In this document: positions 1 to 60,204 of the stretch, in pieces
How the letters are laid out: each line of letters starts with the position of its first letter
Numbering within the stretch: the stretch's first letter is position 1
From: Syntrophaceae bacterium UBA6109
GTDB taxonomy: Bacteria; Desulfobacterota; Syntrophia; Syntrophales; UBA6109
Direction of reading: 5' to 3'
NCBI GenBank assembly: GCA_002428445.1
Contig: DIWJ01000067.1
Span: 71,659 to 131,862, forward strand
DNA length: 60,204 nt
The notes under the pieces: model-generated
Told to the model about the DNA's origin: nothing
Seen by the model: the letters and a program-made list of their open reading frames with translations, nothing else
Databases searched by the model: none
Translations under genes and position numbers: made by a program

Positions 1-597
1 TGGTTCGGCTTCAATGCCGGCAGCGCGCTTTCGGCCAACGAACTGGCGGCCAATGCCTTCGTTACCACCTTTGTGGCAACCGCGGCGGCGGGATTCGCCT
101 GGGCCTTGATCGAGTGGCAGCAGCACGGCGCACCCACGGTTCTGGGTATCGCCACCGGCGCCGTTGCAGGGCTGGTTGCCGTCACGCCCGCCTGCGGTTT
201 CGTGAACCCCATGAACGCCATTTTCATCGGGGCGCTGGCAAGCCCCCTGTGCTACATCGCCATCGCCGTTGTGAAGGCAAAGCTCGGTTATGACGACGCA
301 CTCGACGCCTTCGGCGTTCATGGTGTCGGCGGGATCTGGGGCACGATCGCTACGGGTCTCTTCGCGGAAAAAGCCGTAAACGCGGCCGGGGCAAACGGCC
401 TGCTGTTCGGAAATCCGAAGCAGCTCCTGATCCAGCTCCTTTCCATTGTCGTCGTCCCGCTCTTTGCGGCGATCATGACATGGGTCCTGTTCAAATTCGT
501 GGATGGCGTGATCGGCATGCGCGTCGAAAAAAAGGAAGAAATCATCGGGCTCGACCTCACGCAACAGAGTGAATCGGCCTACACGGTCATCGAATGA
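1..597 (+). CDS. amt: Ammonium transporter (Amt family), C-terminal part
   Basis: The frame is open from base 1, so the gene starts before the window and only about 198 C-terminal residues are visible. The first residues read WFGFNAGSAL, the conserved Amt signature after the mid-protein helices. Later the conserved DALDAFGVHGVGGIWGT segment carries the second of the twin pore histidines of the family. About five hydrophobic membrane segments remain, followed by a charged cytoplasmic tail of about 30 residues (RVEKKEEIIGLDLTQQSESAY), which in Amt proteins contacts the P-II regulator. The stop codon lies 17 bases before the P-II gene start, the classic amt-glnK operon arrangement. It imports ammonium across the inner membrane. 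Identity is secure; the 5' end is not visible. Confidence 0.96.
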   Translation, partial: WFGFNAGSALSANELAANAFVTTFVATAAAGFAWALIEWQQHGAPTVLGIATGAVAGLVAVTPACGFVNPMNAIFIGALASPLCYIAIAVVKAKLGYDDALDAFGVHGVGGIWGTIATGLFAEKAVNAAGANGLLFGNPKQLLIQLLSIVVVPLFAAIMTWVLFKFVDGVIGMRVEKKEEIIGLDLTQQSESAYTVIE

Positions 598-614
598 AAG
601 GGAGGGATTCTGCC

Positions 615-956
615 ATGAAATATATTGTCGCCGTCATCCAGCCGCACAAGCTGGAAGAAGTCATGCAAGCCCTTGAAGATGCGGAGATCAACCTCGTAAC
701 GGTGTCAAATGTCCTGGGTCGCGGCCGGCAGAAAGGCGTGACGGAAGTCTATCGGGGCGCCCGGGAAGTCGGAACGCTGTTGAAAAAGGTCAAGCTCGAG
801 ATCGCCGTCAACGAAGATTTCGTTCAGCCGACGATCGATGCCATCGTTGGCGCGGCAAGAAGCGGCGAGGTCGGAGACGGCAAGATCTTCGTCATGGACC
901 TCTCGGAAGTGGTGCGGATCCGCACGGGCGAATTGGGAGAAACGGCCATCGGATGA
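615..956 (+). CDS. glnK: P-II family nitrogen regulatory protein (GlnK-like)
   Basis: A 113-residue protein aligned without gaps to E. coli GlnB through residue 60, then GDGKIFV and the RIRTGE C-terminal motif. P-II trimers bind ATP/ADP and 2-oxoglutarate and plug Amt channels through the T-loop. A start at 615 is chosen over the in-frame ATG at 594 because AAGGGAGGGA lies at the right distance before 615, and 594 overlaps the end of amt. T-loop residues Gln39 and Tyr46 are kept, but position 51, the Tyr uridylylated in enteric proteins, is Glu here (YRGARE). So GlnD-type modification at Tyr51 is impossible and effector binding alone probably sets activity. The Amt neighbour makes control of ammonium uptake the likely job. 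Confidence 0.95.
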   Translation: MKYIVAVIQPHKLEEVMQALEDAEINLVTVSNVLGRGRQKGVTEVYRGAREVGTLLKKVKLEIAVNEDFVQPTIDAIVGAARSGEVGDGKIFVMDLSEVVRIRTGELGETAIG

Positions 957-997
957 CATCCGATAGGCCTCTTGCCTCATCGGAGCCGTTGGAACAA

Positions 998-1011
998 GCA
1001 CAATATTGTGC
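998..1011. promoter_or_regulatory. Perfect 14-bp palindrome, possible NtrC-type activator site
   Basis: GCACAATATTGTGC is a perfect inverted repeat about 110 bp upstream of the sigma-54-like promoter at 1119. Enteric NtrC sites have GCAC and GTGC half-sites with 7 bases between; here there are 6, so the resemblance is good but not exact. Position and nitrogen context support an enhancer role. Which protein binds is inference. Confidence 0.5.
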
Positions 1012-1118
1012 CATTATTCCCTGTCCGATACAGTTTCGTCGCCAAACGGCTGTCCCGATGCCTCGTGCTGACGGCTGTTGTGCAATAGATTACAATGAGA
1101 TATCGATATATGCCCTTG

Positions 1119-1134
1119 TGGCGTCGTTTTTGCA
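1119..1134 (+). promoter_or_regulatory. Sigma-54-type promoter upstream of the small ORF
   Basis: TGGCGTCGTTTTTGCA has the -24 GG and the -12 GC exactly 10 bases apart and a full TTTGCA at the -12 element. The match to TGGCACRNNNNTTGCW fails only at A5, C6 and R7. Transcription would start near 1145, giving a leader of about 57 bases to the ORF at 1202. Confidence 0.6.
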
Positions 1135-1201
1135 TTTTCTGTCGATGAGGGCTGTTGGAAACGGCCGTGGCAGCGACATCATAAACAAGGAGGTAAGGAC
1201 G

Positions 1202-1408
1202 ATGATTGCAGGAACAGAACCCATGGATCTGAACGTCGGAAAGGGTCTCCTGGGAAAGACGCCGACCGGGGAGAGGACTGCGCAGATCTTCGTCCAGCCC
1301 GCGGCACTGTTGTCTCTCCGAGGCGAGTCCGGCAGCGCGATGACCGATCACGACTCTGCGAGGCTCATGGAAGAGCGATATGCCATCCTCGATGAAGGCA
1401 TCTTCTAA
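1202..1408 (+). CDS. Small hypothetical protein (68 aa), likely nitrogen-regulated
   Basis: Not recognised. The start at 1202 follows a strong AAGGAGG ribosome site and lies downstream of the sigma-54-type promoter. Upstream in-frame codons back to 953 would contain that promoter and are not believed to be translated. The product begins MIAGTEPMDLNVGKGLLGK and ends YAILDEGIF. It has no signal peptide or membrane helix and a mixed charged composition; the C-terminal 20 residues are acidic and could be helical. A terminator starts 20 bases after the stop, so it forms a one-gene transcript between glnK and an amidotransferase. A role as a small regulator of nitrogen metabolism is a guess from context alone. 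Confidence 0.7.
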   Translation: MIAGTEPMDLNVGKGLLGKTPTGERTAQIFVQPAALLSLRGESGSAMTDHDSARLMEERYAILDEGIF

Positions 1409-1428
1409 TCAGGACACCGCTTCTCCCG

Positions 1429-1467
1429 ACGGCCCGCCTTCCTTGTTCAGGGGGCGGGCCGTTTTTT
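1429..1467 (+). terminator. Rho-independent terminator after the small ORF
   Basis: A perfect 10-bp stem (ACGGCCCGCC with GGCGGGCCGT, 1429-1438 and 1453-1462) with a 14-base loop is followed by a run of six T. It ends the small-ORF transcript and sits before the amidotransferase start, arguing against longer upstream starts for that gene. Confidence 0.9.
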
Positions 1468-1499
1468 GTGGCAAAACCCGTGACGAAGGACGAATGACC

Positions 1500-2342
1500 A
1501 TGCAAACGCAGGAATCTCCTTTGAGTATTCATGTATTTCAGCATGTTCCCTTTGAGGGACCGGAATGTCTCGAGACCTGGATCCGCACCCGCCGCCACCG
1601 TCTGACGGCAACGCATTTTTACCGGAATGATCCGCTCCCCGAAATGGATGACATCGACTGGCTGATCGTCATGGGCGGTCCGATGGGCGTCCATGATGAG
1701 AGTCAATTCCCCTGGCTGAAGGGGGAAAGGCTTTTCATCGAGCAGGCCATCCGCAGGGGAAAGGCGGTCCTCGGCATCTGTCTCGGCGCGCAGCTGACGG
1801 CGGCGGCGCTTGGAGCCAATGTGTATCGCAGTCGTTTCAGTGAGATCGGCTGGCTCCCTGTTGAGCTAACCGCAGAGGGAAGATCCTGCGCGATCTTCGA
1901 GGGATTCCCGAGACGCATGCAGGTATTTCAATGGCACAACGACACCTTTGATCTGCCCGCCGGCGCCGCTCATATCGCCCGCAGCGAGGCATGCTTCTGC
2001 CAGGCTTTCTTGTACGGAGTGCGCGTTCTGGGACTGCAGTTCCACTGCGAGCTGACGCAGAAAGGTTTGACGGAATTCCTGAAGAACGTCCCGGGCGAGC
2101 TTCCGGAAGGCCCCTATATTGAAGCTCTCCGGAGCAAGCTCCGGAGAATCTTCGATCCCCAAGGAAAGGATCTTGAACGTCATTCGCTCGCTTACCCCGC
2201 GGCAAGCCGCGGGGAATGCGCTTGCGGCCGGATTCAAGATCTCGGGGATTTGAACGCGCCTGAGAAGCATTTTCGCCTGGCCAACTCGTGGATGTGTGAG
2301 ATCATGACCAGGATGGAGTGGCGCGTAAAGCCGGGCTTCTGA
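1500..2342 (+). CDS. Class I (type 1) glutamine amidotransferase
   Basis: A 280-residue stand-alone amidotransferase of the GMP-synthase-like subfamily (COG0518). It hydrolyses glutamine to deliver ammonia to an unknown acceptor. The nucleophile Cys lies in GICLGAQ (about residue 91), the catalytic His-x-Glu in LQFHCE (about 182-184), and an MGGPMG loop forms the oxyanion region. It lacks the ATP-pyrophosphatase half of GuaA, so it is not GMP synthase itself. The start at 1500 has AAGGA nine bases upstream; an ATG at 1494 is too close to it. About 50 residues beyond the usual domain end contain a Cys pair (GECACGRI). Being next to amt-glnK suggests a nitrogen-related role, but the substrate cannot be read from sequence. 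Confidence 0.88.
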   Translation: MQTQESPLSIHVFQHVPFEGPECLETWIRTRRHRLTATHFYRNDPLPEMDDIDWLIVMGGPMGVHDESQFPWLKGERLFIEQAIRRGKAVLGICLGAQLTAAALGANVYRSRFSEIGWLPVELTAEGRSCAIFEGFPRRMQVFQWHNDTFDLPAGAAHIARSEACFCQAFLYGVRVLGLQFHCELTQKGLTEFLKNVPGELPEGPYIEALRSKLRRIFDPQGKDLERHSLAYPAASRGECACGRIQDLGDLNAPEKHFRLANSWMCEIMTRMEWRVKPGF

Positions 2343-2348
2343 ACCGAT

Positions 2349-2381
2349 ACGGCCCGCTTCTCCGGAAATGAAGCGGGCCGT
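2349..2381. terminator. Strong hairpin between convergent genes
   Basis: A perfect 12-bp stem (ACGGCCCGCTTC with GAAGCGGGCCGT) and 9-base loop lie between two converging genes. Neither flank has a T run, so it is probably a bidirectional transcript-end or mRNA-protecting hairpin, not a classic intrinsic terminator. Confidence 0.6.
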
Positions 2382-2407
2382 GTCATCGATCCCTCCAATG
2401 AACAAAC

Positions 2408-3247
2408 CTAGAAGGCAATTCCCAGCGTAACGCCTCCGTAGAGGAAGCTGCTGTCGCTCATGTTCCTGCTTCGTCCCCTCATCTCGTTTTTCGCTTCTGC
2501 CGAAAGGGGAAAGACGTACGAGACGGAAGGTGTCACCGTAACGTACCTCGCAACGGAGATCGGCAGGGCGGCGGAAATGACGCCGTCGTGGAAATTATCG
2601 TATTTGTCGGCCGTAGGCAGGCCCGCCTCTGTATACTTCGGATAACCGATGTTCAGCGGGTCGTTCGGATCTGCGTATTCGCTCTTCAAGTAACTCGCCG
2701 TCGCGGAGAGTTTCAGCGAAACCGTCTTATTGAATTCGAAGGCATGGGAAATCCCCAGAAGGACATACCATTGCCGATAGTGGTCGATTTCCTTGTAGAG
2801 GGTCAGCGTCGGTGAAAGCAGGGTATCGATGCTGATCGAGGCAAAGACCTCCTGGGAATCCGGGGGATCGGCCGCACCCTGAACAGGCGCATTCAGCCCG
2901 TAAAAGATGTAGCCCAGGGACGCAGTCACCTTGCCGATGGCGCTGGCGTAGGAAAGGGTGAAGTCCGTCTCCGTCCAGTTGGCAGGGTTCCGGTCGCCTG
3001 CGGCGGTGTAGGGTTTCGTGTCCAGGTTCCCCCAGACGTTGGCGGAAAACCCGCGATAAGATACCGTCGCCGAGGGCTGCAGGACGATGCTGTTCTTCGA
3101 CAGTTCCTGTCCGCGCCAGATATAAGCGGAGAGGGCGCTGACCGAAAAATCCGCCGTCGGTCTTGCCTCCTCGCCGAAGGCCCCCGGCGCCGATAACATC
3201 ACCATCAGCGAGATCGCCACGAATAGTACCGGTTTCATCTTTTTCAT
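2408..3247 (-). CDS. Outer-membrane beta-barrel protein (TorF/TIGR02001-like)
   Basis: A 279-residue protein with a clear signal peptide (KK then a hydrophobic stretch, cleavage after the APGAFG region near residue 25). The mature protein opens with VSALSAYIWRGQ, resembling the 'Y.wRG' start of the TorF putative porin family, followed by alternating amphipathic strands rich in Tyr, Ser and Thr, and ends in Phe (GVTLGIAF) as BAM-assembled barrels do. It should sit in the outer membrane as a small channel or structural barrel; substrate unknown. It is convergent to the nitrogen block and transcribed alone. Family assignment is by pattern and could be a related uncharacterised barrel family. Confidence 0.75.
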   Translation of the reverse strand: MKKMKPVLFVAISLMVMLSAPGAFGEEARPTADFSVSALSAYIWRGQELSKNSIVLQPSATVSYRGFSANVWGNLDTKPYTAAGDRNPANWTETDFTLSYASAIGKVTASLGYIFYGLNAPVQGAADPPDSQEVFASISIDTLLSPTLTLYKEIDHYRQWYVLLGISHAFEFNKTVSLKLSATASYLKSEYADPNDPLNIGYPKYTEAGLPTADKYDNFHDGVISAALPISVARYVTVTPSVSYVFPLSAEAKNEMRGRSRNMSDSSFLYGGVTLGIAF

Positions 3248-3253
3248 ATGTCA

Positions 3254-3276
3254 CCTCACGAAGGATAGATGTGAGG
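3254..3276 (-). promoter_or_regulatory. Leader hairpin covering the ribosome site of the barrel gene
   Basis: On the minus strand CCTCAC and GTGAGG form a perfect 6-bp stem with an 11-base loop. GTGAGG contains the GAGG ribosome-binding sequence of the gene starting at 3247, so folding would hide it. This suggests translational control; no ligand or partner is visible. Confidence 0.45.
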
Positions 3277-3499
3277 CAGACAGATCAAGAGGCATGCCAG
3301 GGTAGACCGCAGGAGGGGAAAACACGTAACGGTTCGTAATCGTGGAGCATTGTTGAATTGCGATGGCGGCGCTTTCCGCGGGAAAGCGGCGCAATTTCGT
3401 GCCTGCGCCGGCAGATGCGACGTTATTGCGCCTTTGAAGGGATGGACGCAGGGCCGGTATTTCCGGAAAAAATCGTCCGGAAAACACCGGCGACCACGG
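3277..3499. other. Intergenic region with two strong inverted repeats
   Basis: No ORF here looks real. One hairpin is at 3370-3388 (CGCTTTCC/GGAAAGCG, loop 3). A longer interrupted one is at 3453-3491 (GCCGGT and TTTCCGGA pairing with TCCGGAAA and ACCGGC, loop 8). Both lie downstream of the radical SAM gene on its strand and probably mark its transcript end, although no T run follows. Confidence 0.5.
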
Positions 3500-5251
3500 T
3501 CACGATTTTCCCGCTGCCGGCGATGGCGCGCAGGTGACCCATTGAATCTCGGGAACGGCAGCCTTGGTGCCGGACTTCCCGTTCTTCGCCAAGGCAAGAG
3601 CGGCCGCATTTTTTTCGCAGAAGGATCGCGGCTCAAAAGTCCAGCCTTCCGCCAGGCGTTGTTCTTCCTTCTTCAGTGTGCCATAAAGGAATCTTCCTAC
3701 GAGGGGGGCCACCAGCCTTGTCGTCCAGCCGAACTGGCGGTAAAGGTCACTCAAGAGGTCATCCATTTTTTTTGCCAGCGATTCATTATCTCGGTACCAC
3801 TTCTTCATGGCCCAGACGGCGGCGGCATATCCCGTTCGAAGCGTCTTCGCGTCGCGCCGGAAGCGGTCCCGTATTCTGCGATCGGGATGATTCTTGTGGG
3901 ATGTCCAACCGTTGAGATGCGTTCGTATGAGGCGGAAAAGTGTGGGGCCGTTGACCTCGAAATCCCGGCGGAACGCCTCCACAAGCAGGTGCTCTTCCAG
4001 GCCGCGGGGAATATGCCGGTGCCGGTAGTTGAACCGGTATTGACCGTGCGTATCGGCCAGAGGAAATTCCGCAGGCGTCAGAAGGTTGCCTTCCTGCCGG
4101 TGGCGCTCGTAGAGCGGTGTGCCGGGGATCGGCGTATAGAGCATGAACTGGTGAAAATCCGTGTCGTGACCGACGGCATGATCGATGATCTTCTCGACGG
4201 TCTCCGGCGTATGGTCTTCCAGGCCGATAATCGTGGACCCGAGGACGCGTATCCCGTTGGCTTGCAGCGTCTTTATCAGGGCATGCGTATCGACGCCGTT
4301 GAGTTTCCGGTAGCCGTTCACCTCGCTCTCAAGCCCCATCCAGACATAGGCGATCCCCAGACCCACCAGTTGCTCCATGCTGTAGGATTGCAGGACCCGG
4401 GCGGAACTGAAGACATAGAGGCTCCAGCTCTTTTCATGCTCTTTCATCAATTCGAGCAGCCGCAGGGACCTCTTCTTATGAAGGAGGAAGTTCTCGTCGA
4501 GGACGAAAAATGACTGCACACCGAGCCTTTTCTCCAGTTGCCCCATGACGGAGAAGAGTTCGTCGCCCGTTTCATAGAAATTGATGAAGTGCCCCTTTCC
4601 CCCGAAGAGGGCGGAGGTGGAACAGAAATTACAGCCGACCGGACAGCCGACGGACGGGATCAGAATGGCCGCGGTGTTTTTCGGCTTCTCCCAGAGCGTA
4701 AAGCCCAGGATCCGCGTGTCAAACGCGGAATAGACCATCGGATGGCGTACGGGGGCTTTTTCATCCTGCCCGAGATATTGCCGGAACCAGCGGATGCCGT
4801 CCCCTTTGACGATGTGGTCGGCATCAACCATTTTCGGAAGTTCTTCCAGGTTGGCGATATGCCCGCCGATCACGATCGTCGCCTTGGGAAGGTATTGCCG
4901 GACCAGTTCGCACATGACCTTCACCTTGCCGACGTTGGGAACGATGGCGCTGATTCCGACGATGTCGTAACACCCCTTTTGAATCTCCTCCGTGAAGCGA
5001 TCGAGGGATGGAAAGTCGATGAACGTGCAGGGCGCATCGAGATTGTTCTGAATCATCATCAGTCCGAAGGAGCGATGAAACATGCGCAGGGAAAAGCCGC
5101 CCTGAACGCGCGTCACCTGGTTGTGGTAAAGCTCCATGGGATTGAGAGCCCGGCTGCCATACTCGTCGTCGCGGGCATAGGGTCCGAACACGCTGGAAAG
5201 AAGAATTCTGGCCCCGGTTCCCAGGGGGTGGCGCGCTTGTGTTGCCGTCAT
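3500..5251 (-). CDS. B12-binding domain radical SAM protein
   Basis: A 583-residue protein. The N-terminal third has a cobalamin-binding-like Rossmann fold (DIVGISAIVPN, TIVIGGHIANLEELP and a KGDG turn). The radical SAM cluster motif is CPVGCNFC, with Cys near residues 203, 207 and 210, followed by a TIM-barrel-like region (FFVLDENFLLHKKR, MGLESEVNGYRK). A C-terminal helical region of about 170 residues is rich in Arg and Lys. This is the BchE/methylase-type architecture seen in many uncharacterised anaerobe proteins. The start at 5251 has GGGAG eight bases upstream; the in-frame ATG at 5308 has none. It is divergent from the two-component genes. Substrate unknown; it may act on a lipid, hopanoid or cofactor. 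Confidence 0.85.
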   Translation of the reverse strand: MTATQARHPLGTGARILLSSVFGPYARDDEYGSRALNPMELYHNQVTRVQGGFSLRMFHRSFGLMMIQNNLDAPCTFIDFPSLDRFTEEIQKGCYDIVGISAIVPNVGKVKVMCELVRQYLPKATIVIGGHIANLEELPKMVDADHIVKGDGIRWFRQYLGQDEKAPVRHPMVYSAFDTRILGFTLWEKPKNTAAILIPSVGCPVGCNFCSTSALFGGKGHFINFYETGDELFSVMGQLEKRLGVQSFFVLDENFLLHKKRSLRLLELMKEHEKSWSLYVFSSARVLQSYSMEQLVGLGIAYVWMGLESEVNGYRKLNGVDTHALIKTLQANGIRVLGSTIIGLEDHTPETVEKIIDHAVGHDTDFHQFMLYTPIPGTPLYERHRQEGNLLTPAEFPLADTHGQYRFNYRHRHIPRGLEEHLLVEAFRRDFEVNGPTLFRLIRTHLNGWTSHKNHPDRRIRDRFRRDAKTLRTGYAAAVWAMKKWYRDNESLAKKMDDLLSDLYRQFGWTTRLVAPLVGRFLYGTLKKEEQRLAEGWTFEPRSFCEKNAAALALAKNGKSGTKAAVPEIQWVTCAPSPAAGKS

Positions 5252-5344
5252 GAGGTCTGCTCCCGTTATTTTCCGATATTTTTTCTTATGAATATGATAG
5301 ACTTTCATAGAGGAAAGAAAAGGGGAAAGACAGCGATCTGCGCG

Positions 5345-5366
5345 GTTTTACAATAGTTTTACAAAG
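5345..5366 (+). promoter_or_regulatory. 11-bp-period direct repeat, possible response-regulator box
   Basis: GTTTTACAATA and GTTTTACAAAG are tandem 11-mers sharing their first nine bases. OmpR/PhoB-family regulators bind direct repeats with an 11-bp period, and such a regulator is encoded just downstream. The repeat sits between the divergent radical SAM and histidine-kinase genes and ends seven bases before the kinase start, so it would suit autoregulation, probably repressive. Binding is inference. Confidence 0.5.
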
Positions 5367-5373
5367 GCAATCC

Positions 5374-6351
5374 ATGATCGATCAGCTGAAATGGTACTTC
5401 CATCCCATCACGGTTTTTGTCTTTTCGATCCTCGCCCTGGCGGCCTCGCTGTTCCTCTACATCTACTGGTACGTCGAGGTCAGCGCCGGCCTCCATGAGG
5501 TCGTGCGCAGGTACAACCTCGATTCCAACCAGTTCTTCGAGGCGCAGACCTGGGTGGTGATCCTGGTCTTGTCGATTCTCGTCGGGATCATCCTCGTCGG
5601 ACTCTTCATCATCTTTGTCTACAACCAGAAGACCCTGCGCTTCTATCGGTTGCAGAACAATTTCATCAACAATTTCACGCACGAACTGAAAACCCCCGTG
5701 ACCTCCCTGAAACTCTACCTGGAGACCTTCGCCAAGTACGACCTCCCCCGGGAGGACCGGTTGAAGTACTTGGGCTACATGATCCAGGACGTGGAACGGC
5801 TTTCGGGACACATCGGCCGCATCCTCGATCTGGCACGGATCGAGAGCAGAAGCTACGGCGAGGAATTCGCGGCGGCGGACCCCGTATCGGTCGCGGAGCA
5901 GTTCCTTCAGACTCATGCCCAACTTTTCCGGAATTGCGATATCCAGATCCACAATCCGTCGGGGCAGTCTTTTTCCTGTTCCATCAACCTGCCGCTGTTT
6001 GAGATGCTGCTGATGAATCTGCTCACCAACGCGATCAAATACAACTCGGCCGAGAGGCCGCGAATTGATATCCGTTTCGAGCCGCAAAAGCGGAGGCTGA
6101 ACATCCGTTTTGAGGACAACGGGGTCGGCATGGAGAAGGGAGAGCTCAAGAAGATCTTCAGGAAATTCTATCAGATCGGCAGGGCCGACGACATGACCGC
6201 CAAGGGAAGCGGTCTCGGCCTGTACCTCGTGAGACATATTGCCAAGATGCACAAGGGAGAAATTTCGGCGGAAAGCGGGGGACTTGGCCAGGGCGCTGTC
6301 TTTACCCTGACGCTTCCCCTCCAGGCGACGCCGCTCCCCCGGGGAGAATAA
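5374..6351 (+). CDS. Sensor histidine kinase
   Basis: A 325-residue membrane kinase. Two membrane helices (about 11-32 and 60-83) enclose a periplasmic loop of only about 27 residues, so the sensor domain is minimal and may detect membrane or partner signals. Then come the HisKA H-box (NNFTHELKTP, His near 103), the N-box (LLTNAIKYN), G1 (FEDNGVGM), the F-box (FRKFYQIG) and G2 (GSGLGLYLV). It autophosphorylates and passes phosphate to the regulator that starts seven bases after its stop. A weak AAAGG lies before the start. The target genes may include the following nitroreductase, because the spacing there is only two bases. Ligand unknown. Confidence 0.9.
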   Translation: MIDQLKWYFHPITVFVFSILALAASLFLYIYWYVEVSAGLHEVVRRYNLDSNQFFEAQTWVVILVLSILVGIILVGLFIIFVYNQKTLRFYRLQNNFINNFTHELKTPVTSLKLYLETFAKYDLPREDRLKYLGYMIQDVERLSGHIGRILDLARIESRSYGEEFAAADPVSVAEQFLQTHAQLFRNCDIQIHNPSGQSFSCSINLPLFEMLLMNLLTNAIKYNSAERPRIDIRFEPQKRRLNIRFEDNGVGMEKGELKKIFRKFYQIGRADDMTAKGSGLGLYLVRHIAKMHKGEISAESGGLGQGAVFTLTLPLQATPLPRGE

Positions 6352-6357
6352 CCAGCC

Positions 6358-7086
6358 ATGAAGGCGACGGACAAGCAACGAATCCTGATCATCGAGGACG
6401 ACGCGCATATCGCCGAAGGCCTGAAGCTGAACCTCTCGCTTCAGGGATACGAGGTGACGGTTGCACCCGACGGCGTTACCGGGCTCCAGAAATGGAAGGA
6501 GTGGCGGCCGGATCTGGTCGTTCTGGACATCATGCTTCCCCGGATCGATGGATTCTCGGTGCTGCAGAGCATCCGTCTGAAGGACGAGAAGATTCCGATT
6601 CTGATCCTCTCCGCCAAGGGCGCGCCGGACGACAGGATCAAGGGGCTTACACTGGGGACGGACGATTACATGGCCAAGCCCTTCAACCTCGAGGAATTTC
6701 TGCTGCGCGTGGAGCGGCTGCTTACAAGGGTGTCCTGGACAAGCGGAGGGGGCGGGGATGCGGCGCCGCTGAAATCCTACGCCTTTGGAAACAACCGGAT
6801 CGACTTTGACACCCTCACCGCCCGGTGCAAGGCGGGAGAGATCAGTCTCACGGAGCAGGAGGCGAAGCTGCTGCGCCTCTTCATCGCCAACCGGGGAAAA
6901 CCGCTCTCGCGGAAACAGTTGCTGGAAATCGGCTGGGGGTACACGGGGGAAACGACGACGCGGACGGTGGACAATTTCATCGTCCGCCTGCGGCGTTATT
7001 TCGAGGATGATCCTCAGAACCCCGTTTACTTCCGAAGCATCCGCACCATCGGCTACGTCTTCGATCACGAAGAAGAAGGAGGATAA
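6358..7086 (+). CDS. OmpR/PhoB-family response regulator
   Basis: A 242-residue protein with receiver domain first (residues 8-120): acidic pair EDD near 14, phospho-acceptor Asp57 in VVLDIMLP, and the conserved Lys in MAKPFN near 107. It is followed by a winged-helix DNA-binding domain with LTEQEAKLLRLF, SRKQLLEIGWG and the wing-region TVDNFIVRLRRYFEDD. It should activate or repress by binding tandem 11-bp-spaced repeats; one such repeat lies before the partner kinase. It is cotranscribed with the kinase and with the nitroreductase two bases downstream. Confidence 0.93.
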   Translation: MKATDKQRILIIEDDAHIAEGLKLNLSLQGYEVTVAPDGVTGLQKWKEWRPDLVVLDIMLPRIDGFSVLQSIRLKDEKIPILILSAKGAPDDRIKGLTLGTDDYMAKPFNLEEFLLRVERLLTRVSWTSGGGGDAAPLKSYAFGNNRIDFDTLTARCKAGEISLTEQEAKLLRLFIANRGKPLSRKQLLEIGWGYTGETTTRTVDNFIVRLRRYFEDDPQNPVYFRSIRTIGYVFDHEEEGG

Positions 7087-7088
7087 AA

Positions 7089-7652
7089 ATGGACTTTCAG
7101 GAACTCTTGGAGAATAGGCGCTCGATACGGGATTTCCGAAACGAGGAGGTACCTCTGCCCGTCGTGCAGGAAATTCTTCAGGACACCTGTCTCGCCCCGA
7201 CGGCCGGCAATGGACAACCCTGCCGTTTCATCATCGTTCGGGACCGGCGCCTGATGAAGCGGCTTTCCGATGACAGCAAGAAAAGCCTCCTGGCCGATCT
7301 TGCCGGGCATCCGGATTCGCCGTTGAAGAAATATGAAGCCGCATTGAAGGACGAGGGCTTCAACGTTTTTTACAATGCACCCTGCCTCGTCCTCATCATC
7401 GGGCCCAGGGGAATTCATTCTCTTGAAGTGGACTGCGCCCTCACAGCCGCCTATTTCATGTTCTCCGCCGCATCGCGCGGCCTTGGGACCTGCTGGATCG
7501 CATTGGGCGCCCACATCCGCAGTCGCGAGATCCTTGCCGAGATCGGCATGCCGGAGAACTGCCGGATTGTCGCGCCGATCGTCGTCGGTTACCCCGCCGG
7601 CATTCCGAAGGCTTCGGAAAGACATGCGCCGGATATCATCAAAGTTGTCTGA
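7089..7652 (+). CDS. Nitroreductase family protein
   Basis: A 187-residue FMN-dependent nitroreductase fold. It opens with LLENRRSIRDFRNEEV, the conserved FMN-contacting Arg-Ser-x-Arg segment, then APTAGNGQPCRF, and near the C terminus GTCWIALGAH and PIVVGYPAG. Members use NAD(P)H to reduce nitro compounds, quinones or flavin substrates; some are dehalogenases or dehydrogenases. The gene starts two bases after the regulator stop, with GAAGGAGG inside the regulator 3' end serving as ribosome site, so it belongs to the two-component operon. The real substrate is unknown; link to redox sensing is inference. Confidence 0.88.
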   Translation: MDFQELLENRRSIRDFRNEEVPLPVVQEILQDTCLAPTAGNGQPCRFIIVRDRRLMKRLSDDSKKSLLADLAGHPDSPLKKYEAALKDEGFNVFYNAPCLVLIIGPRGIHSLEVDCALTAAYFMFSAASRGLGTCWIALGAHIRSREILAEIGMPENCRIVAPIVVGYPAGIPKASERHAPDIIKVV

Positions 7653-7661
7653 GGATGCAAC

Positions 7662-8156
7662 GTGGCGGACTTCACGATCACAAAGGGCTATATGCCGGGC
7701 GCAATCGGCCGCGTCGTCGAGATGCATGGGGACTATTACGCCCGCCATTGGGGCTTCGGCCTTTTCTTCGAGGCCCAAGGCGCGCGGCAGATGGCGGATT
7801 TCCTGTCCCGTTACGATGAGAAGCGGGATGGATTCTGGACGGCCTCCCTGGCCCGGCGCGCGGAGGGCTCGATTGCGATCGACGGTCTCCGCGCCGCGAG
7901 TGAAGGCGCCCATCTGCGCTGGTTCATCGTGTCTGAAGAACTGCACGGCAGGGGCATCGGCGGCGCCCTCCTGTCAAACGCGGTCGATTTCTGCCGGTCG
8001 AACGGCTACGGCAGGATCTACCTGTGGACCTTCGAGGGGCTTGCCGCCGCGAGGCGCCTCTATGAAAGGGCGGGGTTCGGGCTCGTCGAGCAGCGCAAGG
8101 GAACCCAGTGGGGTAAAGAGGTCAACGAACAGCGATTTGAACTGCAGCTTCCGTAA
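7662..8156 (+). CDS. GNAT family N-acetyltransferase
   Basis: A 164-residue protein starting with GTG after a GAGG ribosome site. The acetyl-CoA binding motif A reads EELHGRGIGGALL (about residues 95-107), followed by the family's helix and YERAGFGLVEQ at the C terminus. The N-terminal half is typical of MarR-fused acetyltransferases of the GNAT superfamily (MHGDYYARHWGFG, FFEAQGARQMADF), but here there is no MarR domain. It follows the nitroreductase by nine bases and ends the two-component operon. The acceptor substrate is unknown. Confidence 0.85.
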   Translation: MADFTITKGYMPGAIGRVVEMHGDYYARHWGFGLFFEAQGARQMADFLSRYDEKRDGFWTASLARRAEGSIAIDGLRAASEGAHLRWFIVSEELHGRGIGGALLSNAVDFCRSNGYGRIYLWTFEGLAAARRLYERAGFGLVEQRKGTQWGKEVNEQRFELQLP

Positions 8157-8207
8157 CCGGCCTCGCCGGATTCCTGTGATAAGTCCCCTTCTTTGCCTGT
8201 ACGAAAA

Positions 8208-8242
8208 AAAACCCCCGTTCTCTTTCGGAGAACCGGGGTTTT
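8208..8242. terminator. Bidirectional intrinsic terminator
   Basis: A 15-position stem with one C-C mismatch (AAAACCCCCGTTCTC and GAGAACCGGGGTTTT) has T runs on both strands. It serves the GNAT operon on plus and the rhlE gene on minus, which converge here. Confidence 0.85.
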
Positions 8243-8374
8243 GCTTTTTCCGTTCATGCCTCCTTTAATGGAGGCTGCTGCAAATGAACGTATTTCGTAC
8301 TGCAGTCCGCTTGAAATTTCGTTATGGGGATGCCTCAGGTTCTTGGACCCTCAAGCGATCCCCATGAACGAAGG

Positions 8375-9694
8375 CTATCGGATGCCGCGCGGCCGGCGTG
8401 ACCGAAGGCGCGACGAGCGAAAGATCGTCGTTGTCTTCCGGGACAAATCGCGCGATCCGCCCCATGGGCTCGCGGCAGCCGCCATCGCCGGCGCGGAATC
8501 CACCGTTCGATGCATGGCCGCACCTCCTCCCGTCTTTCTCAGACGGTCGAAGCCGCTTCCCATTGGAGGAGGAGTTGTATAATCAAAATCCTCCAGAGTC
8601 CGCCGTTCGATCGCTTCCCCGAGCGCCTTTTCGATGGTCCAGACGAAGGCCCTGTCTTCACGGGTGACAAACGTGAAGGCGTCGCCGGTTTTCGCGGCAC
8701 GGCCCGTGCGTCCGATACGATGCGTATAGGCGTCGGCGGTGTCGGGCATGTCGTAGTTGATGACGTGCGATATGCCGGATACGTCGATTCCGCGGGCCGC
8801 GATGTCCGTGGCCACCAGAATCCTGTACTTCCCGTCGCGGAAACCATTGAGGGCCGCCTGCCGTTTGTTCTGCGGAAGATCGCCCTGCAGCGATGCGGCC
8901 GGATATCCGGCTTTCTGTATCTGCTGCGCAAGGCGGGTTGCGCGGTGTTTGGTGCGTGTAAAAACCAGTACCGATTCCGTATCCGTGCGGTCCAGGAGCT
9001 TCATCAGCAGGGCCGTTTTCCGGTGTGGCTCGACCGGATACAGGGCATGGGAAACGGTGGCGAGCGGAACGGTATCGTCGATCCGGATCGTCAGGGGATT
9101 CTGGAGGACCTCCTGCGCCAGTTCCCGGATGTCATCGGGCATGGTGGCGGAAAAGAGGAGTGTCTGCCTCTTGGTCGGGAGTTTCCGGACAATCTTACGG
9201 ATATCCGGCAGAAAGCCCATGTCGAACATGCGGTCCGCTTCATCGAGAACCAGCACTTCCACGCGGGACAAATCGATCTCGCCCTGGTTCATCAGATCGA
9301 GCAGACGGCCCGGACAGGCTACAACGATCTCGGCGCCGCTGCGGAGCTTTGTGATTTGAGGGTTCTTCCCCACCCCGCCGTAGACGGTGAGGCTCTTGAT
9401 CTTCGCCCGGCGGCCCAGCTGGACCGTGTGCTCGTGGATCTGCTCAGCCAGTTCTCGCGTGGGGGCGACGATGAGAGCGCGGATACATTTGCGGGGACCG
9501 CTCATCAGCCGCTGTAAAATCGGCAGCACAAACGCCGCGGTCTTGCCAGTACCCGTCTGGGCCAGCCCCATGACGTCATGGTTCTGCAAAACAACGGGAA
9601 TGCACTCTTTCTGGATTGGTGTGGGCACGGTATAGCCCATGGTGTCGATACCGGTTTCGATATCGGGGTGTAAATGAAACGCTTTGAAACTCAT
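8375..9694 (-). CDS. rhlE: DEAD-box RNA helicase, RhlE-like
   Basis: A 439-residue helicase with the Q motif (PTPIQ), Walker A AQTGTGKT near 44-51, motif Ia PTRELAEQ, DEAD near 150, SAT (motif III), then the second RecA domain with VATDIAARGID and the HRIGRTGRA motif near 330. It starts MSFKAFHLHPDI, as RhlE proteins do. It unwinds short RNA duplexes in ribosome assembly or RNA turnover, often at low temperature. The C-terminal tail of about 70 residues is basic and Ser/Arg-rich, a common RNA-binding tail. An intrinsic terminator at 9743-9780 lies only 48 bases before the start, so the gene either has its own short promoter region or is controlled by attenuation. Confidence 0.93.
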   Translation of the reverse strand: MSFKAFHLHPDIETGIDTMGYTVPTPIQKECIPVVLQNHDVMGLAQTGTGKTAAFVLPILQRLMSGPRKCIRALIVAPTRELAEQIHEHTVQLGRRAKIKSLTVYGGVGKNPQITKLRSGAEIVVACPGRLLDLMNQGEIDLSRVEVLVLDEADRMFDMGFLPDIRKIVRKLPTKRQTLLFSATMPDDIRELAQEVLQNPLTIRIDDTVPLATVSHALYPVEPHRKTALLMKLLDRTDTESVLVFTRTKHRATRLAQQIQKAGYPAASLQGDLPQNKRQAALNGFRDGKYRILVATDIAARGIDVSGISHVINYDMPDTADAYTHRIGRTGRAAKTGDAFTFVTREDRAFVWTIEKALGEAIERRTLEDFDYTTPPPMGSGFDRLRKTGGGAAMHRTVDSAPAMAAAASPWGGSRDLSRKTTTIFRSSRLRSRRPRGIR

Positions 9695-9742
9695 GAATTA
9701 CAATGTTCCTTTCTTTGTTGAGAGTTTGACCGGTCCGTTCCT

Positions 9743-9780
9743 AAAAAAAATCCCCAGATGCCTTTCACTGGCTCTGGGGA
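9743..9780 (-). terminator. Intrinsic terminator between Nudix and rhlE genes
   Basis: Reading the minus strand, TCCCCAGA and TCTGGGGA form an 8-bp stem followed directly by eight T. It would stop transcripts from the Nudix gene (stop at 9931). Its position 48 bases before the rhlE start leaves open an attenuator role for rhlE. Confidence 0.85.
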
Positions 9781-9930
9781 CGCGGACCAAAACCTGATCA
9801 AAAAACTGTCCCCTTCTACCCCACCGAAAGGATTATGTCAAGAACTTTAATGCCCTGGCCATCATCACCGCTCCAAACGCAAGACGTCTCTTGAGACACG
9901 GAGGAAACAGGATCGCGCTGGACGGGCTGA

Positions 9931-10377
9931 TTACCAGAAGCCCCTCTCCATGCAATTGCCGATGAATTCGATTGAGCCTGCCTGCCCACCCGTCAGGTAT
10001 TCGTGCAGCTTCTTCCCGATGTCAGGATAGAGCGGTGTCTTTTCGAGTTTGTCGATCGGTACCCAGGCAATATCGATCGATTTCGTGTGCTCGCTCCTGA
10101 TCTTCGGGGTCCCATGAACCTCCAGGGCATCGAATACGATGTGCAGCGTCTGGGGATGGTTCTTCTTGGCCGGCGCCTCGCCAATGATGATGACATTGCC
10201 GATTTCGAGTCGAACGCCTAGTTCATTCCTCCATTCGCTGATGATGGCCTCCTGCAGAGGGGTGTCTTTGTCGACACCGCCGCCGGGCAGGGAGAACACC
10301 TCCTTGCCGCCATAGATGTACTTCATGCAGAGGACTTCACGATCCTGCTCGAACACCGCCGAAACCCGCACGCGCAT
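9931..10377 (-). CDS. Nudix hydrolase family protein with divergent box
   Basis: A 148-residue protein. The start at 10377 has AAGGAGGG six bases upstream; the frame is open to 10395. The Nudix box region reads GGGVDKDTPLQEAIISEW then RNELGV. Compared with the consensus GX5EX7REUXEEXGU the first Glu is Thr, the Arg is Ser and the third Glu is Asn, while two catalytic-loop Glu residues and the final Gly remain. Metal binding may therefore be weakened. Typical members cleave nucleoside diphosphates linked to other groups. It lies downstream of the pgs genes on the same strand with about 120 bases between, so it may be read with them. Substrate unknown. Confidence 0.78.
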   Translation of the reverse strand: MRVRVSAVFEQDREVLCMKYIYGGKEVFSLPGGGVDKDTPLQEAIISEWRNELGVRLEIGNVIIIGEAPAKKNHPQTLHIVFDALEVHGTPKIRSEHTKSIDIAWVPIDKLEKTPLYPDIGKKLHEYLTGGQAGSIEFIGNCMERGFW

Positions 10378-10498
10378 GGACGCCCTCCTTTGCAAGACCC
10401 ATATGCAATTAACGGTTATCTAAAAAGAAACCACGATATTACCCTACATCCGACCCATGACGATCGTCAAGCGCTAAGTGGGAAAACCTGGCCTCGAG

Positions 10499-10942
10499 CT
10501 ACGTCCTGACCATCCCGAGGCCGATCAGCACCAGTCTTACCATCACGGATATGATCAGGAGGGTGAGGAGCGTCGGAAGGATGCGTTGCCGGTCCATTTC
10601 ATTGGCGATCAACCCCGGGATGATGAATCCCAGGATGTCCGTTTCCATCGTCAGGGCAAATTGCTGAATCAGGACCGCCTTGAAAAGCCACTGCCAGGTG
10701 AACCCCGCCAGGACCATGAGGATGAAGCGGCGGCGGCCGTAGAGGATGATGAAGCGGGATGCCGCCTTTACAGACAGATAGGTCAGGAGGCTCGTCGTCA
10801 GCGTTCCGGCCAGCAGCAGCGGATCGCCCAATTGCAGCGCGATATAGCCCGGAACGACGAATCCTCCTGCAGATAAACCGACCCATTCATAGAAGAAGAA
10901 TCCGAAGACAAGACCGATGGCGATGGATTCGGCAAGATTCAT
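10499..10942 (-). CDS. pgsC: Poly-gamma-glutamate biosynthesis protein PgsC/CapC
   Basis: A 147-residue integral membrane protein with four to five helices and the family's N-terminal segment (IAIGLVFGFFFYEWVGLSAGG, VVPGYIALQL) and a central RRRFILMVLAGFT loop. PgsC forms the membrane part of the poly-gamma-glutamate synthetase with PgsB. Its start overlaps the pgsB stop by four bases, so translation is coupled. No PgsA/CapA secretion protein or PgsD/CapD transpeptidase is present nearby, so attachment or export of the polymer must rely on other genes. Confidence 0.9.
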   Translation of the reverse strand: MNLAESIAIGLVFGFFFYEWVGLSAGGFVVPGYIALQLGDPLLLAGTLTTSLLTYLSVKAASRFIILYGRRRFILMVLAGFTWQWLFKAVLIQQFALTMETDILGFIIPGLIANEMDRQRILPTLLTLLIISVMVRLVLIGLGMVRT

Positions 10943-12111
10943 TGGACGGAGGCCTCCCCGAAATAATCCGTCAAAAGACGTCCCGGCCCCTTTTCGTTTC
11001 CCATACCCACAATCGTGAACTCCCCGCCGGGAATCTTCGCGATCAATTCGTGCAGGATCTCCGCGGGCGTCGTCCCTTCAAGGACGAAGATCTTCTCCTT
11101 CGGCGTTTTCCGGCGGATAAACCGCCGTGCCAGGCGCCGGCATTCCCCGACGACGGCGACATAATCATAAAGCGGATCGTCGAGCAGGGAGAGGGCAAAG
11201 CTCTGCATGCGCAGGGGCCGGTCCGCGCGGTTGTTGAAGAGCGCAATCCGCGGGCGGGGGCAGGGAAAGCGCGCGATTGCTTTCTCCTGAATCATTCTTG
11301 TGGAAACAACATCGTTGGCGGAAAAGGCATCGACGAAATGCACTTGCCTGCCGTCGAGGCACGCCCGGGAAACCCCGGCGCTTTCCCTCATGATGAGCCT
11401 CTCATCCAGGCATTCGGAAACGGCGGCCGGATCGAGACCAAGCAGGGAAACGACCGATCGGGCAATTGCGATGTTCTCAGGGAACAGGAAGCGGCCCTGC
11501 AGGCGATCCACCGCTTCAGTCTCCGCGCCGTCGGCAAGGGCCGCTTTGGTTCCCTTTCGGCAGGCGACCGATGCGAAAAATGAAGCGTAGCGGCGGTCGC
11601 CGGTAATCAGAGCTCCGTCCTCGGAAATGGTCTGGGACAGCGCTTCGGCGATATCGTCGAGGCTCGCTCCCATCACTTCAAGATGGTCGGGGCGGACATT
11701 GGTGATGATGCCGATGGTTGAACGGATCATCGCCCTTTCGGAAACGAATTGCAGCGCGGGATCGAGTGCCATGCATTCGATGACGAGAGCCTCCACCTTC
11801 ATTTTGTCGGCGACTGCGACCGTCTTGACTTGCTCCAGGATGTTCGGCGGGGCCCATCGGCGAATCGTCTTTTCGCTTCCGTCCGGCAGGATCAGGCGCG
11901 GAGTCGTACCCGTCGTCTTGCCGAGGGTGCGGATGCCGGACCGTCTCAAGGCGGCGGCAATCAGACGGGTCACGTTCGATTTCCCGCGCGTTCCGTTCAC
12001 GTGAATCCGGATGGGAATGCGGTTCAACCGACGTTCGTGCCGGATTTTTTCGGCGGCCAGGAAGAGACAGATGGCAAGAAGCAAAGAGAGAAAAAGCATT
12101 TCAAAAGCCAC
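10939..12111 (-). CDS. pgsB: Poly-gamma-glutamate synthase PgsB/CapB
   Basis: A 390-residue protein with an N-terminal membrane anchor (residues 4-20) and a Mur-ligase-like ATP-binding loop HVNGTRGKSNVTR (about residues 37-49), then KTTGTTPR and IITNVRPDHLEVMG. PgsB activates the gamma-carboxyl of the growing chain with ATP and adds glutamate; it works as a complex with PgsC. The start overlaps the end of pgsW by 11 bases. Similar Mur-type ligases exist for other amino-acid polymers, but the pgsC and pgsW neighbours make this reading firm. Confidence 0.93.
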   Translation of the reverse strand: MAFEMLFLSLLLAICLFLAAEKIRHERRLNRIPIRIHVNGTRGKSNVTRLIAAALRRSGIRTLGKTTGTTPRLILPDGSEKTIRRWAPPNILEQVKTVAVADKMKVEALVIECMALDPALQFVSERAMIRSTIGIITNVRPDHLEVMGASLDDIAEALSQTISEDGALITGDRRYASFFASVACRKGTKAALADGAETEAVDRLQGRFLFPENIAIARSVVSLLGLDPAAVSECLDERLIMRESAGVSRACLDGRQVHFVDAFSANDVVSTRMIQEKAIARFPCPRPRIALFNNRADRPLRMQSFALSLLDDPLYDYVAVVGECRRLARRFIRRKTPKEKIFVLEGTTPAEILHELIAKIPGGEFTIVGMGNEKGPGRLLTDYFGEASVQ

Positions 12112-13255
12112 CCAAACGGATGCGGTTGCCGCATGCGGATCTTCGCATCAGAAGGACCAGCAGGGCAATGAGCAGCGCGAGACCGGCCACAGCCAGCAGT
12201 GGCGAATAACTCCCTGTTCTCGGCGTATCGACGATCGCGACCGCACCGGCCGGTGTCATGACAGGATCGAAGGGTACCCCATACTGTGCCGCGATTATCC
12301 TGATCTTGAGAAGGTGAAGAACCGGCACTCCCCGCTCACCCATGCGGAAAAGAATCCCTCTGTCCGGATCGTGGTTCTGAGGAACATTTTTCAGCAGCCC
12401 TGTGGGCATGCGGTCGCGTCCCGGAACATTCCCCAGGGTTGTCAACGGCCCCCCGACATTGATAAACGCTGCAGGCCTGCGACCATTCAGTTCCCGATCA
12501 TACAACTCCATTCGTCTGCGGATATCCGTCCCCAGGGTATCCCCGCCCCCTTCGTCGAGGCGGGGCGTACCACTGCGGCGAATCGCGCGGAGCCCTGCAT
12601 CGACGCCTGTTCCATCAAGCCCCCCCCTGGTATCGGCGATGCCCCCCAGAGAGGCGGCAATCGAACGATAGGGCAGAATGCCTTTTTCAAATAAGATCCT
12701 CTCCATGTCGAGCCAGGTGAGCTCCGGGAGATTTGCGCCGTACATGGAGGCGCCGAGGGAACTGATGATCACGGGTTTCAGTTTCATCGCGCAGGCTGCC
12801 GACAGAACAGCGATGTTCAGGGCGGGAAAAGAGCCGGAAAAACTGACAGCCACGGAATCTCCCGGACGAACGCGAGCCTCCTCAAGCATCTCGACGATCA
12901 CCGCGGCGAATTGCGGGTTGGTCGATGTCCTCTTGGATGCAAGCGATCCAGCTGTTGTGGTCAGATCGTTGTAGGGTTCTCCGATCAGGCCTGTACCGCG
13001 CGGATCGGTTATCGGATCAACAGGAATCCCCAACCTGCCCCGTTCCGCCTTGACCGTCTGCATGGCGGCTTTCATCAGATCCGCCGCGGCCGTTTTTTCG
13101 GACCGCCGCGGATCCTCTGAAAAGCTTCTGGCTGCCTCCAGCAGGAGGATAACGGCGACCGCCACAACCGCGAGGATTGCCAGCGACCGGAGCGGCAGCT
13201 TGCCTTTTCTGTACGGATCAGCACTGGCGCTCAAGGGGGAGGGCGGTTTCATCAT
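12101..13255 (-). CDS. pgsW: Poly-gamma-glutamate system protein PgsW
   Basis: A 384-residue protein of the poly-gamma-glutamate system family found beside pgsB/pgsC in Gram-negatives. It has an N-terminal membrane helix (about residues 20-40, LRSLAILAVVAVAVILLLEA), a long periplasmic domain with GLIGEPYNDLTTT, VAVSFSGSFPALN and IISSLGASMYGANLPELTW, and a second helix near the C terminus (LLAVAGLALLIALLVLL). Its biochemical job is not established; export or chain control is a fair guess. The start at 13255 is chosen because the likely promoter (13341-13368) puts the transcript start near 13334, inside the longer frame to 13375. The ribosome site is weak. Confidence 0.78.
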   Translation of the reverse strand: MMKPPSPLSASADPYRKGKLPLRSLAILAVVAVAVILLLEAARSFSEDPRRSEKTAAADLMKAAMQTVKAERGRLGIPVDPITDPRGTGLIGEPYNDLTTTAGSLASKRTSTNPQFAAVIVEMLEEARVRPGDSVAVSFSGSFPALNIAVLSAACAMKLKPVIISSLGASMYGANLPELTWLDMERILFEKGILPYRSIAASLGGIADTRGGLDGTGVDAGLRAIRRSGTPRLDEGGGDTLGTDIRRRMELYDRELNGRRPAAFINVGGPLTTLGNVPGRDRMPTGLLKNVPQNHDPDRGILFRMGERGVPVLHLLKIRIIAAQYGVPFDPVMTPAGAVAIVDTPRTGSYSPLLAVAGLALLIALLVLLMRRSACGNRIRLGGF

Positions 13256-13340
13256 TCGTTTGCGTAACCCAGACAAGAAGCGGGCGGAGAACCGGCCCGC
13301 GCACCGGATTTCACACGCGGGACGGGGAATGACATGAGAT

Positions 13341-13368
13341 CCTATATCCGCCGCGCAGAAATCGTCAA
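13341..13368 (-). promoter_or_regulatory. Sigma-70-type promoter for pgsW-pgsB-pgsC
   Basis: On the minus strand TTGACG and TATAGG are separated by 16 bases. Transcription would start near 13334, about 80 bases before the pgsW start. Confidence 0.5.
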
Positions 13369-13460
13369 GCGTCAAATGAAAGACGTGGTCAAGCTTCCCT
13401 TAATTATGGTAGGCAAGAGGTAAGAAAAAGGTCGCTTCGATATCAGGAAAGAGGAAATCC

Positions 13461-13832
13461 ATGGCAAAAATGAAGAAACAGTCAACCGTACCCTACGAGT
13501 TCATCCAGGAAGTCAACAAGATGGATCGGGACGAACTCGTCAAGCGCTTCATCCAGGAAGAAAACGATCTCTTGGCGCTGAAGCAGGTCAAACGTGAAGA
13601 CACCCAGATTTCCGAACTCGCATCACAGATCCGGGAGCGCGAAGAGGAATTCAAGGAAACCATCGCGACGTTGCGCGAGAAGATCAAGGCTGTTCGCGAA
13701 GAGGACGAAGAGCTCGTTGACCTCAGGGAGAACAAAAAAGCCCTCGAAGGCGGTTACCGCGACGAGATGAAGCGGCGCAAGGCCTACCGCGATTATCTCT
13801 ATCAGATCATGCAGAAGGCGTATCAGGCATAA
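13461..13832 (+). CDS. Coiled-coil hypothetical protein (123 aa)
   Basis: Function not recognised. The product is highly charged and almost entirely helical; residues 20-115 show repeating hydrophobic positions in runs such as QISELASQIREREEEF and VDLRENKKALEGG, typical of a long coiled coil. No signal peptide or membrane segment is visible, so it is cytoplasmic. A GAGGAAA ribosome site precedes the start. It is divergent from pgsW and 96 bases before the Fe-S protein gene on the same strand. It may be a scaffold or chaperone-like partner, but nothing shows of what. Confidence 0.8.
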   Translation: MAKMKKQSTVPYEFIQEVNKMDRDELVKRFIQEENDLLALKQVKREDTQISELASQIREREEEFKETIATLREKIKAVREEDEELVDLRENKKALEGGYRDEMKRRKAYRDYLYQIMQKAYQA

Positions 13833-13859
13833 GGCTCGGCGACGGCGAGCGGAAACATC

Positions 13860-13906
13860 AGGCCCCCGGGAGCGCATAAAGAAGCATCTCTTCCTCTTGG
13901 GGGTCT
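13860..13906 (+). other. Long RNA hairpin before the Fe-S protein gene
   Basis: AGGCCCCCGGGAG (13860-13872) and CTCTTGGGGGTCT (13894-13906) pair over 13 positions in RNA, three of them G-U, with a 21-base loop. There is no T run, so it is not a standard terminator. It ends about 10 bases before the ribosome site at 13919 and could separate or protect the two mRNAs. The wobble pairs make it specific for the plus-strand transcript. Confidence 0.45.
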
Positions 13907-13928
13907 GGCGGCAACGACGGAGGTTGCC

Positions 13929-15209
13929 ATGACACATCACCTCGCAAAATCCGGATATGCGGCACTGGTGGATCGAATCAATCTCTTCCCCCAGGGAGCG
14001 CCCCCTTCGGAGACGCTCTTCAAGATCCTCCAGATCCTGTTCAGTGAAAAGGACGCCGCCCTCGTGTCGCTTCTGCCGATCAAGCCCTTCACGGCTCGGC
14101 AGGCTGCCGACGTATGGAAGATGAGAGAATTCGAAGCGGGCAGGATCCTGGATGACCTTGCCGCAAGGGCGCTTCTGCTCGACATGGAGCATAACGGAAA
14201 ATCGTCGTACGTTCTCCCTCCCCCCATGGCTGGTTTCTTCGAGTTTTCCATGATGCGGCTCCGGGGGGACATCGACCAGAAGGCGCTCGCCGAACTTTTC
14301 CACCAGTATCTCAACGTCGAGGAGGATTTCGTCAAGGCCCTTTTTGCCGATGGCGAGACCCGCCTGGGGCGGGTCTTTGTTCACGAACCGGCGATTTCCG
14401 AGTCGCTGAGCCTGTGCATCCTCGATTACGAACGGGCCAGCGCCGTCATTCAGACGGCTTCCGCCCGGGGGATCAGCCTCTGCTACTGCCGCCACAAGAT
14501 GCGGCACCTGGGCAGGGACTGCGACGCGCCCAAAGACATCTGCATGACCTTTAACGTTTCAGCGCAATCGCTGATCAAGCATGGGCACGCTCGCGCGGTC
14601 GGCGTCGAAGAATGTCTGGACCTTCTCCAGATCGCCTATGACAGCCGGCTGGTTCAATTCGGTTCGAACGTCCGCGAGAAGGTCAACTTCATCTGCAACT
14701 GTTGCGGCTGCTGCTGCGAAGCGATGATCGCTTCCCGCCGCTTTGCTTTGATGCACCCCGTCCACACGACGAATTACCTGCCCGCAATCCGGGGGGAAAA
14801 ATGCAAAGGCTGCGGCCGCTGCGTCACAATATGTCCCGTCGAAGCGATGAGTCTCGTCTCTGCCAACGATCCGCGCCGGCCGAGCGCAAGAAAGGCGGCA
14901 CTCCGTGAAGAGGTTTGCCTTGGCTGCGGTCTTTGTGTGCGGGCTTGTCCCGAGGGCGAGATCGTACTGAAGGAACGTCCCCAAAGGGTCATCACGCCGC
15001 TCAACTCCGCGCACCAGGCGGTCCTGATGGCGATCGAAAGGGGAAAGCTCCAGAATCTCGTTTTCGACAACCAGGCCCTTTTCAGCCACCGGGCCATGGC
15101 CGCCATCCTCGGTGTCATCCTGAAACTTCCGCCCCTGAAGCAGGCGATGGCGAGCCGTCAGATGAAATCGCGCTATCTGGAGACTCTGATCCGGCGCCAG
15201 AGAATCTAG
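13929..15209 (+). CDS. 4Fe-4S dicluster ferredoxin-domain protein with extra Cys motifs
   Basis: A 426-residue soluble protein. The N-terminal 120 residues look like a winged-helix or structural domain (FTARQAADVWKMREFEAGR, YVLPPPMAGFFEFS). A Cys-rich middle follows: CYCRHKM with CDAPKDIC (near 182-205) and CNCCGCCC (near 257-264). Then two classical [4Fe-4S] ferredoxin motifs, CKGCGRCVTICP (near 295-306) and CLGCGLCVRACP (near 334-345). The extra Cys may hold one or two more clusters. Such proteins carry electrons in anaerobes, sometimes with partner oxidoreductases; no obvious partner is next to it. It is followed by a thioesterase 27 bases on. Partner and potential unknown. Confidence 0.85.
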   Translation: MTHHLAKSGYAALVDRINLFPQGAPPSETLFKILQILFSEKDAALVSLLPIKPFTARQAADVWKMREFEAGRILDDLAARALLLDMEHNGKSSYVLPPPMAGFFEFSMMRLRGDIDQKALAELFHQYLNVEEDFVKALFADGETRLGRVFVHEPAISESLSLCILDYERASAVIQTASARGISLCYCRHKMRHLGRDCDAPKDICMTFNVSAQSLIKHGHARAVGVEECLDLLQIAYDSRLVQFGSNVREKVNFICNCCGCCCEAMIASRRFALMHPVHTTNYLPAIRGEKCKGCGRCVTICPVEAMSLVSANDPRRPSARKAALREEVCLGCGLCVRACPEGEIVLKERPQRVITPLNSAHQAVLMAIERGKLQNLVFDNQALFSHRAMAAILGVILKLPPLKQAMASRQMKSRYLETLIRRQRI

Positions 15210-15236
15210 CTTGGTTCCGGGTCATGGAGGTGGAGC

Positions 15237-15662
15237 ATGGACAGCAAGGTTCGAGATGCCATCTTTCGTCACGTGGAAAGGGAGCCCTTCGCGAAGAAAT
15301 TCGGCCTTTGTCTGGTCGATTTGCAGGCAGGATACTCGAAGGTCGAGATGACGTTTTCGCCGGACATGGAAAATATCTTCGGAATGGCCCACGGCGGCGC
15401 TCTTTTTGCCCTCATCGACGAGGCCTTCGAAACGGCCTCGAATTCCCATGGGACCATGGCCGTGGCGCTCAGCATGAACATCCATTATATGTCATCGCCG
15501 GCAAAAAACGCCCGGCTCACGGCAGAGGCAAAAGAGATCAACCGGACGAACCGGACAGCCGTCTATGATATCCGCGTGAGCGATGATGGAGACCGTATGG
15601 TGGCCGCATGCCAGGCCCTCGTCTACCGCATGGAAAAACCGCTGCCGTTCCTGGAACTGTAG
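15237..15662 (+). CDS. PaaI-family hotdog-fold thioesterase
   Basis: A 141-residue hotdog protein with the PaaI signature MAHGGALFALIDEAFETASN near residue 48, where HGG and Asp/Glu residues form the acyl-CoA pocket and general base. These enzymes hydrolyse acyl- or aryl-CoA thioesters, often rescuing trapped CoA in aromatic degradation. GGAGG lies before the ATG. It follows the Fe-S gene closely and is read toward the lipoprotein gene. The acyl specificity cannot be read from sequence. Confidence 0.9.
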   Translation: MDSKVRDAIFRHVEREPFAKKFGLCLVDLQAGYSKVEMTFSPDMENIFGMAHGGALFALIDEAFETASNSHGTMAVALSMNIHYMSSPAKNARLTAEAKEINRTNRTAVYDIRVSDDGDRMVAACQALVYRMEKPLPFLEL

Positions 15663-15688
15663 AGGAAGGATCAAGACACCGATTTCCC

Positions 15689-16789
15689 ATGAAGCGAATA
15701 CTCTTCCTGCCGGCCATCGTTCTCTGCGTGCTCTTCCTGTCCTGCTCCGCCGTTGATCGAACCTTCGACGAGCGGGCCTGGAGGGAAAAAGTCAAGGCTG
15801 CAGACCCCTCCGCTCTCCGCGCCGTCCATGAGAGGGACGGTCGCTATTTCAACCCCTGGATGCCCATGGAGGACCTCGGCGGATTTTCCCGCTTTCTGCG
15901 ATGGAAGTTTTCTTCGAACAATTCCTATACGGACGAGGAGCGGATACATTTGCCCGCCGTTCTTCCCGACGCTACCGGACGCATTCGCGCCCTTCCCGCG
16001 GACCAGGATTTCATCCTCTGGATCGGTCATGCCAGCTTCCTCATGCGCATCGGCGGGGAGATATGGCTCACGGACCCGATGTTCTCCGAGCGGGCGCTCC
16101 TTCCCAGGCGAAGAACTCCCCCCGCCCTTTCCGCGGAAGGCATCCGGCAGCTCGGTGCAAAGAGAATCAACGTCGTCATCTCCCATAACCACTACGACCA
16201 CCTCGACAGGGAAAGTCTTCTCGCCCTGCCCGACGACACACGGATCTTTGTACCGCTGGGGCTGAAGGATTTCGTCAGAGGTCTGGGCAAGCCCCAGGTT
16301 TTTGAAATGGACTGGTGGCAGACCATCGACTGCGGCAACGGCGTCCGTCTCGTTTGCCTGCCCATGCAGCACTGGTCGAGGAGAATCTGCCAGGGAAGAA
16401 ACCGGACGCTTTGGGCAAGCTTCCTGATCGCCGCGCCGGAATCAACGGTTTACTTCGCCGGAGACAGCGGGTATTTCATCGGCTACCGCGAGATCGGACG
16501 GATGTTCCCGGGGATTGACTACGTCCTGATGCCCACTACGGCGTACCATCCCCGCTGGTTCATGCACTACGCACATATGAATATCGGCGAGGCATTGGAC
16601 GCCTTTGATGACCTCAAAGCCCGTTACTTCATCCCCACACAGTGGGGCGCCTTCGATCTTGGCGATGAACCTGCTGGATACCCGGGACTCGATCTGAAAC
16701 GCACGATCAAAAAGAAAAACGTCGATCCGTCGCGGTTTCTGATTTTGGATGTCGGACAGATTATTCCAATTGTGAAAAAAACAAGATAA
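15689..16789 (+). CDS. MBL-fold (NAPE-PLD-like) lipoprotein hydrolase
   Basis: A 366-residue protein. A lipoprotein signal peptide ends in LFLSCS, so Cys near residue 18 is the lipidated N terminus. The metallo-beta-lactamase metal site HNHYDH (about 165-170) is followed by a GDSG turn, and conserved YHPRWFMHYAHMN near 290. This is the NAPE-PLD/UlaG-related group, which can hydrolyse phospholipids or phosphodiesters. It should work in the periplasm or at the outer-membrane inner leaflet. The start is set at the signal peptide ATG; the longer frame to 15608 overlaps the thioesterase gene. Substrate unknown. Confidence 0.88.
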   Translation: MKRILFLPAIVLCVLFLSCSAVDRTFDERAWREKVKAADPSALRAVHERDGRYFNPWMPMEDLGGFSRFLRWKFSSNNSYTDEERIHLPAVLPDATGRIRALPADQDFILWIGHASFLMRIGGEIWLTDPMFSERALLPRRRTPPALSAEGIRQLGAKRINVVISHNHYDHLDRESLLALPDDTRIFVPLGLKDFVRGLGKPQVFEMDWWQTIDCGNGVRLVCLPMQHWSRRICQGRNRTLWASFLIAAPESTVYFAGDSGYFIGYREIGRMFPGIDYVLMPTTAYHPRWFMHYAHMNIGEALDAFDDLKARYFIPTQWGAFDLGDEPAGYPGLDLKRTIKKKNVDPSRFLILDVGQIIPIVKKTR

Positions 16790-16840
16790 CCGCGTCTTCC
16801 CGTCCCTTCCGTTCTTGCCTGAAGAAAGCGAAAAAACCGA

Positions 16841-17608
16841 TCAACCTTTTCTGTGAATGGTTGCTCGGCCCGGTCCCTGGCAGACGGGCATGACTTCGAT
16901 CCGGTTGATGTTCACATTTGCCGGCTGTGAAACGGCCCAATAGACGCACTCGGCGATGTTGAACGGCGTCAGGGGCTCGACGCCCTCGTACACTGAGTCT
17001 GCCCGCTCCTTGTCGCCCTGGAACCGCACGAGCGAGAATTCGCTGCCGGAAGTCATCCCCGGCTCGATATTGGTGATGCGGACAGCGGTACCGAGCAGGT
17101 CCGCCTTCAGATTTCGGGAAAACTGCTCAACAAAGGCCTTCGAGGCGCCATAGACGTTCCCTCCCAGATAGGCGTAGCTGCCGGCAACCGAACCGATGTT
17201 GACAATATGTCCCCGGTTCCGCTCGACCATTCCCGGCAGGAGACAATGCGTCAGGAAGGCAAGGGCTTTGCAATTGGTGTCGATCATCTGCTGCCATTCT
17301 TCCCAGGATGCACGTTGCGCCGGCTCCAATCCGAGTGCCAGACCCGCATTATTGACCAGAACATCTGCGGCGGAGAATTTTCTCGGCAGGCCTGAAAGAG
17401 CTTTCCTGACGGTTTCGAGATCCCGGAGATCGCAGGCGGCAATATGGCAGTCGGCCCGTGACCCGAGCTTCTTTGCCAGGCGCTTCAGCCTGTCCTCGCG
17501 CCTCGCCATCAGGACAAGGGACAAACCCTCGCGCGCGAAACGTTCCGCAATAGCCTCTCCAAAGCCGCTGGATGCGCCGGTAACAACGGCAACCTTGTAT
17601 TTCCTCAT
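16841..17608 (-). CDS. ydfG: SDR oxidoreductase, YdfG-like (3-hydroxy acid/serine dehydrogenase)
   Basis: A 255-residue short-chain dehydrogenase. The cofactor loop is TGASSGFGEA, NADP-type basic residues are in MARREDRLK, the NNAG motif is at LVNNAGLALG, and the catalytic Ser (NIGSVAGSYAY), Tyr and Lys (YGASK) are all present. C-terminal PLTPFNIAECVYWA and NINRIEVMPVCQ match the YdfG group, which oxidises L-allo-threonine, serine and 3-hydroxy acids with NADP. It converges with the lipoprotein gene. Close SDRs can have other alcohol substrates, so the function is likely but not certain. Confidence 0.85.
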   Translation of the reverse strand: MRKYKVAVVTGASSGFGEAIAERFAREGLSLVLMARREDRLKRLAKKLGSRADCHIAACDLRDLETVRKALSGLPRKFSAADVLVNNAGLALGLEPAQRASWEEWQQMIDTNCKALAFLTHCLLPGMVERNRGHIVNIGSVAGSYAYLGGNVYGASKAFVEQFSRNLKADLLGTAVRITNIEPGMTSGSEFSLVRFQGDKERADSVYEGVEPLTPFNIAECVYWAVSQPANVNINRIEVMPVCQGPGRATIHRKG

Positions 17609-17824
17609 GATGCTCCGCCCCCCTGTTGTCGAATCGCCTTGACGATTGGTCCGGCCGCAAAGCTCGGATGTCCCGCCCCGGAAATATCTTCAGTCCCGCA
17701 CAAGCCCCAAGCCCGGAAGTCCCCGGTTATCTATATAGAAAGACGCCTCCGATATGCAAGCCCGTCTTCATCATGGGCGCATAAGGACGAGGCGCCGGTC
17801 TTCGCGATCGCGCTGTCTGTTCCC

Positions 17825-18394
17825 TCAAGGACTGAACAACTTCAGGTATTGGCCGTAACCTTCCTTTTCCAAGTTCTCTCTGGGAACAAATCTCATTGCT
17901 GCTGAATTCATGCAATAGCGCAGACCCGTCGGTTTCGGCCCATCGGGAAAGACATGGCCGAGGTGGGAATCCGCACGCCTGCTCCTAACCTCCGTGCGAA
18001 CGCTGAAGAAGCTGAAGTCTTTCTTTTCTACAATATTGCCCGGCTCCAGCGGCTTCGTAAAGCTTGGCCAGCCTGTCCCGGAATCGAACTTATCCAGAGA
18101 ACTGAAGAGGGGCTCTCCGGAAACGACGTCCACGTAAATTCCGGCCTTCTTGTTGTCCCAGTATTCGTTCTGAAAGGGCCGCTCCGTTCCGTTCTTCTGA
18201 GTCACTTCATACTGCAGGGCGGTCAATGTCTTCTTGAGCGTCGCATCATCCGGCTTTGTGTATTTCATTTGCACCTGCTCCGCAGAACCTGTCTCCGTCA
18301 TATTTTTTTTCACCTCCGGTTGACCTGCGGATCCGCCCGTTGCCGAAAGCAGAACCGTCAATAACATCGAAAGGAAAAAGATCTTCTTTCTCAT
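17825..18394 (-). CDS. msrB: Peptide methionine-(R)-S-oxide reductase MsrB, exported
   Basis: A 189-residue protein with an N-terminal signal peptide ([21 protein letters not shown]) and an MsrB domain. Diagnostic pieces are [22 protein letters not shown] and the active Cys in [11 protein letters not shown]. The usual CxxC zinc pairs are absent (the site reads [13 protein letters not shown]), so it is the non-zinc MsrB type. The start at 18394 has GGAGGT upstream; the frame is open to 18418. It repairs oxidised Met in exported proteins in the periplasm. Its electron donor (a thioredoxin-like or quinone-linked partner) is not in view. Confidence 0.93.
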
Positions 18395-18506
18395 CGCAGA
18401 AACCTCCGTGGCATTCACTCTTCCACAGGACTAAACTTAACAACGGTCCTGTAATTGTCAAAAAAGGTGCGCAAGAAAGCTCTCTGCCGGAGAAGAGGCT
18501 TTCCTC

Positions 18507-18535
18507 TTGACAGCCCGCTGGCCCTGGAACATACT
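18507..18535 (+). promoter_or_regulatory. Promoter ahead of the acyl-CoA ligase leader
   Basis: TTGACA and CATACT are separated by 17 bases; the -35 is perfect. An overlapping sigma-54-like match (TGGAACATACTTCGCG, 18525-18540, GG and GC ten bases apart) exists too. Either would start transcripts near 18545, giving a leader of over 330 bases before the gene at 18882. Confidence 0.5.
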
Positions 18536-18542
18536 TCGCGCG

Positions 18543-18860
18543 CTGCAGGCCGGGGACATTATCTCCGGGCTGTCCCGTGGAACGATTCTCGAGCGTGTTG
18601 CACCCGGTGAGGCCATGGTGCAACCCCGGTTCGAAACCCGGCAAAGAGGGTTTATGAACAGGGCTCCCGTTATGTTCATGGACGCCCGCTCAAGAACTTG
18701 GACGCGGCCTCCTTCGGAAAACCGAAGGAAGGCTTACGGGATCCGGAACATCCGAAGAAAGGGCTCCCGCAACACCGTATCCCTTCGGATGGATAAACGG
18801 ACACAAAGCATTTTTTTTACGGCCATGGGCGCGCCGTGAACCTGTCACGGCGCTGGAGAA
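18543..18860 (+). other. Structured leader RNA before acyl-CoA ligase, unidentified
   Basis: No ORF here looks coding. Several hairpins stand out: GTTGCACC/GGTGCAAC at 18597-18624, CCTTCGG-AAAA-CCGAAGG at 18711-18728, and ATCCGAAG/CTTCGGAT at 18750-18790, followed by eight T at 18811. It could be a regulatory leader or a small RNA ending at the T run. A GGTTCGAA stretch resembling a tRNA T-loop lies at 18628, but the arms do not close. No known riboswitch class was recognised. Confidence 0.4.
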
Positions 18861-18881
18861 GACCCGGAGGAAGGAATTTCC

Positions 18882-20582
18882 ATGAACGATCGACGAAATG
18901 CCCTTTGCGTTCAGATGTACAACAGCCTGCTGACGAACCTTGCCGACTACGTCACGAAGTACGCCTCGGAAAAACCGGACGCTACCGCCATCATCGAGCA
19001 CAATACGGGCGAAAGGGTGACGTGGAAGAAATTTGATCAGTCCGTGTCCGCCTTTGCCGCGAAGCTTCTCTCGATCGGCCTCAAGAAGGGAGATGTCGTT
19101 GCGACGTCCCTGCCGCTGCTCAAGGAACATGTGTACCTGATCTATGCGTGCTGGAGAACCGGCATCGTCGTCGCCCCCCTGGATCTGCGGCTCAAGAGCA
19201 AGGAAATCCTCTACTGTATGGAGAAAATGAGGCCGAAGGCCTATTTCTTTCTGGGCAAGACGCCTCTCGCCGATTTCCGACCTTTGGTGGCCGAGGTGAT
19301 GAAGGGCGCCCCCTACGTCGCCACCTGGGTGCAGTTTCAGAAAGAAAGGGACATGATCATGGACGGCGCGGTGGGCGTTGCCGATTTTGTAAAGGATATC
19401 AAATGGGTCTACGTCAAGAGCCTCGTCACAGGCGCCGTAAAGAAAGCCCGCCGCAGGGTGGACAAACGCGATCCCTGTCTCATCATCTTTACGACCGGGT
19501 CAACAGGTTCTTCGAAACCCGCCCTCCTGTGCCATGAGAATATCCTCGTACAGAACATCGGGCTCGCCGTGGGCTTCGATATGCAGGCAAGTGACCGGAT
19601 GCTTATCAATCTTCCCCCCTCCCATGTGGGTTGCATTACGGAGCAGCTTGCGACGACGATCTTCGGAGGCGGCATTTCCGTCATACTTCACATCTTCGAC
19701 CCGAAGAAGAGCCTCGAAGCGATTCAGGAACACAAGGTCACGACGCTCGGTCAGATCCCCGCTCTGTTCAACATGGAGTGGCGGCTGCCCGAGTACGCGG
19801 GTTTCAATTTGTCGAGCCTGCGGTTTGCCATCTACGGAGGCCAAGCGGTTTCAAGGGAATTTCTGGAGAAGATGTCGAAGATGGCTCCGAAGATCGGCAC
19901 GGGACTTGGACTTACGGAAACGGCGGGTTTCTGCACCTATACCGATCTCGATGCCACTGTGGATGATCTGGTGGGGGGCATCGGTTTCGACATGCCGTTA
20001 TGCCCGATCAGCATTCGCGATGCGCTGAATCCGGATGGAACGGCGGGAAAGGAAAAGCCGTCCGGCGAAGTCGGCGAAATCTGCTTCGCCGGCCCTCAAA
20101 TCTTCCTCGGGTATCTGGGCGATCCTGCCAATACGGGGAAAACCGTCTCCAAAGAAGGCGTCTGCTACACGGGAGACCTGGGCTATTACGATGGGAAAGG
20201 ACTTCACTTCGCCGGCCGATCCAAGCTCGTGATCAAACCGAAGGGCTATCAGGTCTTCCCCGAGGACGTGGAAAACCACATCGCGGAGAAACTCAAGGGC
20301 CGCGTCGGGATGGTGGCCTGCGTAGGTGTGGAGCATCGGATATGGTCCGAGGCCATTATGACTTTTGTCGAATCGGTTGACCCCGACCAAAGGGTCGTGT
20401 GCGAAGAAGTATTCGAGGCCTGTCAGGACATTTCGGCCTACTCACGTCCCTCTCATGTGATCGTCGTCGAGGCGGGAAAGCTGCCGCTGAATCGCGTGGC
20501 CAAAACGGACTACATGGCATTGAAACAGACGGCATCTGATGCGGTTGTCAAGTTGCGCGCTGAGGGGAAGTGGGATAATTAG
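18882..20582 (+). CDS. AMP-forming acyl-CoA synthetase
   Basis: A 566-residue acyl-AMP ligase. The adenylate-forming signature is FTTGSTGSSKPALL (near residue 205), with core motif YGGQAVS and GLTETAGFC, the hinge Asp region YTGDLGYY, GRSKLVIKPKGYQVFP and the C-terminal catalytic Lys in NRVAKTDY near 545. It activates a carboxylic acid with ATP to acyl-AMP then acyl-CoA, the entry step for growth on fatty or aromatic acids. A strong GGAGGAAGG ribosome site fixes the start. Its own promoter and a structured leader suggest specific control. Acid specificity unknown. Confidence 0.9.
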   Translation: MNDRRNALCVQMYNSLLTNLADYVTKYASEKPDATAIIEHNTGERVTWKKFDQSVSAFAAKLLSIGLKKGDVVATSLPLLKEHVYLIYACWRTGIVVAPLDLRLKSKEILYCMEKMRPKAYFFLGKTPLADFRPLVAEVMKGAPYVATWVQFQKERDMIMDGAVGVADFVKDIKWVYVKSLVTGAVKKARRRVDKRDPCLIIFTTGSTGSSKPALLCHENILVQNIGLAVGFDMQASDRMLINLPPSHVGCITEQLATTIFGGGISVILHIFDPKKSLEAIQEHKVTTLGQIPALFNMEWRLPEYAGFNLSSLRFAIYGGQAVSREFLEKMSKMAPKIGTGLGLTETAGFCTYTDLDATVDDLVGGIGFDMPLCPISIRDALNPDGTAGKEKPSGEVGEICFAGPQIFLGYLGDPANTGKTVSKEGVCYTGDLGYYDGKGLHFAGRSKLVIKPKGYQVFPEDVENHIAEKLKGRVGMVACVGVEHRIWSEAIMTFVESVDPDQRVVCEEVFEACQDISAYSRPSHVIVVEAGKLPLNRVAKTDYMALKQTASDAVVKLRAEGKWDN

Positions 20583-20620
20583 AGAATACGGCCGGGGCGG
20601 TTATCCCTCGGAAGAGGCGA

Positions 20621-21286
20621 TTATTCGATCAGGGACAGCCGCGCCCGGATCGCATCGGCCTTGGCTGTCTGTCCTCTCTGATCGTAATAGGACCGCAACT
20701 GTCCAAGATATACGATGACGGCAGCCTTCCATCCCTGTTCCGAAGCTGCACCGAGGGCCGCATGGAGGGTGGTCTCGTCAGGATTTCCCCTGCGGACGGT
20801 CACGCCGGCAGCGATCAGCCGTGACAGAGGATCGTCAATGTTTTCAACTATTTTTGAAACTTCAGCGGGCGTCTGACCATTTCGCAAGGCGCTCTGGAGC
20901 GGTCGATAGGCGGCTGGCAGGATCTTCTCATCAACACGATCGAATTGGCCCGCGAGAAAATAATAATAACTCTTGTTTTCCGCGACAGATTCGACGGCAT
21001 CGGCCTGGAGAAAATTCTCAGTTTTCGGTTCTTCCAGCAGCGCTACTTGGATGGCCATCTTGACGAGATGCGCCTTCGCCAGCAGATCGACGTTACCACT
21101 CTTCTTGATTTCTTCTACTGCCTTCCCGAAGTGGAGCTCTGCGGTCGAAGTACGTCCCGTAAGGGCGTGTCTCTTGAATGTCTCCATCTGGCTGTGACTG
21201 ATATTGACCCAGTCCCTGATGGGCTTGGAGCCGCCACAGGAGGCCAGCAGAAGGACGACAGAAAGTGCAAGCATAACCCTTTTCAC
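20621..21286 (-). CDS. Lipoprotein of the Mla-type operon, unknown function
   Basis: A 221-residue lipoprotein; the signal ends in LLLASCGG, with lipidated Cys near 17. The mature part is helical and resembles TPR-like repeats (LHFGKAVEEIKKSG, GKAHLVKMAIQVAL, AASEQGWKAAVIVYL), with no recognised domain. Its start overlaps the mlaD stop by four bases, so it is the last gene of the operon and coupled to it. It may be an outer-membrane-side partner of the lipid transporter, as lipoproteins often are in such systems, but this is inference. Confidence 0.75.
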   Translation of the reverse strand: MKRVMLALSVVLLLASCGGSKPIRDWVNISHSQMETFKRHALTGRTSTAELHFGKAVEEIKKSGNVDLLAKAHLVKMAIQVALLEEPKTENFLQADAVESVAENKSYYYFLAGQFDRVDEKILPAAYRPLQSALRNGQTPAEVSKIVENIDDPLSRLIAAGVTVRRGNPDETTLHAALGAASEQGWKAAVIVYLGQLRSYYDQRGQTAKADAIRARLSLIE

Positions 21287-22236
21287 GGCAACCTGATCTC
21301 CGGTTCCTTCTTGAAGGGGATCTTCTTGTCGATCTCATTAGCAAGATCGCCGATGGCCCGGATCCCGGCGTCAAAATCACTGCGAAGAACCTTGAGATCC
21401 TTCGCGGCATCGGATGCCTCTGTAGTGATTTTGTTGACGTTGTCCAGCGAAACATCCAGTTTTTTCATCTTCTGAAGGAGGTCTTTGAGGATTGCACTTA
21501 CCTCCGATAGCACACCTTCCGGTCCGTAGATCCTGTCATCCGTCTTGCCGGCCATCGTATCGGCCTTTTTGAGGATATCCTCCGCCTTGGCCGTAATATC
21601 GCGCAGTTTCCGAATGGAATCGTAAATAGCCTTTATACTCTCCGGATCTCCCACAGCAATTTCCAGGGCGGATTTCTTATCGGTGAAATTCCCCGTGATT
21701 TTCTGCGCATTCTTAAGAATACCGCGGACTTCACCATTTGGGTCGGCAATATTCGCCGTGATCTGTTCGACGTTCGCGACGATCTGATTCGCCTTGTCGA
21801 TAATCGGCTGGAACCGTTTGATCGTCTCGTTGATGTCGTTGACTTCCGTCACTTCGGGTCGCTGGGTGGCGGATAAGGGGGCACTTCCCATATTCTCGGT
21901 CTTGACGTTGATGCGGGGTGAACCGATGAGCGGTTTTTCGAGGATGAAACGGCTGTCGGTCTTGAGCCAGCGGACGTGTTCGGAGGGTACCGAGAATTTC
22001 ACGAGAACAACGCCCTGCTCGGTCAATTCCAGGTCCGACACATTGCCGATCTTGAAACCGGAGAAGATTACGGGCATGCCCACCGTCAATCCGTCGCCGG
22101 TTTTGGATGATAACTCGTAGGTATATTCCTTGTGGAAAAGGCCCTTCTTGTAGGCCATGAAAAACAGGCCTGCAACGACGATCAACACGGTGATGATGAT
22201 GAACAGGCCGACTCTATGTTCTATCTTGAGGGGCAT
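21283..22236 (-). CDS. mlaD: MlaD/MCE-family substrate-binding protein
   Basis: A 317-residue protein starting MPLKIEHRVG, chosen over longer starts because GGAGG lies six bases upstream. One N-terminal membrane helix (about 10-27) is followed by the MCE domain: GDGLTVGMPVIFSGFKIGNVSDLEL and FSVPSEHVRWLKTDSRFIL. The C-terminal 180 residues are long helices (ADPNGEVRGILKNAQ, KLRDITAKAEDILKKAD) that may extend across the periplasm as in YebT/PqiB-like or plant TGD2 proteins. It would carry phospholipid between membranes with MlaE. It overlaps the ATPase-like gene by 23 bases. Confidence 0.88.
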   Translation of the reverse strand: MPLKIEHRVGLFIIITVLIVVAGLFFMAYKKGLFHKEYTYELSSKTGDGLTVGMPVIFSGFKIGNVSDLELTEQGVVLVKFSVPSEHVRWLKTDSRFILEKPLIGSPRINVKTENMGSAPLSATQRPEVTEVNDINETIKRFQPIIDKANQIVANVEQITANIADPNGEVRGILKNAQKITGNFTDKKSALEIAVGDPESIKAIYDSIRKLRDITAKAEDILKKADTMAGKTDDRIYGPEGVLSEVSAILKDLLQKMKKLDVSLDNVNKITTEASDAAKDLKVLRSDFDAGIRAIGDLANEIDKKIPFKKEPEIRLP

Positions 22237-22618
22237 CCGCGCCTCCGTAGCGCTCCTCGTTCCAAGAATAGTCGAAAATATGGCACTCTTTGTACCATTC
22301 GTCAATTTCTTTCAACGAGTTGAGGACGAAGCTGTAATCCTTGGGATCGTGCAGAAGTGTGAAGGGGCGGTCGATGACGATGACGGCGTCCATGACCATC
22401 GCTGCCCGAAGGAGCATCGCCACAAAACGATCCCTGCCGCTGAGAACGGCAGTCCTTTTGTGGGCAATGGCGGCCAGATCGAGCCGCCGCAGGAGATCGC
22501 GGATTTGGTCTTCGACGGCTTCCCGTGGCAGGTTGCCGTGATATTCGCGGATCAGGGCGATATTCCCCAAAACGTCCAGATTCGAGAGCAGAGGGATATC
22601 GGGTGAAACGAGTCCCAC
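22214..22618 (-). CDS. Degenerate ABC ATPase-like protein (MlaF remnant or paralogue)
   Basis: About 134 residues if the GTG at 22618 is used; the same frame stays open into the mlaE 3' end but has no ATG, GTG or TTG there. The visible part aligns with the second half of an MlaF ATPase: the Q-loop-like VGLVSPDIPLLSNLDVLGNI, a helical subdomain, the signature LSGRDR instead of LSGGxxxR, and the Walker B-like AVIVIDRP, where the catalytic Glu is Arg. Walker A (GxxGxGKST) is absent. A normal MlaF is about 260 residues. So it cannot bind or hydrolyse ATP as written. It may be a decayed gene, or a conserved structural subunit, with the true ATPase elsewhere. Confidence 0.7.
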   Translation of the reverse strand: MGLVSPDIPLLSNLDVLGNIALIREYHGNLPREAVEDQIRDLLRRLDLAAIAHKRTAVLSGRDRFVAMLLRAAMVMDAVIVIDRPFTLLHDPKDYSFVLNSLKEIDEWYKECHIFDYSWNEERYGGADAPQDRT

Positions 22619-22686
22619 CCGGTCACCGTGTTCGCAGACAAGCGCGTCCTGAGATTGAAGCAGTTCCTCTTCGCTCGAAAAAAGCG

Positions 22687-23484
22687 TCAGCTCAATTTTT
22701 CCAAAAGAGATGTGGCGATTAATGACAGCACCTCGATAAAGATAATGGCCATGAAGACCCGCACCATGCCGTTCAGGACGGCAATGGGGATACTGGTGAG
22801 CTCATTGGTGGCGCTCAACCCGAAGCGGATCGGGATGAGCACGATAAAGAAACCCAGCGCGACGCATTTCAGAAGCATCGCAAAGATGTCGCCGAACTGT
22901 GCCGAGGCGATGAGCAGCGTCGCGTATTCGTCGAAGCTCATGTCAAAAATGATGTTGGAGAACAGCAGCCCGCTGATGAGGACGGCAACGGAAAACAGGC
23001 TGCTCAAGAGTGTCACGGAAACCATCCCGTTGACGATGCGTGGAACAAACAAATAGCATGCAGGATCAATGTGAAATGCTTCCAGCGTCCGCAGTTCCCT
23101 GTTGACTTTCATCACGGCTATTTCCGTATTGATTGCCGAACAGGAACGAAGGGCGATGAGGAGGACCGTGAAGAAAGGAGAAACCTCGGTGACGACAAAG
23201 CCCATCAGCATCTGCCCGAAGAAATCGGACAAACCCAGTTCCTTCATATATTGGGCTGAGATTCCGACGACGGCAGCCCCGAACACGACAGCGATGCCGA
23301 GAAACATGGGCAGGATTTGAACGGCGGTGAAGTAGATTTGCCTGACGAGGACGATCCGCACGGCACTGTTGTACGTGTCGCGGTCAACGACCTTTACGAA
23401 GATGCGGAAAGCGAAGGCAAGCGTATCGCTGAGCGTTCTCGCTGCCCGGATGGCACTTCGACCGATCCGCGCGACAAAATCCAT
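22687..23484 (-). CDS. mlaE: MlaE-family ABC transporter permease
   Basis: A 265-residue membrane protein with the MlaE pattern of an N-terminal amphipathic helix and five to six helices. Family-like stretches are RQIYFTAVQILPMFLG, LRSCSAINTEIAVMKVNREL (the cytoplasmic EQ/E-loop region that contacts the ATPase) and FIVLIPIRFGLSATNEL. It forms the inner-membrane channel of phospholipid transport. GGAGGTGG precedes the start. The reading order mlaE, ATPase-like, mlaD, lipoprotein fits an Mla operon, but see the unusual ATPase gene. Confidence 0.88.
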   Translation of the reverse strand: MDFVARIGRSAIRAARTLSDTLAFAFRIFVKVVDRDTYNSAVRIVLVRQIYFTAVQILPMFLGIAVVFGAAVVGISAQYMKELGLSDFFGQMLMGFVVTEVSPFFTVLLIALRSCSAINTEIAVMKVNRELRTLEAFHIDPACYLFVPRIVNGMVSVTLLSSLFSVAVLISGLLFSNIIFDMSFDEYATLLIASAQFGDIFAMLLKCVALGFFIVLIPIRFGLSATNELTSIPIAVLNGMVRVFMAIIFIEVLSLIATSLLEKLS

Positions 23485-23511
23485 AACTACGCCACCTCCA
23501 AGAGGAATGTG

Positions 23512-23540
23512 ATTCTAGCACAGGACAAAGCCTGGCGCAA
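23512..23540 (-). promoter_or_regulatory. Sigma-70-type promoter for the mla operon
   Basis: On the minus strand TTGCGC and TAGAAT are separated by 17 bases. The -10 differs from TATAAT at one base. Transcription would start about 20 bases before the mlaE start. Confidence 0.55.
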
Positions 23541-23630
23541 ACAGCGGAATGAAAAAAACATTTTCAGGCGGTGTCGAATGGTGTAGAAGCATGGCGATAA
23601 GAGTATTTGCTTGGGAAAGGAGTCTTGCCG

Positions 23631-24434
23631 ATGAAAATTATCCGTTTCCTCTCGGAACAGGGAAAAACATTATGCGGCGCTTATCATGAGAAGCAGCCGG
23701 GGCGATCCCGCATCTTGCGAGGGGATATCATCGCGGGATTCCAGGAAACCGGCGAAGAAGCAGCAATAAGGCAACTGCTGGCGCCGGTGGAGCCGCCCAA
23801 TGTGTTGGCGCTGGGACTAAATTACCGAAAACATGCCGAAGAGACAAACGTCTCTTATCCGGAGATTCCGGTGCTTTTCATAAAGGCCAATACAACAGTC
23901 ATCGGTCCCGGCGCAACGATTCTGCTTCCCGCTGCAGGTCCTGACCGGGTCGATTACGAATGCGAACTGGCCATCGTCATCGGAAAGAAAGCGAAGAATG
24001 TGACAAAGTCGGCGGCGATGGAGTACATCTTCGGCTATACGTGCGCCAACGACGTAAGTGCGCGGGATTGGCAGATCGAGAAACAAAAGAAACAGTGGGC
24101 TCGAGGGAAGAGTTTCGATACTTTTTGCCCTCTGGGACCCTGGATTGTGACGAAAGACGAGATCCCAAACCCAAACACGCTGAAAATCCGAACGATTCTA
24201 AATGGGGAAGTCCTCCAGGATTCCAATACTTCCGACATGATCTTCGATGTCCCGACGATCGTGAGCGACTTGAGCAGCTCGATGACGCTTCTTCCTGGAA
24301 CAGTCATTCTTACAGGAACCCCCGAGGGTGTGGGCTTTACGAGGAAGCCCGCCCTCTATCTGAAAGACGGCGATTCCGTAACAATTGAGATTGAAGGTGT
24401 CGGGAAACTCGCCAATCCTGTACGCTGCGAGTAG
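23631..24434 (+). CDS. Fumarylacetoacetate hydrolase (FAH) family protein
   Basis: A 267-residue protein with the FAH fold. Conserved features are LGLNYRKHAEE near residue 62, VDYECELAIVIGKKA with metal-binding Glu residues near 108-112, FGYTCANDVSARDWQ, and the C-terminal LLPGTVILTGTPEGVGF. Members cleave or hydrate fumarylpyruvate, acylpyruvates or 2-oxo-hepta-diene acids, or decarboxylate oxaloacetate. The start at 23631 has GGAAAGGAG upstream. It is transcribed away from mlaE and just before degP. Aromatic degradation or oxaloacetate handling are both open. Confidence 0.85.
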   Translation: MKIIRFLSEQGKTLCGAYHEKQPGRSRILRGDIIAGFQETGEEAAIRQLLAPVEPPNVLALGLNYRKHAEETNVSYPEIPVLFIKANTTVIGPGATILLPAAGPDRVDYECELAIVIGKKAKNVTKSAAMEYIFGYTCANDVSARDWQIEKQKKQWARGKSFDTFCPLGPWIVTKDEIPNPNTLKIRTILNGEVLQDSNTSDMIFDVPTIVSDLSSSMTLLPGTVILTGTPEGVGFTRKPALYLKDGDSVTIEIEGVGKLANPVRCE

Positions 24435-24472
24435 AAAAATCGCTACTCCCACCCTCATGCGCACCCGCCGCG

Positions 24473-24500
24473 TTGACAAAAGAGGCGAGGTGCATATAAT
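24473..24500 (+). promoter_or_regulatory. Strong sigma-70-type promoter for degP
   Basis: A perfect TTGACA and a perfect TATAAT are separated by 16 bases. Transcription would begin near 24507, leaving a leader of about 108 bases to the gene at 24615. Confidence 0.85.
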
Positions 24501-24614
24501 AGCCGCAACTTTTTGGCAATTCCTCGTTTTCCCCATTTTGTGTGATCGATAAAGTATTGGAACCGGAAGAAAAATTGCGCGACGTTCAGTATTTCGACCT
24601 GGCGGGAGGCCTCG

Positions 24615-26099
24615 ATGAAGAATCAGTCTAACAATAAAAGATCCTTCTTGTATTTTTTGTCGGCTTGTCTCATCGGTTTTTTCATCGTTTCGGTGGTAGA
24701 GGTCCTCAGATCCTCCTTTCTGCCTTCGACGCCCGGTCCCGATGTTCCGGTCGCATCCGCCGTTTCCGTCATAGAAGGCCCCAAGGGCGCCCCGGTATCG
24801 TTTGCCGACCTCGTTGATAAGCTCAAACCTTCGGTTGTCAATATCAGCACAACAAAGACGATCCGTTCCGGTGGCATGCGCTCTCCCTTTGGCGATCCGA
24901 CCTTTGATCGCTTTTTCGGCAGTGATGATTTCTTCAATCGCTTTTTCGGCGATATGCCTCAGCGCGAGTTCAAACAGCGAAGCCTCGGCTCAGGATTCAT
25001 CATCAGCGCCGACGGATACATCTTTACGAATAACCATGTAATCGAGCAGGCCGATAAAATCCTTGTCAATCTTTCCGATGGGAAGGAATACGAAGCCAAG
25101 GTCATCGGACGAGATGCCAAGACCGACATCGCGCTGATAAAGATCAAACCCAGTGAAAATCTCCCGCTGGCAGAGATGGGCGATTCTGAGAGACTTCGGG
25201 TCGGCGAGTGGGTCGTTGCCATTGGCAATCCCTTCGGTTTGGAGCAGACCGTCACAGCGGGGATTATCAGCGCCAAGGGCCGCGTCATCGGGGCCGGACC
25301 CTACGACAATTTTATCCAGACGGATGCCTCCATCAATCCTGGTAATTCCGGCGGACCGCTGTTCGGCCTCGACGGCAAGGTCATCGGCATCAATACAGCC
25401 ATTGTCGCGCAGGGACAGGGAATCGGTTTTGCAATACCCATCAACAGTGCCAAGGAGATGCTTCCCGATCTCAAGACCAAGGGAAAAGTCACGCGCGGAT
25501 GGTTGGGGATCTCTGTTCAGGACATTACGGAAGATATTGCCAAGAGCATGAAATTAAAGGACAAGAATGGAGCCCTCATCTCGGATACCTTCAAGGGAGA
25601 TCCAGCCGATAAGGCAGGCCTGAAGGCGGGCGATGTCATCACTGAAGTGAATGGAAAGAAGATCAAGGACACGCATCAACTTCTCATCATCATTGCCTCT
25701 CTGCGCGTCGGAGACAAGATCAACATGAGGTTCCTTCGCGACGGTGTGGAAAAAACTACGCAAGCCGTCGTAGCGGAAAGAGGTGAACAGGCAGAATTGG
25801 CGGCATCCGGAACTCTGAAAGAGGATTTCGGGATGACCGTTCAGGAAATCACCCCGGAGATCGCTCAATATCTTGGCATTTCGCGTAAGATTGGTGTCAT
25901 CGTGACTGAGGTGAAAGAGGAGAGCCCTGCGGATGAGGTCGGTATTCAGCCGCAGGATATCATCATGCAGATCAACAAGGTCAAGATTACATCGATGAAA
26001 GACTACTTGCGCGAAATGTCGAAATCCGCGACGAAAAAGAGCGTCCTCCTGCTCATCAAAAGAGGGAAGACAACGTTCTTCATTGCACTGCGCAAGTAG
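24615..26099 (+). CDS. degP: Do/DegP-family periplasmic serine protease
   Basis: A 494-residue HtrA protein. An N-terminal membrane helix or uncleaved signal (about 10-30) is followed by the trypsin-like domain with catalytic His141 (TNNHVIE), Asp171 (AKTDIALI) and Ser245 (GNSGGP). Two PDZ domains follow (about 295-385 and 400-490). It degrades or refolds damaged envelope proteins. The near-ideal promoter upstream suggests high basal expression. A GGGAGG site precedes the ATG. Confidence 0.95.
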   Translation: MKNQSNNKRSFLYFLSACLIGFFIVSVVEVLRSSFLPSTPGPDVPVASAVSVIEGPKGAPVSFADLVDKLKPSVVNISTTKTIRSGGMRSPFGDPTFDRFFGSDDFFNRFFGDMPQREFKQRSLGSGFIISADGYIFTNNHVIEQADKILVNLSDGKEYEAKVIGRDAKTDIALIKIKPSENLPLAEMGDSERLRVGEWVVAIGNPFGLEQTVTAGIISAKGRVIGAGPYDNFIQTDASINPGNSGGPLFGLDGKVIGINTAIVAQGQGIGFAIPINSAKEMLPDLKTKGKVTRGWLGISVQDITEDIAKSMKLKDKNGALISDTFKGDPADKAGLKAGDVITEVNGKKIKDTHQLLIIIASLRVGDKINMRFLRDGVEKTTQAVVAERGEQAELAASGTLKEDFGMTVQEITPEIAQYLGISRKIGVIVTEVKEESPADEVGIQPQDIIMQINKVKITSMKDYLREMSKSATKKSVLLLIKRGKTTFFIALRK

Positions 26100-26133
26100 A
26101 CCGGCGGGACGGTCTCATATTGGACGCTCGCCG

Positions 26134-26805
26134 ATGAATCAAGGGCCGCTGCTGCGCGAAATCTACAGTTCTTTGGATGCATACTTCGGCGACCTGCATT
26201 GGTGGCCCGGCGAAACCCCGTTTGAGGTTATTGTAGGAGCGATTCTCACACAGAACACTGCGTGGGTAAACGTAGAAAAGGCAATCCGGTGTTTGAAAGA
26301 CCGCCGGCTCATGGACCCGCGGTCCATGAGTTTGATTCCGGAGAGAGAGTTGGCATCCATCATTCGTCCGGCTGGATACTTCAACGTCAAGGCCGCCCGT
26401 CTTAAGGTATTTCTCAAGCTTCTTCATGAAGACTATGGCAATTGTCTCGACAGGATGTTTGCTGTCGAAACGGAACCGTTGAGAAAAGCCCTGTTGGCCG
26501 TAAAAGGTATCGGTCCGGAAACGGCGGACAGTATTCTCCTATACGCCGGTGGAAAGCTGACCTTTGTCGTTGACGCCTATACCAGGAGGATTCTCTCCCG
26601 CCACAACATGATTTCATCCACAGCGGACTATTCATCCGTTCGAAAACTCTTTATCGCAAGTCTCCCCAGGGAAGTCCCGATATACAGGCAGTTCCACGCT
26701 CTCATCGTTGAGACAGGGAAGAACTTCTGCCGGAAGACACCGACCTGCGGGGACTGTCCCCTGGGCGGAAAGGCGTTCCATCCGCCTCGTCTTTCCGCAC
26801 GTTAG
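26134..26805 (+). CDS. Endonuclease III-family DNA glycosylase, MagIII-like
   Basis: A 223-residue HhH-GPD glycosylase. It keeps the hairpin-helix-hairpin KGIGPETADSILLYAGG and the catalytic Asp in VVDAYTRRI, but the Lys that gives true endonuclease III its lyase activity is Glu here. So it is probably a monofunctional glycosylase like Helicobacter MagIII (3-methyladenine), not an AP lyase. Near the C terminus three Cys (CRKTPTCGDC) of the usual four iron-sulfur ligands are present; no fourth Cys follows, so cluster binding is doubtful or uses another residue. The gene starts 34 bases after degP, likely in its transcript. Confidence 0.8.
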   Translation: MNQGPLLREIYSSLDAYFGDLHWWPGETPFEVIVGAILTQNTAWVNVEKAIRCLKDRRLMDPRSMSLIPERELASIIRPAGYFNVKAARLKVFLKLLHEDYGNCLDRMFAVETEPLRKALLAVKGIGPETADSILLYAGGKLTFVVDAYTRRILSRHNMISSTADYSSVRKLFIASLPREVPIYRQFHALIVETGKNFCRKTPTCGDCPLGGKAFHPPRLSAR

Positions 26806-27196
26806 AAGCGAGGCGCGATTGTGCCGAAGAGACTATATCCATGGCGTCTTTCGGAAAGCAGTCCTTGGTTTCATTAGACTCCGATCCCGAAGGAACGTTT
26901 CTGTTTCACGTGAAACAATGCACGGGTTCGAGGATTTTCTTTCCGCGTATCGGACCGCATGCGACACCTGCGATCGGATCTCTTCCTCCAAAAACCTTCA
27001 GCGGTCATTATTGCGATAAGACAGCTCAGGATTCGCATCACCTGCACCTTTAGCGATTGTGGTAAGCAGTTGCACGGGATTCCCTCGTGTTGTTCAAAGA
27101 TGGTCTATCGGATTGCAGCCCGTCTGCTCGTTTTGTCGCGAAATGCCCGCCTGGATCCTGGACCCTTCATTGCATCTCAAGAATACCAAACCCATC
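26806..27196. other. Intergenic region holding a parS site
   Basis: No convincing ORF or hairpin-plus-T terminator is seen. The main feature is the ParB-binding site at 26902-26917. A few short open frames across it show no codon or family signal. Confidence 0.6.
26902..26917. other. parS: parS centromere-like site
   Basis: TGTTTCACGTGAAACA is a perfect 16-bp palindrome identical to the widely conserved chromosomal parS sequence bound by ParB (Spo0J) proteins. In most bacteria these sites lie in the origin-proximal part of the chromosome. It sits in a non-coding stretch, as expected for a functional centromere. No parA or parB gene is in the window. Only this one perfect copy was found by eye. 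Confidence 0.9.
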
Positions 27197-27223
27197 TTGA
27201 CAGATTCGCCACCATAGTATAGA
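27197..27223 (+). promoter_or_regulatory. Likely promoter for the carboxyltransferase gene
   Basis: TTGACA and TATAGA are separated by 15 bases. The spacing is a little short. Transcription would begin near 27230, about 47 bases before the start at 27277. Confidence 0.5.
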
Positions 27224-27276
27224 CGCTCAGCTTCAAACTCGGCAAGAACCACGGCTGATTGAAGGAGAAATTGGTT

Positions 27277-28701
27277 ATGCAGTGTGAAAAGGTTGGAACA
27301 AAACATCCCCTCAAAATCCAGGACAACACCTTCCGAGACGGGCATCAATCCATTTATGCAACCCGGCTGCGGACCGAAGATATGATTCCTATCGCCGAGG
27401 CCATGGACGAAATCGGTTTCTGGGCGATGGAGGTCTGGGGAGGCGCGACATTCGACACCATGCATCGTTTCCTTGGAGAGGATCCTTGGGAAAGGCCCAA
27501 GACTCTCAAGAAATATATCAAGAAAACTCCGCTGAGTATGCTGTTGCGGGGGCAGAATCTCGTCGGTTACCGCCATTACGCCGATGATGTGGTTCGCTCC
27601 TTCGTAGACAAGGCGTGTGAGGTAGGCATCGACGTATTCCGCGTCTTCGACGCCCTCAACGACATGCGCAATTTCGAAACCTGCGTGGAGCGAATCAAGA
27701 CCAACGGCAAGCATTTCGAGGGTGCGATCAGCTACTCACTTACCGAGCGTCACATGGGCGGTGAGGTCTTCCATCTCGACTACTATATAAACATAGCGAA
27801 AAAGCTCGAGGCCATGGGCGCCGATACGATCTGCATCAAAGACATGGCCGGCATCATAGCGCCCTATGATGCCTACAAGCTTTTTTCAGCTCTCAAGAAT
27901 GCAGTGAACGTCCCCCTTCACCTTCACACTCACTACACAAGCGGCATGGCATCGATGACATATCTGAAGGCCATCGAAGCCGGTGTCGACATCGTCGATA
28001 CATGCCTGGCCCCCTACGCGATGCGGACGTCCATGCCGCCCGTTGAGCCACTGGTCGTCACTTTGGAGGGTACCAACCGCGAAACCGGCCTGAACCTGGA
28101 TGCCTTGCTGGAGATCGGGGAACACCTAGAGAAGATTGCACCAAAATACAAACAATACTTGGCGGAAAACAAACTTTCTCTCATCGATGCGAATGTCCTG
28201 GCGCATCAAATCCCGGGCGGCATGATCTCCAATCTCATCAATCAGCTCAGAGAGATGAAGGCACTGGACAGGCTTTCCGAGGTACACAGCGAAATCCCGC
28301 TTACGAGACGCGACGCAGGCACGCCACCACTGGTGACGCCGACATCCCAGATTATCGGTGTCCAGGCTGTTATGAACGTCATGAGCGGCAGGTACCGTAT
28401 GATCAGCAACCAGTTCCGTGATCTTGTCTACGGCTTGTACGGAAAGACACCCACGCCCGTGAGTCCCGAAGTGCAGAAAGTGGCGCTGAAGGGGTATAAG
28501 CGCGGGCAGACCCCCATCACCGGGAGACCCGCCGATTACCTTGAACCGGAAATGGAGCCGGCACGACAAAAACTCGGAACCCTTGCCAAAACTGAAGAGG
28601 ATGTCCTCACCTACGTCCTTTACCCGACGACGGGAGAAGAATTCCTGAAATGGAAATACGGCCTGGAACCCATGCCCAGCACATGGCACCCGTCCGCCTG
28701 A
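27277..28701 (+). CDS. Carboxyltransferase subunit (oxaloacetate decarboxylase alpha/PycB-like)
   Basis: A 474-residue carboxyltransferase-domain protein. It has the HMGL-like barrel DNTFRDGHQS near residue 17 with a metal-binding Asp, a THYTSGM metal-His region (HLHTHY), and the PYC_OADA C-terminal domain (GGMISNLINQL and VTPTSQIIGVQAVMNV). It lacks the biotinyl domain, so a separate biotin carrier must exist. It moves carboxyl between biotin and pyruvate or oxaloacetate. The start at 27277 has AAGGAG upstream; TTG at 27259 is rejected. No biotin carboxylase gene is adjacent. Similar subunits work in pyruvate carboxylase, methylmalonyl-CoA transcarboxylase or sodium-pumping decarboxylases. 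Confidence 0.85.
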   Translation: MQCEKVGTKHPLKIQDNTFRDGHQSIYATRLRTEDMIPIAEAMDEIGFWAMEVWGGATFDTMHRFLGEDPWERPKTLKKYIKKTPLSMLLRGQNLVGYRHYADDVVRSFVDKACEVGIDVFRVFDALNDMRNFETCVERIKTNGKHFEGAISYSLTERHMGGEVFHLDYYINIAKKLEAMGADTICIKDMAGIIAPYDAYKLFSALKNAVNVPLHLHTHYTSGMASMTYLKAIEAGVDIVDTCLAPYAMRTSMPPVEPLVVTLEGTNRETGLNLDALLEIGEHLEKIAPKYKQYLAENKLSLIDANVLAHQIPGGMISNLINQLREMKALDRLSEVHSEIPLTRRDAGTPPLVTPTSQIIGVQAVMNVMSGRYRMISNQFRDLVYGLYGKTPTPVSPEVQKVALKGYKRGQTPITGRPADYLEPEMEPARQKLGTLAKTEEDVLTYVLYPTTGEEFLKWKYGLEPMPSTWHPSA

Positions 28702-28744
28702 CGAAAGTCAAAGGATCCTTCCCGCTGCGCGAGAGCGCGAACAT

Positions 28745-28773
28745 TTGACATTGCCTCCAGTATCGGATACGAA
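28745..28773 (+). promoter_or_regulatory. Possible promoter for the DUF374 gene
   Basis: A perfect TTGACA and a weak TACGAA are separated by 17 bases, upstream of the gene at 28833. The poor -10 leaves this uncertain. Confidence 0.35.
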
Positions 28774-28832
28774 ATACCTGGCTCTTCACAGCCGTTATCC
28801 AAAAGCGTCGATGTCATTGAAAGAAAGCTGAA

Positions 28833-29519
28833 ATGTTCAAAGCCCTCTCTCAAATGGCCATCCGCTACGGTCTCCTTCCCGTGGGCTACGATCTGATTCG
28901 CTTGTACATGCTTTCGGTCAGGCGTCAGGTAATCGGCGAAGAACGGCTGCTGTCTCACCTGCAAGAAGGCAGAAAGGCGATTATTGCGGTTTGGCACTCC
29001 CGCGTCTTTCCAGCAGCGGGATATGCTGAATGTTTCCGCCCCTATGCCCCTTCGGTGATGATCAGCCGCAGCCGCGACGGAGAGATCGCCTCGCAACTCG
29101 CAAGCCGGTTGAAGATCAGGCCCGTTCGCGGCTCCAGTTCAGAGGGCGGACGTCAGGCGCTGGCCACGCTCATCGAGGATCTCAAGACGCATCAACTGGC
29201 CGGACATGTGCTTGACGGTCCGCGCGGTCCGCGCGGAATCATGAAAGCCGGACTCATCAGCTTGGCGCAGCGCACCGGGGTACCGGTCTTCCCCGTATAT
29301 GTGTCCTTCAGCAATCCCTGGATTCTCAATAGCTGGGATCGCTTTCTCATCCCCAAGCCCTTCTCCCGCATCCTCATCCGCTGGGATGAGCCCTTCGTTG
29401 TCCCGGCGGTCCTCAGTGAACAGGAGTTCGAAGAATGGCGCCTGAAAATTGAACGGCAAATGCGCAACAACCAGGAAGCTGATGACCGGAAATTCGGCTG
29501 GAACAATCTTTTTGCGTGA
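28833..29519 (+). CDS. DUF374 lysophospholipid acyltransferase family protein
   Basis: A 228-residue protein of COG2121. It shows the HxR motif AVWHSR near residue 51 (the acyltransferase His region), SRSRDGEIAS and DGPRGPRGIMKAG near residue 130. It resembles lipid A acyltransferases (LpxL) in overall pattern, and probably acylates a lipid or lipopolysaccharide precursor at the inner membrane. The N terminus has a hydrophobic stretch suited to membrane association. Exact substrate is not known for the family. It stands alone on the plus strand, converging with the SDR gene. Confidence 0.85.
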   Translation: MFKALSQMAIRYGLLPVGYDLIRLYMLSVRRQVIGEERLLSHLQEGRKAIIAVWHSRVFPAAGYAECFRPYAPSVMISRSRDGEIASQLASRLKIRPVRGSSSEGGRQALATLIEDLKTHQLAGHVLDGPRGPRGIMKAGLISLAQRTGVPVFPVYVSFSNPWILNSWDRFLIPKPFSRILIRWDEPFVVPAVLSEQEFEEWRLKIERQMRNNQEADDRKFGWNNLFA

Positions 29520-29552
29520 TCCAAAGCCTTTTCCCCACGATTACCGCTCCAC

Positions 29553-30317
29553 TCAGGAAAGCATCCCCCCGTCGACAGGAAGGCATGCGCCCGTTGTGTA
29601 AGACGAGGCGCCGGAAGCGAGGTAAAGGACGGCGCCCGCCATTTCCTGCGGTGCGGCGACCCGGCCAAGCGGTATCATCGGTAGAACAGTCTTCATGATA
29701 TCGGGATTCTCGATAATGGCGCTGGAGAAACGCGTATCCGTAAGTCCCGGCAGGATGGCGTTTACACGGATCCCAAAAGGGGCCAGTTCCTTGGCGAATG
29801 ACTTCGTCAGCGCGACAATGCCGGCCTTTGTGATGGAATAGACACCCTGGAACAGGGCAGGCCGGACCGCATTGACGGAGGCAACATTGACAATCGCTCC
29901 CCCGCCGGATTCCTTCATCATTTTCGCCGCATGCTGGCTCATAAAGAAATAACCTTTCAAGTTCACATCGCAGGTCTTGTCCCAGGCACGTTCGTCGACA
30001 CTCAGCACGTCACCGAAGTGGGGGTTTGTTCCGGCATTGTTGACCAGGATGTCCAGACGCATACGGCGGGCACGCATTTCCGCAAAGAGCTGTGCGATCT
30101 GCGCAGTTTCTCCCGAATGGCAGGGAATGCAATCGGCAAGGCCCCCCTTTGCGGTGATCTCCGTTGCCACTTCTTGAAGACCCTCCATTTTTCGACTGCT
30201 CAGGATCACGCGTGCCCCATAGGAGGCAAGCATCTTGGCGATTGCCTTGCCGATACCCCGGCTTGCACCGCTCACAAGGGCGGTTTTGCCGCTGAGGTCG
30301 AAGAGATCTGGATGCAT
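29553..30317 (-). CDS. Short-chain dehydrogenase/reductase (FabG-type)
   Basis: A 254-residue SDR: cofactor loop SGASRGIGKA near residue 12, NNAG motif, catalytic Ser (NVASVNAVRP), Tyr and Lys (YSITK), and C-terminal VDGGML. The family includes beta-ketoacyl reductases and 3-hydroxyacyl-CoA dehydrogenases. The start at 30317 is set by AAGGA upstream; the GTG at 30338 overlaps it. It is the last gene of the minus-strand operon from 35847, 24 bases after the phosphotransferase gene, and may oxidise a hydroxyacyl intermediate made by the acyl-CoA dehydrogenase pathway. Confidence 0.9.
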   Translation of the reverse strand: MHPDLFDLSGKTALVSGASRGIGKAIAKMLASYGARVILSSRKMEGLQEVATEITAKGGLADCIPCHSGETAQIAQLFAEMRARRMRLDILVNNAGTNPHFGDVLSVDERAWDKTCDVNLKGYFFMSQHAAKMMKESGGGAIVNVASVNAVRPALFQGVYSITKAGIVALTKSFAKELAPFGIRVNAILPGLTDTRFSSAIIENPDIMKTVLPMIPLGRVAAPQEMAGAVLYLASGASSYTTGACLPVDGGMLS

Positions 30318-30341
30318 AGAATGATAGTCCTTTCGCACATT

Positions 30342-31412
30342 TCATAGATTCGATTGTTTCATAACGGCTTTCGCCTGCTTCTCCAGAATATGAACGGCAA
30401 AAATCAGCCGGCCGAAACGCTCGTCCTTTGTCTGCCCGTGGAAGAACCGGTAATAGATCTGCTGCGCAATGACCGCCAGCCGAAAAAGGCCGAATACATA
30501 ATAATAATCAAAGTTATCGACCTTGATTCCCGCCCTCTGGGCATAATATCCAACAACCTCCTTACGGGAAAACATCCCCTCAAGATGAGTCGGAACCAGG
30601 CGGATGGCCTGCATCTCGGCCGCGTCGGTCCGATCGACCCAGTACGCGAGCGAACCGCCGAGGTCCATAAGCGGATCGCCGACCGTCGCCATCTCCCAGT
30701 CAAGAACTCCAATAATTTTCATTGGATCGGATGGATCGAGCACAACGTTGTCGAAACGGTAGTCGTTGTGGATGACAGCCGCCCCGCATTCCGGCGGGAG
30801 AAGTTCCTCAAGCCAGGTCATGACCGCCTCGAAATCAGGTGCGTCGGTCGTTCGGGCAGCCCTGTACCGATCGCTCCATCCATTTAGCTGGCGCTTTACA
30901 TAACCATCCGGTTTCCCGAAGCCCTCCAAGCCGATCTTACGGTAATCCAGCGCATGGAGCTCGAGATGGACGTCGATCAGCTTCTCGCAGAGTTTTCGGG
31001 CCGCTTCCCGGGAAAAATCCAGACCTTCCGGCGGATCCCGCCTGAGAATGATCCCGCCGATACGCTCCATGATATAGAACGGGCATCCGATAATGCTTTC
31101 GTCCTCTGTGCAGGCAAGGGGTTCCGGGCAGTAGGGGAACACGGGTTTGAGCGCTTTCATGATCTGATATTCCCGTTTCATGTTGTGAGCGCCCTTTGCC
31201 TTTCTTCCAAAAGGCGGTCGGCGGACGACCAGTTCCCGGTCCCCGACGCGAAGAAGGTAAGTCAGGTTCGAATGCCCGCCCGGGAATTGTTCGATCTTCG
31301 CCTTTCCTTTAAGGCCACAAATATTATTCATTACATATTTCAATAGTTTATCTAACTCAAAGGCCTCCCCTTCCCGTATCGGTTTCGTTCTGTCGACCCA
31401 CTGCTCGCTCAT
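30342..31412 (-). CDS. Phosphotransferase (APH-like, ACAD10/11-type)
   Basis: A 356-residue kinase-fold protein. The Brenner motif HNDYRFDNVVLD near residue 206 and metal loop DWEMATVGDPLMDLG near residue 230 are intact, with a Gly-rich N-lobe (FPGGHSNLTYLL). The group beside acyl-CoA dehydrogenases includes ACAD10/11-type kinase domains, which phosphorylate 4-hydroxyacyl-CoA so that an acyl-CoA dehydrogenase can eliminate phosphate. The adjacent dehydrogenase gene makes that reaction a reasonable guess here. AGGGGGG precedes the start at 31412. Its substrate could also be a small metabolite or antibiotic, but context argues against it. Confidence 0.85.
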   Translation of the reverse strand: MSEQWVDRTKPIREGEAFELDKLLKYVMNNICGLKGKAKIEQFPGGHSNLTYLLRVGDRELVVRRPPFGRKAKGAHNMKREYQIMKALKPVFPYCPEPLACTEDESIIGCPFYIMERIGGIILRRDPPEGLDFSREAARKLCEKLIDVHLELHALDYRKIGLEGFGKPDGYVKRQLNGWSDRYRAARTTDAPDFEAVMTWLEELLPPECGAAVIHNDYRFDNVVLDPSDPMKIIGVLDWEMATVGDPLMDLGGSLAYWVDRTDAAEMQAIRLVPTHLEGMFSRKEVVGYYAQRAGIKVDNFDYYYVFGLFRLAVIAQQIYYRFFHGQTKDERFGRLIFAVHILEKQAKAVMKQSNL

Positions 31413-31428
31413 GAGCCCCCCTGTTCGT

Positions 31429-32625
31429 TCAAGCGGCATATCCGCGCAGGATCCTCCTGGCGACCGCGATCTTGTGGACCTCGTCGGCGCCGTCGTAAAT
31501 GCGCGCCGCCCGCTCATGCCGATAAAAGAAAGAAATAATCGTATCGTCCGTCATGCCCAGGCCCCCGTGCACCTGCAATGCCCGGTCAATGACCTTTTGC
31601 AGAACATCGGCGACGAAAAATTTGATCAGGGAGACATCTTCCCTGGCCTCTTTCATACCCAGGTTTTCGATCTTCCAGGCCGCGTGCAGCGTCATCAGCC
31701 GCGCCGCCTGAATGTCCGCGGCGCATTCGGCGATCCAGGATTGGATGATCTGTCGCGTGGCAAGAGTTTTCCCGTCCGGCGCAATAATGCGCCTTGATGC
31801 CCTCTCGCACATCAACGCGAAGGCGCGATTGCAGGTGCCGATCCATCGCATGCAGTGGTGAATCCGGCCGGGACCAAGACGTTCCTGGGCAATGACAAAC
31901 CCCCAGCCCTCGGGACCCAGGAGGTTCGTTTGAGGAACACGGCATGATTGCAGCGAGATCTCGCCATGACTGAAATAACCGCTTCCCTTATGGCCCATGA
32001 CGGGAATGTTGCGGACGAGATTGAATCCGGGAGTAACGGTCGGCACAAGGATCATGCTCGCCTTCATGTGGGGCGGGGCATCAGGATTGGTCACCGCCAT
32101 GACGATCGAAAATTCGGCCCCGTCAGCCCCCGTGGAATACCATTTCTGTCCGTTGATAACGTAATCACCGCCATCCTTTACCGCTGTCGTATCCATCATG
32201 ACCGGATTGGACCCGGGAAGCTCAACTTCGGTCATGGAAAAACAACTGCGGATGCGCCCTTCGACCAGCGGCCGAAGATAGCGTTCCTTCTGCTCGGGCG
32301 TTGCATACTTGTGAAGGATTTCGACGTTGCCTGCATCCGGGGCCTGACATCCGAAGACGTAATGCCCCAATGGCGAGCGCCCCAGCACTTCCGAAACCAG
32401 GGCATGCTCCAGCAGCCCCAACCCCATGCCGCCGTACTCTCTTGGGTGATTCGGCGCCCAGAGTTCCATTTTTCTGACCAGATTCCTCTTCTCCTCGATC
32501 TCGGGCAGGAGATCGCAAAAATCGGTGCGGAGGAATTCCGATTCCATGGGAATAATTTCCTTCTCCAGGAATTCCGCCATCAACTCCACGACCGCCTGAA
32601 TCTTGTCCGAAAGCGCAAAATCCAT
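31429..32625 (-). CDS. Acyl-CoA dehydrogenase
   Basis: A 398-residue flavoenzyme. FAD and substrate contacts are seen in FSMTEVELPGSNP and KWYSTGADGAEF (near residue 150), and the C-terminal domain has LQVHGGLGMTDDTI and RIYDGADEVHKIAVARR. The expected catalytic Glu equivalent cannot be placed by eye. It removes two hydrogens from an acyl-CoA and passes electrons to ETF or another carrier. It starts 43 bases before the ADP-forming synthetase stop on the minus strand, in the operon from 35847. In ACAD10/11-type pathways it pairs with the phosphotransferase next door. The chain-length specificity is unknown. Confidence 0.9.
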   Translation of the reverse strand: MDFALSDKIQAVVELMAEFLEKEIIPMESEFLRTDFCDLLPEIEEKRNLVRKMELWAPNHPREYGGMGLGLLEHALVSEVLGRSPLGHYVFGCQAPDAGNVEILHKYATPEQKERYLRPLVEGRIRSCFSMTEVELPGSNPVMMDTTAVKDGGDYVINGQKWYSTGADGAEFSIVMAVTNPDAPPHMKASMILVPTVTPGFNLVRNIPVMGHKGSGYFSHGEISLQSCRVPQTNLLGPEGWGFVIAQERLGPGRIHHCMRWIGTCNRAFALMCERASRRIIAPDGKTLATRQIIQSWIAECAADIQAARLMTLHAAWKIENLGMKEAREDVSLIKFFVADVLQKVIDRALQVHGGLGMTDDTIISFFYRHERAARIYDGADEVHKIAVARRILRGYAA

Positions 32626-32668
32626 CCTTAAGATCCTCCCTCTTCTGCGGATAGGAAAAGCCCCTATC

Positions 32669-34906
32669 CTATTTTCCCGCTGATCGCCCCGCCGCCTCAT
32701 CTATCTTTGCTTCCCCCTCCAGCCACCGCCGGTACTCGGACATCTTGGCCAGGGACTTCACGGCGCGCTCCGGCGTGAGAAAAGATACGCTGCGATACCG
32801 GCTGCCCGGGATCTCCGTCACCGTCCGGGAATGCTCGTCCGGCAGCAGGTTGACGCCAACGATGGGCTTGACATGCTCTTCCATGAGTCGCACCACCCGT
32901 TCGCTGTAGATCTTCTCGTACTCAAGGATTGACCGCGGAATTTCCCGAAGGAAGCCTCGGTCCATATCTGGATCGGCCAATTCAATGGATCGAACCATGG
33001 CGTGGACAAAGACCATCCGCCCAAGAATTCCCAAGTGCAGGACGGCATCGCACCCTTCCCATCTCATCAATTCCTCCAGGATGGTGAGCGGAATCTGCGG
33101 GTCGAACTCCCCGACAAGATCAATCGGATTGGCGCGGCTCCAATACGGGGGAAGGATCCGGTCGATCCGGGAGATCAATTCCCGGGACAGAGGGGGTACG
33201 TTAAGTCCGTGTTCCATGCACAAATCCGACGTTACGACACCCCAGCCGCCTCCCAGCGTCACGATGGCCGTTTTGTTTCCCTTTGGCAGCGGTAAAGAGG
33301 AAAAGCACGCCGACAGATCAAGGAGCTCCATGGGCTGACCTGCCATCACAACGCCCGCCTGTCGGCAAGCGGCCTCGAAGACGCGCACGTCCGACGCCAG
33401 TGCCCCCGTGTGGCTTGCCGCCGCTTTGGAACCGGGCTCCGTGCGGCCGCCCTTCAGAACGATGACCGGTTTCCGGCACCCCACCTTTCGAGCGGATTCG
33501 TAAAAGCGCCGGCCGTTCTTCACGCTCTCAATGTATAAGACGACGGTACGGGAAAGCTCGTCGACGGCGAATGCGTCGAGATAATCCTCGATGGTTATCA
33601 TGGCCTCATTGCCGGAACCGCAGAAAGCGCGGATGCCGATTCCCTCGGTCTCCGCGAATGCCAGCAATTGAACTCCCAGGTTTCCGGACTGGGAGACAAG
33701 TGCCGTGGAACCGGGCTTCGGACGCACATGAGCTCCTGCGCAGTACAGTTTGCCGTGGGGGTTGCAGATGCCCATCGTATTCGGCCCCAGGATCAGGATG
33801 CCGCACCTCCTCGCTGCAGCGACAAGCTCCTTCTCCTGTTTTCTTCCCTCCGGTCCCGTTTCGCCGAAGCCGGACGAGATCAGAAGGACGTTCCGGATTC
33901 CCTTGGCCTGCAATTCCGGGATCAGGGAAGGAACGGCCGCAGCAGGGATGGTTACAACAGCAAGATCGACGGGCTCGGGGATTTCCTTGATGCTCCGATA
34001 GACGGCCCTGCCGCCGATCTTGCCTCCTTTGGCATTGACGAGATACAGGGGCCCTTCGAACCCGCCGGCGACGACATTGGTGAAGAGCATGTGGCCCCAT
34101 TTGCCGAAGCCGGCGCTCGCGCCGACAAAGGCGATGCTGCGGGGATAGAACAGGTGTCCGATCGCACGCGGATCCACGGCTTCCGTAACAACACCGGATT
34201 CCTTCCCGCCGCCGATCACGATCAGCGCATCCACGGCCTGGATGCAACCGTCCGCGCCCGCCAGAAGCGGGTTGATGTCGACCTCGACCACTTCCGGAAA
34301 GTCCACGGCCAGGCGCGATAAACCCACGAGTGCGGCGACAAGTGCGCCCCGTTTGACCGCTTCTTCTCCGCGAAACCGTCCGAGCAGCTTCGCGCATCGC
34401 AGCTGGTCTATCATCTGTAAAGCCTCCTCTGCGGTCAGCGGGGCAAGGCGGAAGGCGACATCCTCGAGGACTTCCGTAAATGTACCGCCCAGGCCGAACA
34501 TGACAACCGGTCCGAACTGCTCGTCCCGAAACAGGCCGGCGACGAACTCGCGTCTCCCCTGCAGCATCGGCTGGACGAGGAACCCTTCCAGTTCGGCGCC
34601 TCCGGCGAATGCGATCCTCTTCGCCGCGGACAGGACATCGCCGGCACTCCCCAGGCCGAGAGCAACAAGTCCGCGATCCGTTTTGTGCGTGAGGCGGGCG
34701 CCCAAACCCTTGACAACCACGGGATAGCCGAAACAATCAGCCGCCCGGACCGCCGCTTCGGGGTCGGGAGCCACCGTCTCTTCCACTACCGGAACCCCGT
34801 AACCGCTGAGAAGTTTCTTGGACTCGTACTCCGTCAGGGCGGTCCGCTTTTCGCCCAGAGCCCTGGCAATGATCTCCGCGGATTTCCTATAATGATCCCC
34901 CCGCAC
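32669..34906 (-). CDS. ADP-forming acyl-CoA synthetase (fused beta-alpha)
   Basis: A 745-residue NDP-forming acyl-CoA synthetase. The order is ATP-grasp domain first (residues 1-220; KKLLSGYGVPV, VVVKGLGARLTHKTDRG, EVDINPLLAG), then CoA-binding (SIAFVGASAGFGKWG) and the succinyl-CoA-synthetase-like domains with the phospho-histidine in AASHTGALASD near residue 510. The reaction acyl-CoA + ADP + Pi gives acid + CoA + ATP, so it can conserve energy by substrate-level phosphorylation in anaerobes, or run in reverse. It starts with GTG preceded by AAAGGAG. It is second in the operon after the aminotransferase gene, 29 bases away. Confidence 0.9.
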   Translation of the reverse strand: MRGDHYRKSAEIIARALGEKRTALTEYESKKLLSGYGVPVVEETVAPDPEAAVRAADCFGYPVVVKGLGARLTHKTDRGLVALGLGSAGDVLSAAKRIAFAGGAELEGFLVQPMLQGRREFVAGLFRDEQFGPVVMFGLGGTFTEVLEDVAFRLAPLTAEEALQMIDQLRCAKLLGRFRGEEAVKRGALVAALVGLSRLAVDFPEVVEVDINPLLAGADGCIQAVDALIVIGGGKESGVVTEAVDPRAIGHLFYPRSIAFVGASAGFGKWGHMLFTNVVAGGFEGPLYLVNAKGGKIGGRAVYRSIKEIPEPVDLAVVTIPAAAVPSLIPELQAKGIRNVLLISSGFGETGPEGRKQEKELVAAARRCGILILGPNTMGICNPHGKLYCAGAHVRPKPGSTALVSQSGNLGVQLLAFAETEGIGIRAFCGSGNEAMITIEDYLDAFAVDELSRTVVLYIESVKNGRRFYESARKVGCRKPVIVLKGGRTEPGSKAAASHTGALASDVRVFEAACRQAGVVMAGQPMELLDLSACFSSLPLPKGNKTAIVTLGGGWGVVTSDLCMEHGLNVPPLSRELISRIDRILPPYWSRANPIDLVGEFDPQIPLTILEELMRWEGCDAVLHLGILGRMVFVHAMVRSIELADPDMDRGFLREIPRSILEYEKIYSERVVRLMEEHVKPIVGVNLLPDEHSRTVTEIPGSRYRSVSFLTPERAVKSLAKMSEYRRWLEGEAKIDEAAGRSAGK

Positions 34907-34935
34907 AGCCGTCTCCTTTCGATGCCGTCAAACGC

Positions 34936-35847
34936 TCAATCGACGGCGACCATCCAAGATGCAAAACGTCGATCATTCCCTCGCAGGATCTCTTCCACAC
35001 AGCCCATGAGCCGTTTCGTGACCGTTCCCGGCACACCGGTGAGGACGCGCTGCCCGCACCTGCGGACCGGCAGCAACTTGATCGGGGTGCTGGAAAAGAA
35101 GATCTCCTCCGCTTCATCGAGAAGCGAAACCGGAATCCGCCCCTCAACGGTTGCGATTCCTTCCGCCCTGGCCAATTCCAGAAGGGACTTCCGGGTAATG
35201 CTGTCAAGGACTGTCCCCAGGCAGGCCGTCATGAGGCAGCCGTTCCGGACAGCGAAGACGGATTCCGTGCTTCCCTCGGCCACAAAGCCCTGCGTGTCGA
35301 GCAGGATTGCGTAACCGCATCCCCTTTCCTGCGCATCTCTCCTTGCCAGCATCCCGTTGACATATTGACCTGCCGCTTTGGCTTCAATCGGGACCGTTCT
35401 CGGATCGAGCCGGCTCCATTTCGATACGCATGCCGAAATGCCCTGTTGCTGCAGCTTTTCTTCCTCATGTCCGCGGATCGGAAGAATAAAAATGGACAGA
35501 TCGAGCTTTCCTTTCGGGGGAAGTACTTCGAACGAGACCTGCGGATAATAGGCAACGATCTTGATGTACCCCTTCCGGCCTGGATTTCGTCGGACCGTCT
35601 CCAGGACGGCATCCCGGATGCCCTCGCGCCCCCCGGGAAGCCTCATCCCCAGCAGCTCCGCGGTTCTGAAGAGGCGACGGACGTGGTCGTCAAGACGAAA
35701 AACGAAACGGCCGGCCTGATTCGAATGAAATCCGATCACCTCGAAAATCGCGGAACCACGGCTGAAGCTGTGGCTCATGATGTGGACCGTCGCCTTGTCC
35801 CAGGTGATGAACCGCCCATTTCGGTAAACGAATCCCCCTTTTTTCAT
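34936..35847 (-). CDS. Aminotransferase class IV
   Basis: A 303-residue fold-type IV PLP enzyme (branched-chain or D-amino-acid aminotransferase-like). The PLP Lys is in VPIEAKAAGQYVNGM near 163, and EGSTESVF is the conserved PLP-phosphate/carboxylate-binding region. It deaminates an amino acid to a 2-oxo acid. The operon order suggests the oxo acid is then converted to an acyl-CoA. AGGGGGG lies before the ATG. Branched-chain versus aromatic versus D-amino-acid specificity cannot be read here. Confidence 0.85.
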   Translation of the reverse strand: MKKGGFVYRNGRFITWDKATVHIMSHSFSRGSAIFEVIGFHSNQAGRFVFRLDDHVRRLFRTAELLGMRLPGGREGIRDAVLETVRRNPGRKGYIKIVAYYPQVSFEVLPPKGKLDLSIFILPIRGHEEEKLQQQGISACVSKWSRLDPRTVPIEAKAAGQYVNGMLARRDAQERGCGYAILLDTQGFVAEGSTESVFAVRNGCLMTACLGTVLDSITRKSLLELARAEGIATVEGRIPVSLLDEAEEIFFSSTPIKLLPVRRCGQRVLTGVPGTVTKRLMGCVEEILRGNDRRFASWMVAVD

Positions 35848-35887
35848 TTGTCCCCCCTGCGCCCGCTATCCGGACCGATCGCGAAAT

Positions 35888-35900
35888 TGACCCCTGGTCA
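35888..35900. promoter_or_regulatory. Small palindrome in the divergent intergenic region
   Basis: TGACC and GGTCA, separated by CCT, form a 5-3-5 inverted repeat between the aminotransferase operon and the divergent MBL gene. It resembles an operator half-site pair for a TetR/GntR-type regulator. No regulator gene is adjacent. Confidence 0.3.
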
Positions 35901-35998
35901 TTTTACCAATGAGATGTAAACAAATTCCGATGCGAATTCAAGGTGGAAATATTTTGGTTTCCGTGGAAGAAGGGAGGAAAACAGAGTGGAGGTTCCTT

Positions 35999-36763
35999 GT
36001 GCAAGCATCTCAAGGAAATCATGCGCCGTTGCGCGTCCGTTTTCTGGGCAGCGGCGACAACTTCGGAAGCGGCGGCCGGTTCCAGGCATGCATCTTTGTG
36101 GACGCGGCCGACGCGCGTTTCCTGCTAGACTGCGGCGCCTCTTCGCTGATCGCAATGAGGCGCCGAGGCGTCTCGACGGAGCAGGTGGATACGATTCTTA
36201 TTTCCCACCTGCACGGCGATCATTTCGGCGGTCTCCCCTTCTTCGTTCTGGATGCGCAGCTGATCTCCCGCCGGACTCGGCCCCTCGTCATCGCCGGCCC
36301 CCCGGGCCTCGAGGAGAGAACGCGGGCACTGATGGAGGCGATGTATCCCGGCATGGCCTCGGTCGCGCGCAATTTCCCCATCACCTACGTCGAAATGGAA
36401 AATGAACGACCGGTTCGGGTCGGCAGCCTCGCCATAACCCCCTTCGAGGTCATCCACGGCAGCGGGGCGCCTTCCTATGCGCTGCGTGTAGACTGCTCCG
36501 GCAGAATTCTTTCCTATTCGGGTGATACGGAGTGGACGGATGTGCTCATCCGGGCAGCCGCAGACGCCGATCTGTTCATCTGCGAAAGTTACTTCTACGA
36601 CAAACGGATGAAGAACCACATCAACTACCGGACGCTGCAGGAGCATAGAGCGGAGCTGACGTGCAAGAGGATTATCCTGACCCACCTGGGGGAAGACTTG
36701 CTTTCCCGACTTCCGGAGGTGGAGATGGAGTGCGCGGAAGACGGGACAGTCTTGGAGCTGTAA
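35999..36763 (+). CDS. MBL-fold metallohydrolase (RNase Z-like)
   Basis: A 254-residue metallo-beta-lactamase-fold protein. The N terminus reads LRVRFLGSGDNFGSGGRFQ, metal motif HLHGDH near residue 72, SGDTEWTDVL and an ILTHLGED C-terminal motif. This is the ribonuclease Z/ElaC-like or cyclic-nucleotide phosphodiesterase-like branch. A GTG start at 35999 is favoured because GGAGG lies six bases upstream; in-frame ATGs at 35909 and 35930 would add up to 30 residues with no family match. Substrate unclear. Confidence 0.82.
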   Translation: MQASQGNHAPLRVRFLGSGDNFGSGGRFQACIFVDAADARFLLDCGASSLIAMRRRGVSTEQVDTILISHLHGDHFGGLPFFVLDAQLISRRTRPLVIAGPPGLEERTRALMEAMYPGMASVARNFPITYVEMENERPVRVGSLAITPFEVIHGSGAPSYALRVDCSGRILSYSGDTEWTDVLIRAAADADLFICESYFYDKRMKNHINYRTLQEHRAELTCKRIILTHLGEDLLSRLPEVEMECAEDGTVLEL

Positions 36764-36863
36764 TTGCTCCGGCATCGACAACGCCCGCCGCTTTCCCCTG
36801 CCCCTGCGGCAACATCCGCAAATGGACCCATCGCTGCCCGCAAGACGACGCTGGCGGATTCTG

Positions 36864-37334
36864 TTATTTCCCCTGCTTCTTCTCCTTTCCGGCGATATAA
36901 AGCGTCTCGCGGATAGAGGCGTGCACCGCGCCCGCGGCGTCCGTAAGATCGATGTCATAGATCCTCTCCAGCGAGGGCTTTGCCGCCAGTTCGTCGCGGA
37001 TCCTCCTGATCTCCTCTTCCTCCAGAACAAAACGGGCATAGAGGGTTCCCTTGCCGGGCTTGAGGAAAGAAATCGCCGCCGCCTTGAGCCAGACAACGTA
37101 GCGCGGTCCCAGGATCTTGATGAGCATCACCATGAAAATGGGATCAACGGCCGCGTACATGCTTCCGCCATAGAGCGTCCCGACGTAGTTTCTGGTCCAG
37201 AGGTTGAGCGGCAGTTTGATCCGCACTTCAGTCCAGCGATCGTCAATGTAGGTAATCCGCGCACCGGTTCGACGGTAGGCGGGAAAGAAGTTGAAGCCGA
37301 AACGCAGCATCTTCGAACGCAGAGACTCGCCCAT
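36864..37334 (-). CDS. DUF4442/hotdog-fold protein
   Basis: A 156-residue protein of the PaaI-related DUF4442 group. Conserved elements are FNFFPAYRRTGARI at the N terminus, NYVGTLYGGSMYAAVDPIFMVML (the hotdog helix with its catalytic acidic residue) and KGTLYARFVLEEEEI. These proteins probably hydrolyse or bind acyl-CoA or acyl-ACP. A start at 37334 is chosen because the frame above it reads through mutM. It lies 17 bases after the mutM stop on the same strand. Function not demonstrated for the family. Confidence 0.8.
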   Translation of the reverse strand: MGESLRSKMLRFGFNFFPAYRRTGARITYIDDRWTEVRIKLPLNLWTRNYVGTLYGGSMYAAVDPIFMVMLIKILGPRYVVWLKAAAISFLKPGKGTLYARFVLEEEEIRRIRDELAAKPSLERIYDIDLTDAAGAVHASIRETLYIAGKEKKQGK

Positions 37335-37351
37335 GACGACCTTTTCCTTTC

Positions 37352-38131
37352 CTAACGCTGGCAGGAAGGACAAAAATACGTTCCCCGCCCGCCGAGAGCA
37401 ATCCGTCGAACGATGCCGCCGCACCTTCGGCAAGCCTGCTCCTTCCGATCGTATACCTGCAGATGTCTCTGAAATTCTCCGCTGTCTCCGTGGAGATCGC
37501 GCCAGTCCGAAATCGATGTTCCCCGACACCTCACGGCAACCCTGAGGACTCGCGCTATCGCCTCCGCAATCCTCCGCCATGCTTGCCGGGAAACGCCTCC
37601 CGCCGCCCGGCGCGGATCGACAGCCGCCTCATAGAGGATTTCGCAGGCGTAGATATTGCCGATGCCGGCAAGGATCCGCTGATCCATCAGGAATGTCTTG
37701 ACGGGCAGGCGCCTCCCCCGTGCGGCCGCCCGCAACCCGTCGGCATCCTTCACGCAAAGCGCATCGGGAATCGCGGCTGCCACCGTTTCCTTTCGCCGGA
37801 GTTCCAGCGTCGCAAACCGGCGGGGATCGATACACAACAATTCGCCCGCAGGGAAGAAAAGACAGAAACGCGCATGCGCAGGCCGCACGCCGCTTCCTGT
37901 CCGCCACAAGAGCCGCCCCGACATCCGCAAGTGCAGCCGCAACGAAAGGTCATCGCCGATATCAATCCAAATCGCTTTTCCCTCCCTGCGGACGGCCGTG
38001 ACAGTCCTGCCATGCAGATCCGGGAGTTTCGCGATTTTTGGATCGAGCACCTCTGCATTGACGATGCGCCTTCCCTTTAAGACGCGGGAAAGCTGTCGCC
38101 GCAGGGTCTCCACTTCTGGCAGTTCGGGCAT
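37352..38131 (-). CDS. mutM: Formamidopyrimidine-DNA glycosylase MutM (Fpg)
   Basis: A 259-residue Fpg/Nei protein. It starts MPELPEVETLRR with the catalytic N-terminal Pro and Glu. The Lys (near 56, REGKAIW), the helix-two-turn-helix GIGNIYACEILYEA, and the zinc finger CRRCGGIVRR then CPSC at the C terminus are present. It excises 8-oxoguanine and cleaves the abasic site. A hotdog gene follows on the same transcript. The N-terminal PELPEVE signature leaves little doubt. Confidence 0.96.
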   Translation of the reverse strand: MPELPEVETLRRQLSRVLKGRRIVNAEVLDPKIAKLPDLHGRTVTAVRREGKAIWIDIGDDLSLRLHLRMSGRLLWRTGSGVRPAHARFCLFFPAGELLCIDPRRFATLELRRKETVAAAIPDALCVKDADGLRAAARGRRLPVKTFLMDQRILAGIGNIYACEILYEAAVDPRRAAGGVSRQAWRRIAEAIARVLRVAVRCRGTSISDWRDLHGDSGEFQRHLQVYDRKEQACRRCGGIVRRIALGGRGTYFCPSCQR

Positions 38132-38540
38132 CGTTCTTTTCCTACAGGATTGTTTCCTCTTTTTACGTTCTCATCGCCGGCATTGCCTGTCAAGACCGAT
38201 CGTTCCGCTGAGCCGGTTGGATTGCTTCCGCCGGGCGGATTCTCTTGCCGGCGGCGCACGGCGAATTCCTCGGAACTATTATTTCCGATAGTCAATAGTA
38301 GGAATATTATGTTCCGATTGGTGTATTGTCCTTTGCATCACTGACTTTCCAGGTAATCGTCGGGAGGTGGAGGCGACCGCTCTCCCTTCCCGGCTCAGCA
38401 CATCGGAACTACGAGATCCGATGCACCGCGGCCAAAATATTTTTCTCTTTCCATATCAGCACCTTACAAAGTCGGCACGGTATTTTCAATGTCTTTGGGC
38501 GTTCCGGCATTGACCGGCACAACTCCGTAAGGTGTGAACT
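38132..38540. other. Intergenic region with AT-rich inverted repeat
   Basis: No gene signal is seen in this 409-base stretch. An AT-rich segment at about 38272-38317 is bounded by CGGAAC and GTTCCG with imperfect inner pairing, so it may be a transcription-regulator site. The region carries no T-run terminator I could identify. Confidence 0.4.
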
Positions 38541-38810
38541 GTGAAACAGAATAAAAAAGTCGAAATCAAAATCGCCGGAATCCTCATCCCCGTGGATTGG
38601 GATGAGGAGCAGCGGGTTGCCGAAGTGGCGATCGCAACGGCGGACGAAAAGGAATATCGAATCAAAAAGACCTTGAGAGGGAAACAGTTGTTCGGACACC
38701 TGCAGGCTTACGTTGAAGCGGCCGGGAGCCTTTCGGAGGGCAAAGACGGGGGATACGTCCTTACCGTAAGACGGTACGAACTCAAGCGGCCGGGAGATGC
38801 GGCGGCCTGA
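38541..38810 (+). CDS. Small hypothetical protein (89 aa)
   Basis: Not recognised. A GTG start has AAGGTG about six bases upstream. The product begins KQNKKVEIKIAGILIPVDW and contains alternating short strands and one helix (KKTLRGKQLFGHLQAYVEA), like a small beta-rich adaptor. No membrane or signal segment. It lies 124 bases before the lysine-aminomutase-like gene on the same strand, with a promoter between them, so it may be independent. Conservation is unknown. Confidence 0.65.
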   Translation: MKQNKKVEIKIAGILIPVDWDEEQRVAEVAIATADEKEYRIKKTLRGKQLFGHLQAYVEAAGSLSEGKDGGYVLTVRRYELKRPGDAAA

Positions 38811-38831
38811 TCGCATGACGTGAAAAATCGA

Positions 38832-38860
38832 TTGACACAGCGGTAGAAAAGCTGTAAACG
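38832..38860 (+). promoter_or_regulatory. Possible promoter and operator before the kamA-like gene
   Basis: A perfect TTGACA and a weak TAAACG are separated by 17 bases. Inside the spacer ACAGC and GCTGT form an inverted repeat (38837-38841 and 38851-38855), so a repressor could cover the promoter. Transcription would begin near 38868. Confidence 0.45.
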
Positions 38861-38934
38861 GGCGCGAAAAAATGCAACGAGTTCTGCAGAAGGCGGGACG
38901 GATTTCAACAAGATATCGGGAGGCATACGAACAG

Positions 38935-40242
38935 ATGGGCATCGAATCACTTCTGAATGAGGAGGCCGAACCTCCAGGTAGTATGACCGATTGCATCGGT
39001 CATGAACAGACAAATCTCTTCCCTTCCATCCATGCACCCCTTCGTGGCCCGGTCGTTCTCACCAAGCCGGTTCGGGGGGTTCCCCGGTTCCAGCACAGCG
39101 CGAGGTCTCAGGCTTGCCGCAGGCGTTATTTCCCCGAGGCGACGGAAAACGAATGGAACAACTGGCGGTGGCAGCTGCGCCACCGGATCCGCGACGTGCG
39201 GGGTCTTTCGCGGATCCTTCGTCTCTCGGAAAGCGAACTCGGCGCGTTGACCCGCCACACGGGACCGCTGCCTCTGGCCATTACACCCTATTACGCCAGT
39301 CTTCTCGATCCTGATAACCCCGCTCATTCCCTGCGGCGTGCGGTCGTCCCGACCATGGACGAATGCGTTCGCACGACCGGTGAAGAAGACGATCCTCTTG
39401 CCGAAGATCATGACAGCCCCGTGCCGGGTATTGTGCACCGCTACCCTGACCGCGTGCTGTTTCTTGTTACCGGATCCTGCTCCGCCTACTGTCGCTACTG
39501 TACGCGCTCCCGCATGGTCGGCCATCAGGGGGAATGCAGTTTCAGCATGGAGCAGTGGGAAAAGGCCATCGACTATATCGCATCGACGCCGCAGATCCGT
39601 GATGTCCTTCTTTCCGGGGGAGATCCGCTGACGCTTTCCGACGAGAAACTCGAATGGCTCCTCATGCGCCTGCATCGGATTCCTCATATCGAGATGCTGC
39701 GCATCGGGACCAAGACGCCGGCCGTTCTTCCGCAGCGGATCACGCCGGAGTTGACGCGGATGCTGAAGCGTTACCATCCCCTCTGGATCAGCATTCACGC
39801 GACCCATCCCGAGGAATTGACCGAGGAAATGGGGCAGGCCTGCGGCCGCTTGGCCGACGCCGGGATTCCGCTGGGCAGCCAGACAGTGCTCTTGGCCGGG
39901 ATCAACGACCAGATTGAGACGATGCGGCGGCTCGTTCACGGGCTGCTGAAGATCCGCGTGAAACCCTACTATCTCTACCAGTGCGATCCCATCCCCGGGT
40001 CTTCCCACTTTCGCACACCCGTATCCAAGGGACTGGAAATCATCGCGGGATTGAGAGGCCACACCACCGGGTACGCGGTGCCTTCTTACGTCATCGACGC
40101 ACCCGGTGGCGGCGGGAAGATTCCGCTGCTGCCGGAATATGTGATCGGCAAAGACGGCAACGACCTGCTGCTCCGCAATTACGAGGGACAGACCTTTCGG
40201 TATCCGGACAGACCGGAAGGAACCGCCGCCGCCATACACTGA
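38935..40242 (+). CDS. kamA: Lysine 2,3-aminomutase-like radical SAM enzyme (KamA family)
   Basis: About 435 residues. The radical SAM motif is CSAYCRYC, with Cys near 182, 186 and 189 of this start. NEWNNWRWQLRHRI matches the start of clostridial lysine 2,3-aminomutase. The two Asp that hold the lysine side-chain amine in that enzyme (Asp293 and Asp330) are conserved in QCDPIPG and VIDAPGGGGK, 37 residues apart as there, and the PLP Lys follows in GGGGKIP. So it should make beta-lysine from lysine. The start is uncertain: ATG 38935 has GGGAGG 11 bases upstream, but ATG 38983 is the latest possible and either leaves a 45-60 residue N-terminal extension without family match. It heads the ATP-grasp/GNAT operon. 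Confidence 0.87.
   Translation: MGIESLLNEEAEPPGSMTDCIGHEQTNLFPSIHAPLRGPVVLTKPVRGVPRFQHSARSQACRRRYFPEATENEWNNWRWQLRHRIRDVRGLSRILRLSESELGALTRHTGPLPLAITPYYASLLDPDNPAHSLRRAVVPTMDECVRTTGEEDDPLAEDHDSPVPGIVHRYPDRVLFLVTGSCSAYCRYCTRSRMVGHQGECSFSMEQWEKAIDYIASTPQIRDVLLSGGDPLTLSDEKLEWLLMRLHRIPHIEMLRIGTKTPAVLPQRITPELTRMLKRYHPLWISIHATHPEELTEEMGQACGRLADAGIPLGSQTVLLAGINDQIETMRRLVHGLLKIRVKPYYLYQCDPIPGSSHFRTPVSKGLEIIAGLRGHTTGYAVPSYVIDAPGGGGKIPLLPEYVIGKDGNDLLLRNYEGQTFRYPDRPEGTAAAIH
38961..39003 (+). promoter_or_regulatory. Hairpins and palindrome at the kamA-like gene start
   Basis: GGAGG and CCTCC (38961-38975) form a 5-bp hairpin, and ATGACCGAT-TGC-ATCGGTCAT (38983-39003) is a perfect 9-3-9 inverted repeat that includes the alternative ATG at 38983. 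If that ATG is used, both may be control elements over the ribosome site; if 38935 is used, they lie in the coding extension. Confidence 0.35.
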
Positions 40243-40297
40243 GCCGGAGAAGCCGCTCCATTCCGAGTGGGGAAATCGCATCGCGGGGCATTTTGCA

Positions 40298-41299
40298 TTG
40301 AAGATCGGGCTCACCTATGACCTCAGGTCGGATTATCTCGCCGAAGGTTACGGCGAAGAAGAAACGGCGGAATTTGACCGTCCGGACACGATCGATGCGG
40401 TCGACGGAACCCTGTGCTCTTTGGGATACTGTACCGACCGCATCGGTCACATCCGCCGCCTCACGGAACGACTGGCAGCCGGCGATCGCTGGGATCTGGT
40501 CTTCAATATCGCTGAAGGTCTTCACGGTTTCGGGAGAGAAGGCCAGATTCCTGCCCTGCTTGATGCCTACGAGATTCCCTACACTTTCTCCGATCCGCTC
40601 GTTTCTTCCTTAACGCTGCACAAGGGGATGACAAAGCACGTCATCCGGGACCTTGGCATCCCCACCCCCGATTTCGCCATTGTCGAAACCGAAAGCGACC
40701 TTGCGACGATCACCCTGCCGATGCCTCTGTTCGTCAAGCCTGTCGCTGAAGGAACCGGCAAGGGAATTAATGCCGCTTCGAAGATCATCTCTCTGTCCCA
40801 ACTGAGGGATATCGTCCCGAAGCTCCTGCACACCTACCGTCAACCGGTCCTCGTGGAATGCTTTCTTCCCGGCCGCGAATTCACCGTCGGCATCGTCGGC
40901 ACCGCTGGAGAAGCCGAGGCCCTCGGAACCATCGAGGTCCATCTGAAGTCGGGGGCGGAACACGATGTCTATTCCTATGTCAACAAGGAACGCTGCGAAG
41001 AACTGGTGGAATACCGTCTTGTGGAGGGCGCAGTCGCGCAGGACGCCGCTCGGACGGCGCTTGCTGCGTGGAGGGGATTGGGCTGCCGGGACGCGGGGAG
41101 AGTCGATCTTCGCACCGATGAGCGGGGAGTCCTGCACTTCCTGGAGGTCAATCCGCTGGCGGGGATTCATCCGCAGCACTCCGATCTCCCCATTTTGTGC
41201 ACCCTCAGGGGCATCCCCTACCGGGACCTGATCTCCCGGATCATGGAATCGGCGATGAAAAGAATCCCGGAAGACCGCCGTCGAAAAGAGAAACGATGA
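40298..41299 (+). CDS. ATP-grasp ligase, D-Ala-D-Ala-ligase-like (1)
   Basis: A 333-residue ATP-grasp protein that starts with TTG. The N-terminal domain (GLTYDLRSDYLAEGYG) is followed by a DLVFNIAEG loop, the ATP-binding PLFVKPVAEGTGKGI near residue 147, VECFLPGREFTVGIVG, and FLEVNPLAGIHPQH with metal-binding Glu and Asn. ATP-grasp ligases of this group join a carboxyl group to an amine or thiol through an acyl-phosphate. It lies 55 bases after the kamA-like gene and overlaps the next ligase gene by four bases. It is unlikely to be a cell-wall D-Ala ligase because its partner genes are a lysine mutase and an acetyltransferase. Confidence 0.85.
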   Translation: MKIGLTYDLRSDYLAEGYGEEETAEFDRPDTIDAVDGTLCSLGYCTDRIGHIRRLTERLAAGDRWDLVFNIAEGLHGFGREGQIPALLDAYEIPYTFSDPLVSSLTLHKGMTKHVIRDLGIPTPDFAIVETESDLATITLPMPLFVKPVAEGTGKGINAASKIISLSQLRDIVPKLLHTYRQPVLVECFLPGREFTVGIVGTAGEAEALGTIEVHLKSGAEHDVYSYVNKERCEELVEYRLVEGAVAQDAARTALAAWRGLGCRDAGRVDLRTDERGVLHFLEVNPLAGIHPQHSDLPILCTLRGIPYRDLISRIMESAMKRIPEDRRRKEKR

Positions 41300-42249
41300 A
41301 AATCATCATCCTCCACGGCCAGCTGCCCCCGGACGCGGGTCCCGACGAACAGGACGTCCTTGTTCAGCTCGATTCCATCTCGGCCGCATTGCGCGAACTC
41401 GGCCACGAGGCGGCTCCTCTCCCCCTTTCCCTGAACCTGCAGGCGGCAAGAGAAGACCTCCTCCGTCTGAAGCCCGATTTGGTCTTCAACCTGGTGGAAT
41501 CGGTCAACGGCAGCGGACGCATGATTTCCCTGGGTCCTCTACTGCTGGAAGAACTGGACCTTCCTTATACGGGTGCGAAAGCCGATGCGATTTTCTTCAC
41601 GTCCAACAAGATTCTCACCAAGAGAATGCTGGCCAAGGAAGGCGTGCCCACGGCGCCGTGGCTAGAATCCGGTGACGATCTTCGACACATCGGGCCGAAG
41701 GACCGTTACCTGATCAAATCGGTATGGGAACACGCCTCCTGCGGATTGGCGGATGACGCGCTCATCGAGGGGAATCCGGACCTGATCCGCGAACGGCTGA
41801 AACGATCGTCCTGTTTCGCCGAAGCCTACATCGAGGGGCGTGAGTTTAATCTGGCCATTCTGGCCGGTCCGGGCGGACCGGAATTCCTGCCGCCCTCCGA
41901 GATCCTTTTCGAGGATTACCCGCCCGAGAAGCTTCGCATCGTCTGCTATCGGGCAAAATGGATCGAAGATTCATTCGAGTACGGCCACACACCGCGGACA
42001 TTCAAGTTCAGGAAGAAGGATCATGCCCTGCTGTCTCATATGAAGGAACTGGCCCTGCACTGCTGGAACGCCTTCCATCTCACCGGTTACGCCCGGGTTG
42101 ATTTTCGTGTGGACCAATCCGGAAAACCCTGGGTCCTGGAAATCAACGCCAATCCCTGCCTGTCCCCCGACGGAGGGTTCGCCGCCGCCGCGCGCCATTC
42201 GGGTCTTTCCTATCGCGAGGTCGTCCGCCGGCTTGTGGAGGATGCATGA
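41296..42249 (+). CDS. ATP-grasp ligase, D-Ala-D-Ala-ligase-like (2)
   Basis: A 317-residue second ATP-grasp enzyme, clearly distinct from the first. It starts MKIIILHGQLPP, has DLVFNLVESVNG, the ATP-binding region YLIKSVWEHASCGL near residue 137, FAEAYIEGREFNLAILAG, and the metal-binding RVDFRVD and EINANPCL. The ATG overlaps the first ligase stop in an ATGA, so translation is coupled. Two ATP-grasp ligases in one operon suggest two ligation steps, such as amide bonds to two different acceptors. Substrates are unknown. Confidence 0.85.
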   Translation: MKIIILHGQLPPDAGPDEQDVLVQLDSISAALRELGHEAAPLPLSLNLQAAREDLLRLKPDLVFNLVESVNGSGRMISLGPLLLEELDLPYTGAKADAIFFTSNKILTKRMLAKEGVPTAPWLESGDDLRHIGPKDRYLIKSVWEHASCGLADDALIEGNPDLIRERLKRSSCFAEAYIEGREFNLAILAGPGGPEFLPPSEILFEDYPPEKLRIVCYRAKWIEDSFEYGHTPRTFKFRKKDHALLSHMKELALHCWNAFHLTGYARVDFRVDQSGKPWVLEINANPCLSPDGGFAAAARHSGLSYREVVRRLVEDA

Positions 42250-42752
42250 GGCCTTTATCTCCGCTGCGGGGGGTAACCTATCGATCGACACCCCGTCCGT
42301 CAGACCGCGGAGAGATTCGCCGCATGGTCGCGGGCACGGGTTTCTTTTCGCCGGCGGAGGTCGATATTGCCGTGGAACTGGTCGACGACCGCCTTTCCCG
42401 CGGCGGCAAGAGCGACTATCGATTTCTCCTCGCGGAGCGGAAAGGCGCCCTGATTGCCTACACCTGCTTCGGTGCGATTGACGGCACACTGAACAGCTAC
42501 GATCTCTACTGGATCGTGGTGCGGGACGATCTTCGCAAAATGGGGATCGGCCGCGAGCTCATGAGGCGGACCGAGGACCGGATCCTGCGCAGCAGAGGCG
42601 GCCGGGTGTACGTCGACACTTCTTCACGGGACCAGTACGCCCCGACCCGCGCCTTCTACATGCGTTGCGGCTATCGCCAGGCCGCCGTCCTCCCTGATTT
42701 CTATGCACCCGGGGACGGCAAAATCATTTACGAAAAGACTTTCGATCCATAA
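42246..42752 (+). CDS. GNAT family N-acetyltransferase at the end of the kamA-like operon
   Basis: A 168-residue acetyltransferase. Motif A is DLRKMGIGRELMRR near residue 97, with GGRVYVDTSSRDQYAPTRAF and YMRCGYRQ in the second half. The start overlaps the preceding stop (ATGA). A GNAT enzyme next to a lysine 2,3-aminomutase recalls the AblA-AblB pair that makes the osmolyte N-epsilon-acetyl-beta-lysine in archaea and some bacteria; here the two ATP-grasp genes between them mean the product is probably more elaborate. It could acetylate beta-lysine or the ligation product. Confidence 0.85.
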   Translation: MRPLSPLRGVTYRSTPRPSDRGEIRRMVAGTGFFSPAEVDIAVELVDDRLSRGGKSDYRFLLAERKGALIAYTCFGAIDGTLNSYDLYWIVVRDDLRKMGIGRELMRRTEDRILRSRGGRVYVDTSSRDQYAPTRAFYMRCGYRQAAVLPDFYAPGDGKIIYEKTFDP

Positions 42753-42865
42753 CCTCTTGCCTTTTGAAATGGATTTCGATAGAGAGCGCGCGACATCCGG
42801 CGCCGCGCGGGAGTGTTCCCGCGCCCCCAGTTGTACCCGCCCCGTTGCCAGACATCGAATCTCCC

Positions 42866-43087
42866 CAGGCGGCAGTTTCACCGGCCGCCTGTTTCATCGG
42901 GGCATCGGTCGCCGGCATCCCCGTGAGCACCACCCATACGATCACCGGCGCCATTGTGGTAGTGGGGCAACGACCAGACTGACGGCCGTGCGCTGGGGCG
43001 TGGCAGGCAGCATCGCCTGGGCGTGGTTTCTGACGATTCCCGCATCCGCGCTGATCTCAGCGGCGTTCTATGCGCGCCGCCGCCTGT
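42866..43087 (+). pseudogene. Frameshifted C-terminal remnant of a PiT-type phosphate permease
   Basis: In one frame the sequence reads FIGASVAGIPVSTTHTITGA, the strongly conserved PiT signature near the C terminus. After a one-base shift in the G-rich stretch near 42964, the other frame continues RLTAVRWGVAGSIAWAWFLT then IPASALISAAFY, the expected next piece. The N-terminal three-quarters of the permease is missing and there is no start. This is a decayed gene, or the end point of a rearrangement beside the kamA-like operon. Confidence 0.8.
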
Positions 43088-44152
43088 TTATCCGCCGCTT
43101 GATTCATCCCCGCGGACAATCTCATCGTACATCTCCCAAACCGTGATGAGCAGGGCGGTGATGATGGGTCCCAGAACGAATCCCGAAATGCCGAACAGCG
43201 AGATGCCGCCCAGCGTGGAGAGAAAGATGAGCAGCGGATGCAGCTGCACGTCTTTTCCGAGCAGCAGCGGACGCAGCAGGTTGTCGGCCATGCTGATGAT
43301 AGCGACGCCGTAGGCCAGAACGGCAACGCCTTCCCAGAGCGCCCCGGAAAGGATCAAAAGAATGCCGGCGGGCGCCCAGACGATCGAACATCCTACGGCG
43401 GGCACGATCGAAGTGAAGATCATGATCACCCCCCAGAGCAATGCCCCCTTGATGCCCGTCGCGAAAAAAATGATACTGCCGAGAATGCCCTGAATACCCC
43501 CGATGAGAAGCGTGACCTTGATTGTTGCCCGCGCCGTCGCGGCAAACCGCTGGTAGAGGGCCTTCTCCCGCCCATCGCCCAATGGGACCAGACGCATGAG
43601 CATGGCCAGGAACGTGTCCCCATCGCGCAGAAAAAAGAACAGGGTATAGAGCATCACGGCGAACTGGACCAGAAACAGGAGCGTGTTCTGCGTCAGGGAG
43701 CGGAGCTGATCAAGAAAGAAACCGGCGATTCCCTTGTAGACCTCCGCGAAGCGCTCGCTCCAGGCTCCCGACGGAATCGGGAGCCGCTCGTAAAAGGGCA
43801 GGCTCTCCAGAAAATCCTGCAGGCTCTGCATGCCGTTCCGGAGCTGCGCCCCGCCCGAACTGCTGATCGCGTCGTACAGTTGCATCGATTCGGCGACCAG
43901 CAGGGTCCCGACGACTGCCGCCGGGATGAAGATCAGGACGATGACCAGCGCGAGCGTCACGGCGGCGGCGGAGGAACGCCTCCTGAGCCGGACCTCGATC
44001 CGCAGGAAAATCGGCCGGAAAATCGCCGCGATCACCGCCGCCCAGAAGATCGGGAAGAAGAAGGACTTCAGAAGCAACAAGAAGAGCAGCGTCACGCCGA
44101 TCAGCAACGCGAAAAATACGATCTCCCTGTTTTTTGTCTTGCCCTGCTTCAT
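43088..44152 (-). CDS. AI-2E family transporter (PerM-like permease)
   Basis: A 354-residue membrane protein with seven to eight helices and family pieces such as FFFPIFWAAVIAAIFRPIF, VQFAVMLYTLFFFLRDGD, IGGIQGILGSIIFFATG and GISGFVLGPIITAL. The family includes autoinducer-2 exporters and sodium/proton antiporters and has no agreed general substrate. The start at 44152 is chosen over GTG 44224 because it gives the normal short cytoplasmic N terminus. It is convergent with the pseudogene. Confidence 0.87.
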   Translation of the reverse strand: MKQGKTKNREIVFFALLIGVTLLFLLLLKSFFFPIFWAAVIAAIFRPIFLRIEVRLRRRSSAAAVTLALVIVLIFIPAAVVGTLLVAESMQLYDAISSSGGAQLRNGMQSLQDFLESLPFYERLPIPSGAWSERFAEVYKGIAGFFLDQLRSLTQNTLLFLVQFAVMLYTLFFFLRDGDTFLAMLMRLVPLGDGREKALYQRFAATARATIKVTLLIGGIQGILGSIIFFATGIKGALLWGVIMIFTSIVPAVGCSIVWAPAGILLILSGALWEGVAVLAYGVAIISMADNLLRPLLLGKDVQLHPLLIFLSTLGGISLFGISGFVLGPIITALLITVWEMYDEIVRGDESSGG

Positions 44153-44279
44153 GAAATACCGCACCCTGGTCTTCGTCTGATCGGTCGTGCCCCTTTTGGC
44201 CACAATCGCGGGGAGTTCTCCCACGCGGCCCGCGATAGACTCGCCCGCCGCGTCATCTCATCCATGGGAAATCAACGCA

Positions 44280-44750
44280 TCAACTCTTCGGTGCCGGCGA
44301 CTGCTTTCCCGTCATCGAATCGATGTCAATGCGAATCACCATCGTCCTGGCGACGATGTCCTCCGAATCGTTCCCCTCGTCCATGCCCGTGTATTTTCTT
44401 ATGATCGCCGCCAGTGCCTTCGTCTTCTCTGCCGCGTCTTCGATCAGAACGGCTTTCCCATAGCCGACAACGCTCCGGTAGCGCATGCTCCACCCGCAGG
44501 CGCAGGTCGACGGGACCGTCCCTCCGACGACGGAGGCCTCAAAGCACACGCGGTTGTTCTTCCGGAGGAGATCGATTTTTTTCCCCCGAAGTGCTCCGTG
44601 GAAATACAGGCGACCGCCGATATAGGCGAAGGTCATCGGAACGACGTAGGGCTCATTCTCGACGGCGAAGCCGACACGGCAGACCGCTGCTTCCTCGAGC
44701 GTGGCTTCAATCGCATTTTGATCGTGGATTTCCTTGTCCTTGCGGTTCAT
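44280..44750 (-). CDS. Pyridoxamine 5'-phosphate oxidase-related (NimA-like) flavin protein
   Basis: A 156-residue split-barrel FMN-binding protein. PYVVPMTFAYIGGRLYFHGALRGKKIDLL is the characteristic pattern, with CFEASVVGG and YRSVVGYGKAVLIED in the core. The NimA group includes nitroimidazole reductases and general flavin enzymes or haem-binding relatives. A GGAG site lies six bases before the ATG at 44750. It is divergent from the methyltransferase gene. Specific role is unknown. Confidence 0.83.
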   Translation of the reverse strand: MNRKDKEIHDQNAIEATLEEAAVCRVGFAVENEPYVVPMTFAYIGGRLYFHGALRGKKIDLLRKNNRVCFEASVVGGTVPSTCACGWSMRYRSVVGYGKAVLIEDAAEKTKALAAIIRKYTGMDEGNDSEDIVARTMVIRIDIDSMTGKQSPAPKS

Positions 44751-44934
44751 GATTGTCTCCATGGCGACGGTGCTTTTTTCCGCCGCGCGTCCTCTTGAGG
44801 GAATATAGAACTATGGGTTTATGGAACCATTTTGGTGACGGCTTGTCAATGATTTCACTCGCTGGAGCGCATTTCCCTCTTGCCCGCTCCCGGGGATGTG
44901 CTACAGTCGCCGGCGGAGGCGAATCGCAAATACC

Positions 44935-46131
44935 ATGCTCTGGACAGTGAAAAGCAGAATCCTCGCCACATGCGCCAAGGGCGTAGCGCCGTATCTGAAG
45001 AACGAGATCGCGGCGCTGGGGTTTCGCGTCCGCCTGGAAACGCCGACCTTCGTGGAAACGGAAGGTTCCCTCCATGATGCCATGCAGTTAAACCTGTACG
45101 TGCGGACGGCCCAGCGCGTGCTGTATTCGGTCGACTCCTTCTCCGCCTCCCATCCAGACGATCTGTACGCGCGGATGAATCGGCAGCCCTGGGAAGACAC
45201 CCTCGCCGAGGGCAGCCCGATTTCCGTGACCAGCTTCGCGGACACTCCGTCCGTCCGCGACACCCGCTACGTCAACCAGCGCGCCAAGGATGCCATCGTC
45301 GACCGGATCCGCGACCGCCGGAGAAGCCGGCCGGATTCCGGCCCCGAACGCCTGGGCGCGGTCGTCCATGTTCACTGGAGCGGAAGAAACATTTCCGTGT
45401 ACCTGGATACGTCCGGCGAGCCGCTGTACCGCCGCGGCTATCGGCGCGTTCCTCTCGAGGCGCCCCTGCAGGAGACGCTGGCAGCCGCCATTCTTCTGGC
45501 GGCGGGGTGGACCGGACAGGGGAATTGCCTCAATCCCATGTGCGGGAGCGGCACCATCGCCGTTGAAGCGGCACTGATCGCCCTGAATATTGCCCCCGGT
45601 TTCCTGCGGAAGAATTTTGGTTTCATGCACCTGCGGGGGTTCCGTCGCGAAGCCTGGGAACGTCTCCGCGGCGATGCGGAACGAAGACGCAGGAACGAGA
45701 CTGCGGGCGTCATCCTCGCCGCCGACATCCGCAGGGAAGCCCTGGAGGCGGCTCGCATCAACGCCCGGGCGGCCGGCGTCGAAGCGGCCCTTGTCTTCCG
45801 GCAGGAAGATTTCGCAAATACGGCGATCCCGGATGGGGAAGGCATCGCTGTCCTCAACCCGCCCTATGGCGAAAGAATGGGAGACGCAACGAAGCTGGCC
45901 CCGCTCTATCGGGCGATCGGCGACTTCTTCAAGCAGCGCTGCCGTGGATATCGAGGTTACATCTTCACCGGGAATCCCGATCTCGCCAAAGAGGTGGGGC
46001 TGCGGACGAAACGAAAAATCCCGTTCTTCAACGGCGACATCCCCTGCCGTTTGCTGGAATACGAATTATACGCCGGGAGCCGCAAGAGCAAATATACGGC
46101 AGGGAAAGAAGAACACCTCCATGAAGACTGA
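44935..46131 (+). CDS. rlmL: THUMP-domain 23S rRNA (guanine-N2) methyltransferase, RlmL-like
   Basis: A 398-residue methyltransferase. The N-terminal THUMP domain (residues 1-150; LATCAKGVAPYLKNEIAALGF) is followed by the SAM-binding fold: NPMCGSGTIAVEAAL near residue 200, ILAADIRREAL and the NPPYGERMGD catalytic loop of N2-guanine methylases. The C terminus has GYIFTGNPDLAKEVG and KRKIPFFNGDIPCRLLEY. It modifies 23S rRNA like the first half of RlmKL; the second (RlmK) half is absent. Its stop overlaps the murI start by 11 bases. Confidence 0.9.
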   Translation: MLWTVKSRILATCAKGVAPYLKNEIAALGFRVRLETPTFVETEGSLHDAMQLNLYVRTAQRVLYSVDSFSASHPDDLYARMNRQPWEDTLAEGSPISVTSFADTPSVRDTRYVNQRAKDAIVDRIRDRRRSRPDSGPERLGAVVHVHWSGRNISVYLDTSGEPLYRRGYRRVPLEAPLQETLAAAILLAAGWTGQGNCLNPMCGSGTIAVEAALIALNIAPGFLRKNFGFMHLRGFRREAWERLRGDAERRRRNETAGVILAADIRREALEAARINARAAGVEAALVFRQEDFANTAIPDGEGIAVLNPPYGERMGDATKLAPLYRAIGDFFKQRCRGYRGYIFTGNPDLAKEVGLRTKRKIPFFNGDIPCRLLEYELYAGSRKSKYTAGKEEHLHED

Positions 46132-46942
46132 CAGCTCCAAGCCCTCCTGCCCGATCGGCGTATTCGATTCCGGCATCGGGGGGCTGACGGTGGTGCGATC
46201 GCTCCTGCGCTGCCTTCCGCGCGAGAGAATCTTCTATTTCGGCGATACGGCCCGCGTCCCCTACGGCGTACGTTCTGCAGCCACCATATGCTCCTACGCG
46301 GCGGAGGTCGCCTCCTTCCTCCTGCAGCGAGAGGTGAAACTCCTCATCATCGCCTGCAACACCATTGCCGCCGTCGCCGCCTCCACCGTCAAGCGCATCG
46401 CCGGCGTTCCCGTCCTCGATGTCATCGATGCCGGCGCGCGACAGGCCCTGCGGGCGACGCGCAACGACTGCATCGGTATCATCGGCACACCGGCGACCGT
46501 CAACAGCCGTGCCTACGAGACGATCCTGCAAAGCGTCAGGCCCGACGTCCGTACCTTCTCCCGGACTTGCCGGCTCTTCGTCCCCCTTGCGGAAGAGGGC
46601 TGGTTCAACCACCCCATAACGAAGCTGGTGGCCGAGGAATACCTCCGTCCGCTGCTCGCGGAGGGCATTGACACCTTGATCCTGGGCTGCACGCACTATC
46701 CCCTGCTCAAGCCGCTCATCGGAGAAGTCGCCGGCCCGGATATCGCGCTCATCGACTCCGCGGACGCCATGGCGGAAAGGGCGAAACGCCTTCTGGAGGA
46801 GGCGGGGCTGGGCAATACTTCGACGGTTGCGCCCGAACACCGCTTCTACATCACCGACCTGCCGGACCGCTTCCAGGCCATCGGCGAAGACTTCTTGGGC
46901 CGATCTCTCCAAAATCTCGAAGTCGTTCGCCTGGGCCGCTGA
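46121..46942 (+). CDS. murI: Glutamate racemase
   Basis: A 273-residue protein with the murI signatures VFDSGIGGLTVVRSLL, FGDTARVPYG, the catalytic Cys in IIACNTIAA near residue 83 and the second in ILGCTHYPLL near 195. It supplies D-glutamate for peptidoglycan. The start overlaps the rlmL stop by 11 bases, so the two are coupled. D-glutamate is also a likely building block for the poly-gamma-glutamate system seen at 10.5-13.3 kb. Confidence 0.95.
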   Translation: MKTDSSKPSCPIGVFDSGIGGLTVVRSLLRCLPRERIFYFGDTARVPYGVRSAATICSYAAEVASFLLQREVKLLIIACNTIAAVAASTVKRIAGVPVLDVIDAGARQALRATRNDCIGIIGTPATVNSRAYETILQSVRPDVRTFSRTCRLFVPLAEEGWFNHPITKLVAEEYLRPLLAEGIDTLILGCTHYPLLKPLIGEVAGPDIALIDSADAMAERAKRLLEEAGLGNTSTVAPEHRFYITDLPDRFQAIGEDFLGRSLQNLEVVRLGR

Positions 46943-46963
46943 CCGGCGGGGGACAAGCGGACG

Positions 46964-46993
46964 TTGGCATTCCCGCGGCGGTTGTGCTATAGA
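46964..46993 (+). promoter_or_regulatory. Possible promoter upstream of the CNNM/CorC gene
   Basis: TTGGCA and TATAGA are 18 bases apart, about 150 bases before the gene. If active, the leader would contain the terminator at 47105, which would then act as an attenuator. A GG-N10-GC arrangement in the same bases also faintly resembles sigma-54. Confidence 0.35.
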
Positions 46994-47104
46994 GAATGCG
47001 ATGTTACGAGTGTTTGTATATTGGGAGATCCGTTTCCAGCTCTTATCCTCACATATGCAATCGCCAGAAAGCCGGACATTGACCCCATAACGGCACCATC
47101 ATTA

Positions 47105-47128
47105 CCCGCCGATGCGCGGGCGTTTTTT
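47105..47128 (+). terminator. Intrinsic terminator ahead of the CNNM/CorC gene
   Basis: CCCGC and GCGGG pair around a six-base loop (CGATGC) and are followed by C, G and six T. It would end the murI transcript, or attenuate a transcript from the promoter at 46964. It ends 20 bases before the start codon at 47148. Confidence 0.75.
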
Positions 47129-47147
47129 GCAGAGGAATGTATCAACA

Positions 47148-48482
47148 ATGTCGCATGTTTCGACCGATATCATCGTCATCCTGCTTCTGATTCTCATGAA
47201 CGGACTCCTGTCCATGGCGGAGTTGGCCGTCGTATCCGCCAGCAAGGGAAAGATCCGATCGCTGGCGGAAAAGGGGAACCGGAAAGCCCAGGTGCTCGTG
47301 GACCTCTCGGAGAAGCCCGAGAAGTTCCTCTCCACAATTCAGGTCGGGATCACGATGATCGGTATCCTTTCGGGAGTATACGGCGGGTCCACGCTGGCCA
47401 AGGACCTGGGAGGCTATTTCAATACCGTGGCGTCGCTCCGCCCCCATGGCGAGATTTTCGGATTCGTCGTAGTCGTGATCGGCATCACCTACCTGTCGAT
47501 TGTCGTCGGAGAAATCGTCCCGAAACGGTGGGCGCTGTCCAAGCCGGAAAAGATCGGCATGCTCCTGGTCATGCCCGTTCATTATCTTTCCATCCTGCTC
47601 TATCCGATCGTCCGATTGTTGAGCTTCTCATCGGAAACCCTGTCCAATCTGCTGGGAATCAAGAAAACCTCCACCGCCGTTTCCGAAGAAGAGCTCAAGT
47701 TCCTCCTGGAAGAGGGCGCGGAGGCGGGCATCTTTCACCAGATGGAACAGCAGATGTGCGATCGGGTGCTGCGCATCGATGATCTCGACGTCAAGGATGT
47801 CATGACCCCGCGGCCGGACATCACATGGCTCGACCTCGGACTGTCCCTTGAAGAGAATCTCGAAAGGATCCGCATATCCAACCATACCTGTTTCCCCGTC
47901 TGCCGGGGGACGCTGGACCGCTGTCTCGGGTTCATCCACGTCAAGGACCTGTTTCAGAGATACCCGTCGATGAAACTTTCCGACATCGAAAAGCTCCTGA
48001 TGAAACCTTTCATCTTCCCGGAATCCGTCTCGGCGCTGAAGGTCCTCGAGCACTTCAAAAGCTCCCCGGTGCACATGGCGCTCGTCATTGATGAGTACGG
48101 CGTCATCCAGGGCATGGTCACCGTCAGCGACATCATGAAAATCATCGTCGGCGAGATCCCGTCCCTGATCGAGCAGGTCGACCGCAGCGCCGTCCAGCGC
48201 GAAGACGGCTCCTGGCTAATCGACGGGACCATGTCGACGGAAGAATTCAAGATGATGTTCGAAACGGGGGACCTGCCCGGGGAAGAGCAGGGCGATTACC
48301 ATACGGTAGCCGGCTTCATCATGACGCACCTGGGCCGCCTGCCCGTGACGGGGGACCACATCCACTGGGGCAGATACCGGTTTGAAATCATCGATATGGA
48401 CGGCAACCGGATCGACAAGGTTCTGATGCTTATCCAGGAAGAACCCGAGCCCGATGCGGCCGATTCGCCCCATCCCCATTGA
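47148..48482 (+). CDS. CNNM/CorC-family (hemolysin-like) transporter with CBS domains
   Basis: A 444-residue protein. The N-terminal CNNM domain with about four helices has NGLLSMAELAVVSASKGKI and VGEIVPKRWALSKPEK, the family hallmarks. CBS pair follows (VMTPRPDITWLDL near residue 220, FPVCRGTLDRCLGFIHVKDL, HMALVIDEYGVIQGMVTVSDI) and a C-terminal CorC_HlyC domain (GDYHTVAGFIMTHLGRLPVTGD). The family handles magnesium or other divalent ions. The start at 47148 follows AGAGGAA; an ATG at 47112 lies within the terminator. Confidence 0.9.
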   Translation: MSHVSTDIIVILLLILMNGLLSMAELAVVSASKGKIRSLAEKGNRKAQVLVDLSEKPEKFLSTIQVGITMIGILSGVYGGSTLAKDLGGYFNTVASLRPHGEIFGFVVVVIGITYLSIVVGEIVPKRWALSKPEKIGMLLVMPVHYLSILLYPIVRLLSFSSETLSNLLGIKKTSTAVSEEELKFLLEEGAEAGIFHQMEQQMCDRVLRIDDLDVKDVMTPRPDITWLDLGLSLEENLERIRISNHTCFPVCRGTLDRCLGFIHVKDLFQRYPSMKLSDIEKLLMKPFIFPESVSALKVLEHFKSSPVHMALVIDEYGVIQGMVTVSDIMKIIVGEIPSLIEQVDRSAVQREDGSWLIDGTMSTEEFKMMFETGDLPGEEQGDYHTVAGFIMTHLGRLPVTGDHIHWGRYRFEIIDMDGNRIDKVLMLIQEEPEPDAADSPHPH

Positions 48483-48494
48483 CGGAAAGCGACC

Positions 48495-49967
48495 ATGAAG
48501 ATTCTTCTTGCCGGGTACAACGTCGACGGTGACGTCCTCAGGGAGTGCGCCGCGCTGCGGCCGGAGGCCCGCGACCTCACGCCGGAAACGATCTCCGCCG
48601 CCTACGCCCGCATCAGCCGATCGCCGCACGCCGTCGACGAACTGCGCGCCGAATCCCGGGCGGAAGTTGAAAAGGCCCGGCGCTCCAACCGAAACATCGT
48701 CTTCGAGATGGGCCACAGTTCGATCGCGGAACACGCGGTCTTCAATATCGACATCCTCGGTGTTTCGCGCCTCCTTGTGGAGGAGATCGAACGCTTCCGC
48801 CTCTGTTCCTATACGGAAAAATCCCAGCGATATGTCCTGTTTCGCGACGATTTCACCGTCCCGGACGAAATCCGCGGAACGGCATTGGAAGATCCCTTCG
48901 TTGCCGCGGTTCGGGATCAGTACCGATGCTACCACGATCTGTATGAGCGCCTTCAGCCCTACGTCCTGAAACGGTACCGCAAGGAGGCGGCCGCCCCCGG
49001 CGGCCGAAACACCGTCGAGGGATTGGCCAAGGAGGATGCCCGTTACGCCATTGCGCTGGCCACGCAGACGCAACTGGGGATGACGATCAATGCACGCAAC
49101 GCCGAACTGATGATCCGGCGCCTGGCAGCGTCACCCCTGGCGGAAGCGCGCCTTTGTGCCGGCCGCCTGTTCGACGTTTTGAGGGGCGTCGCTCCGTCGC
49201 TGGTTCGATACACGGAGGCCACGGACTACGATCGACTGACCCGAGCGGACCTGCGCGATGCCGTGAATAGCGTTTTCCATCAGGAGGAGAAGGCGCCGCG
49301 GCTCCGGCCGGGCGCGAAAACGACGGTTGCCTCCCTGATCGAGGCAACGCCGGACGCGGACGAAAAGGTTCTGTCCCTGATGGTCTTCTCTTCGTCCAAC
49401 CTGTCTCTCGACCGCTGCCGCAGGATGGTCAAGGCCTTGAATACCGAAGAACGGGAAAATCTCTTCAGGGCCGCTTTCGGCCGCCTCCGGTCCTATGATG
49501 CCGTCTTGAGGGAATTCGAGCGAGCCGAGCTGAGCTTCGAGCTGGTTGTGAGCGCGAGCTGCTTCGCGCAACTCAAGCGCCACCGCATGGCGACGATCGT
49601 CAGCCAGGAATACGATCCCGCCCTGGGCCTGACGATCCCGCCCTCGATCCGTGAGGTCGGCATGGAAAACCGCCTTCGCGAAACTGCCGGGCGCACTGAA
49701 AACCTGCATCGGCAGTTGCAGAAAGAAGCCGCGCCGGCTGCTGCCTATATCCTCACCAATGCCCATCGGCGGCGGGTCTTCCTGAAGATCAATGCCCGGG
49801 AGATGTACCACTTTTGCCGGTTGAGGATGGACCGCCATGCCCAGTGGGATATCCGCAACGTCGCCGAAGAGATGACCGCGCTCGCCCGGAAGCGAATGCC
49901 GCTGGTCATGATGCTCGCAGCGGGCAAGGACGGCTTCGAGGCGCTGCGCCGCCGGGTCATCCCCTAG
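48495..49967 (+). CDS. thyX: Double-length FAD-dependent thymidylate synthase (ThyX)
   Basis: A 490-residue protein, about twice the normal ThyX length, with two ThyX-like halves. The N-half (residues 50-230) has the ThyX motif RFRLCSYTEKSQRY (RHRxxSxxxxSxR-like, His replaced by Phe) after HSSIAEHAVFN. The C-half (residues 330-490) has a weaker motif (RHRMATIVSQEYD) but keeps the later conserved NAREMYHFCRLRMDRHAQWDIR. The N-half equivalent of this latter region (NARNAELMIRRLAASPLAEARL) is less well preserved. So active-site pieces appear split between halves. It makes dTMP from dUMP with methylene-tetrahydrofolate and FADH2. It follows the CNNM gene by 12 bases. Confidence 0.88.
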   Translation: MKILLAGYNVDGDVLRECAALRPEARDLTPETISAAYARISRSPHAVDELRAESRAEVEKARRSNRNIVFEMGHSSIAEHAVFNIDILGVSRLLVEEIERFRLCSYTEKSQRYVLFRDDFTVPDEIRGTALEDPFVAAVRDQYRCYHDLYERLQPYVLKRYRKEAAAPGGRNTVEGLAKEDARYAIALATQTQLGMTINARNAELMIRRLAASPLAEARLCAGRLFDVLRGVAPSLVRYTEATDYDRLTRADLRDAVNSVFHQEEKAPRLRPGAKTTVASLIEATPDADEKVLSLMVFSSSNLSLDRCRRMVKALNTEERENLFRAAFGRLRSYDAVLREFERAELSFELVVSASCFAQLKRHRMATIVSQEYDPALGLTIPPSIREVGMENRLRETAGRTENLHRQLQKEAAPAAAYILTNAHRRRVFLKINAREMYHFCRLRMDRHAQWDIRNVAEEMTALARKRMPLVMMLAAGKDGFEALRRRVIP

Positions 49968-49978
49968 AAATGCAACCC

Positions 49979-52258
49979 CTAAGGTTCTCCGCCTGCAGGC
50001 ACAGCCAGGAAACCGACGCCCTTCTGGCTGCGGGCATCCTGGTAAACGTGCAGGTAGAGGCCTTGCGTGCACCGCGGCAGATGGATGACCCGCACCACCT
50101 CAGCAAATCGCTCGCAGTCCGGCAGCAATTCGGCAAGCTGATTCCGGCTTTTCATAAAGAAATCTTCGCGGAAGGTCGTCGCCAGATGATCCGGATACAG
50201 GGCGACCGGGACGATATGGGCTTCGACGAGGTCGCTGAAAAAATGGGTCCCCAGAGAGACCTCCGGCGTTGCGCCGTTCTCCTCGAAGGCGATCTCCGCC
50301 AGGATCTTTGTCCGGTTGATATCCTCGTATCCGACGCGTACCCCGAGTTGGATGTCGTTGCTCCCCCAGCGTCCCGGCCCGAAGAGGGCATAACGCTTGT
50401 CTTCGAAAAATCGGTTGAGGCGGTGGACGATCCGACCTACGGCAATCTTGTCTTCGTACGAAGGCAATCGATTGTAGGCCTTCGGATCGACGTAAACGAC
50501 ATACTCAACGTCCCGAACGACGGCGTTCCAGACGACGCGGTTGTTGGTGAACAGGACCGCATCGCGCGGCATGTCTTCCGGTATGGCGATTTCTTCCATG
50601 CTGCCGGCAATGGCAAGTGTCCGGCACTGGAGCAGGAACAGTTTCTCCCCGTTCCAGGCGAATTCCACATCTACGGGCCGTCCGTAGGCATTCTCCAGTT
50701 TTGCAAGAACCCGCTTCATCAAGGTTACGAACGGCGTCCGCGAAAGGAAATTATCAAAACTGACGCAGGCCTTGTCCATCTCGACTTCCTGCATCTCGAA
50801 AAGCGGAGGGGAATAGAGTCCGTCCCGATTGGTCGAAAGGGCATAGAAGCGGTGCCGGGCAGGAGCAAGGGAGAGAATTTCCTCGAATTCGTGCCGCTCC
50901 AACCGGCCCGTCCTGAGATTGAGGATATCAATCATCCGCTGGGAATATTTCATGATCTGCCGGACATCGCCTTCCGGGCGGAGCAACGGCTGACCGAGGG
51001 GCACCAGCCGTGGATACCCCTGCCCGACGCGGTCGACCGCCTGGGTCCCGAGCCCGTAAACGAGGCGCACGATCCCGTCTTCCCGGCGGATCCGCAACGT
51101 CCACCGGTAGGGATTCTGCGAAAAGGCCACCCCGGCTGCGAAGGGGAAAAAGTAATCTCCGTACCGGTTTCCCACGACCTTCTGCACAAGCACGCTCATT
51201 CGTTCGTCATAGTCCAGCAGCTTGTGATCGCGCCGGTAAAGCAGGGGCGCCGGCGCATAGGTGCTCATGTGCACCTGTTTGAACCCCTCGATGAATGCAG
51301 CGAGCCGCGTCTCCGGATCGCCCTGGTTGGCCAGGAAGAGGGAGTCGTATTTGCCGGAAAAGGCGAATCCGAAGTTGTCCTCCAGGAGGCTTGACGATCG
51401 CAGGATGAGCGGCTCTTCGCCCATCCGTTCGAGAAACGTCCGAAACATCGCCACGGTATCGGGCGGAAAGGAGGCCTTTGCGAAGACCTGTCCGATATTC
51501 CGGTAGTTTTCCGCAATGTCTTCGCGGCTCTGGTATTTCCGGCTGGAAAAGCTGTACAGGCAGTTGTAATCCATGAAATCGGACAGGATGCCTGAGTTGA
51601 AGTAGTACGACTCGGGAACGGTGACGTGCCGTTCGAAATCGGGGTCACGTTCGAGCAACCGCGGCAGGATGATCTTGCTGGCGAGGAGAAGGCCGGCCGC
51701 TTTTCCGCCGATCTTTCCCGGCCGGCGTGGCGTGGAAAAGCTGCTGGCGAGCATCTCGTCGACGTCTCGGATCGTGATGAAGTGCTTGGCGATCCCGATG
51801 ATGGGCAGGTGGTTGGAGATGAAATGGTTGATCAGCGCCACGCGCACGCCTTCCGCTTCGGTCGGATCGATGAAGAGATCCCCCTGAGGGATATCGCAGA
51901 ACTCCCGGAGGACCCTGCGGATTTCCGCCGGCGTCGCCCCTTCCGCATTGACCACGCGCGTCAAACTGCGGAAGGCATCGCGCTTCCTCACAAGATTGAT
52001 GTAGTTGTCGATTTCTTCGTCGGAAAAATGGCTGATGAAATGAAGATCTACGAGGGCGTCGGCAAAGGCCTTGAGGCTCTCCTCGGTGATCGCTTTCCCT
52101 TCGGCCTCCAGGCTTGCCGCGGCCTCGGCACGGATCGCCCCCTCATCCGTCAAGCGCCGCGCGGCCAGCGCCGAAAGAAATTGGGCTCGCACCTCGTCCA
52201 GGAGCTGCGGATGCTCCATCATCTTTTGAAAAACCCGGTAGATCCTGACGAGATCCAT
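49979..52258 (-). CDS. PEP/pyruvate-binding domain protein (PPDK N-domain-like)
   Basis: A 759-residue protein. A helical N-terminal region of about 170 residues precedes the ATP-grasp-like pyruvate-phosphate-dikinase nucleotide domain (KIGGKAAGLLLASKIILPRL, LILRSSSLLEDNFGFAFSGKYDS, VGNRYGDYFFPFAAGVAFSQNP and VEFAWNGEKLFLLQCR). The C-terminal 250 residues (FGPGRWGSNDIQLGVRVGYEDI and HFFSDLVEAHI) are a conserved extension. No phosphohistidine or PEP-utilising barrel is seen, so it is not a full PPDK or PEP synthase. Such proteins are widespread in Desulfobacterota and of unknown role. Start at 52258 with AAGGG close upstream. Confidence 0.85.
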   Translation of the reverse strand: MDLVRIYRVFQKMMEHPQLLDEVRAQFLSALAARRLTDEGAIRAEAAASLEAEGKAITEESLKAFADALVDLHFISHFSDEEIDNYINLVRKRDAFRSLTRVVNAEGATPAEIRRVLREFCDIPQGDLFIDPTEAEGVRVALINHFISNHLPIIGIAKHFITIRDVDEMLASSFSTPRRPGKIGGKAAGLLLASKIILPRLLERDPDFERHVTVPESYYFNSGILSDFMDYNCLYSFSSRKYQSREDIAENYRNIGQVFAKASFPPDTVAMFRTFLERMGEEPLILRSSSLLEDNFGFAFSGKYDSLFLANQGDPETRLAAFIEGFKQVHMSTYAPAPLLYRRDHKLLDYDERMSVLVQKVVGNRYGDYFFPFAAGVAFSQNPYRWTLRIRREDGIVRLVYGLGTQAVDRVGQGYPRLVPLGQPLLRPEGDVRQIMKYSQRMIDILNLRTGRLERHEFEEILSLAPARHRFYALSTNRDGLYSPPLFEMQEVEMDKACVSFDNFLSRTPFVTLMKRVLAKLENAYGRPVDVEFAWNGEKLFLLQCRTLAIAGSMEEIAIPEDMPRDAVLFTNNRVVWNAVVRDVEYVVYVDPKAYNRLPSYEDKIAVGRIVHRLNRFFEDKRYALFGPGRWGSNDIQLGVRVGYEDINRTKILAEIAFEENGATPEVSLGTHFFSDLVEAHIVPVALYPDHLATTFREDFFMKSRNQLAELLPDCERFAEVVRVIHLPRCTQGLYLHVYQDARSQKGVGFLAVPAGGEP

Positions 52259-52408
52259 AATCCCTTGTGAGCAGACGCCCCGGCCTGCAGCCCTTGCCGT
52301 CACCTTCTTGACAGCACATCTTCATTCACATATGCGCTGCTTTTGCCGTTCCGCACCAGGCGACGCGTCTCCGGCGCCCTGCATGATCGGCGCCTTCCGA
52401 AGACAGGC

Positions 52409-53776
52409 TCATTTCCGCAGGTCGTACTTGATCATCTTCAACTGCAGCCCCTTGCGGCTCAATCCCAGCTGCCGGGCTGCCTTGGTGACATTCCCGCCAC
52501 ATTCTTCAAGGCTCTTCACCACCATCTGGCGCTCGAGACTTTCCATGTGTTCTTTGAGGAAATCCTTGAAGGGTTTGTCCCTTTTTTCGGGAGGAGTCCC
52601 GGACAGGATGAGACCGGCCGATTGGATTTCCGGAGGGATGTCAGAGAGTTCGATCATTCGCCCGCTCGCCATGAGGACCGTTCTCTCGACGAGATTCTCC
52701 AATTCCCGGATATTGCCCGGCCACTCGTAGCGGAGAAAAAGTTCCCGGACTTCGGGCGATAGGCCCTCCACCTGCCGGTTCAATTTCCGATTGAACCGTT
52801 CGAGGAAGAAATCGCACAGGGGAACAATGTCCTCCTTCCGCTCCCGCAGGGGCGGCAGATGGACGGGAAACACATTCATGCGGTAGAAGAGATCCTCCCG
52901 GAAGCGTCCATCCTTTACATCCTGCTGAAGATTTCGATTCGTTGCGGTGATCAGACGCACGTCGACCTTGATCGATCGCAGGCCCCCCACCCGTTCGAAT
53001 TCCTGCTCCTGGAGGACCCGCAGCAGCTTCACCTGCATGTCGCGTGGGATATCACCCACCTCGTCCAGGAAAAGCGTCCCCTTGTGGGCCAGTTCGAACC
53101 TTCCCTGTTTGCTCGCCGCGGCGCCGGTGAAGGCACCCTTTTCGTGCCCGAACAACTCGCTCTCCATGAGGTTCTCCGAGATCGCGGCGCAGTTGATCTT
53201 GATGAAGGGTTGATTTCGGCGCGGGCTGTTCTTGTGAATCGCCCGGGCCACCAGCTCTTTGCCCGTACCGGTCTCTCCCGTAATCAGGACCGTGGTCGTC
53301 GTAGGCGCGACGCGCCGGATCGTTTCATAGATCGCGAGCATCGGCGGGCTCGAACCGACAAGCCCCTGATGGTCCAGATCGTCGGGACTGAAGCTGATCT
53401 CTTCCTCATTGAGCTCCATGGTGCGGATCGCTTTGATGATCACATTCTTCAGTTCATCCCGGTCGAAGGGCTTCGTGATAAAATCGAAGGCGCCTTTCTT
53501 GAGGGCGTCCACTGCCGTGGAAACCGTTCCGAAGGCGGTAATCATGATGACGGGGGTGGAGGGAAAGTCGCTCGTCACCCTCTCCAGGAGCGCCATACCG
53601 TCGATTTTGGGCATTTTGAGGTCAGTCACAACGACCGACACATCGTCGTCGAGAAGCTGCAGCGCCTCGGCACCGTCCGCGGCGGCGACCACTTCATAGC
53701 CTTCTTTCGCAAGCATGGCCGCCAGGACGGTGCGCATATTCTGTTCGTCGTCGACGATCAGGATCTTGTGGGTCAT
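52409..53776 (-). CDS. NtrC-family sigma-54-dependent response regulator
   Basis: A 455-residue regulator. Receiver domain with phospho-Asp in VVVTDLKMPKIDG (near 53) and KPF motif; AAA+ domain with Walker A GETGTGKE near 170, the sigma-54 contact GAFTGA motif in EKGAFTGAAASKQGRFE, Walker B GTLFLDEVGDIP and the R-finger region; Fis-type HTH at the C terminus (GGNVTKAARQLGLSRKGLQLKM). GAGGAG precedes the start. Paired with the histidine kinase gene that begins upstream at 55350. A sigma-54-type promoter lies at 58662, which this activator might serve, though another regulator is equally possible. Confidence 0.94.
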   Translation of the reverse strand: MTHKILIVDDEQNMRTVLAAMLAKEGYEVVAAADGAEALQLLDDDVSVVVTDLKMPKIDGMALLERVTSDFPSTPVIMITAFGTVSTAVDALKKGAFDFITKPFDRDELKNVIIKAIRTMELNEEEISFSPDDLDHQGLVGSSPPMLAIYETIRRVAPTTTTVLITGETGTGKELVARAIHKNSPRRNQPFIKINCAAISENLMESELFGHEKGAFTGAAASKQGRFELAHKGTLFLDEVGDIPRDMQVKLLRVLQEQEFERVGGLRSIKVDVRLITATNRNLQQDVKDGRFREDLFYRMNVFPVHLPPLRERKEDIVPLCDFFLERFNRKLNRQVEGLSPEVRELFLRYEWPGNIRELENLVERTVLMASGRMIELSDIPPEIQSAGLILSGTPPEKRDKPFKDFLKEHMESLERQMVVKSLEECGGNVTKAARQLGLSRKGLQLKMIKYDLRK

Positions 53777-53820
53777 GGAGGCTCCTCTATTATGGAAGAT
53801 GGGACCTGTCAAGCCGCCTT

Positions 53821-55350
53821 CTATCCGGCAGCAGGGAGGCGGATGTAGAAGATGGTCCCTTGGCCGGGGAGAGATTTGACGCGGATGTTGCCGCCGTGCC
53901 GGCGAACGATCTTCTGGCAAATGGCGAGCCCCAGGCCAACGCCCCGCTCTTTGGTTGTAAAAAAAGGCTTGAAGACTTGCTTCATGTCCTCCCGCCGGAT
54001 GCCCCGCCCCGTGTCCCGGATGGAGATGCCCACCGCCTCTCCGACCTCACCGCCGATTCGAGACGTCCGGACGGAGAGGATGCCGCCGCCGGGCATCTCT
54101 TCAATGGCGTTGAAGACGATGTTCAGGATCACCTGCACCAGTTGTTCGGCATCCGCAAGAACAGGAGGCAGCTCCGCCCGGAGATCCTTTTCGATCTTCA
54201 CGGAGGAGGAGGCGCCACGCGCAGCAATCAACGAAAGAACCTTTTCGATAATCGGATTGACCTCCTGCAGGCGCATCTGAGGGGAGGAGTGCGGTTTCGC
54301 ATAGTCCAGGAATTGCGAGACGACGCGGTTGAGCCGGTCGACCTCCTCGATGATGACGCGCAGCAGACGGCGCGGTTCGTCGGCCGCCGCATCCGACTCC
54401 ATGTGCTGCGCCGCTGCCTTGATGGACCCCAGCGGGTTGCGGATCTCATGGGCGAGCACCGGCGCCATCTCCTCCAGCAGCAGGGCCTTCTCCCGCTCCA
54501 GTTTCTCGTCGAATTCATACAGGGAGGTGAACACGTCACGGCTGTCCGGATACAGCGCGCTGAAGATTTTTTTCAGGATCCACTTGAAGGGTTCGATGGA
54601 GATGACGACCACAAAGGCAGCTACCAGAACGTGGGTCCAGGGCGGGGGCGCCCCGCTCCCGAACAGGCTCAGAAAGATGTACAGAGTGATCGTCACGAAC
54701 AGGGTGACAAGGGCAACGACCAGCGCTTTTGCCATGAGGTCGTGCAACTCCGACAGGTGGGGATGCGTAATAAGGATCATGATGAAATAGGCAAGGGCGG
54801 CGATGAGGAGATTGGACAGCGGCGGAACCCCGTAGCCCAGGTGCCGGAAAAGATCGACCGCGCCGAAGACGGCCGTCGCAGCACAGGCAATGGCCAGATA
54901 GCCGATGCGTTTTTTCTCCGGACCGGCAGGTTTCTTTCTCAGGTAGGCCAGAACCGCAGCGTAGCAGATCGACAAGACAGCGGCGACATACAGTTCCGAA
55001 ACTGCCGTGAGATAGGGCCATGCGGAAAGCGGCGTGAGATTGAGGAAGACAAGGGCCGCGCTGACGGCGGCGAGCACCACACCGTCCCTCCTGGCAAGGA
55101 AGGTTTCCTTGCCGAGCAGATATCGCGTGAAAAGGACCATCGTCGGTGCGATCGCGACGAGCCCCAGAAAACGGATCATTTGCCACAGGGGCAGGGGCAA
55201 GATCCCGTAAAGAAAAGTACCCCCCTTGTGGAGGAAAACGGCGAGGCACACTGCCGCAAAGGACCGGTAAAGCGGCTCCTTCTTCTGGTGGATAAAAAGA
55301 GAAACCGCGATCGTCAGGCTCACGGCGGCCAGAGAAAAGATCTCCATCAT
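53821..55350 (-). CDS. Membrane sensor histidine kinase, partner of the NtrC-type regulator
   Basis: A 509-residue kinase. The N-terminal 260 residues contain about eight hydrophobic segments (a 7TM-type sensor without a clear periplasmic domain). Then the HisKA box VLAHEIRNPLGSIKA, N-box IVFNAIEEMPGG, G1 IRDTGRGI and G2 VGLGLAICQKIV. It autophosphorylates and controls the regulator gene that starts 44 bases after its stop on the same strand. An alternative start is one codon later. The signal is unknown; the neighbour trkA/trkH might hint at ion or energy status, but this is only position. Confidence 0.92.
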   Translation of the reverse strand: MMEIFSLAAVSLTIAVSLFIHQKKEPLYRSFAAVCLAVFLHKGGTFLYGILPLPLWQMIRFLGLVAIAPTMVLFTRYLLGKETFLARRDGVVLAAVSAALVFLNLTPLSAWPYLTAVSELYVAAVLSICYAAVLAYLRKKPAGPEKKRIGYLAIACAATAVFGAVDLFRHLGYGVPPLSNLLIAALAYFIMILITHPHLSELHDLMAKALVVALVTLFVTITLYIFLSLFGSGAPPPWTHVLVAAFVVVISIEPFKWILKKIFSALYPDSRDVFTSLYEFDEKLEREKALLLEEMAPVLAHEIRNPLGSIKAAAQHMESDAAADEPRRLLRVIIEEVDRLNRVVSQFLDYAKPHSSPQMRLQEVNPIIEKVLSLIAARGASSSVKIEKDLRAELPPVLADAEQLVQVILNIVFNAIEEMPGGGILSVRTSRIGGEVGEAVGISIRDTGRGIRREDMKQVFKPFFTTKERGVGLGLAICQKIVRRHGGNIRVKSLPGQGTIFYIRLPAAG

Positions 55351-55484
55351 GGGATCAGAGTTCCTGATTTATTCGAGTGTTGCGCCGGGGAAACGTTCCC
55401 GAATTTTCCTTTTTGCGCTGCCAACACCGGCAACGATATCATATCGGCAAAGAGTCAGCGAAGTCAAGGCGCGGCGGGTGCGCA

Positions 55485-55513
55485 TTGACAAGGCCCTCGC
55501 CTTATCCTATATT
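55485..55513 (+). promoter_or_regulatory. Strong sigma-70-type promoter for trkA-trkH
   Basis: TTGACA and TATATT are separated by exactly 17 bases. The transcript would begin near 55520, about 120 bases before trkA. Confidence 0.75.
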
Positions 55514-55640
55514 CCGGCGACTCGGAGACAAGTGGAACCCGGTCTCGACATCCATCCCGGTTTTCTCCGCGGGAAGAGACCTGCCGTGAAGAAACGACGG
55601 CGGCCGCGGGAAAATGCCGCAGGCCAGAAGGTGTTGCCTC

Positions 55641-57005
55641 ATGAAGGTCATCATTGTCGGCGCCGGACAGGTCGGCTACAACATCGCGGACATCCTCTCC
55701 AAAGAGGGCAACGATGTCGTCGTCATCGACCGCAACGAAGAGCAGCTCCGCATCATTTCCGAAAACCTCGACGTGCAGACGGTCACCGGCAGCGGCAGCA
55801 GTCCCGATGTCCTGAAGAAAGCCCGCATCGAGCAGGCCGAGATGCTCATCGCCGTCACGGACAGCGACGAAACGAATATGATCGCCTGTCTCCTCGCCGC
55901 CACACAATCAAAGGTGCCACTGCGAGTCGCGCGGATCCGCAACCCCGAACTGAATGGGGACCATCCGCTCTTCAGCAAGAGTTGTCTCAACATCGATTTG
56001 TGCATCAATCCGGAGCGGGAAGCGGCGCGGCGCGTCATGGACGTCATCTCCTATCCGGGCGTCGCGGAGAGTTTCTCCTTCGCCGATGATCGCGTCAAGC
56101 TGTTCGGTTTCACGATCGATCCCGGCTGTCCCGTCGCGGGCAAACGTCTCGCCGATCTCCGCAGCCTCTACGAAAAGAAGAATGTCCTCATCACCTCGAT
56201 CGTTCGGGGCGATGCGTGGGTCACGCCGACGGGTTCATCGACCGTCGAAGAAGGCGACTACATCTTCGCCATCACGGACACCGTCAGTGTCACGGACGTC
56301 CTGCGCTTCTTCGGCAAGGAGACCACTCCACCGCATCGGATCGTGATCGTCGGCGGAGGCAGCACGGGCCTGATGCTCGCGGAAATGATCGAACAGCAGG
56401 GCATCGCCGTCAAGATCATCGAGAAACGCGAAGCGAAATGTGAGTTTCTCGCCTCCCGGCTGGAGAAGGCGACCATCATCCATGGCGACGGCACGAGCCA
56501 GGATCTTCTCCAGGAGGAGAATATCCAGAATACCGACATTTTTCTCGCCGTAACGAACGATGAAGAAGCCAATATCCTGGGGGCGCTTCTGGCCAAACAG
56601 ATGGGAGCGAAGAAGGTTTTTTCCCTCATCAACCGCGTTGACTACAATCCGATTGTCTCCCGGGTCGGCATTGACGGCGTCATCAACCCCCGGCATGCGG
56701 CCATCAGCAGGATCCTTCACTTCATCCGCAAGGGAAAGATCATCTCCGTCGCACCCCTGCGCGACGAGAAGGCGGAGGCCTTCGAGTTCATTGCCCTCGA
56801 AACATCCGAAATCACCACACGTCCCCTGAAAGATATCCGTTTCCCCAGGGGGACGATTGTCGGCGCCATCGCGCGCGGCGACGATATCCTCATCCCGGAC
56901 GGCAACACTGCCATTGTTCCCGGCGACCGCGTGATCATCTTCAGCCCGCGCGACAGAATTCCCGAGCTGCAAAAACTCCTGACCGTGAAACTGGAATACT
57001 TTTGA
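55641..57005 (+). CDS. trkA: Trk system potassium uptake protein TrkA
   Basis: A 454-residue peripheral protein with two RCK (TrkA_N + TrkA_C) halves. The first NAD-binding motif is VIIVGAGQVGYNIADIL at residue 3, the second IVIVGGGSTGLMLAEMIEQ near 235; each is followed by a TrkA_C domain (VKLFGFTIDPGCPVAGKRL and AFEFIALETSEI). It binds NAD(H)/ATP and gates TrkH potassium channels at the inner membrane. Its stop overlaps the trkH start (TGATG). Confidence 0.95.
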   Translation: MKVIIVGAGQVGYNIADILSKEGNDVVVIDRNEEQLRIISENLDVQTVTGSGSSPDVLKKARIEQAEMLIAVTDSDETNMIACLLAATQSKVPLRVARIRNPELNGDHPLFSKSCLNIDLCINPEREAARRVMDVISYPGVAESFSFADDRVKLFGFTIDPGCPVAGKRLADLRSLYEKKNVLITSIVRGDAWVTPTGSSTVEEGDYIFAITDTVSVTDVLRFFGKETTPPHRIVIVGGGSTGLMLAEMIEQQGIAVKIIEKREAKCEFLASRLEKATIIHGDGTSQDLLQEENIQNTDIFLAVTNDEEANILGALLAKQMGAKKVFSLINRVDYNPIVSRVGIDGVINPRHAAISRILHFIRKGKIISVAPLRDEKAEAFEFIALETSEITTRPLKDIRFPRGTIVGAIARGDDILIPDGNTAIVPGDRVIIFSPRDRIPELQKLLTVKLEYF

Positions 57006-58456
57006 TGAACTTCCGCAATGTCTTGAGCGTCCTCGGCGGATTTCTGACCATCCTGGGGGCAAGCATGCTTCTCCCCCTGGGCTGTTCCATCCTTTACGGA
57101 GAACAGGACTCGCAAGCGATTCTCCTGTCTCTGGCCATCACCTGCGGATCGGGAGCGCTCCTTTTTTTCTTTTTCCGGCTGAAGGAAAAAAGGAGCGCCC
57201 TGACGCATCGGGAAGGGTTCCTCATCGTCTCTCTGGGCTGGATCTCGGCGTCGATTTTCGGTTCGCTGCCTTACATGCTCCAGGGGATTCTGCCCTCCTT
57301 CGCTGATGCATTCTTCGAGACCATGTCGGGCTTCACGACGACGGGCGCCACGGTCATCCGAAACATCGATCCCCTGCCGCACGGCATCCTTTTGTGGCGG
57401 GCGCTCACCCAGTGGTTGGGAGGCATGGGCATCATCATCCTGGCCGTTGCCATCCTGCCTTTTCTCGGCGTCGGCGGGAGACAACTCTTCAAGGCCGAGG
57501 TGCCGGGTCCCGTCAAGGACAAATTGACACCCCGAATCATCGAGACGGCCAGAGCCCTCTGGATCACCTACATCATCCTGTCGATTGCCGAATTTGTTTT
57601 CCTGCTCCTGGGCGGAATGAGCCTATTCGATTCGGTCTGCCATACCTTCGCCACGATGGCGACCGGTGGCTTTTCGACGAAAGACTCCAGTATCGCCCAC
57701 TACAACAGCGCCTATATCGATGCCGTCGTCACGATCTTTATGGTGCTCGCCGGCATGAATTTCACGCTTCACTACTGCCTGCTGACGGGAGATATCCGCT
57801 CCTTTTACAAGGATCCCGAATTGCGCTTCTACCTGGCCGTCATCTTCACGGCGACGACCATCGTTACGCTCGACCTCCGGCTCCATATCTTCCAATCGAT
57901 CGGGGACGCCTTCCGCTATGGCGTCTTCCATGTCGTTTCCATCATCACGACGACGGGATTCGTAACGGACAACTTTGCGAAATGGCCCGCCCTTTCCCAG
58001 GTAATCCTGCTTCTTCTGATGTTTGTTGGAGGATCCCAGGGTTCGACGGGAGGTTCCATCAAATGTATACGCATCCTCCTCATCCTCAAACAGACCTACA
58101 AGGAACTGTACCGGCTGGTCCACCCGCATGCCATCGTCCGGATCAAGCTCGGAGGGCAGATGATCCCTCCGGATACCATGCAGGGTGTCTGGGGTTTCTT
58201 TGCCCTGTACCTGGGCATCGCCATCCTCGCCACCATCATCATGTCCTCACTGGGCCTGGACATGATGACGTCTTTTTCCTCCGTGGCGGCAACGTTGGGA
58301 AACGTGGGACCGGGCATGGGAATCGTCCATCCCGCCACGACCTATGCCGATATTCCCATTACAGGGAAATGGATCCTTTCGTTCTGCATGCTGGTTGGTC
58401 GTCTCGAGATCTATACAGTCATCATCCTCCTCATACCGGAGTTCTGGAAAAAATAA
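57005..58456 (+). CDS. trkH: Trk system potassium uptake protein TrkH/TrkG
   Basis: A 483-residue channel protein. Four pore-loop motifs are visible as TTTGATV (near 113), MATGGFST (near 220), TTTGFVTD (near 317) and TLGNVGPGMG (near 433), with conserved STGGSIKCIR between. About ten membrane helices. With TrkA it takes up potassium driven by the membrane potential. The start at 57005 is coupled to the trkA stop. Identity is secure. Confidence 0.95.
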   Translation: MNFRNVLSVLGGFLTILGASMLLPLGCSILYGEQDSQAILLSLAITCGSGALLFFFFRLKEKRSALTHREGFLIVSLGWISASIFGSLPYMLQGILPSFADAFFETMSGFTTTGATVIRNIDPLPHGILLWRALTQWLGGMGIIILAVAILPFLGVGGRQLFKAEVPGPVKDKLTPRIIETARALWITYIILSIAEFVFLLLGGMSLFDSVCHTFATMATGGFSTKDSSIAHYNSAYIDAVVTIFMVLAGMNFTLHYCLLTGDIRSFYKDPELRFYLAVIFTATTIVTLDLRLHIFQSIGDAFRYGVFHVVSIITTTGFVTDNFAKWPALSQVILLLLMFVGGSQGSTGGSIKCIRILLILKQTYKELYRLVHPHAIVRIKLGGQMIPPDTMQGVWGFFALYLGIAILATIIMSSLGLDMMTSFSSVAATLGNVGPGMGIVHPATTYADIPITGKWILSFCMLVGRLEIYTVIILLIPEFWKK

Positions 58457-58661
58457 TCGTTAGCGCTCCGCAGTCCGAAATACGGGCGATCGCTCCGGCA
58501 GTATCCCGAAGCCGGGAAGTACGCTTCGCGCTGCATAGTCTCCTACACAGATCCAGGGCACCGGCAACCTGCCTTTTCTGACTTCCAGCAGCCCCTCGAA
58601 TCCGATTATTCTCCTTTTTTATCGGTCAGTTATATTTTTTCTCCGACCGGCTGTGCCGCTT

Positions 58662-58677
58662 TGGCACGCTTCCTGCC
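58662..58677 (+). promoter_or_regulatory. Sigma-54-type promoter for the FabD-like operon
   Basis: TGGCACGCTTCCTGCC has the full TGGCACG -24 element and CTGC at -12, GG and GC exactly 10 bases apart. Only T12 and the final W differ. Inverted repeats at 58504-58518 (TCCCG/CGGGA) and 58623-58649 (CGGTC/GACCG) lie upstream and could be activator sites. Transcription would start near 58688, about 52 bases before the gene at 58740. Confidence 0.72.
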
Positions 58678-58739
58678 ATGACATGAGCGTTCTGCTGCAG
58701 CAGGGTTTCATTCGCCTTTCGAAGGAGGTAGTCCGGATC

Positions 58740-59687
58740 ATGATGAGGAACCAAATCGCCGTCGCCTTTCCGGGACAGGGATCCCAGAGGCCCGGTATGG
58801 GCAAGGACTTCTTCGACCGCTTCGATGTCTGCCGGAAGACCTATGAAGAAGCGTCCGATTCCCTGGGATGGGACGTCGCAGCCCTGTGTTTCGGGCAGGA
58901 CGAGCGTCTGAACATGACGGAGTTTACACAGCCCTGCATCGTTACAACGGAGGTCGCCATGCTCCGTTGCCTGCAGCAGGCTTACGGATTCGCTCCTTCC
59001 GTTTTCGGGGGGCACAGCCTCGGCGAATTCACGGCACTGGTCGCCGCCGACGCGCTGCCGCTGGCGGAAGCCCTCCGCATCGTGCAGATCCGGGGACGGC
59101 TCATGCAGCAGGCGACACCCGTCGGCATGGGGGGCATGTCGGCCGTCATCTCCGAGAATCTCGACGCGGAACTGCTCCGCAACGTACTGGTGGACTTTCC
59201 CATCGATGTCGCCAACATCAATTCCCCCCGGCAGATCGTCATCAGCGGGGAAGCCAAGGCCATGCCGGCAGCGGAAGAGCTGCTGAAGGAATCGTTCGGA
59301 AAGGATCGGCCTTTCCGTTTCGTGTCACTGAACGTCAGTGCACCCTTTCACAGTCGCTTCATGAGGTCCGTCGAAGAAGCCTTCGCCGACATCTTCCAGA
59401 CGATCGGCCGCGGCCTGGATCCGGAAAAAGCCAGACAGGTCACCTCCAACTTCACCGGCGCCTTTCACACCGGCGAGGCGGAAGCCATCTCCAATGCATT
59501 GGCCGCGCAGATCAGCAATACCGTCTACTGGCAGGACAACATGATGGGACTGGCAGAGACGGCGGAACGCATCTTCGAAATCGGCCCGTCCCGGCCGCTG
59601 CGAGAGTTCTTCAAGTCGCTTCCCGTCACCTGTCTGTCCATCACCACGCTCTCCGGAGCGGAGCGTATTTTCGCCGAAAACAACTGA
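58740..59687 (+). CDS. Acyl-carrier/CoA malonyltransferase (FabD-like)
   Basis: A 315-residue acyltransferase. FPGQGSQRPGMGKDFF at the N terminus, catalytic Ser in FGGHSLGEFTALVA near residue 90 and His in SAPFHSRFMR near 195 identify the FabD/acyltransferase family. It moves malonyl or a related acyl group between CoA and ACP. It is not next to other fatty-acid-synthesis genes; instead it is 35 bases upstream of an acyl-CoA dehydrogenase gene and under a sigma-54-type promoter, so it may act in acyl-CoA degradation or a special lipid route. AAGGAGGT lies ten bases before the ATG. Confidence 0.82.
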   Translation: MMRNQIAVAFPGQGSQRPGMGKDFFDRFDVCRKTYEEASDSLGWDVAALCFGQDERLNMTEFTQPCIVTTEVAMLRCLQQAYGFAPSVFGGHSLGEFTALVAADALPLAEALRIVQIRGRLMQQATPVGMGGMSAVISENLDAELLRNVLVDFPIDVANINSPRQIVISGEAKAMPAAEELLKESFGKDRPFRFVSLNVSAPFHSRFMRSVEEAFADIFQTIGRGLDPEKARQVTSNFTGAFHTGEAEAISNALAAQISNTVYWQDNMMGLAETAERIFEIGPSRPLREFFKSLPVTCLSITTLSGAERIFAENN

Positions 59688-59722
59688 AGCCCCTCGGCCG
59701 AGCAAGAAAGGATCGCGGTAGC

Positions 59723-60204
59723 ATGGATTTCAATCTGACCGATCAGCAGCAGATGTATGTCGACACGGTGGGCAAGTTCGTCCGCACGGAAATTCTCCCT
59801 TCCGTTCAGAAGATGGAGAAAGCGCACATCTTCCCCTGGGATGTCGTCCGGAAGGCCTGGGACCTGGGCATCCTGAACCTCAGTATCCCCGAACGGATCA
59901 AGGGATACGAGGTCGATATCCTCTCAACCGCACTGATCATCAAGGAGTTGTCCTATGGGGACAGCGGCATCGCCACGTCGGCCATGTGCAATGATCTGGC
60001 CAACGCCGCGATTGCCCAGCACGGCAGCGAGTCCCAGCAGGACGCCTTTCTGAAGCCCTTCTGCGAAGCCCCGTTGATGGCCTCGTTCTGCCTGACCGAG
60101 CCCGGCGCGGGATCGGACAACTCGGCAATGACCACCTTCATCAAGAAGCGCGAAGACGGCCGCTACGTCCTCAACGGCGCGAAGTGTTTCATCACGAACG
60201 CCTC
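59723..60204 (+). CDS. Acyl-CoA dehydrogenase, N-terminal part
   Basis: The start at 59723 (AAAGGA upstream) opens a frame of 160 residues running off the window. DFNLTDQQQMY is a typical N-terminal helix; LMASFCLTEPGAGSDNSAM and GAKCFITN are the FAD/substrate-binding signature of acyl-CoA dehydrogenases. It should oxidise an acyl-CoA and feed electrons to ETF. It is the second gene of the sigma-54-driven unit; the 3' end and the catalytic base are not visible. Confidence 0.9.
   Translation, partial: MDFNLTDQQQMYVDTVGKFVRTEILPSVQKMEKAHIFPWDVVRKAWDLGILNLSIPERIKGYEVDILSTALIIKELSYGDSGIATSAMCNDLANAAIAQHGSESQQDAFLKPFCEAPLMASFCLTEPGAGSDNSAMTTFIKKREDGRYVLNGAKCFITNA

Follow-up and report, generated by a model that had tools for sequence, protein, structure and literature searches.

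The window analysed here (the whole stretch of 60,204 nucleotides from Syntrophaceae bacterium UBA6109) carries four enzyme genes that form a single operon on the plus strand, in the order KamA, AG1, AG2 and GNAT (Table 1). All four had been named in this order in a preliminary description of the DNA, and Pfam confirmed their families, i.e., Radical_SAM plus LAM_C domains in the first protein, Dala_Dala_lig_C in the two ATP-grasp proteins and one GNAT. The ATGA overlaps described earlier for the last three genes are found at AG1/AG2 (41296-41299) and AG2/GNAT (42246-42249), two overlaps for three genes, and none joins KamA to AG1, which starts 55 bases past the KamA end. The small ORF upstream had no Pfam or NCBIfam match. 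A palindrome at 38983-39003, previously singled out as an oddity, is unremarkable: a scan for perfect 9-base arms with loops of 0-6 gave 14 entries for the window, including shifted copies of a single repeat, and a role as regulatory element was rejected because the palindrome is ordinary for the window.

Table 1. Features of the KamA–AG1–AG2–GNAT cassette and its upstream ORF (positions in the window).
Feature	Position	Strand	Remarks
Small ORF, 89 aa, GTG start	38541..38810	+	Upstream of KamA; optional companion
KamA-type lysine 2,3-aminomutase	38935..40242	+	Start preferred from relatives and upstream GGGAGG
AG1, Ddl-type ATP-grasp amide ligase, TTG start	40298..41299	+	
AG2, second, divergent Ddl-type ATP-grasp ligase	41296..42249	+	ATGA overlap with AG1
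GNAT N-acetyltransferase	42246..42752	+	ATGA overlap with AG2

The ATG at 38935 is the more likely start of KamA than that at 38872 (which gives a 456-aa ORF), because several relatives start at the position corresponding to residue 22 of the window protein (the KamA of locus L001 begins MENETLFTEEAEPPG) and a GGGAGG ends 11 bases upstream. The N-terminal extension is therefore shorter than first read; what stands of it is a recurring EPP motif, found in 16 of 19 aligned KamAs (of the three without it, L013 entered the alignment with its start cut off). In the 456-aa numbering, the protein retains, as had been claimed, the residues of the clostridial mutase: the cysteines of the CxxxCxxC motif (203, 207 and 210), Asp 372, Asp 409 and Lys 416. 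Arg212 is also kept, so that the residues that define the KamA family are all present; we take the cysteines to hold the cluster, the Arg the carboxylate, the two Asp the substrate and the Lys the PLP. The lysine-type substrate residues were found in 18/18 cassette rows and in 27/27 more distant cassette-linked KamA rows, although this Asp/Asp/Lys signature is non-specific, being present also in 7 of 10 other KamA paralogs (only L197, L199 and L206 differ). The window KamA scored 494.7 bits against the AblA model TIGR03820 (cut-off 525.4) and 257.6 bits against the EpmB model TIGR03821 (cut-off 369.3), below threshold in both cases, and in the tree the cassette KamAs form a clade of their own, separate from the Abl rows.

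AG1 and AG2 find their best matches among Ddl-family dipeptide ligases. Both have the fold (the predicted model of AG2 gave a TM of 0.77 against DdlA) and the Asp, Glu and Asn positions of Ddl-type ATP-grasp amide ligases; these positions, presumably the ATP/Mg catalytic residues, are invariant in 16/16 AG1 and 26/26 AG2 sequences. However, their scores against the Ddl model TIGR01205 were only 125.5 and 78.9 bits, respectively (cut-off 245.65). The Ser and Gly positions of the Ddl acceptor site are retained in AG1; in AG2, the Gly of the oxyanion hole is replaced by Cys in 26/26 sequences, and weak matches to the TTL and RimK models were also detected.

The window GNAT had no match to the AblB model TIGR03827 (E up to 0.1), and among solved structures its nearest relative is 2R7H, whose function is unknown. 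An optional fifth gene, present in 18 of 80 loci, codes for a GNAT-deacetylase fusion whose deacetylase domain is nearest by sequence to the acetylpolyamine amidohydrolase 6PHR (E 1e-70); a strong match to the deacetylase was found in only 15 of 36 genomes. Because some cassettes thus carry a histone-deacetylase-like (HDAC) enzyme joined to a second GNAT, the acetyl group may serve as protection or be added reversibly. Gene fusions were found between AG2 and GNAT (L118 by Pfam, L116 and L123 by profile), between HDAC and GNAT (L048 and L101 by Pfam, L119 by profile) and between KamA and an ATP-grasp domain (L045, by Pfam).

Linkage was counted on curated alignments over all 159 loci picked by AG1, taking as neighbors the same-strand genes up to 6 kb away. 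The gene set recurs in other genomes, with KamA adjoining AG1 in 144/159 loci. Among the top 80, KamA was found in 77, AG2 in 75 and GNAT in 59, and a tblastn count agreed for KamA (77/80) and GNAT (59/80) but recovered AG2 in only 29/80. Another count gave lower figures (KamA in 70/76 loci of the first set) and dropped 13 loci, probably because its profiles came from over-long open frames extending into adjacent genes, and these figures were not used. In the Desulfobacterota draw, KamA was near AG1 in 20/20 sampled top-tier and 15/20 sampled lower-tier loci; the values for the other sampled sets were 10/11 (alphaproteobacterial), 8/9 (Bacteroidota) and 14/19 (Planctomycetota). There were no near-copies between loci of different sets; L004 and L033, both from the first set, are 95% identical over 2.1 kb. 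Of the 21 loci without GNAT among the top 80, thirteen have less than 1.5 kb of sequence after AG1, whereas eight have more and still none. AG1 and KamA without detectable AG2 and GNAT were seen in 4/9 Bacteroidota and 5/11 alphaproteobacterial loci (one of the latter truncated where its contig ends), so that the pathway may differ between loci in its number of steps. These counts support the linkage, stated in the preliminary description, of a lysine-type aminomutase to a GNAT and two ATP-grasp ligases. A restriction to Desulfobacterota, which that description had raised as a check, did not hold, since the cassette is also found in loci labelled Calditrichota, Bacteroidetes, Planctomycetes (Rhodopirellula, Thermoguttaceae), Alphaproteobacteria and Acidobacteria. 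In one family, to which a Syntrophus-titled genome belongs, 20 of 21 genomes have AG1, which speaks for a core function and against an accessory natural product.

On balance, we somewhat favor the reading of the cassette as a biosynthetic operon whose product is a small, acetylated conjugate of beta-lysine, either an amide or a peptide, with acceptors and a role that we infer. KamA, to judge from its residues, would convert L-lysine into beta-lysine, and AG1 and AG2, by the mechanism of their family, would form two ATP-driven amide bonds via acyl phosphates and in this way couple beta-lysine to one or two other amino acids or amines, the candidate substrates. AG1 has retained those Ddl residues that should hold an amino acid and would take one as acceptor, while AG2, with its altered acceptor residues, probably uses another. 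The GNAT would then acetylate an amine of the AG2 product, a hand-over supported by the AG2-GNAT fusions, and in part of the cassettes the GNAT-deacetylase could add or remove the acetyl group on a terminal amine, e.g., the epsilon-amine of beta-lysine. Most likely the product stays inside the cell as a soluble metabolite. N-epsilon-acetyl-beta-lysine and N-acetylglutaminylglutamine amide offer an analogy for a possible role as stress-protecting solute, which we put forward only tentatively; a lake, fen or groundwater source is named for a number of cassette loci, which gives no support to a salt-driven osmolyte.

Two bacterial uses of beta-lysine are well known, as an osmolyte and on EF-P. 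In the first, KamA plus a GNAT (AblA/AblB) makes N-epsilon-acetyl-beta-lysine, and the cassette has in common with it a lysine 2,3-aminomutase and a GNAT acetyltransferase that lie close together. It is nonetheless very unlikely that the locus is this ordinary pathway with the ligases as unrelated neighbors: the cassette has two ATP-grasp ligases and in some cases a deacetylase as well, most loci have AG2 along with AG1 and KamA, the cassette KamA is of another clade and the GNAT falls outside the AblB family. In 32 cassette genomes no cassette KamA reached the AblA cut-off (two have a separate AblA above it), and AblB was found in a single one, where it lies next to a separate AblA away from the cassette; in the family of the genome of L006, AblB was found in 0 of 21. 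Model scores, genome tallies and tree thus bear out the earlier claim that this is not AblA/AblB, and the alternative is largely refuted, even though passages of the literature have AblAB annotated in Pelobacter carbinolicus (Pcar_1401/1402; PMC3543383) and ablB adjoining ablA in Syntrophus aciditrophicus (PMC2821294). Beta-lysine tagging of a protein or ribosomal peptide, possibly the product of the small upstream ORF, has its precedent in the beta-lysylation of EF-P (in a passage of PMC2821294), and both the weak TTL and RimK matches of AG2 and the presence of small-ORF relatives near AG1 (same strand, within 6 kb) in 19/80 loci would fit. We consider it improbable, as efp, present in 30/32 cassette genomes, was not found in any of them within 6 kb of the cassette and adjoins a second KamA-type gene in 11 of them, the small-ORF family has additional copies away from the cassette in L017, L050 and L061, and Ddl-family dipeptide ligases remain the best matches of both ligases. 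With relatives in only 19/80 loci and no family match, the small ORF is unsupported as an obligatory tag acceptor. In EpmB/EpmA, a KamA-family enzyme likewise gives beta-lysine before an amide bond is made (passages of PMC2821294), but the ligase is lysyl-tRNA-synthetase-like, in contrast to the ATP-grasp ligases of the cassette, whose KamA is below the EpmB cut-off.

AG1 and AG2 are very probably not cell-wall D-alanine–D-alanine ligases, a function that we regard as barely credible despite the shared family, fold, ATP site and AG1 acceptor positions and the database name of D-alanine–D-alanine ligase carried by AG1 relatives. Besides scores far below the Ddl cut-off, a different gene context and the altered AG2 pocket, 28 of the 32 genomes have an over-cut-off Ddl elsewhere, and for these the candidate was rejected; the other four, possibly incomplete, have none, and in two of them (G008 and G015) the pair of cassette ligases gives the only matches to Ddl at 1e-20. 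The N-acetylglutaminylglutamine amide pathway consists of a GNAT/ATP-grasp enzyme and an amidotransferase, and the cassette resembles it in that a GNAT would act together with an ATP-grasp peptide ligase, the two being also fused in some cassette loci. The cassette differs in its KamA and second ligase, and the pathway was discarded as a candidate: Asn_synthase (PF00733), the asparagine-synthase-like amidotransferase that we take to be its defining gene, occurs in 20/32 genomes but in no case as close as 6 kb to the cassette. A polyamine acceptor, giving an acetylated beta-lysyl (or aminoacyl) polyamine instead of an amino-acid peptide, is unlikely but deserves consideration given the relationship of the deacetylase to acetylpolyamine amidohydrolase and the altered acceptor pocket of AG2. 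In 4 of 20 lower-tier loci, AG1-AG2 pairs without KamA adjoin a pyruvoyl arginine decarboxylase (with agmatinase in three of the four), which is consistent with an alternative diamine substrate; deoxyhypusine-synthase-like genes were found in L099, L102 and L103, and in L021 an agmatinase directly follows the cassette. However, these four pairs are distant paralogs (205–235 bits), and within 6 kb the 80 close relatives have agmatinase in one locus and arginine decarboxylase in none. AG1-AG2 without KamA at the locus was also seen in L024, L148 and L149, so the ligases may be able to do without beta-lysine.

Targeted full-text searches gave no description of this gene combination; Iyer et al. 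2009 (Mol Biosyst), on ATP-grasp amidoligases, lies outside their scope and, to guess from the title, might hold an earlier prediction. No aminomutase was found in the passages searched of PMC8939145, PMC4431377 and PMC5686539, and those of PMC12855168 had only an unrelated one. Returning to the acetylated beta-lysine conjugate, we give an even chance to the broader proposal of a third widespread beta-lysine route, a modular dual-ATP-grasp system that would make a new class of reversibly acetylated beta-lysyl/polyamine amides, near-universal in at least one family and present in several phyla, with the amine supplier swapped between KamA and arginine decarboxylase (possibly also a class-V aminotransferase). 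If true, many environmental bacteria would make a beta-lysine-derived metabolite of which our literature search found no description, and wrong database names, such as D-alanine–D-alanine ligase for the AG1 relatives, would be replaced. The family of the orphan crystal structure 2R7H would also gain a context, and the cassette would offer a case of a histone-deacetylase-type enzyme acting, together with acetyltransferases, on a small molecule.

Linkage of KamA (a lysine 2,3-aminomutase-type radical SAM enzyme), AG1 and AG2 (two Ddl-type ATP-grasp ligases) and GNAT recurs in other genomes, as would be expected from the preliminary description. An AG1-based search gave at least 563 relatives among at least 583 pattern matches; the best 80 of these were kept (loci carry L numbers, genomes G numbers). 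Profiles derived from curated alignments served to count neighbors within 6 kb of AG1 on its own strand; AG1 itself is present in every counted locus by choice. In the best 80 we found KamA in 77, AG2 in 75, GNAT in 59, the small ORF in 19 and a GNAT-deacetylase fusion, GNAT-HDAC, in 18 (one, L061, a short fragment). The loci without KamA were L024 (with 10 kb of sequence on both sides), L042 and L072 (contig ending 1.1 kb upstream). GNAT was missing from 21, 13 of them with less than 1.5 kb of sequence past AG1 and the others (L001, L003, L008, L029, L042, L045, L058, and L062) with at least 1.5 kb. In the phylum that includes L001's genome, AG1 was matched in 81/247 genomes (1e-60); in three other phyla the counts were 19/200, 24/149, and 33/148 (1e-50), the phyla being judged by the record titles of the center loci. 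KamA was mostly nearby in the loci sampled, and a restriction to Desulfobacterota is therefore not supported. In the former phylum, 20 of the 43 matches with at least 423 bits were sampled (KamA 20/20, AG2 19/20, GNAT 17/20, GNAT-HDAC 8/20), together with 20 of the other 39 (KamA 15/20, AG2 14/20, GNAT 11/20). Samples from other phyla took 11 of 19 matches (KamA 10/11), 9 of 33 (8/9), and 19 of 25 (14/19). Overall, KamA was near AG1 in 144 of 159 loci.

Features of the window and of related loci (positions within each sequence)
Sequence	Feature	Positions	Strand	Match or reading
Window	Formamidopyrimidine-DNA glycosylase	37352-38131	-	by eye
Window	Small ORF, 89 aa	38541-38810	+	no Pfam match
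Window	KamA	38935 (probable start)-40242	+	Pfam Radical_SAM, LAM_C
Window	AG1	40298-41299	+	Pfam Dala_Dala_lig_C
Window	AG2	41296-42249	+	Pfam Dala_Dala_lig_C
Window	GNAT	42246-42752	+	Pfam Acetyltransf_1
Window	PHO4-type remnant	42854-43104	+	decayed, two frames
L020	DMT_6-type protein	12030-12377		DUF486
L025	DMT_6-type protein	4159-4506		DUF486
L037	DMT_6-type protein	8258-8605		DUF486
L037	PLP decarboxylase	10961-12226		resembles LysA
L089	Third ATP-grasp gene	2088-3050	-	RimK-like
L102	Third ATP-grasp gene	5057-5983	+	RimK-like
L127	Short protein	5295-5579	-	RVGTFFVATRADW
L130	Short protein	5330-5599	-	RVGTFFVATRADW
L132	Short protein	7371-7658	+	RVGTFFVATRADW
L148	Class-V aminotransferase	7045-8229	-	upstream of AG1
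L149	Class-V aminotransferase	4738-5928	+	upstream of AG1

The five window genes from the small ORF through GNAT are co-directional, with 61 bases between the small ORF and the KamA frame and 55 between KamA and AG1; the ATGA overlaps described for the last three genes are present at both AG1/AG2 and AG2/GNAT. Extra N-terminal residues can indeed be read in KamA, but the extension is probably shorter than was described, since several relatives begin at the equivalent of residue 22, downstream of GGGAGG, and the true start is thus probably there. The LAM_C match spans only positions 1–56 of 127, so the window protein seems to lack the C-terminal portion of its clostridial counterpart. Aligned to 2A5H over residues 84–446, the protein retains three cluster Cys, the carboxylate Arg, Asp293, Asp330, and Lys337 (clostridial numbering), presumably functional sites as in the clostridial mutase, and the residues first noticed by eye are all among them. 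Both Asp and the Lys were found in 18/18 cassette KamA rows and 27/27 more distant cassette-linked rows, but the signature is not specific: 7 of 10 further KamA paralogs from those genomes have it as well, the exceptions being L197 (K/T), L199 (E/A), and L206 (D/E). By its residues the cassette KamA looks like a lysine enzyme, an indication rather than proof.

Both ligases have the Ddl fold; the predicted model of AG2 (mean pLDDT 92) had DdlA as its best match (TM 0.77). The positions that we take to be the acceptor Arg, oxyanion Gly and acceptor Ser of Ddl are retained in 16/16 AG1 sequences. In AG2, Cys replaces the oxyanion Gly in 26/26, and the Ser/Leu pair of Ddl becomes Ala/Ser/Gly and Gly. 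Because these positions are kept in AG1 and altered in AG2, the acceptor of AG1 would be an amino acid and that of AG2 a different one. It is very unlikely that either ligase is the cell-wall Ddl, since a Ddl that passes the model cut-off lies elsewhere in 28 of 32 cassette genomes; among the four others, only the two cassette ligases match at 1e-20 in G008 and G015, where genome incompleteness may account for the absence.

The N-epsilon-acetyl-beta-lysine (Abl) pathway shares a KamA-type enzyme and a GNAT with the cassette. The window KamA was rejected as AblA (494.7 bits against a model cut-off of 525.4), and the window GNAT did not match the AblB model; its predicted model (mean pLDDT 95) matches 2R7H (40% identity, TM 0.91), a solved Desulfovibrio desulfuricans GNAT (DDE_3044) titled "putative acetyltransferase." AblB was found in only 1/32 cassette genomes, adjoining its own AblA, and in 0/21 genomes from the family that includes L006's genome. 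In a tree of 58 KamA rows, 18 cassette and four alphaproteobacterial cassette-linked rows formed one group (support 100/99), separate from three Abl rows (95/90). Other cassette-linked KamAs, including Bacteroidota and Planctomycetota copies after GNAT, lie elsewhere in the tree; repeated recruitment of KamA is one possible reading, though only a suggestion in a tree without an outgroup root. In Syntrophus aciditrophicus, ablA is reported to cluster with ablB (PMC2821294); the gene so named may be a cassette-type GNAT. Two other known systems, EF-P modification and the glutamine-amide pathway, were also rejected. Although efp occurs in 30/32 cassette genomes, it never lies within 6 kb of the cassette, and a second KamA-type gene adjoins it in 11 (G001, G004, G007, G009, G014, G019, G020, G029, G032, G033, and G034). 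Asn_synthase genes, as in glutamine-amide systems, occur in 20/32, none within 6 kb.

Fusions tie the parts of the cassette together. AG2 and GNAT share a single open frame in L118 (Pfam) and in L116 and L123 (profile), and KamA is fused to an ATP-grasp domain in L045. HDAC and GNAT are joined in L048 and L101 (Pfam), after an N-terminal part resembling that of GNAT-HDAC, and in L119 (profile). GNAT-HDAC itself (ca. 590 aa), located between AG2 and GNAT or past GNAT, combines a weak N-terminal GNAT match with a histone-deacetylase domain nearest by sequence to acetylpolyamine amidohydrolase 6PHR; the residues expected for zinc binding and catalysis, roles that we assume, are invariant in 11/11. 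Strong matches (>500 bits) were found in 15/36 genomes searched, 14 over the full model and one (G027) over positions 234–574; 12 were in the cassette and three elsewhere (genomes of L010, L024, and L032). It is an optional member.

Relatives without KamA were also found. In 4/20 of the sampled loci below 423 bits (L099, L100, L102, and L103), AG1-AG2 adjoins a pyruvoyl arginine decarboxylase, model-named in L103 and 68–82% identical to that copy in the rest. Agmatinase is present in three of the four and deoxyhypusine-synthase-like genes in L099, L102, and L103, and a polyamine-conjugate pathway is possible. The complete cassette of L021 is followed by agmatinase. In L148 and L149, from Planctomycetota-type genomes, a class-V aminotransferase occupies the place expected for KamA, with no KamA within 6 kb. 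The picture is of a ligase module with an interchangeable amine supplier. A third, RimK-like ATP-grasp gene is common to L089, a KamA cassette, and L102, of the polyamine type.

Other neighbors recurred; of these, PhoU_div, PHO4, a sigma-54 response-regulator family and a DMT_6-type protein were not general across loci. PhoU_div (DUF47) lies directly downstream of the cassette in 17 of the best 80 loci and PHO4 in 16 (L001, L002, L006, L015, L029, and others), possibly reflecting only common ancestry of the region; there the window has a PHO4-type phosphate transporter remnant, with blocks 55–76% identical to relatives. The glycosylase-family gene, divergent in the window, is also upstream in other loci (Pfam, L001). 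A sigma-54 response-regulator family appears in 14/81 clustered loci, at varying positions. The small DMT_6-type membrane protein, encoded between AG2 and GNAT in L020, L025, and L037, could export or import the product. In nine loci a PLP decarboxylase family is represented near the cassette and possibly serves lysine supply (L037, 287.2 bits against a LysA cut-off of 297.9; L021, 149.6). Short proteins near AG1 in alphaproteobacterial loci have the stretch RVGTFFVATRADW in common.

In the working that we propose, KamA would convert lysine to beta-lysine, AG1 and AG2 would form two amide bonds, GNAT would acetylate, and GNAT-HDAC, where present, might remove or exchange the acetyl group. A stress-protecting solute is our tentative guess at the product, and a rather doubtful one. 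Targeted literature searches, which missed most subscription papers, gave no description of the KamA, two-ligase, and GNAT combination; it belongs, as a variant, with the known non-ribosomal ATP-grasp peptide pathways and beta-lysine metabolism. Within the family to which L006's genome belongs, 20 of 21 genomes carry AG1, which suggests that the cassette serves a core function.
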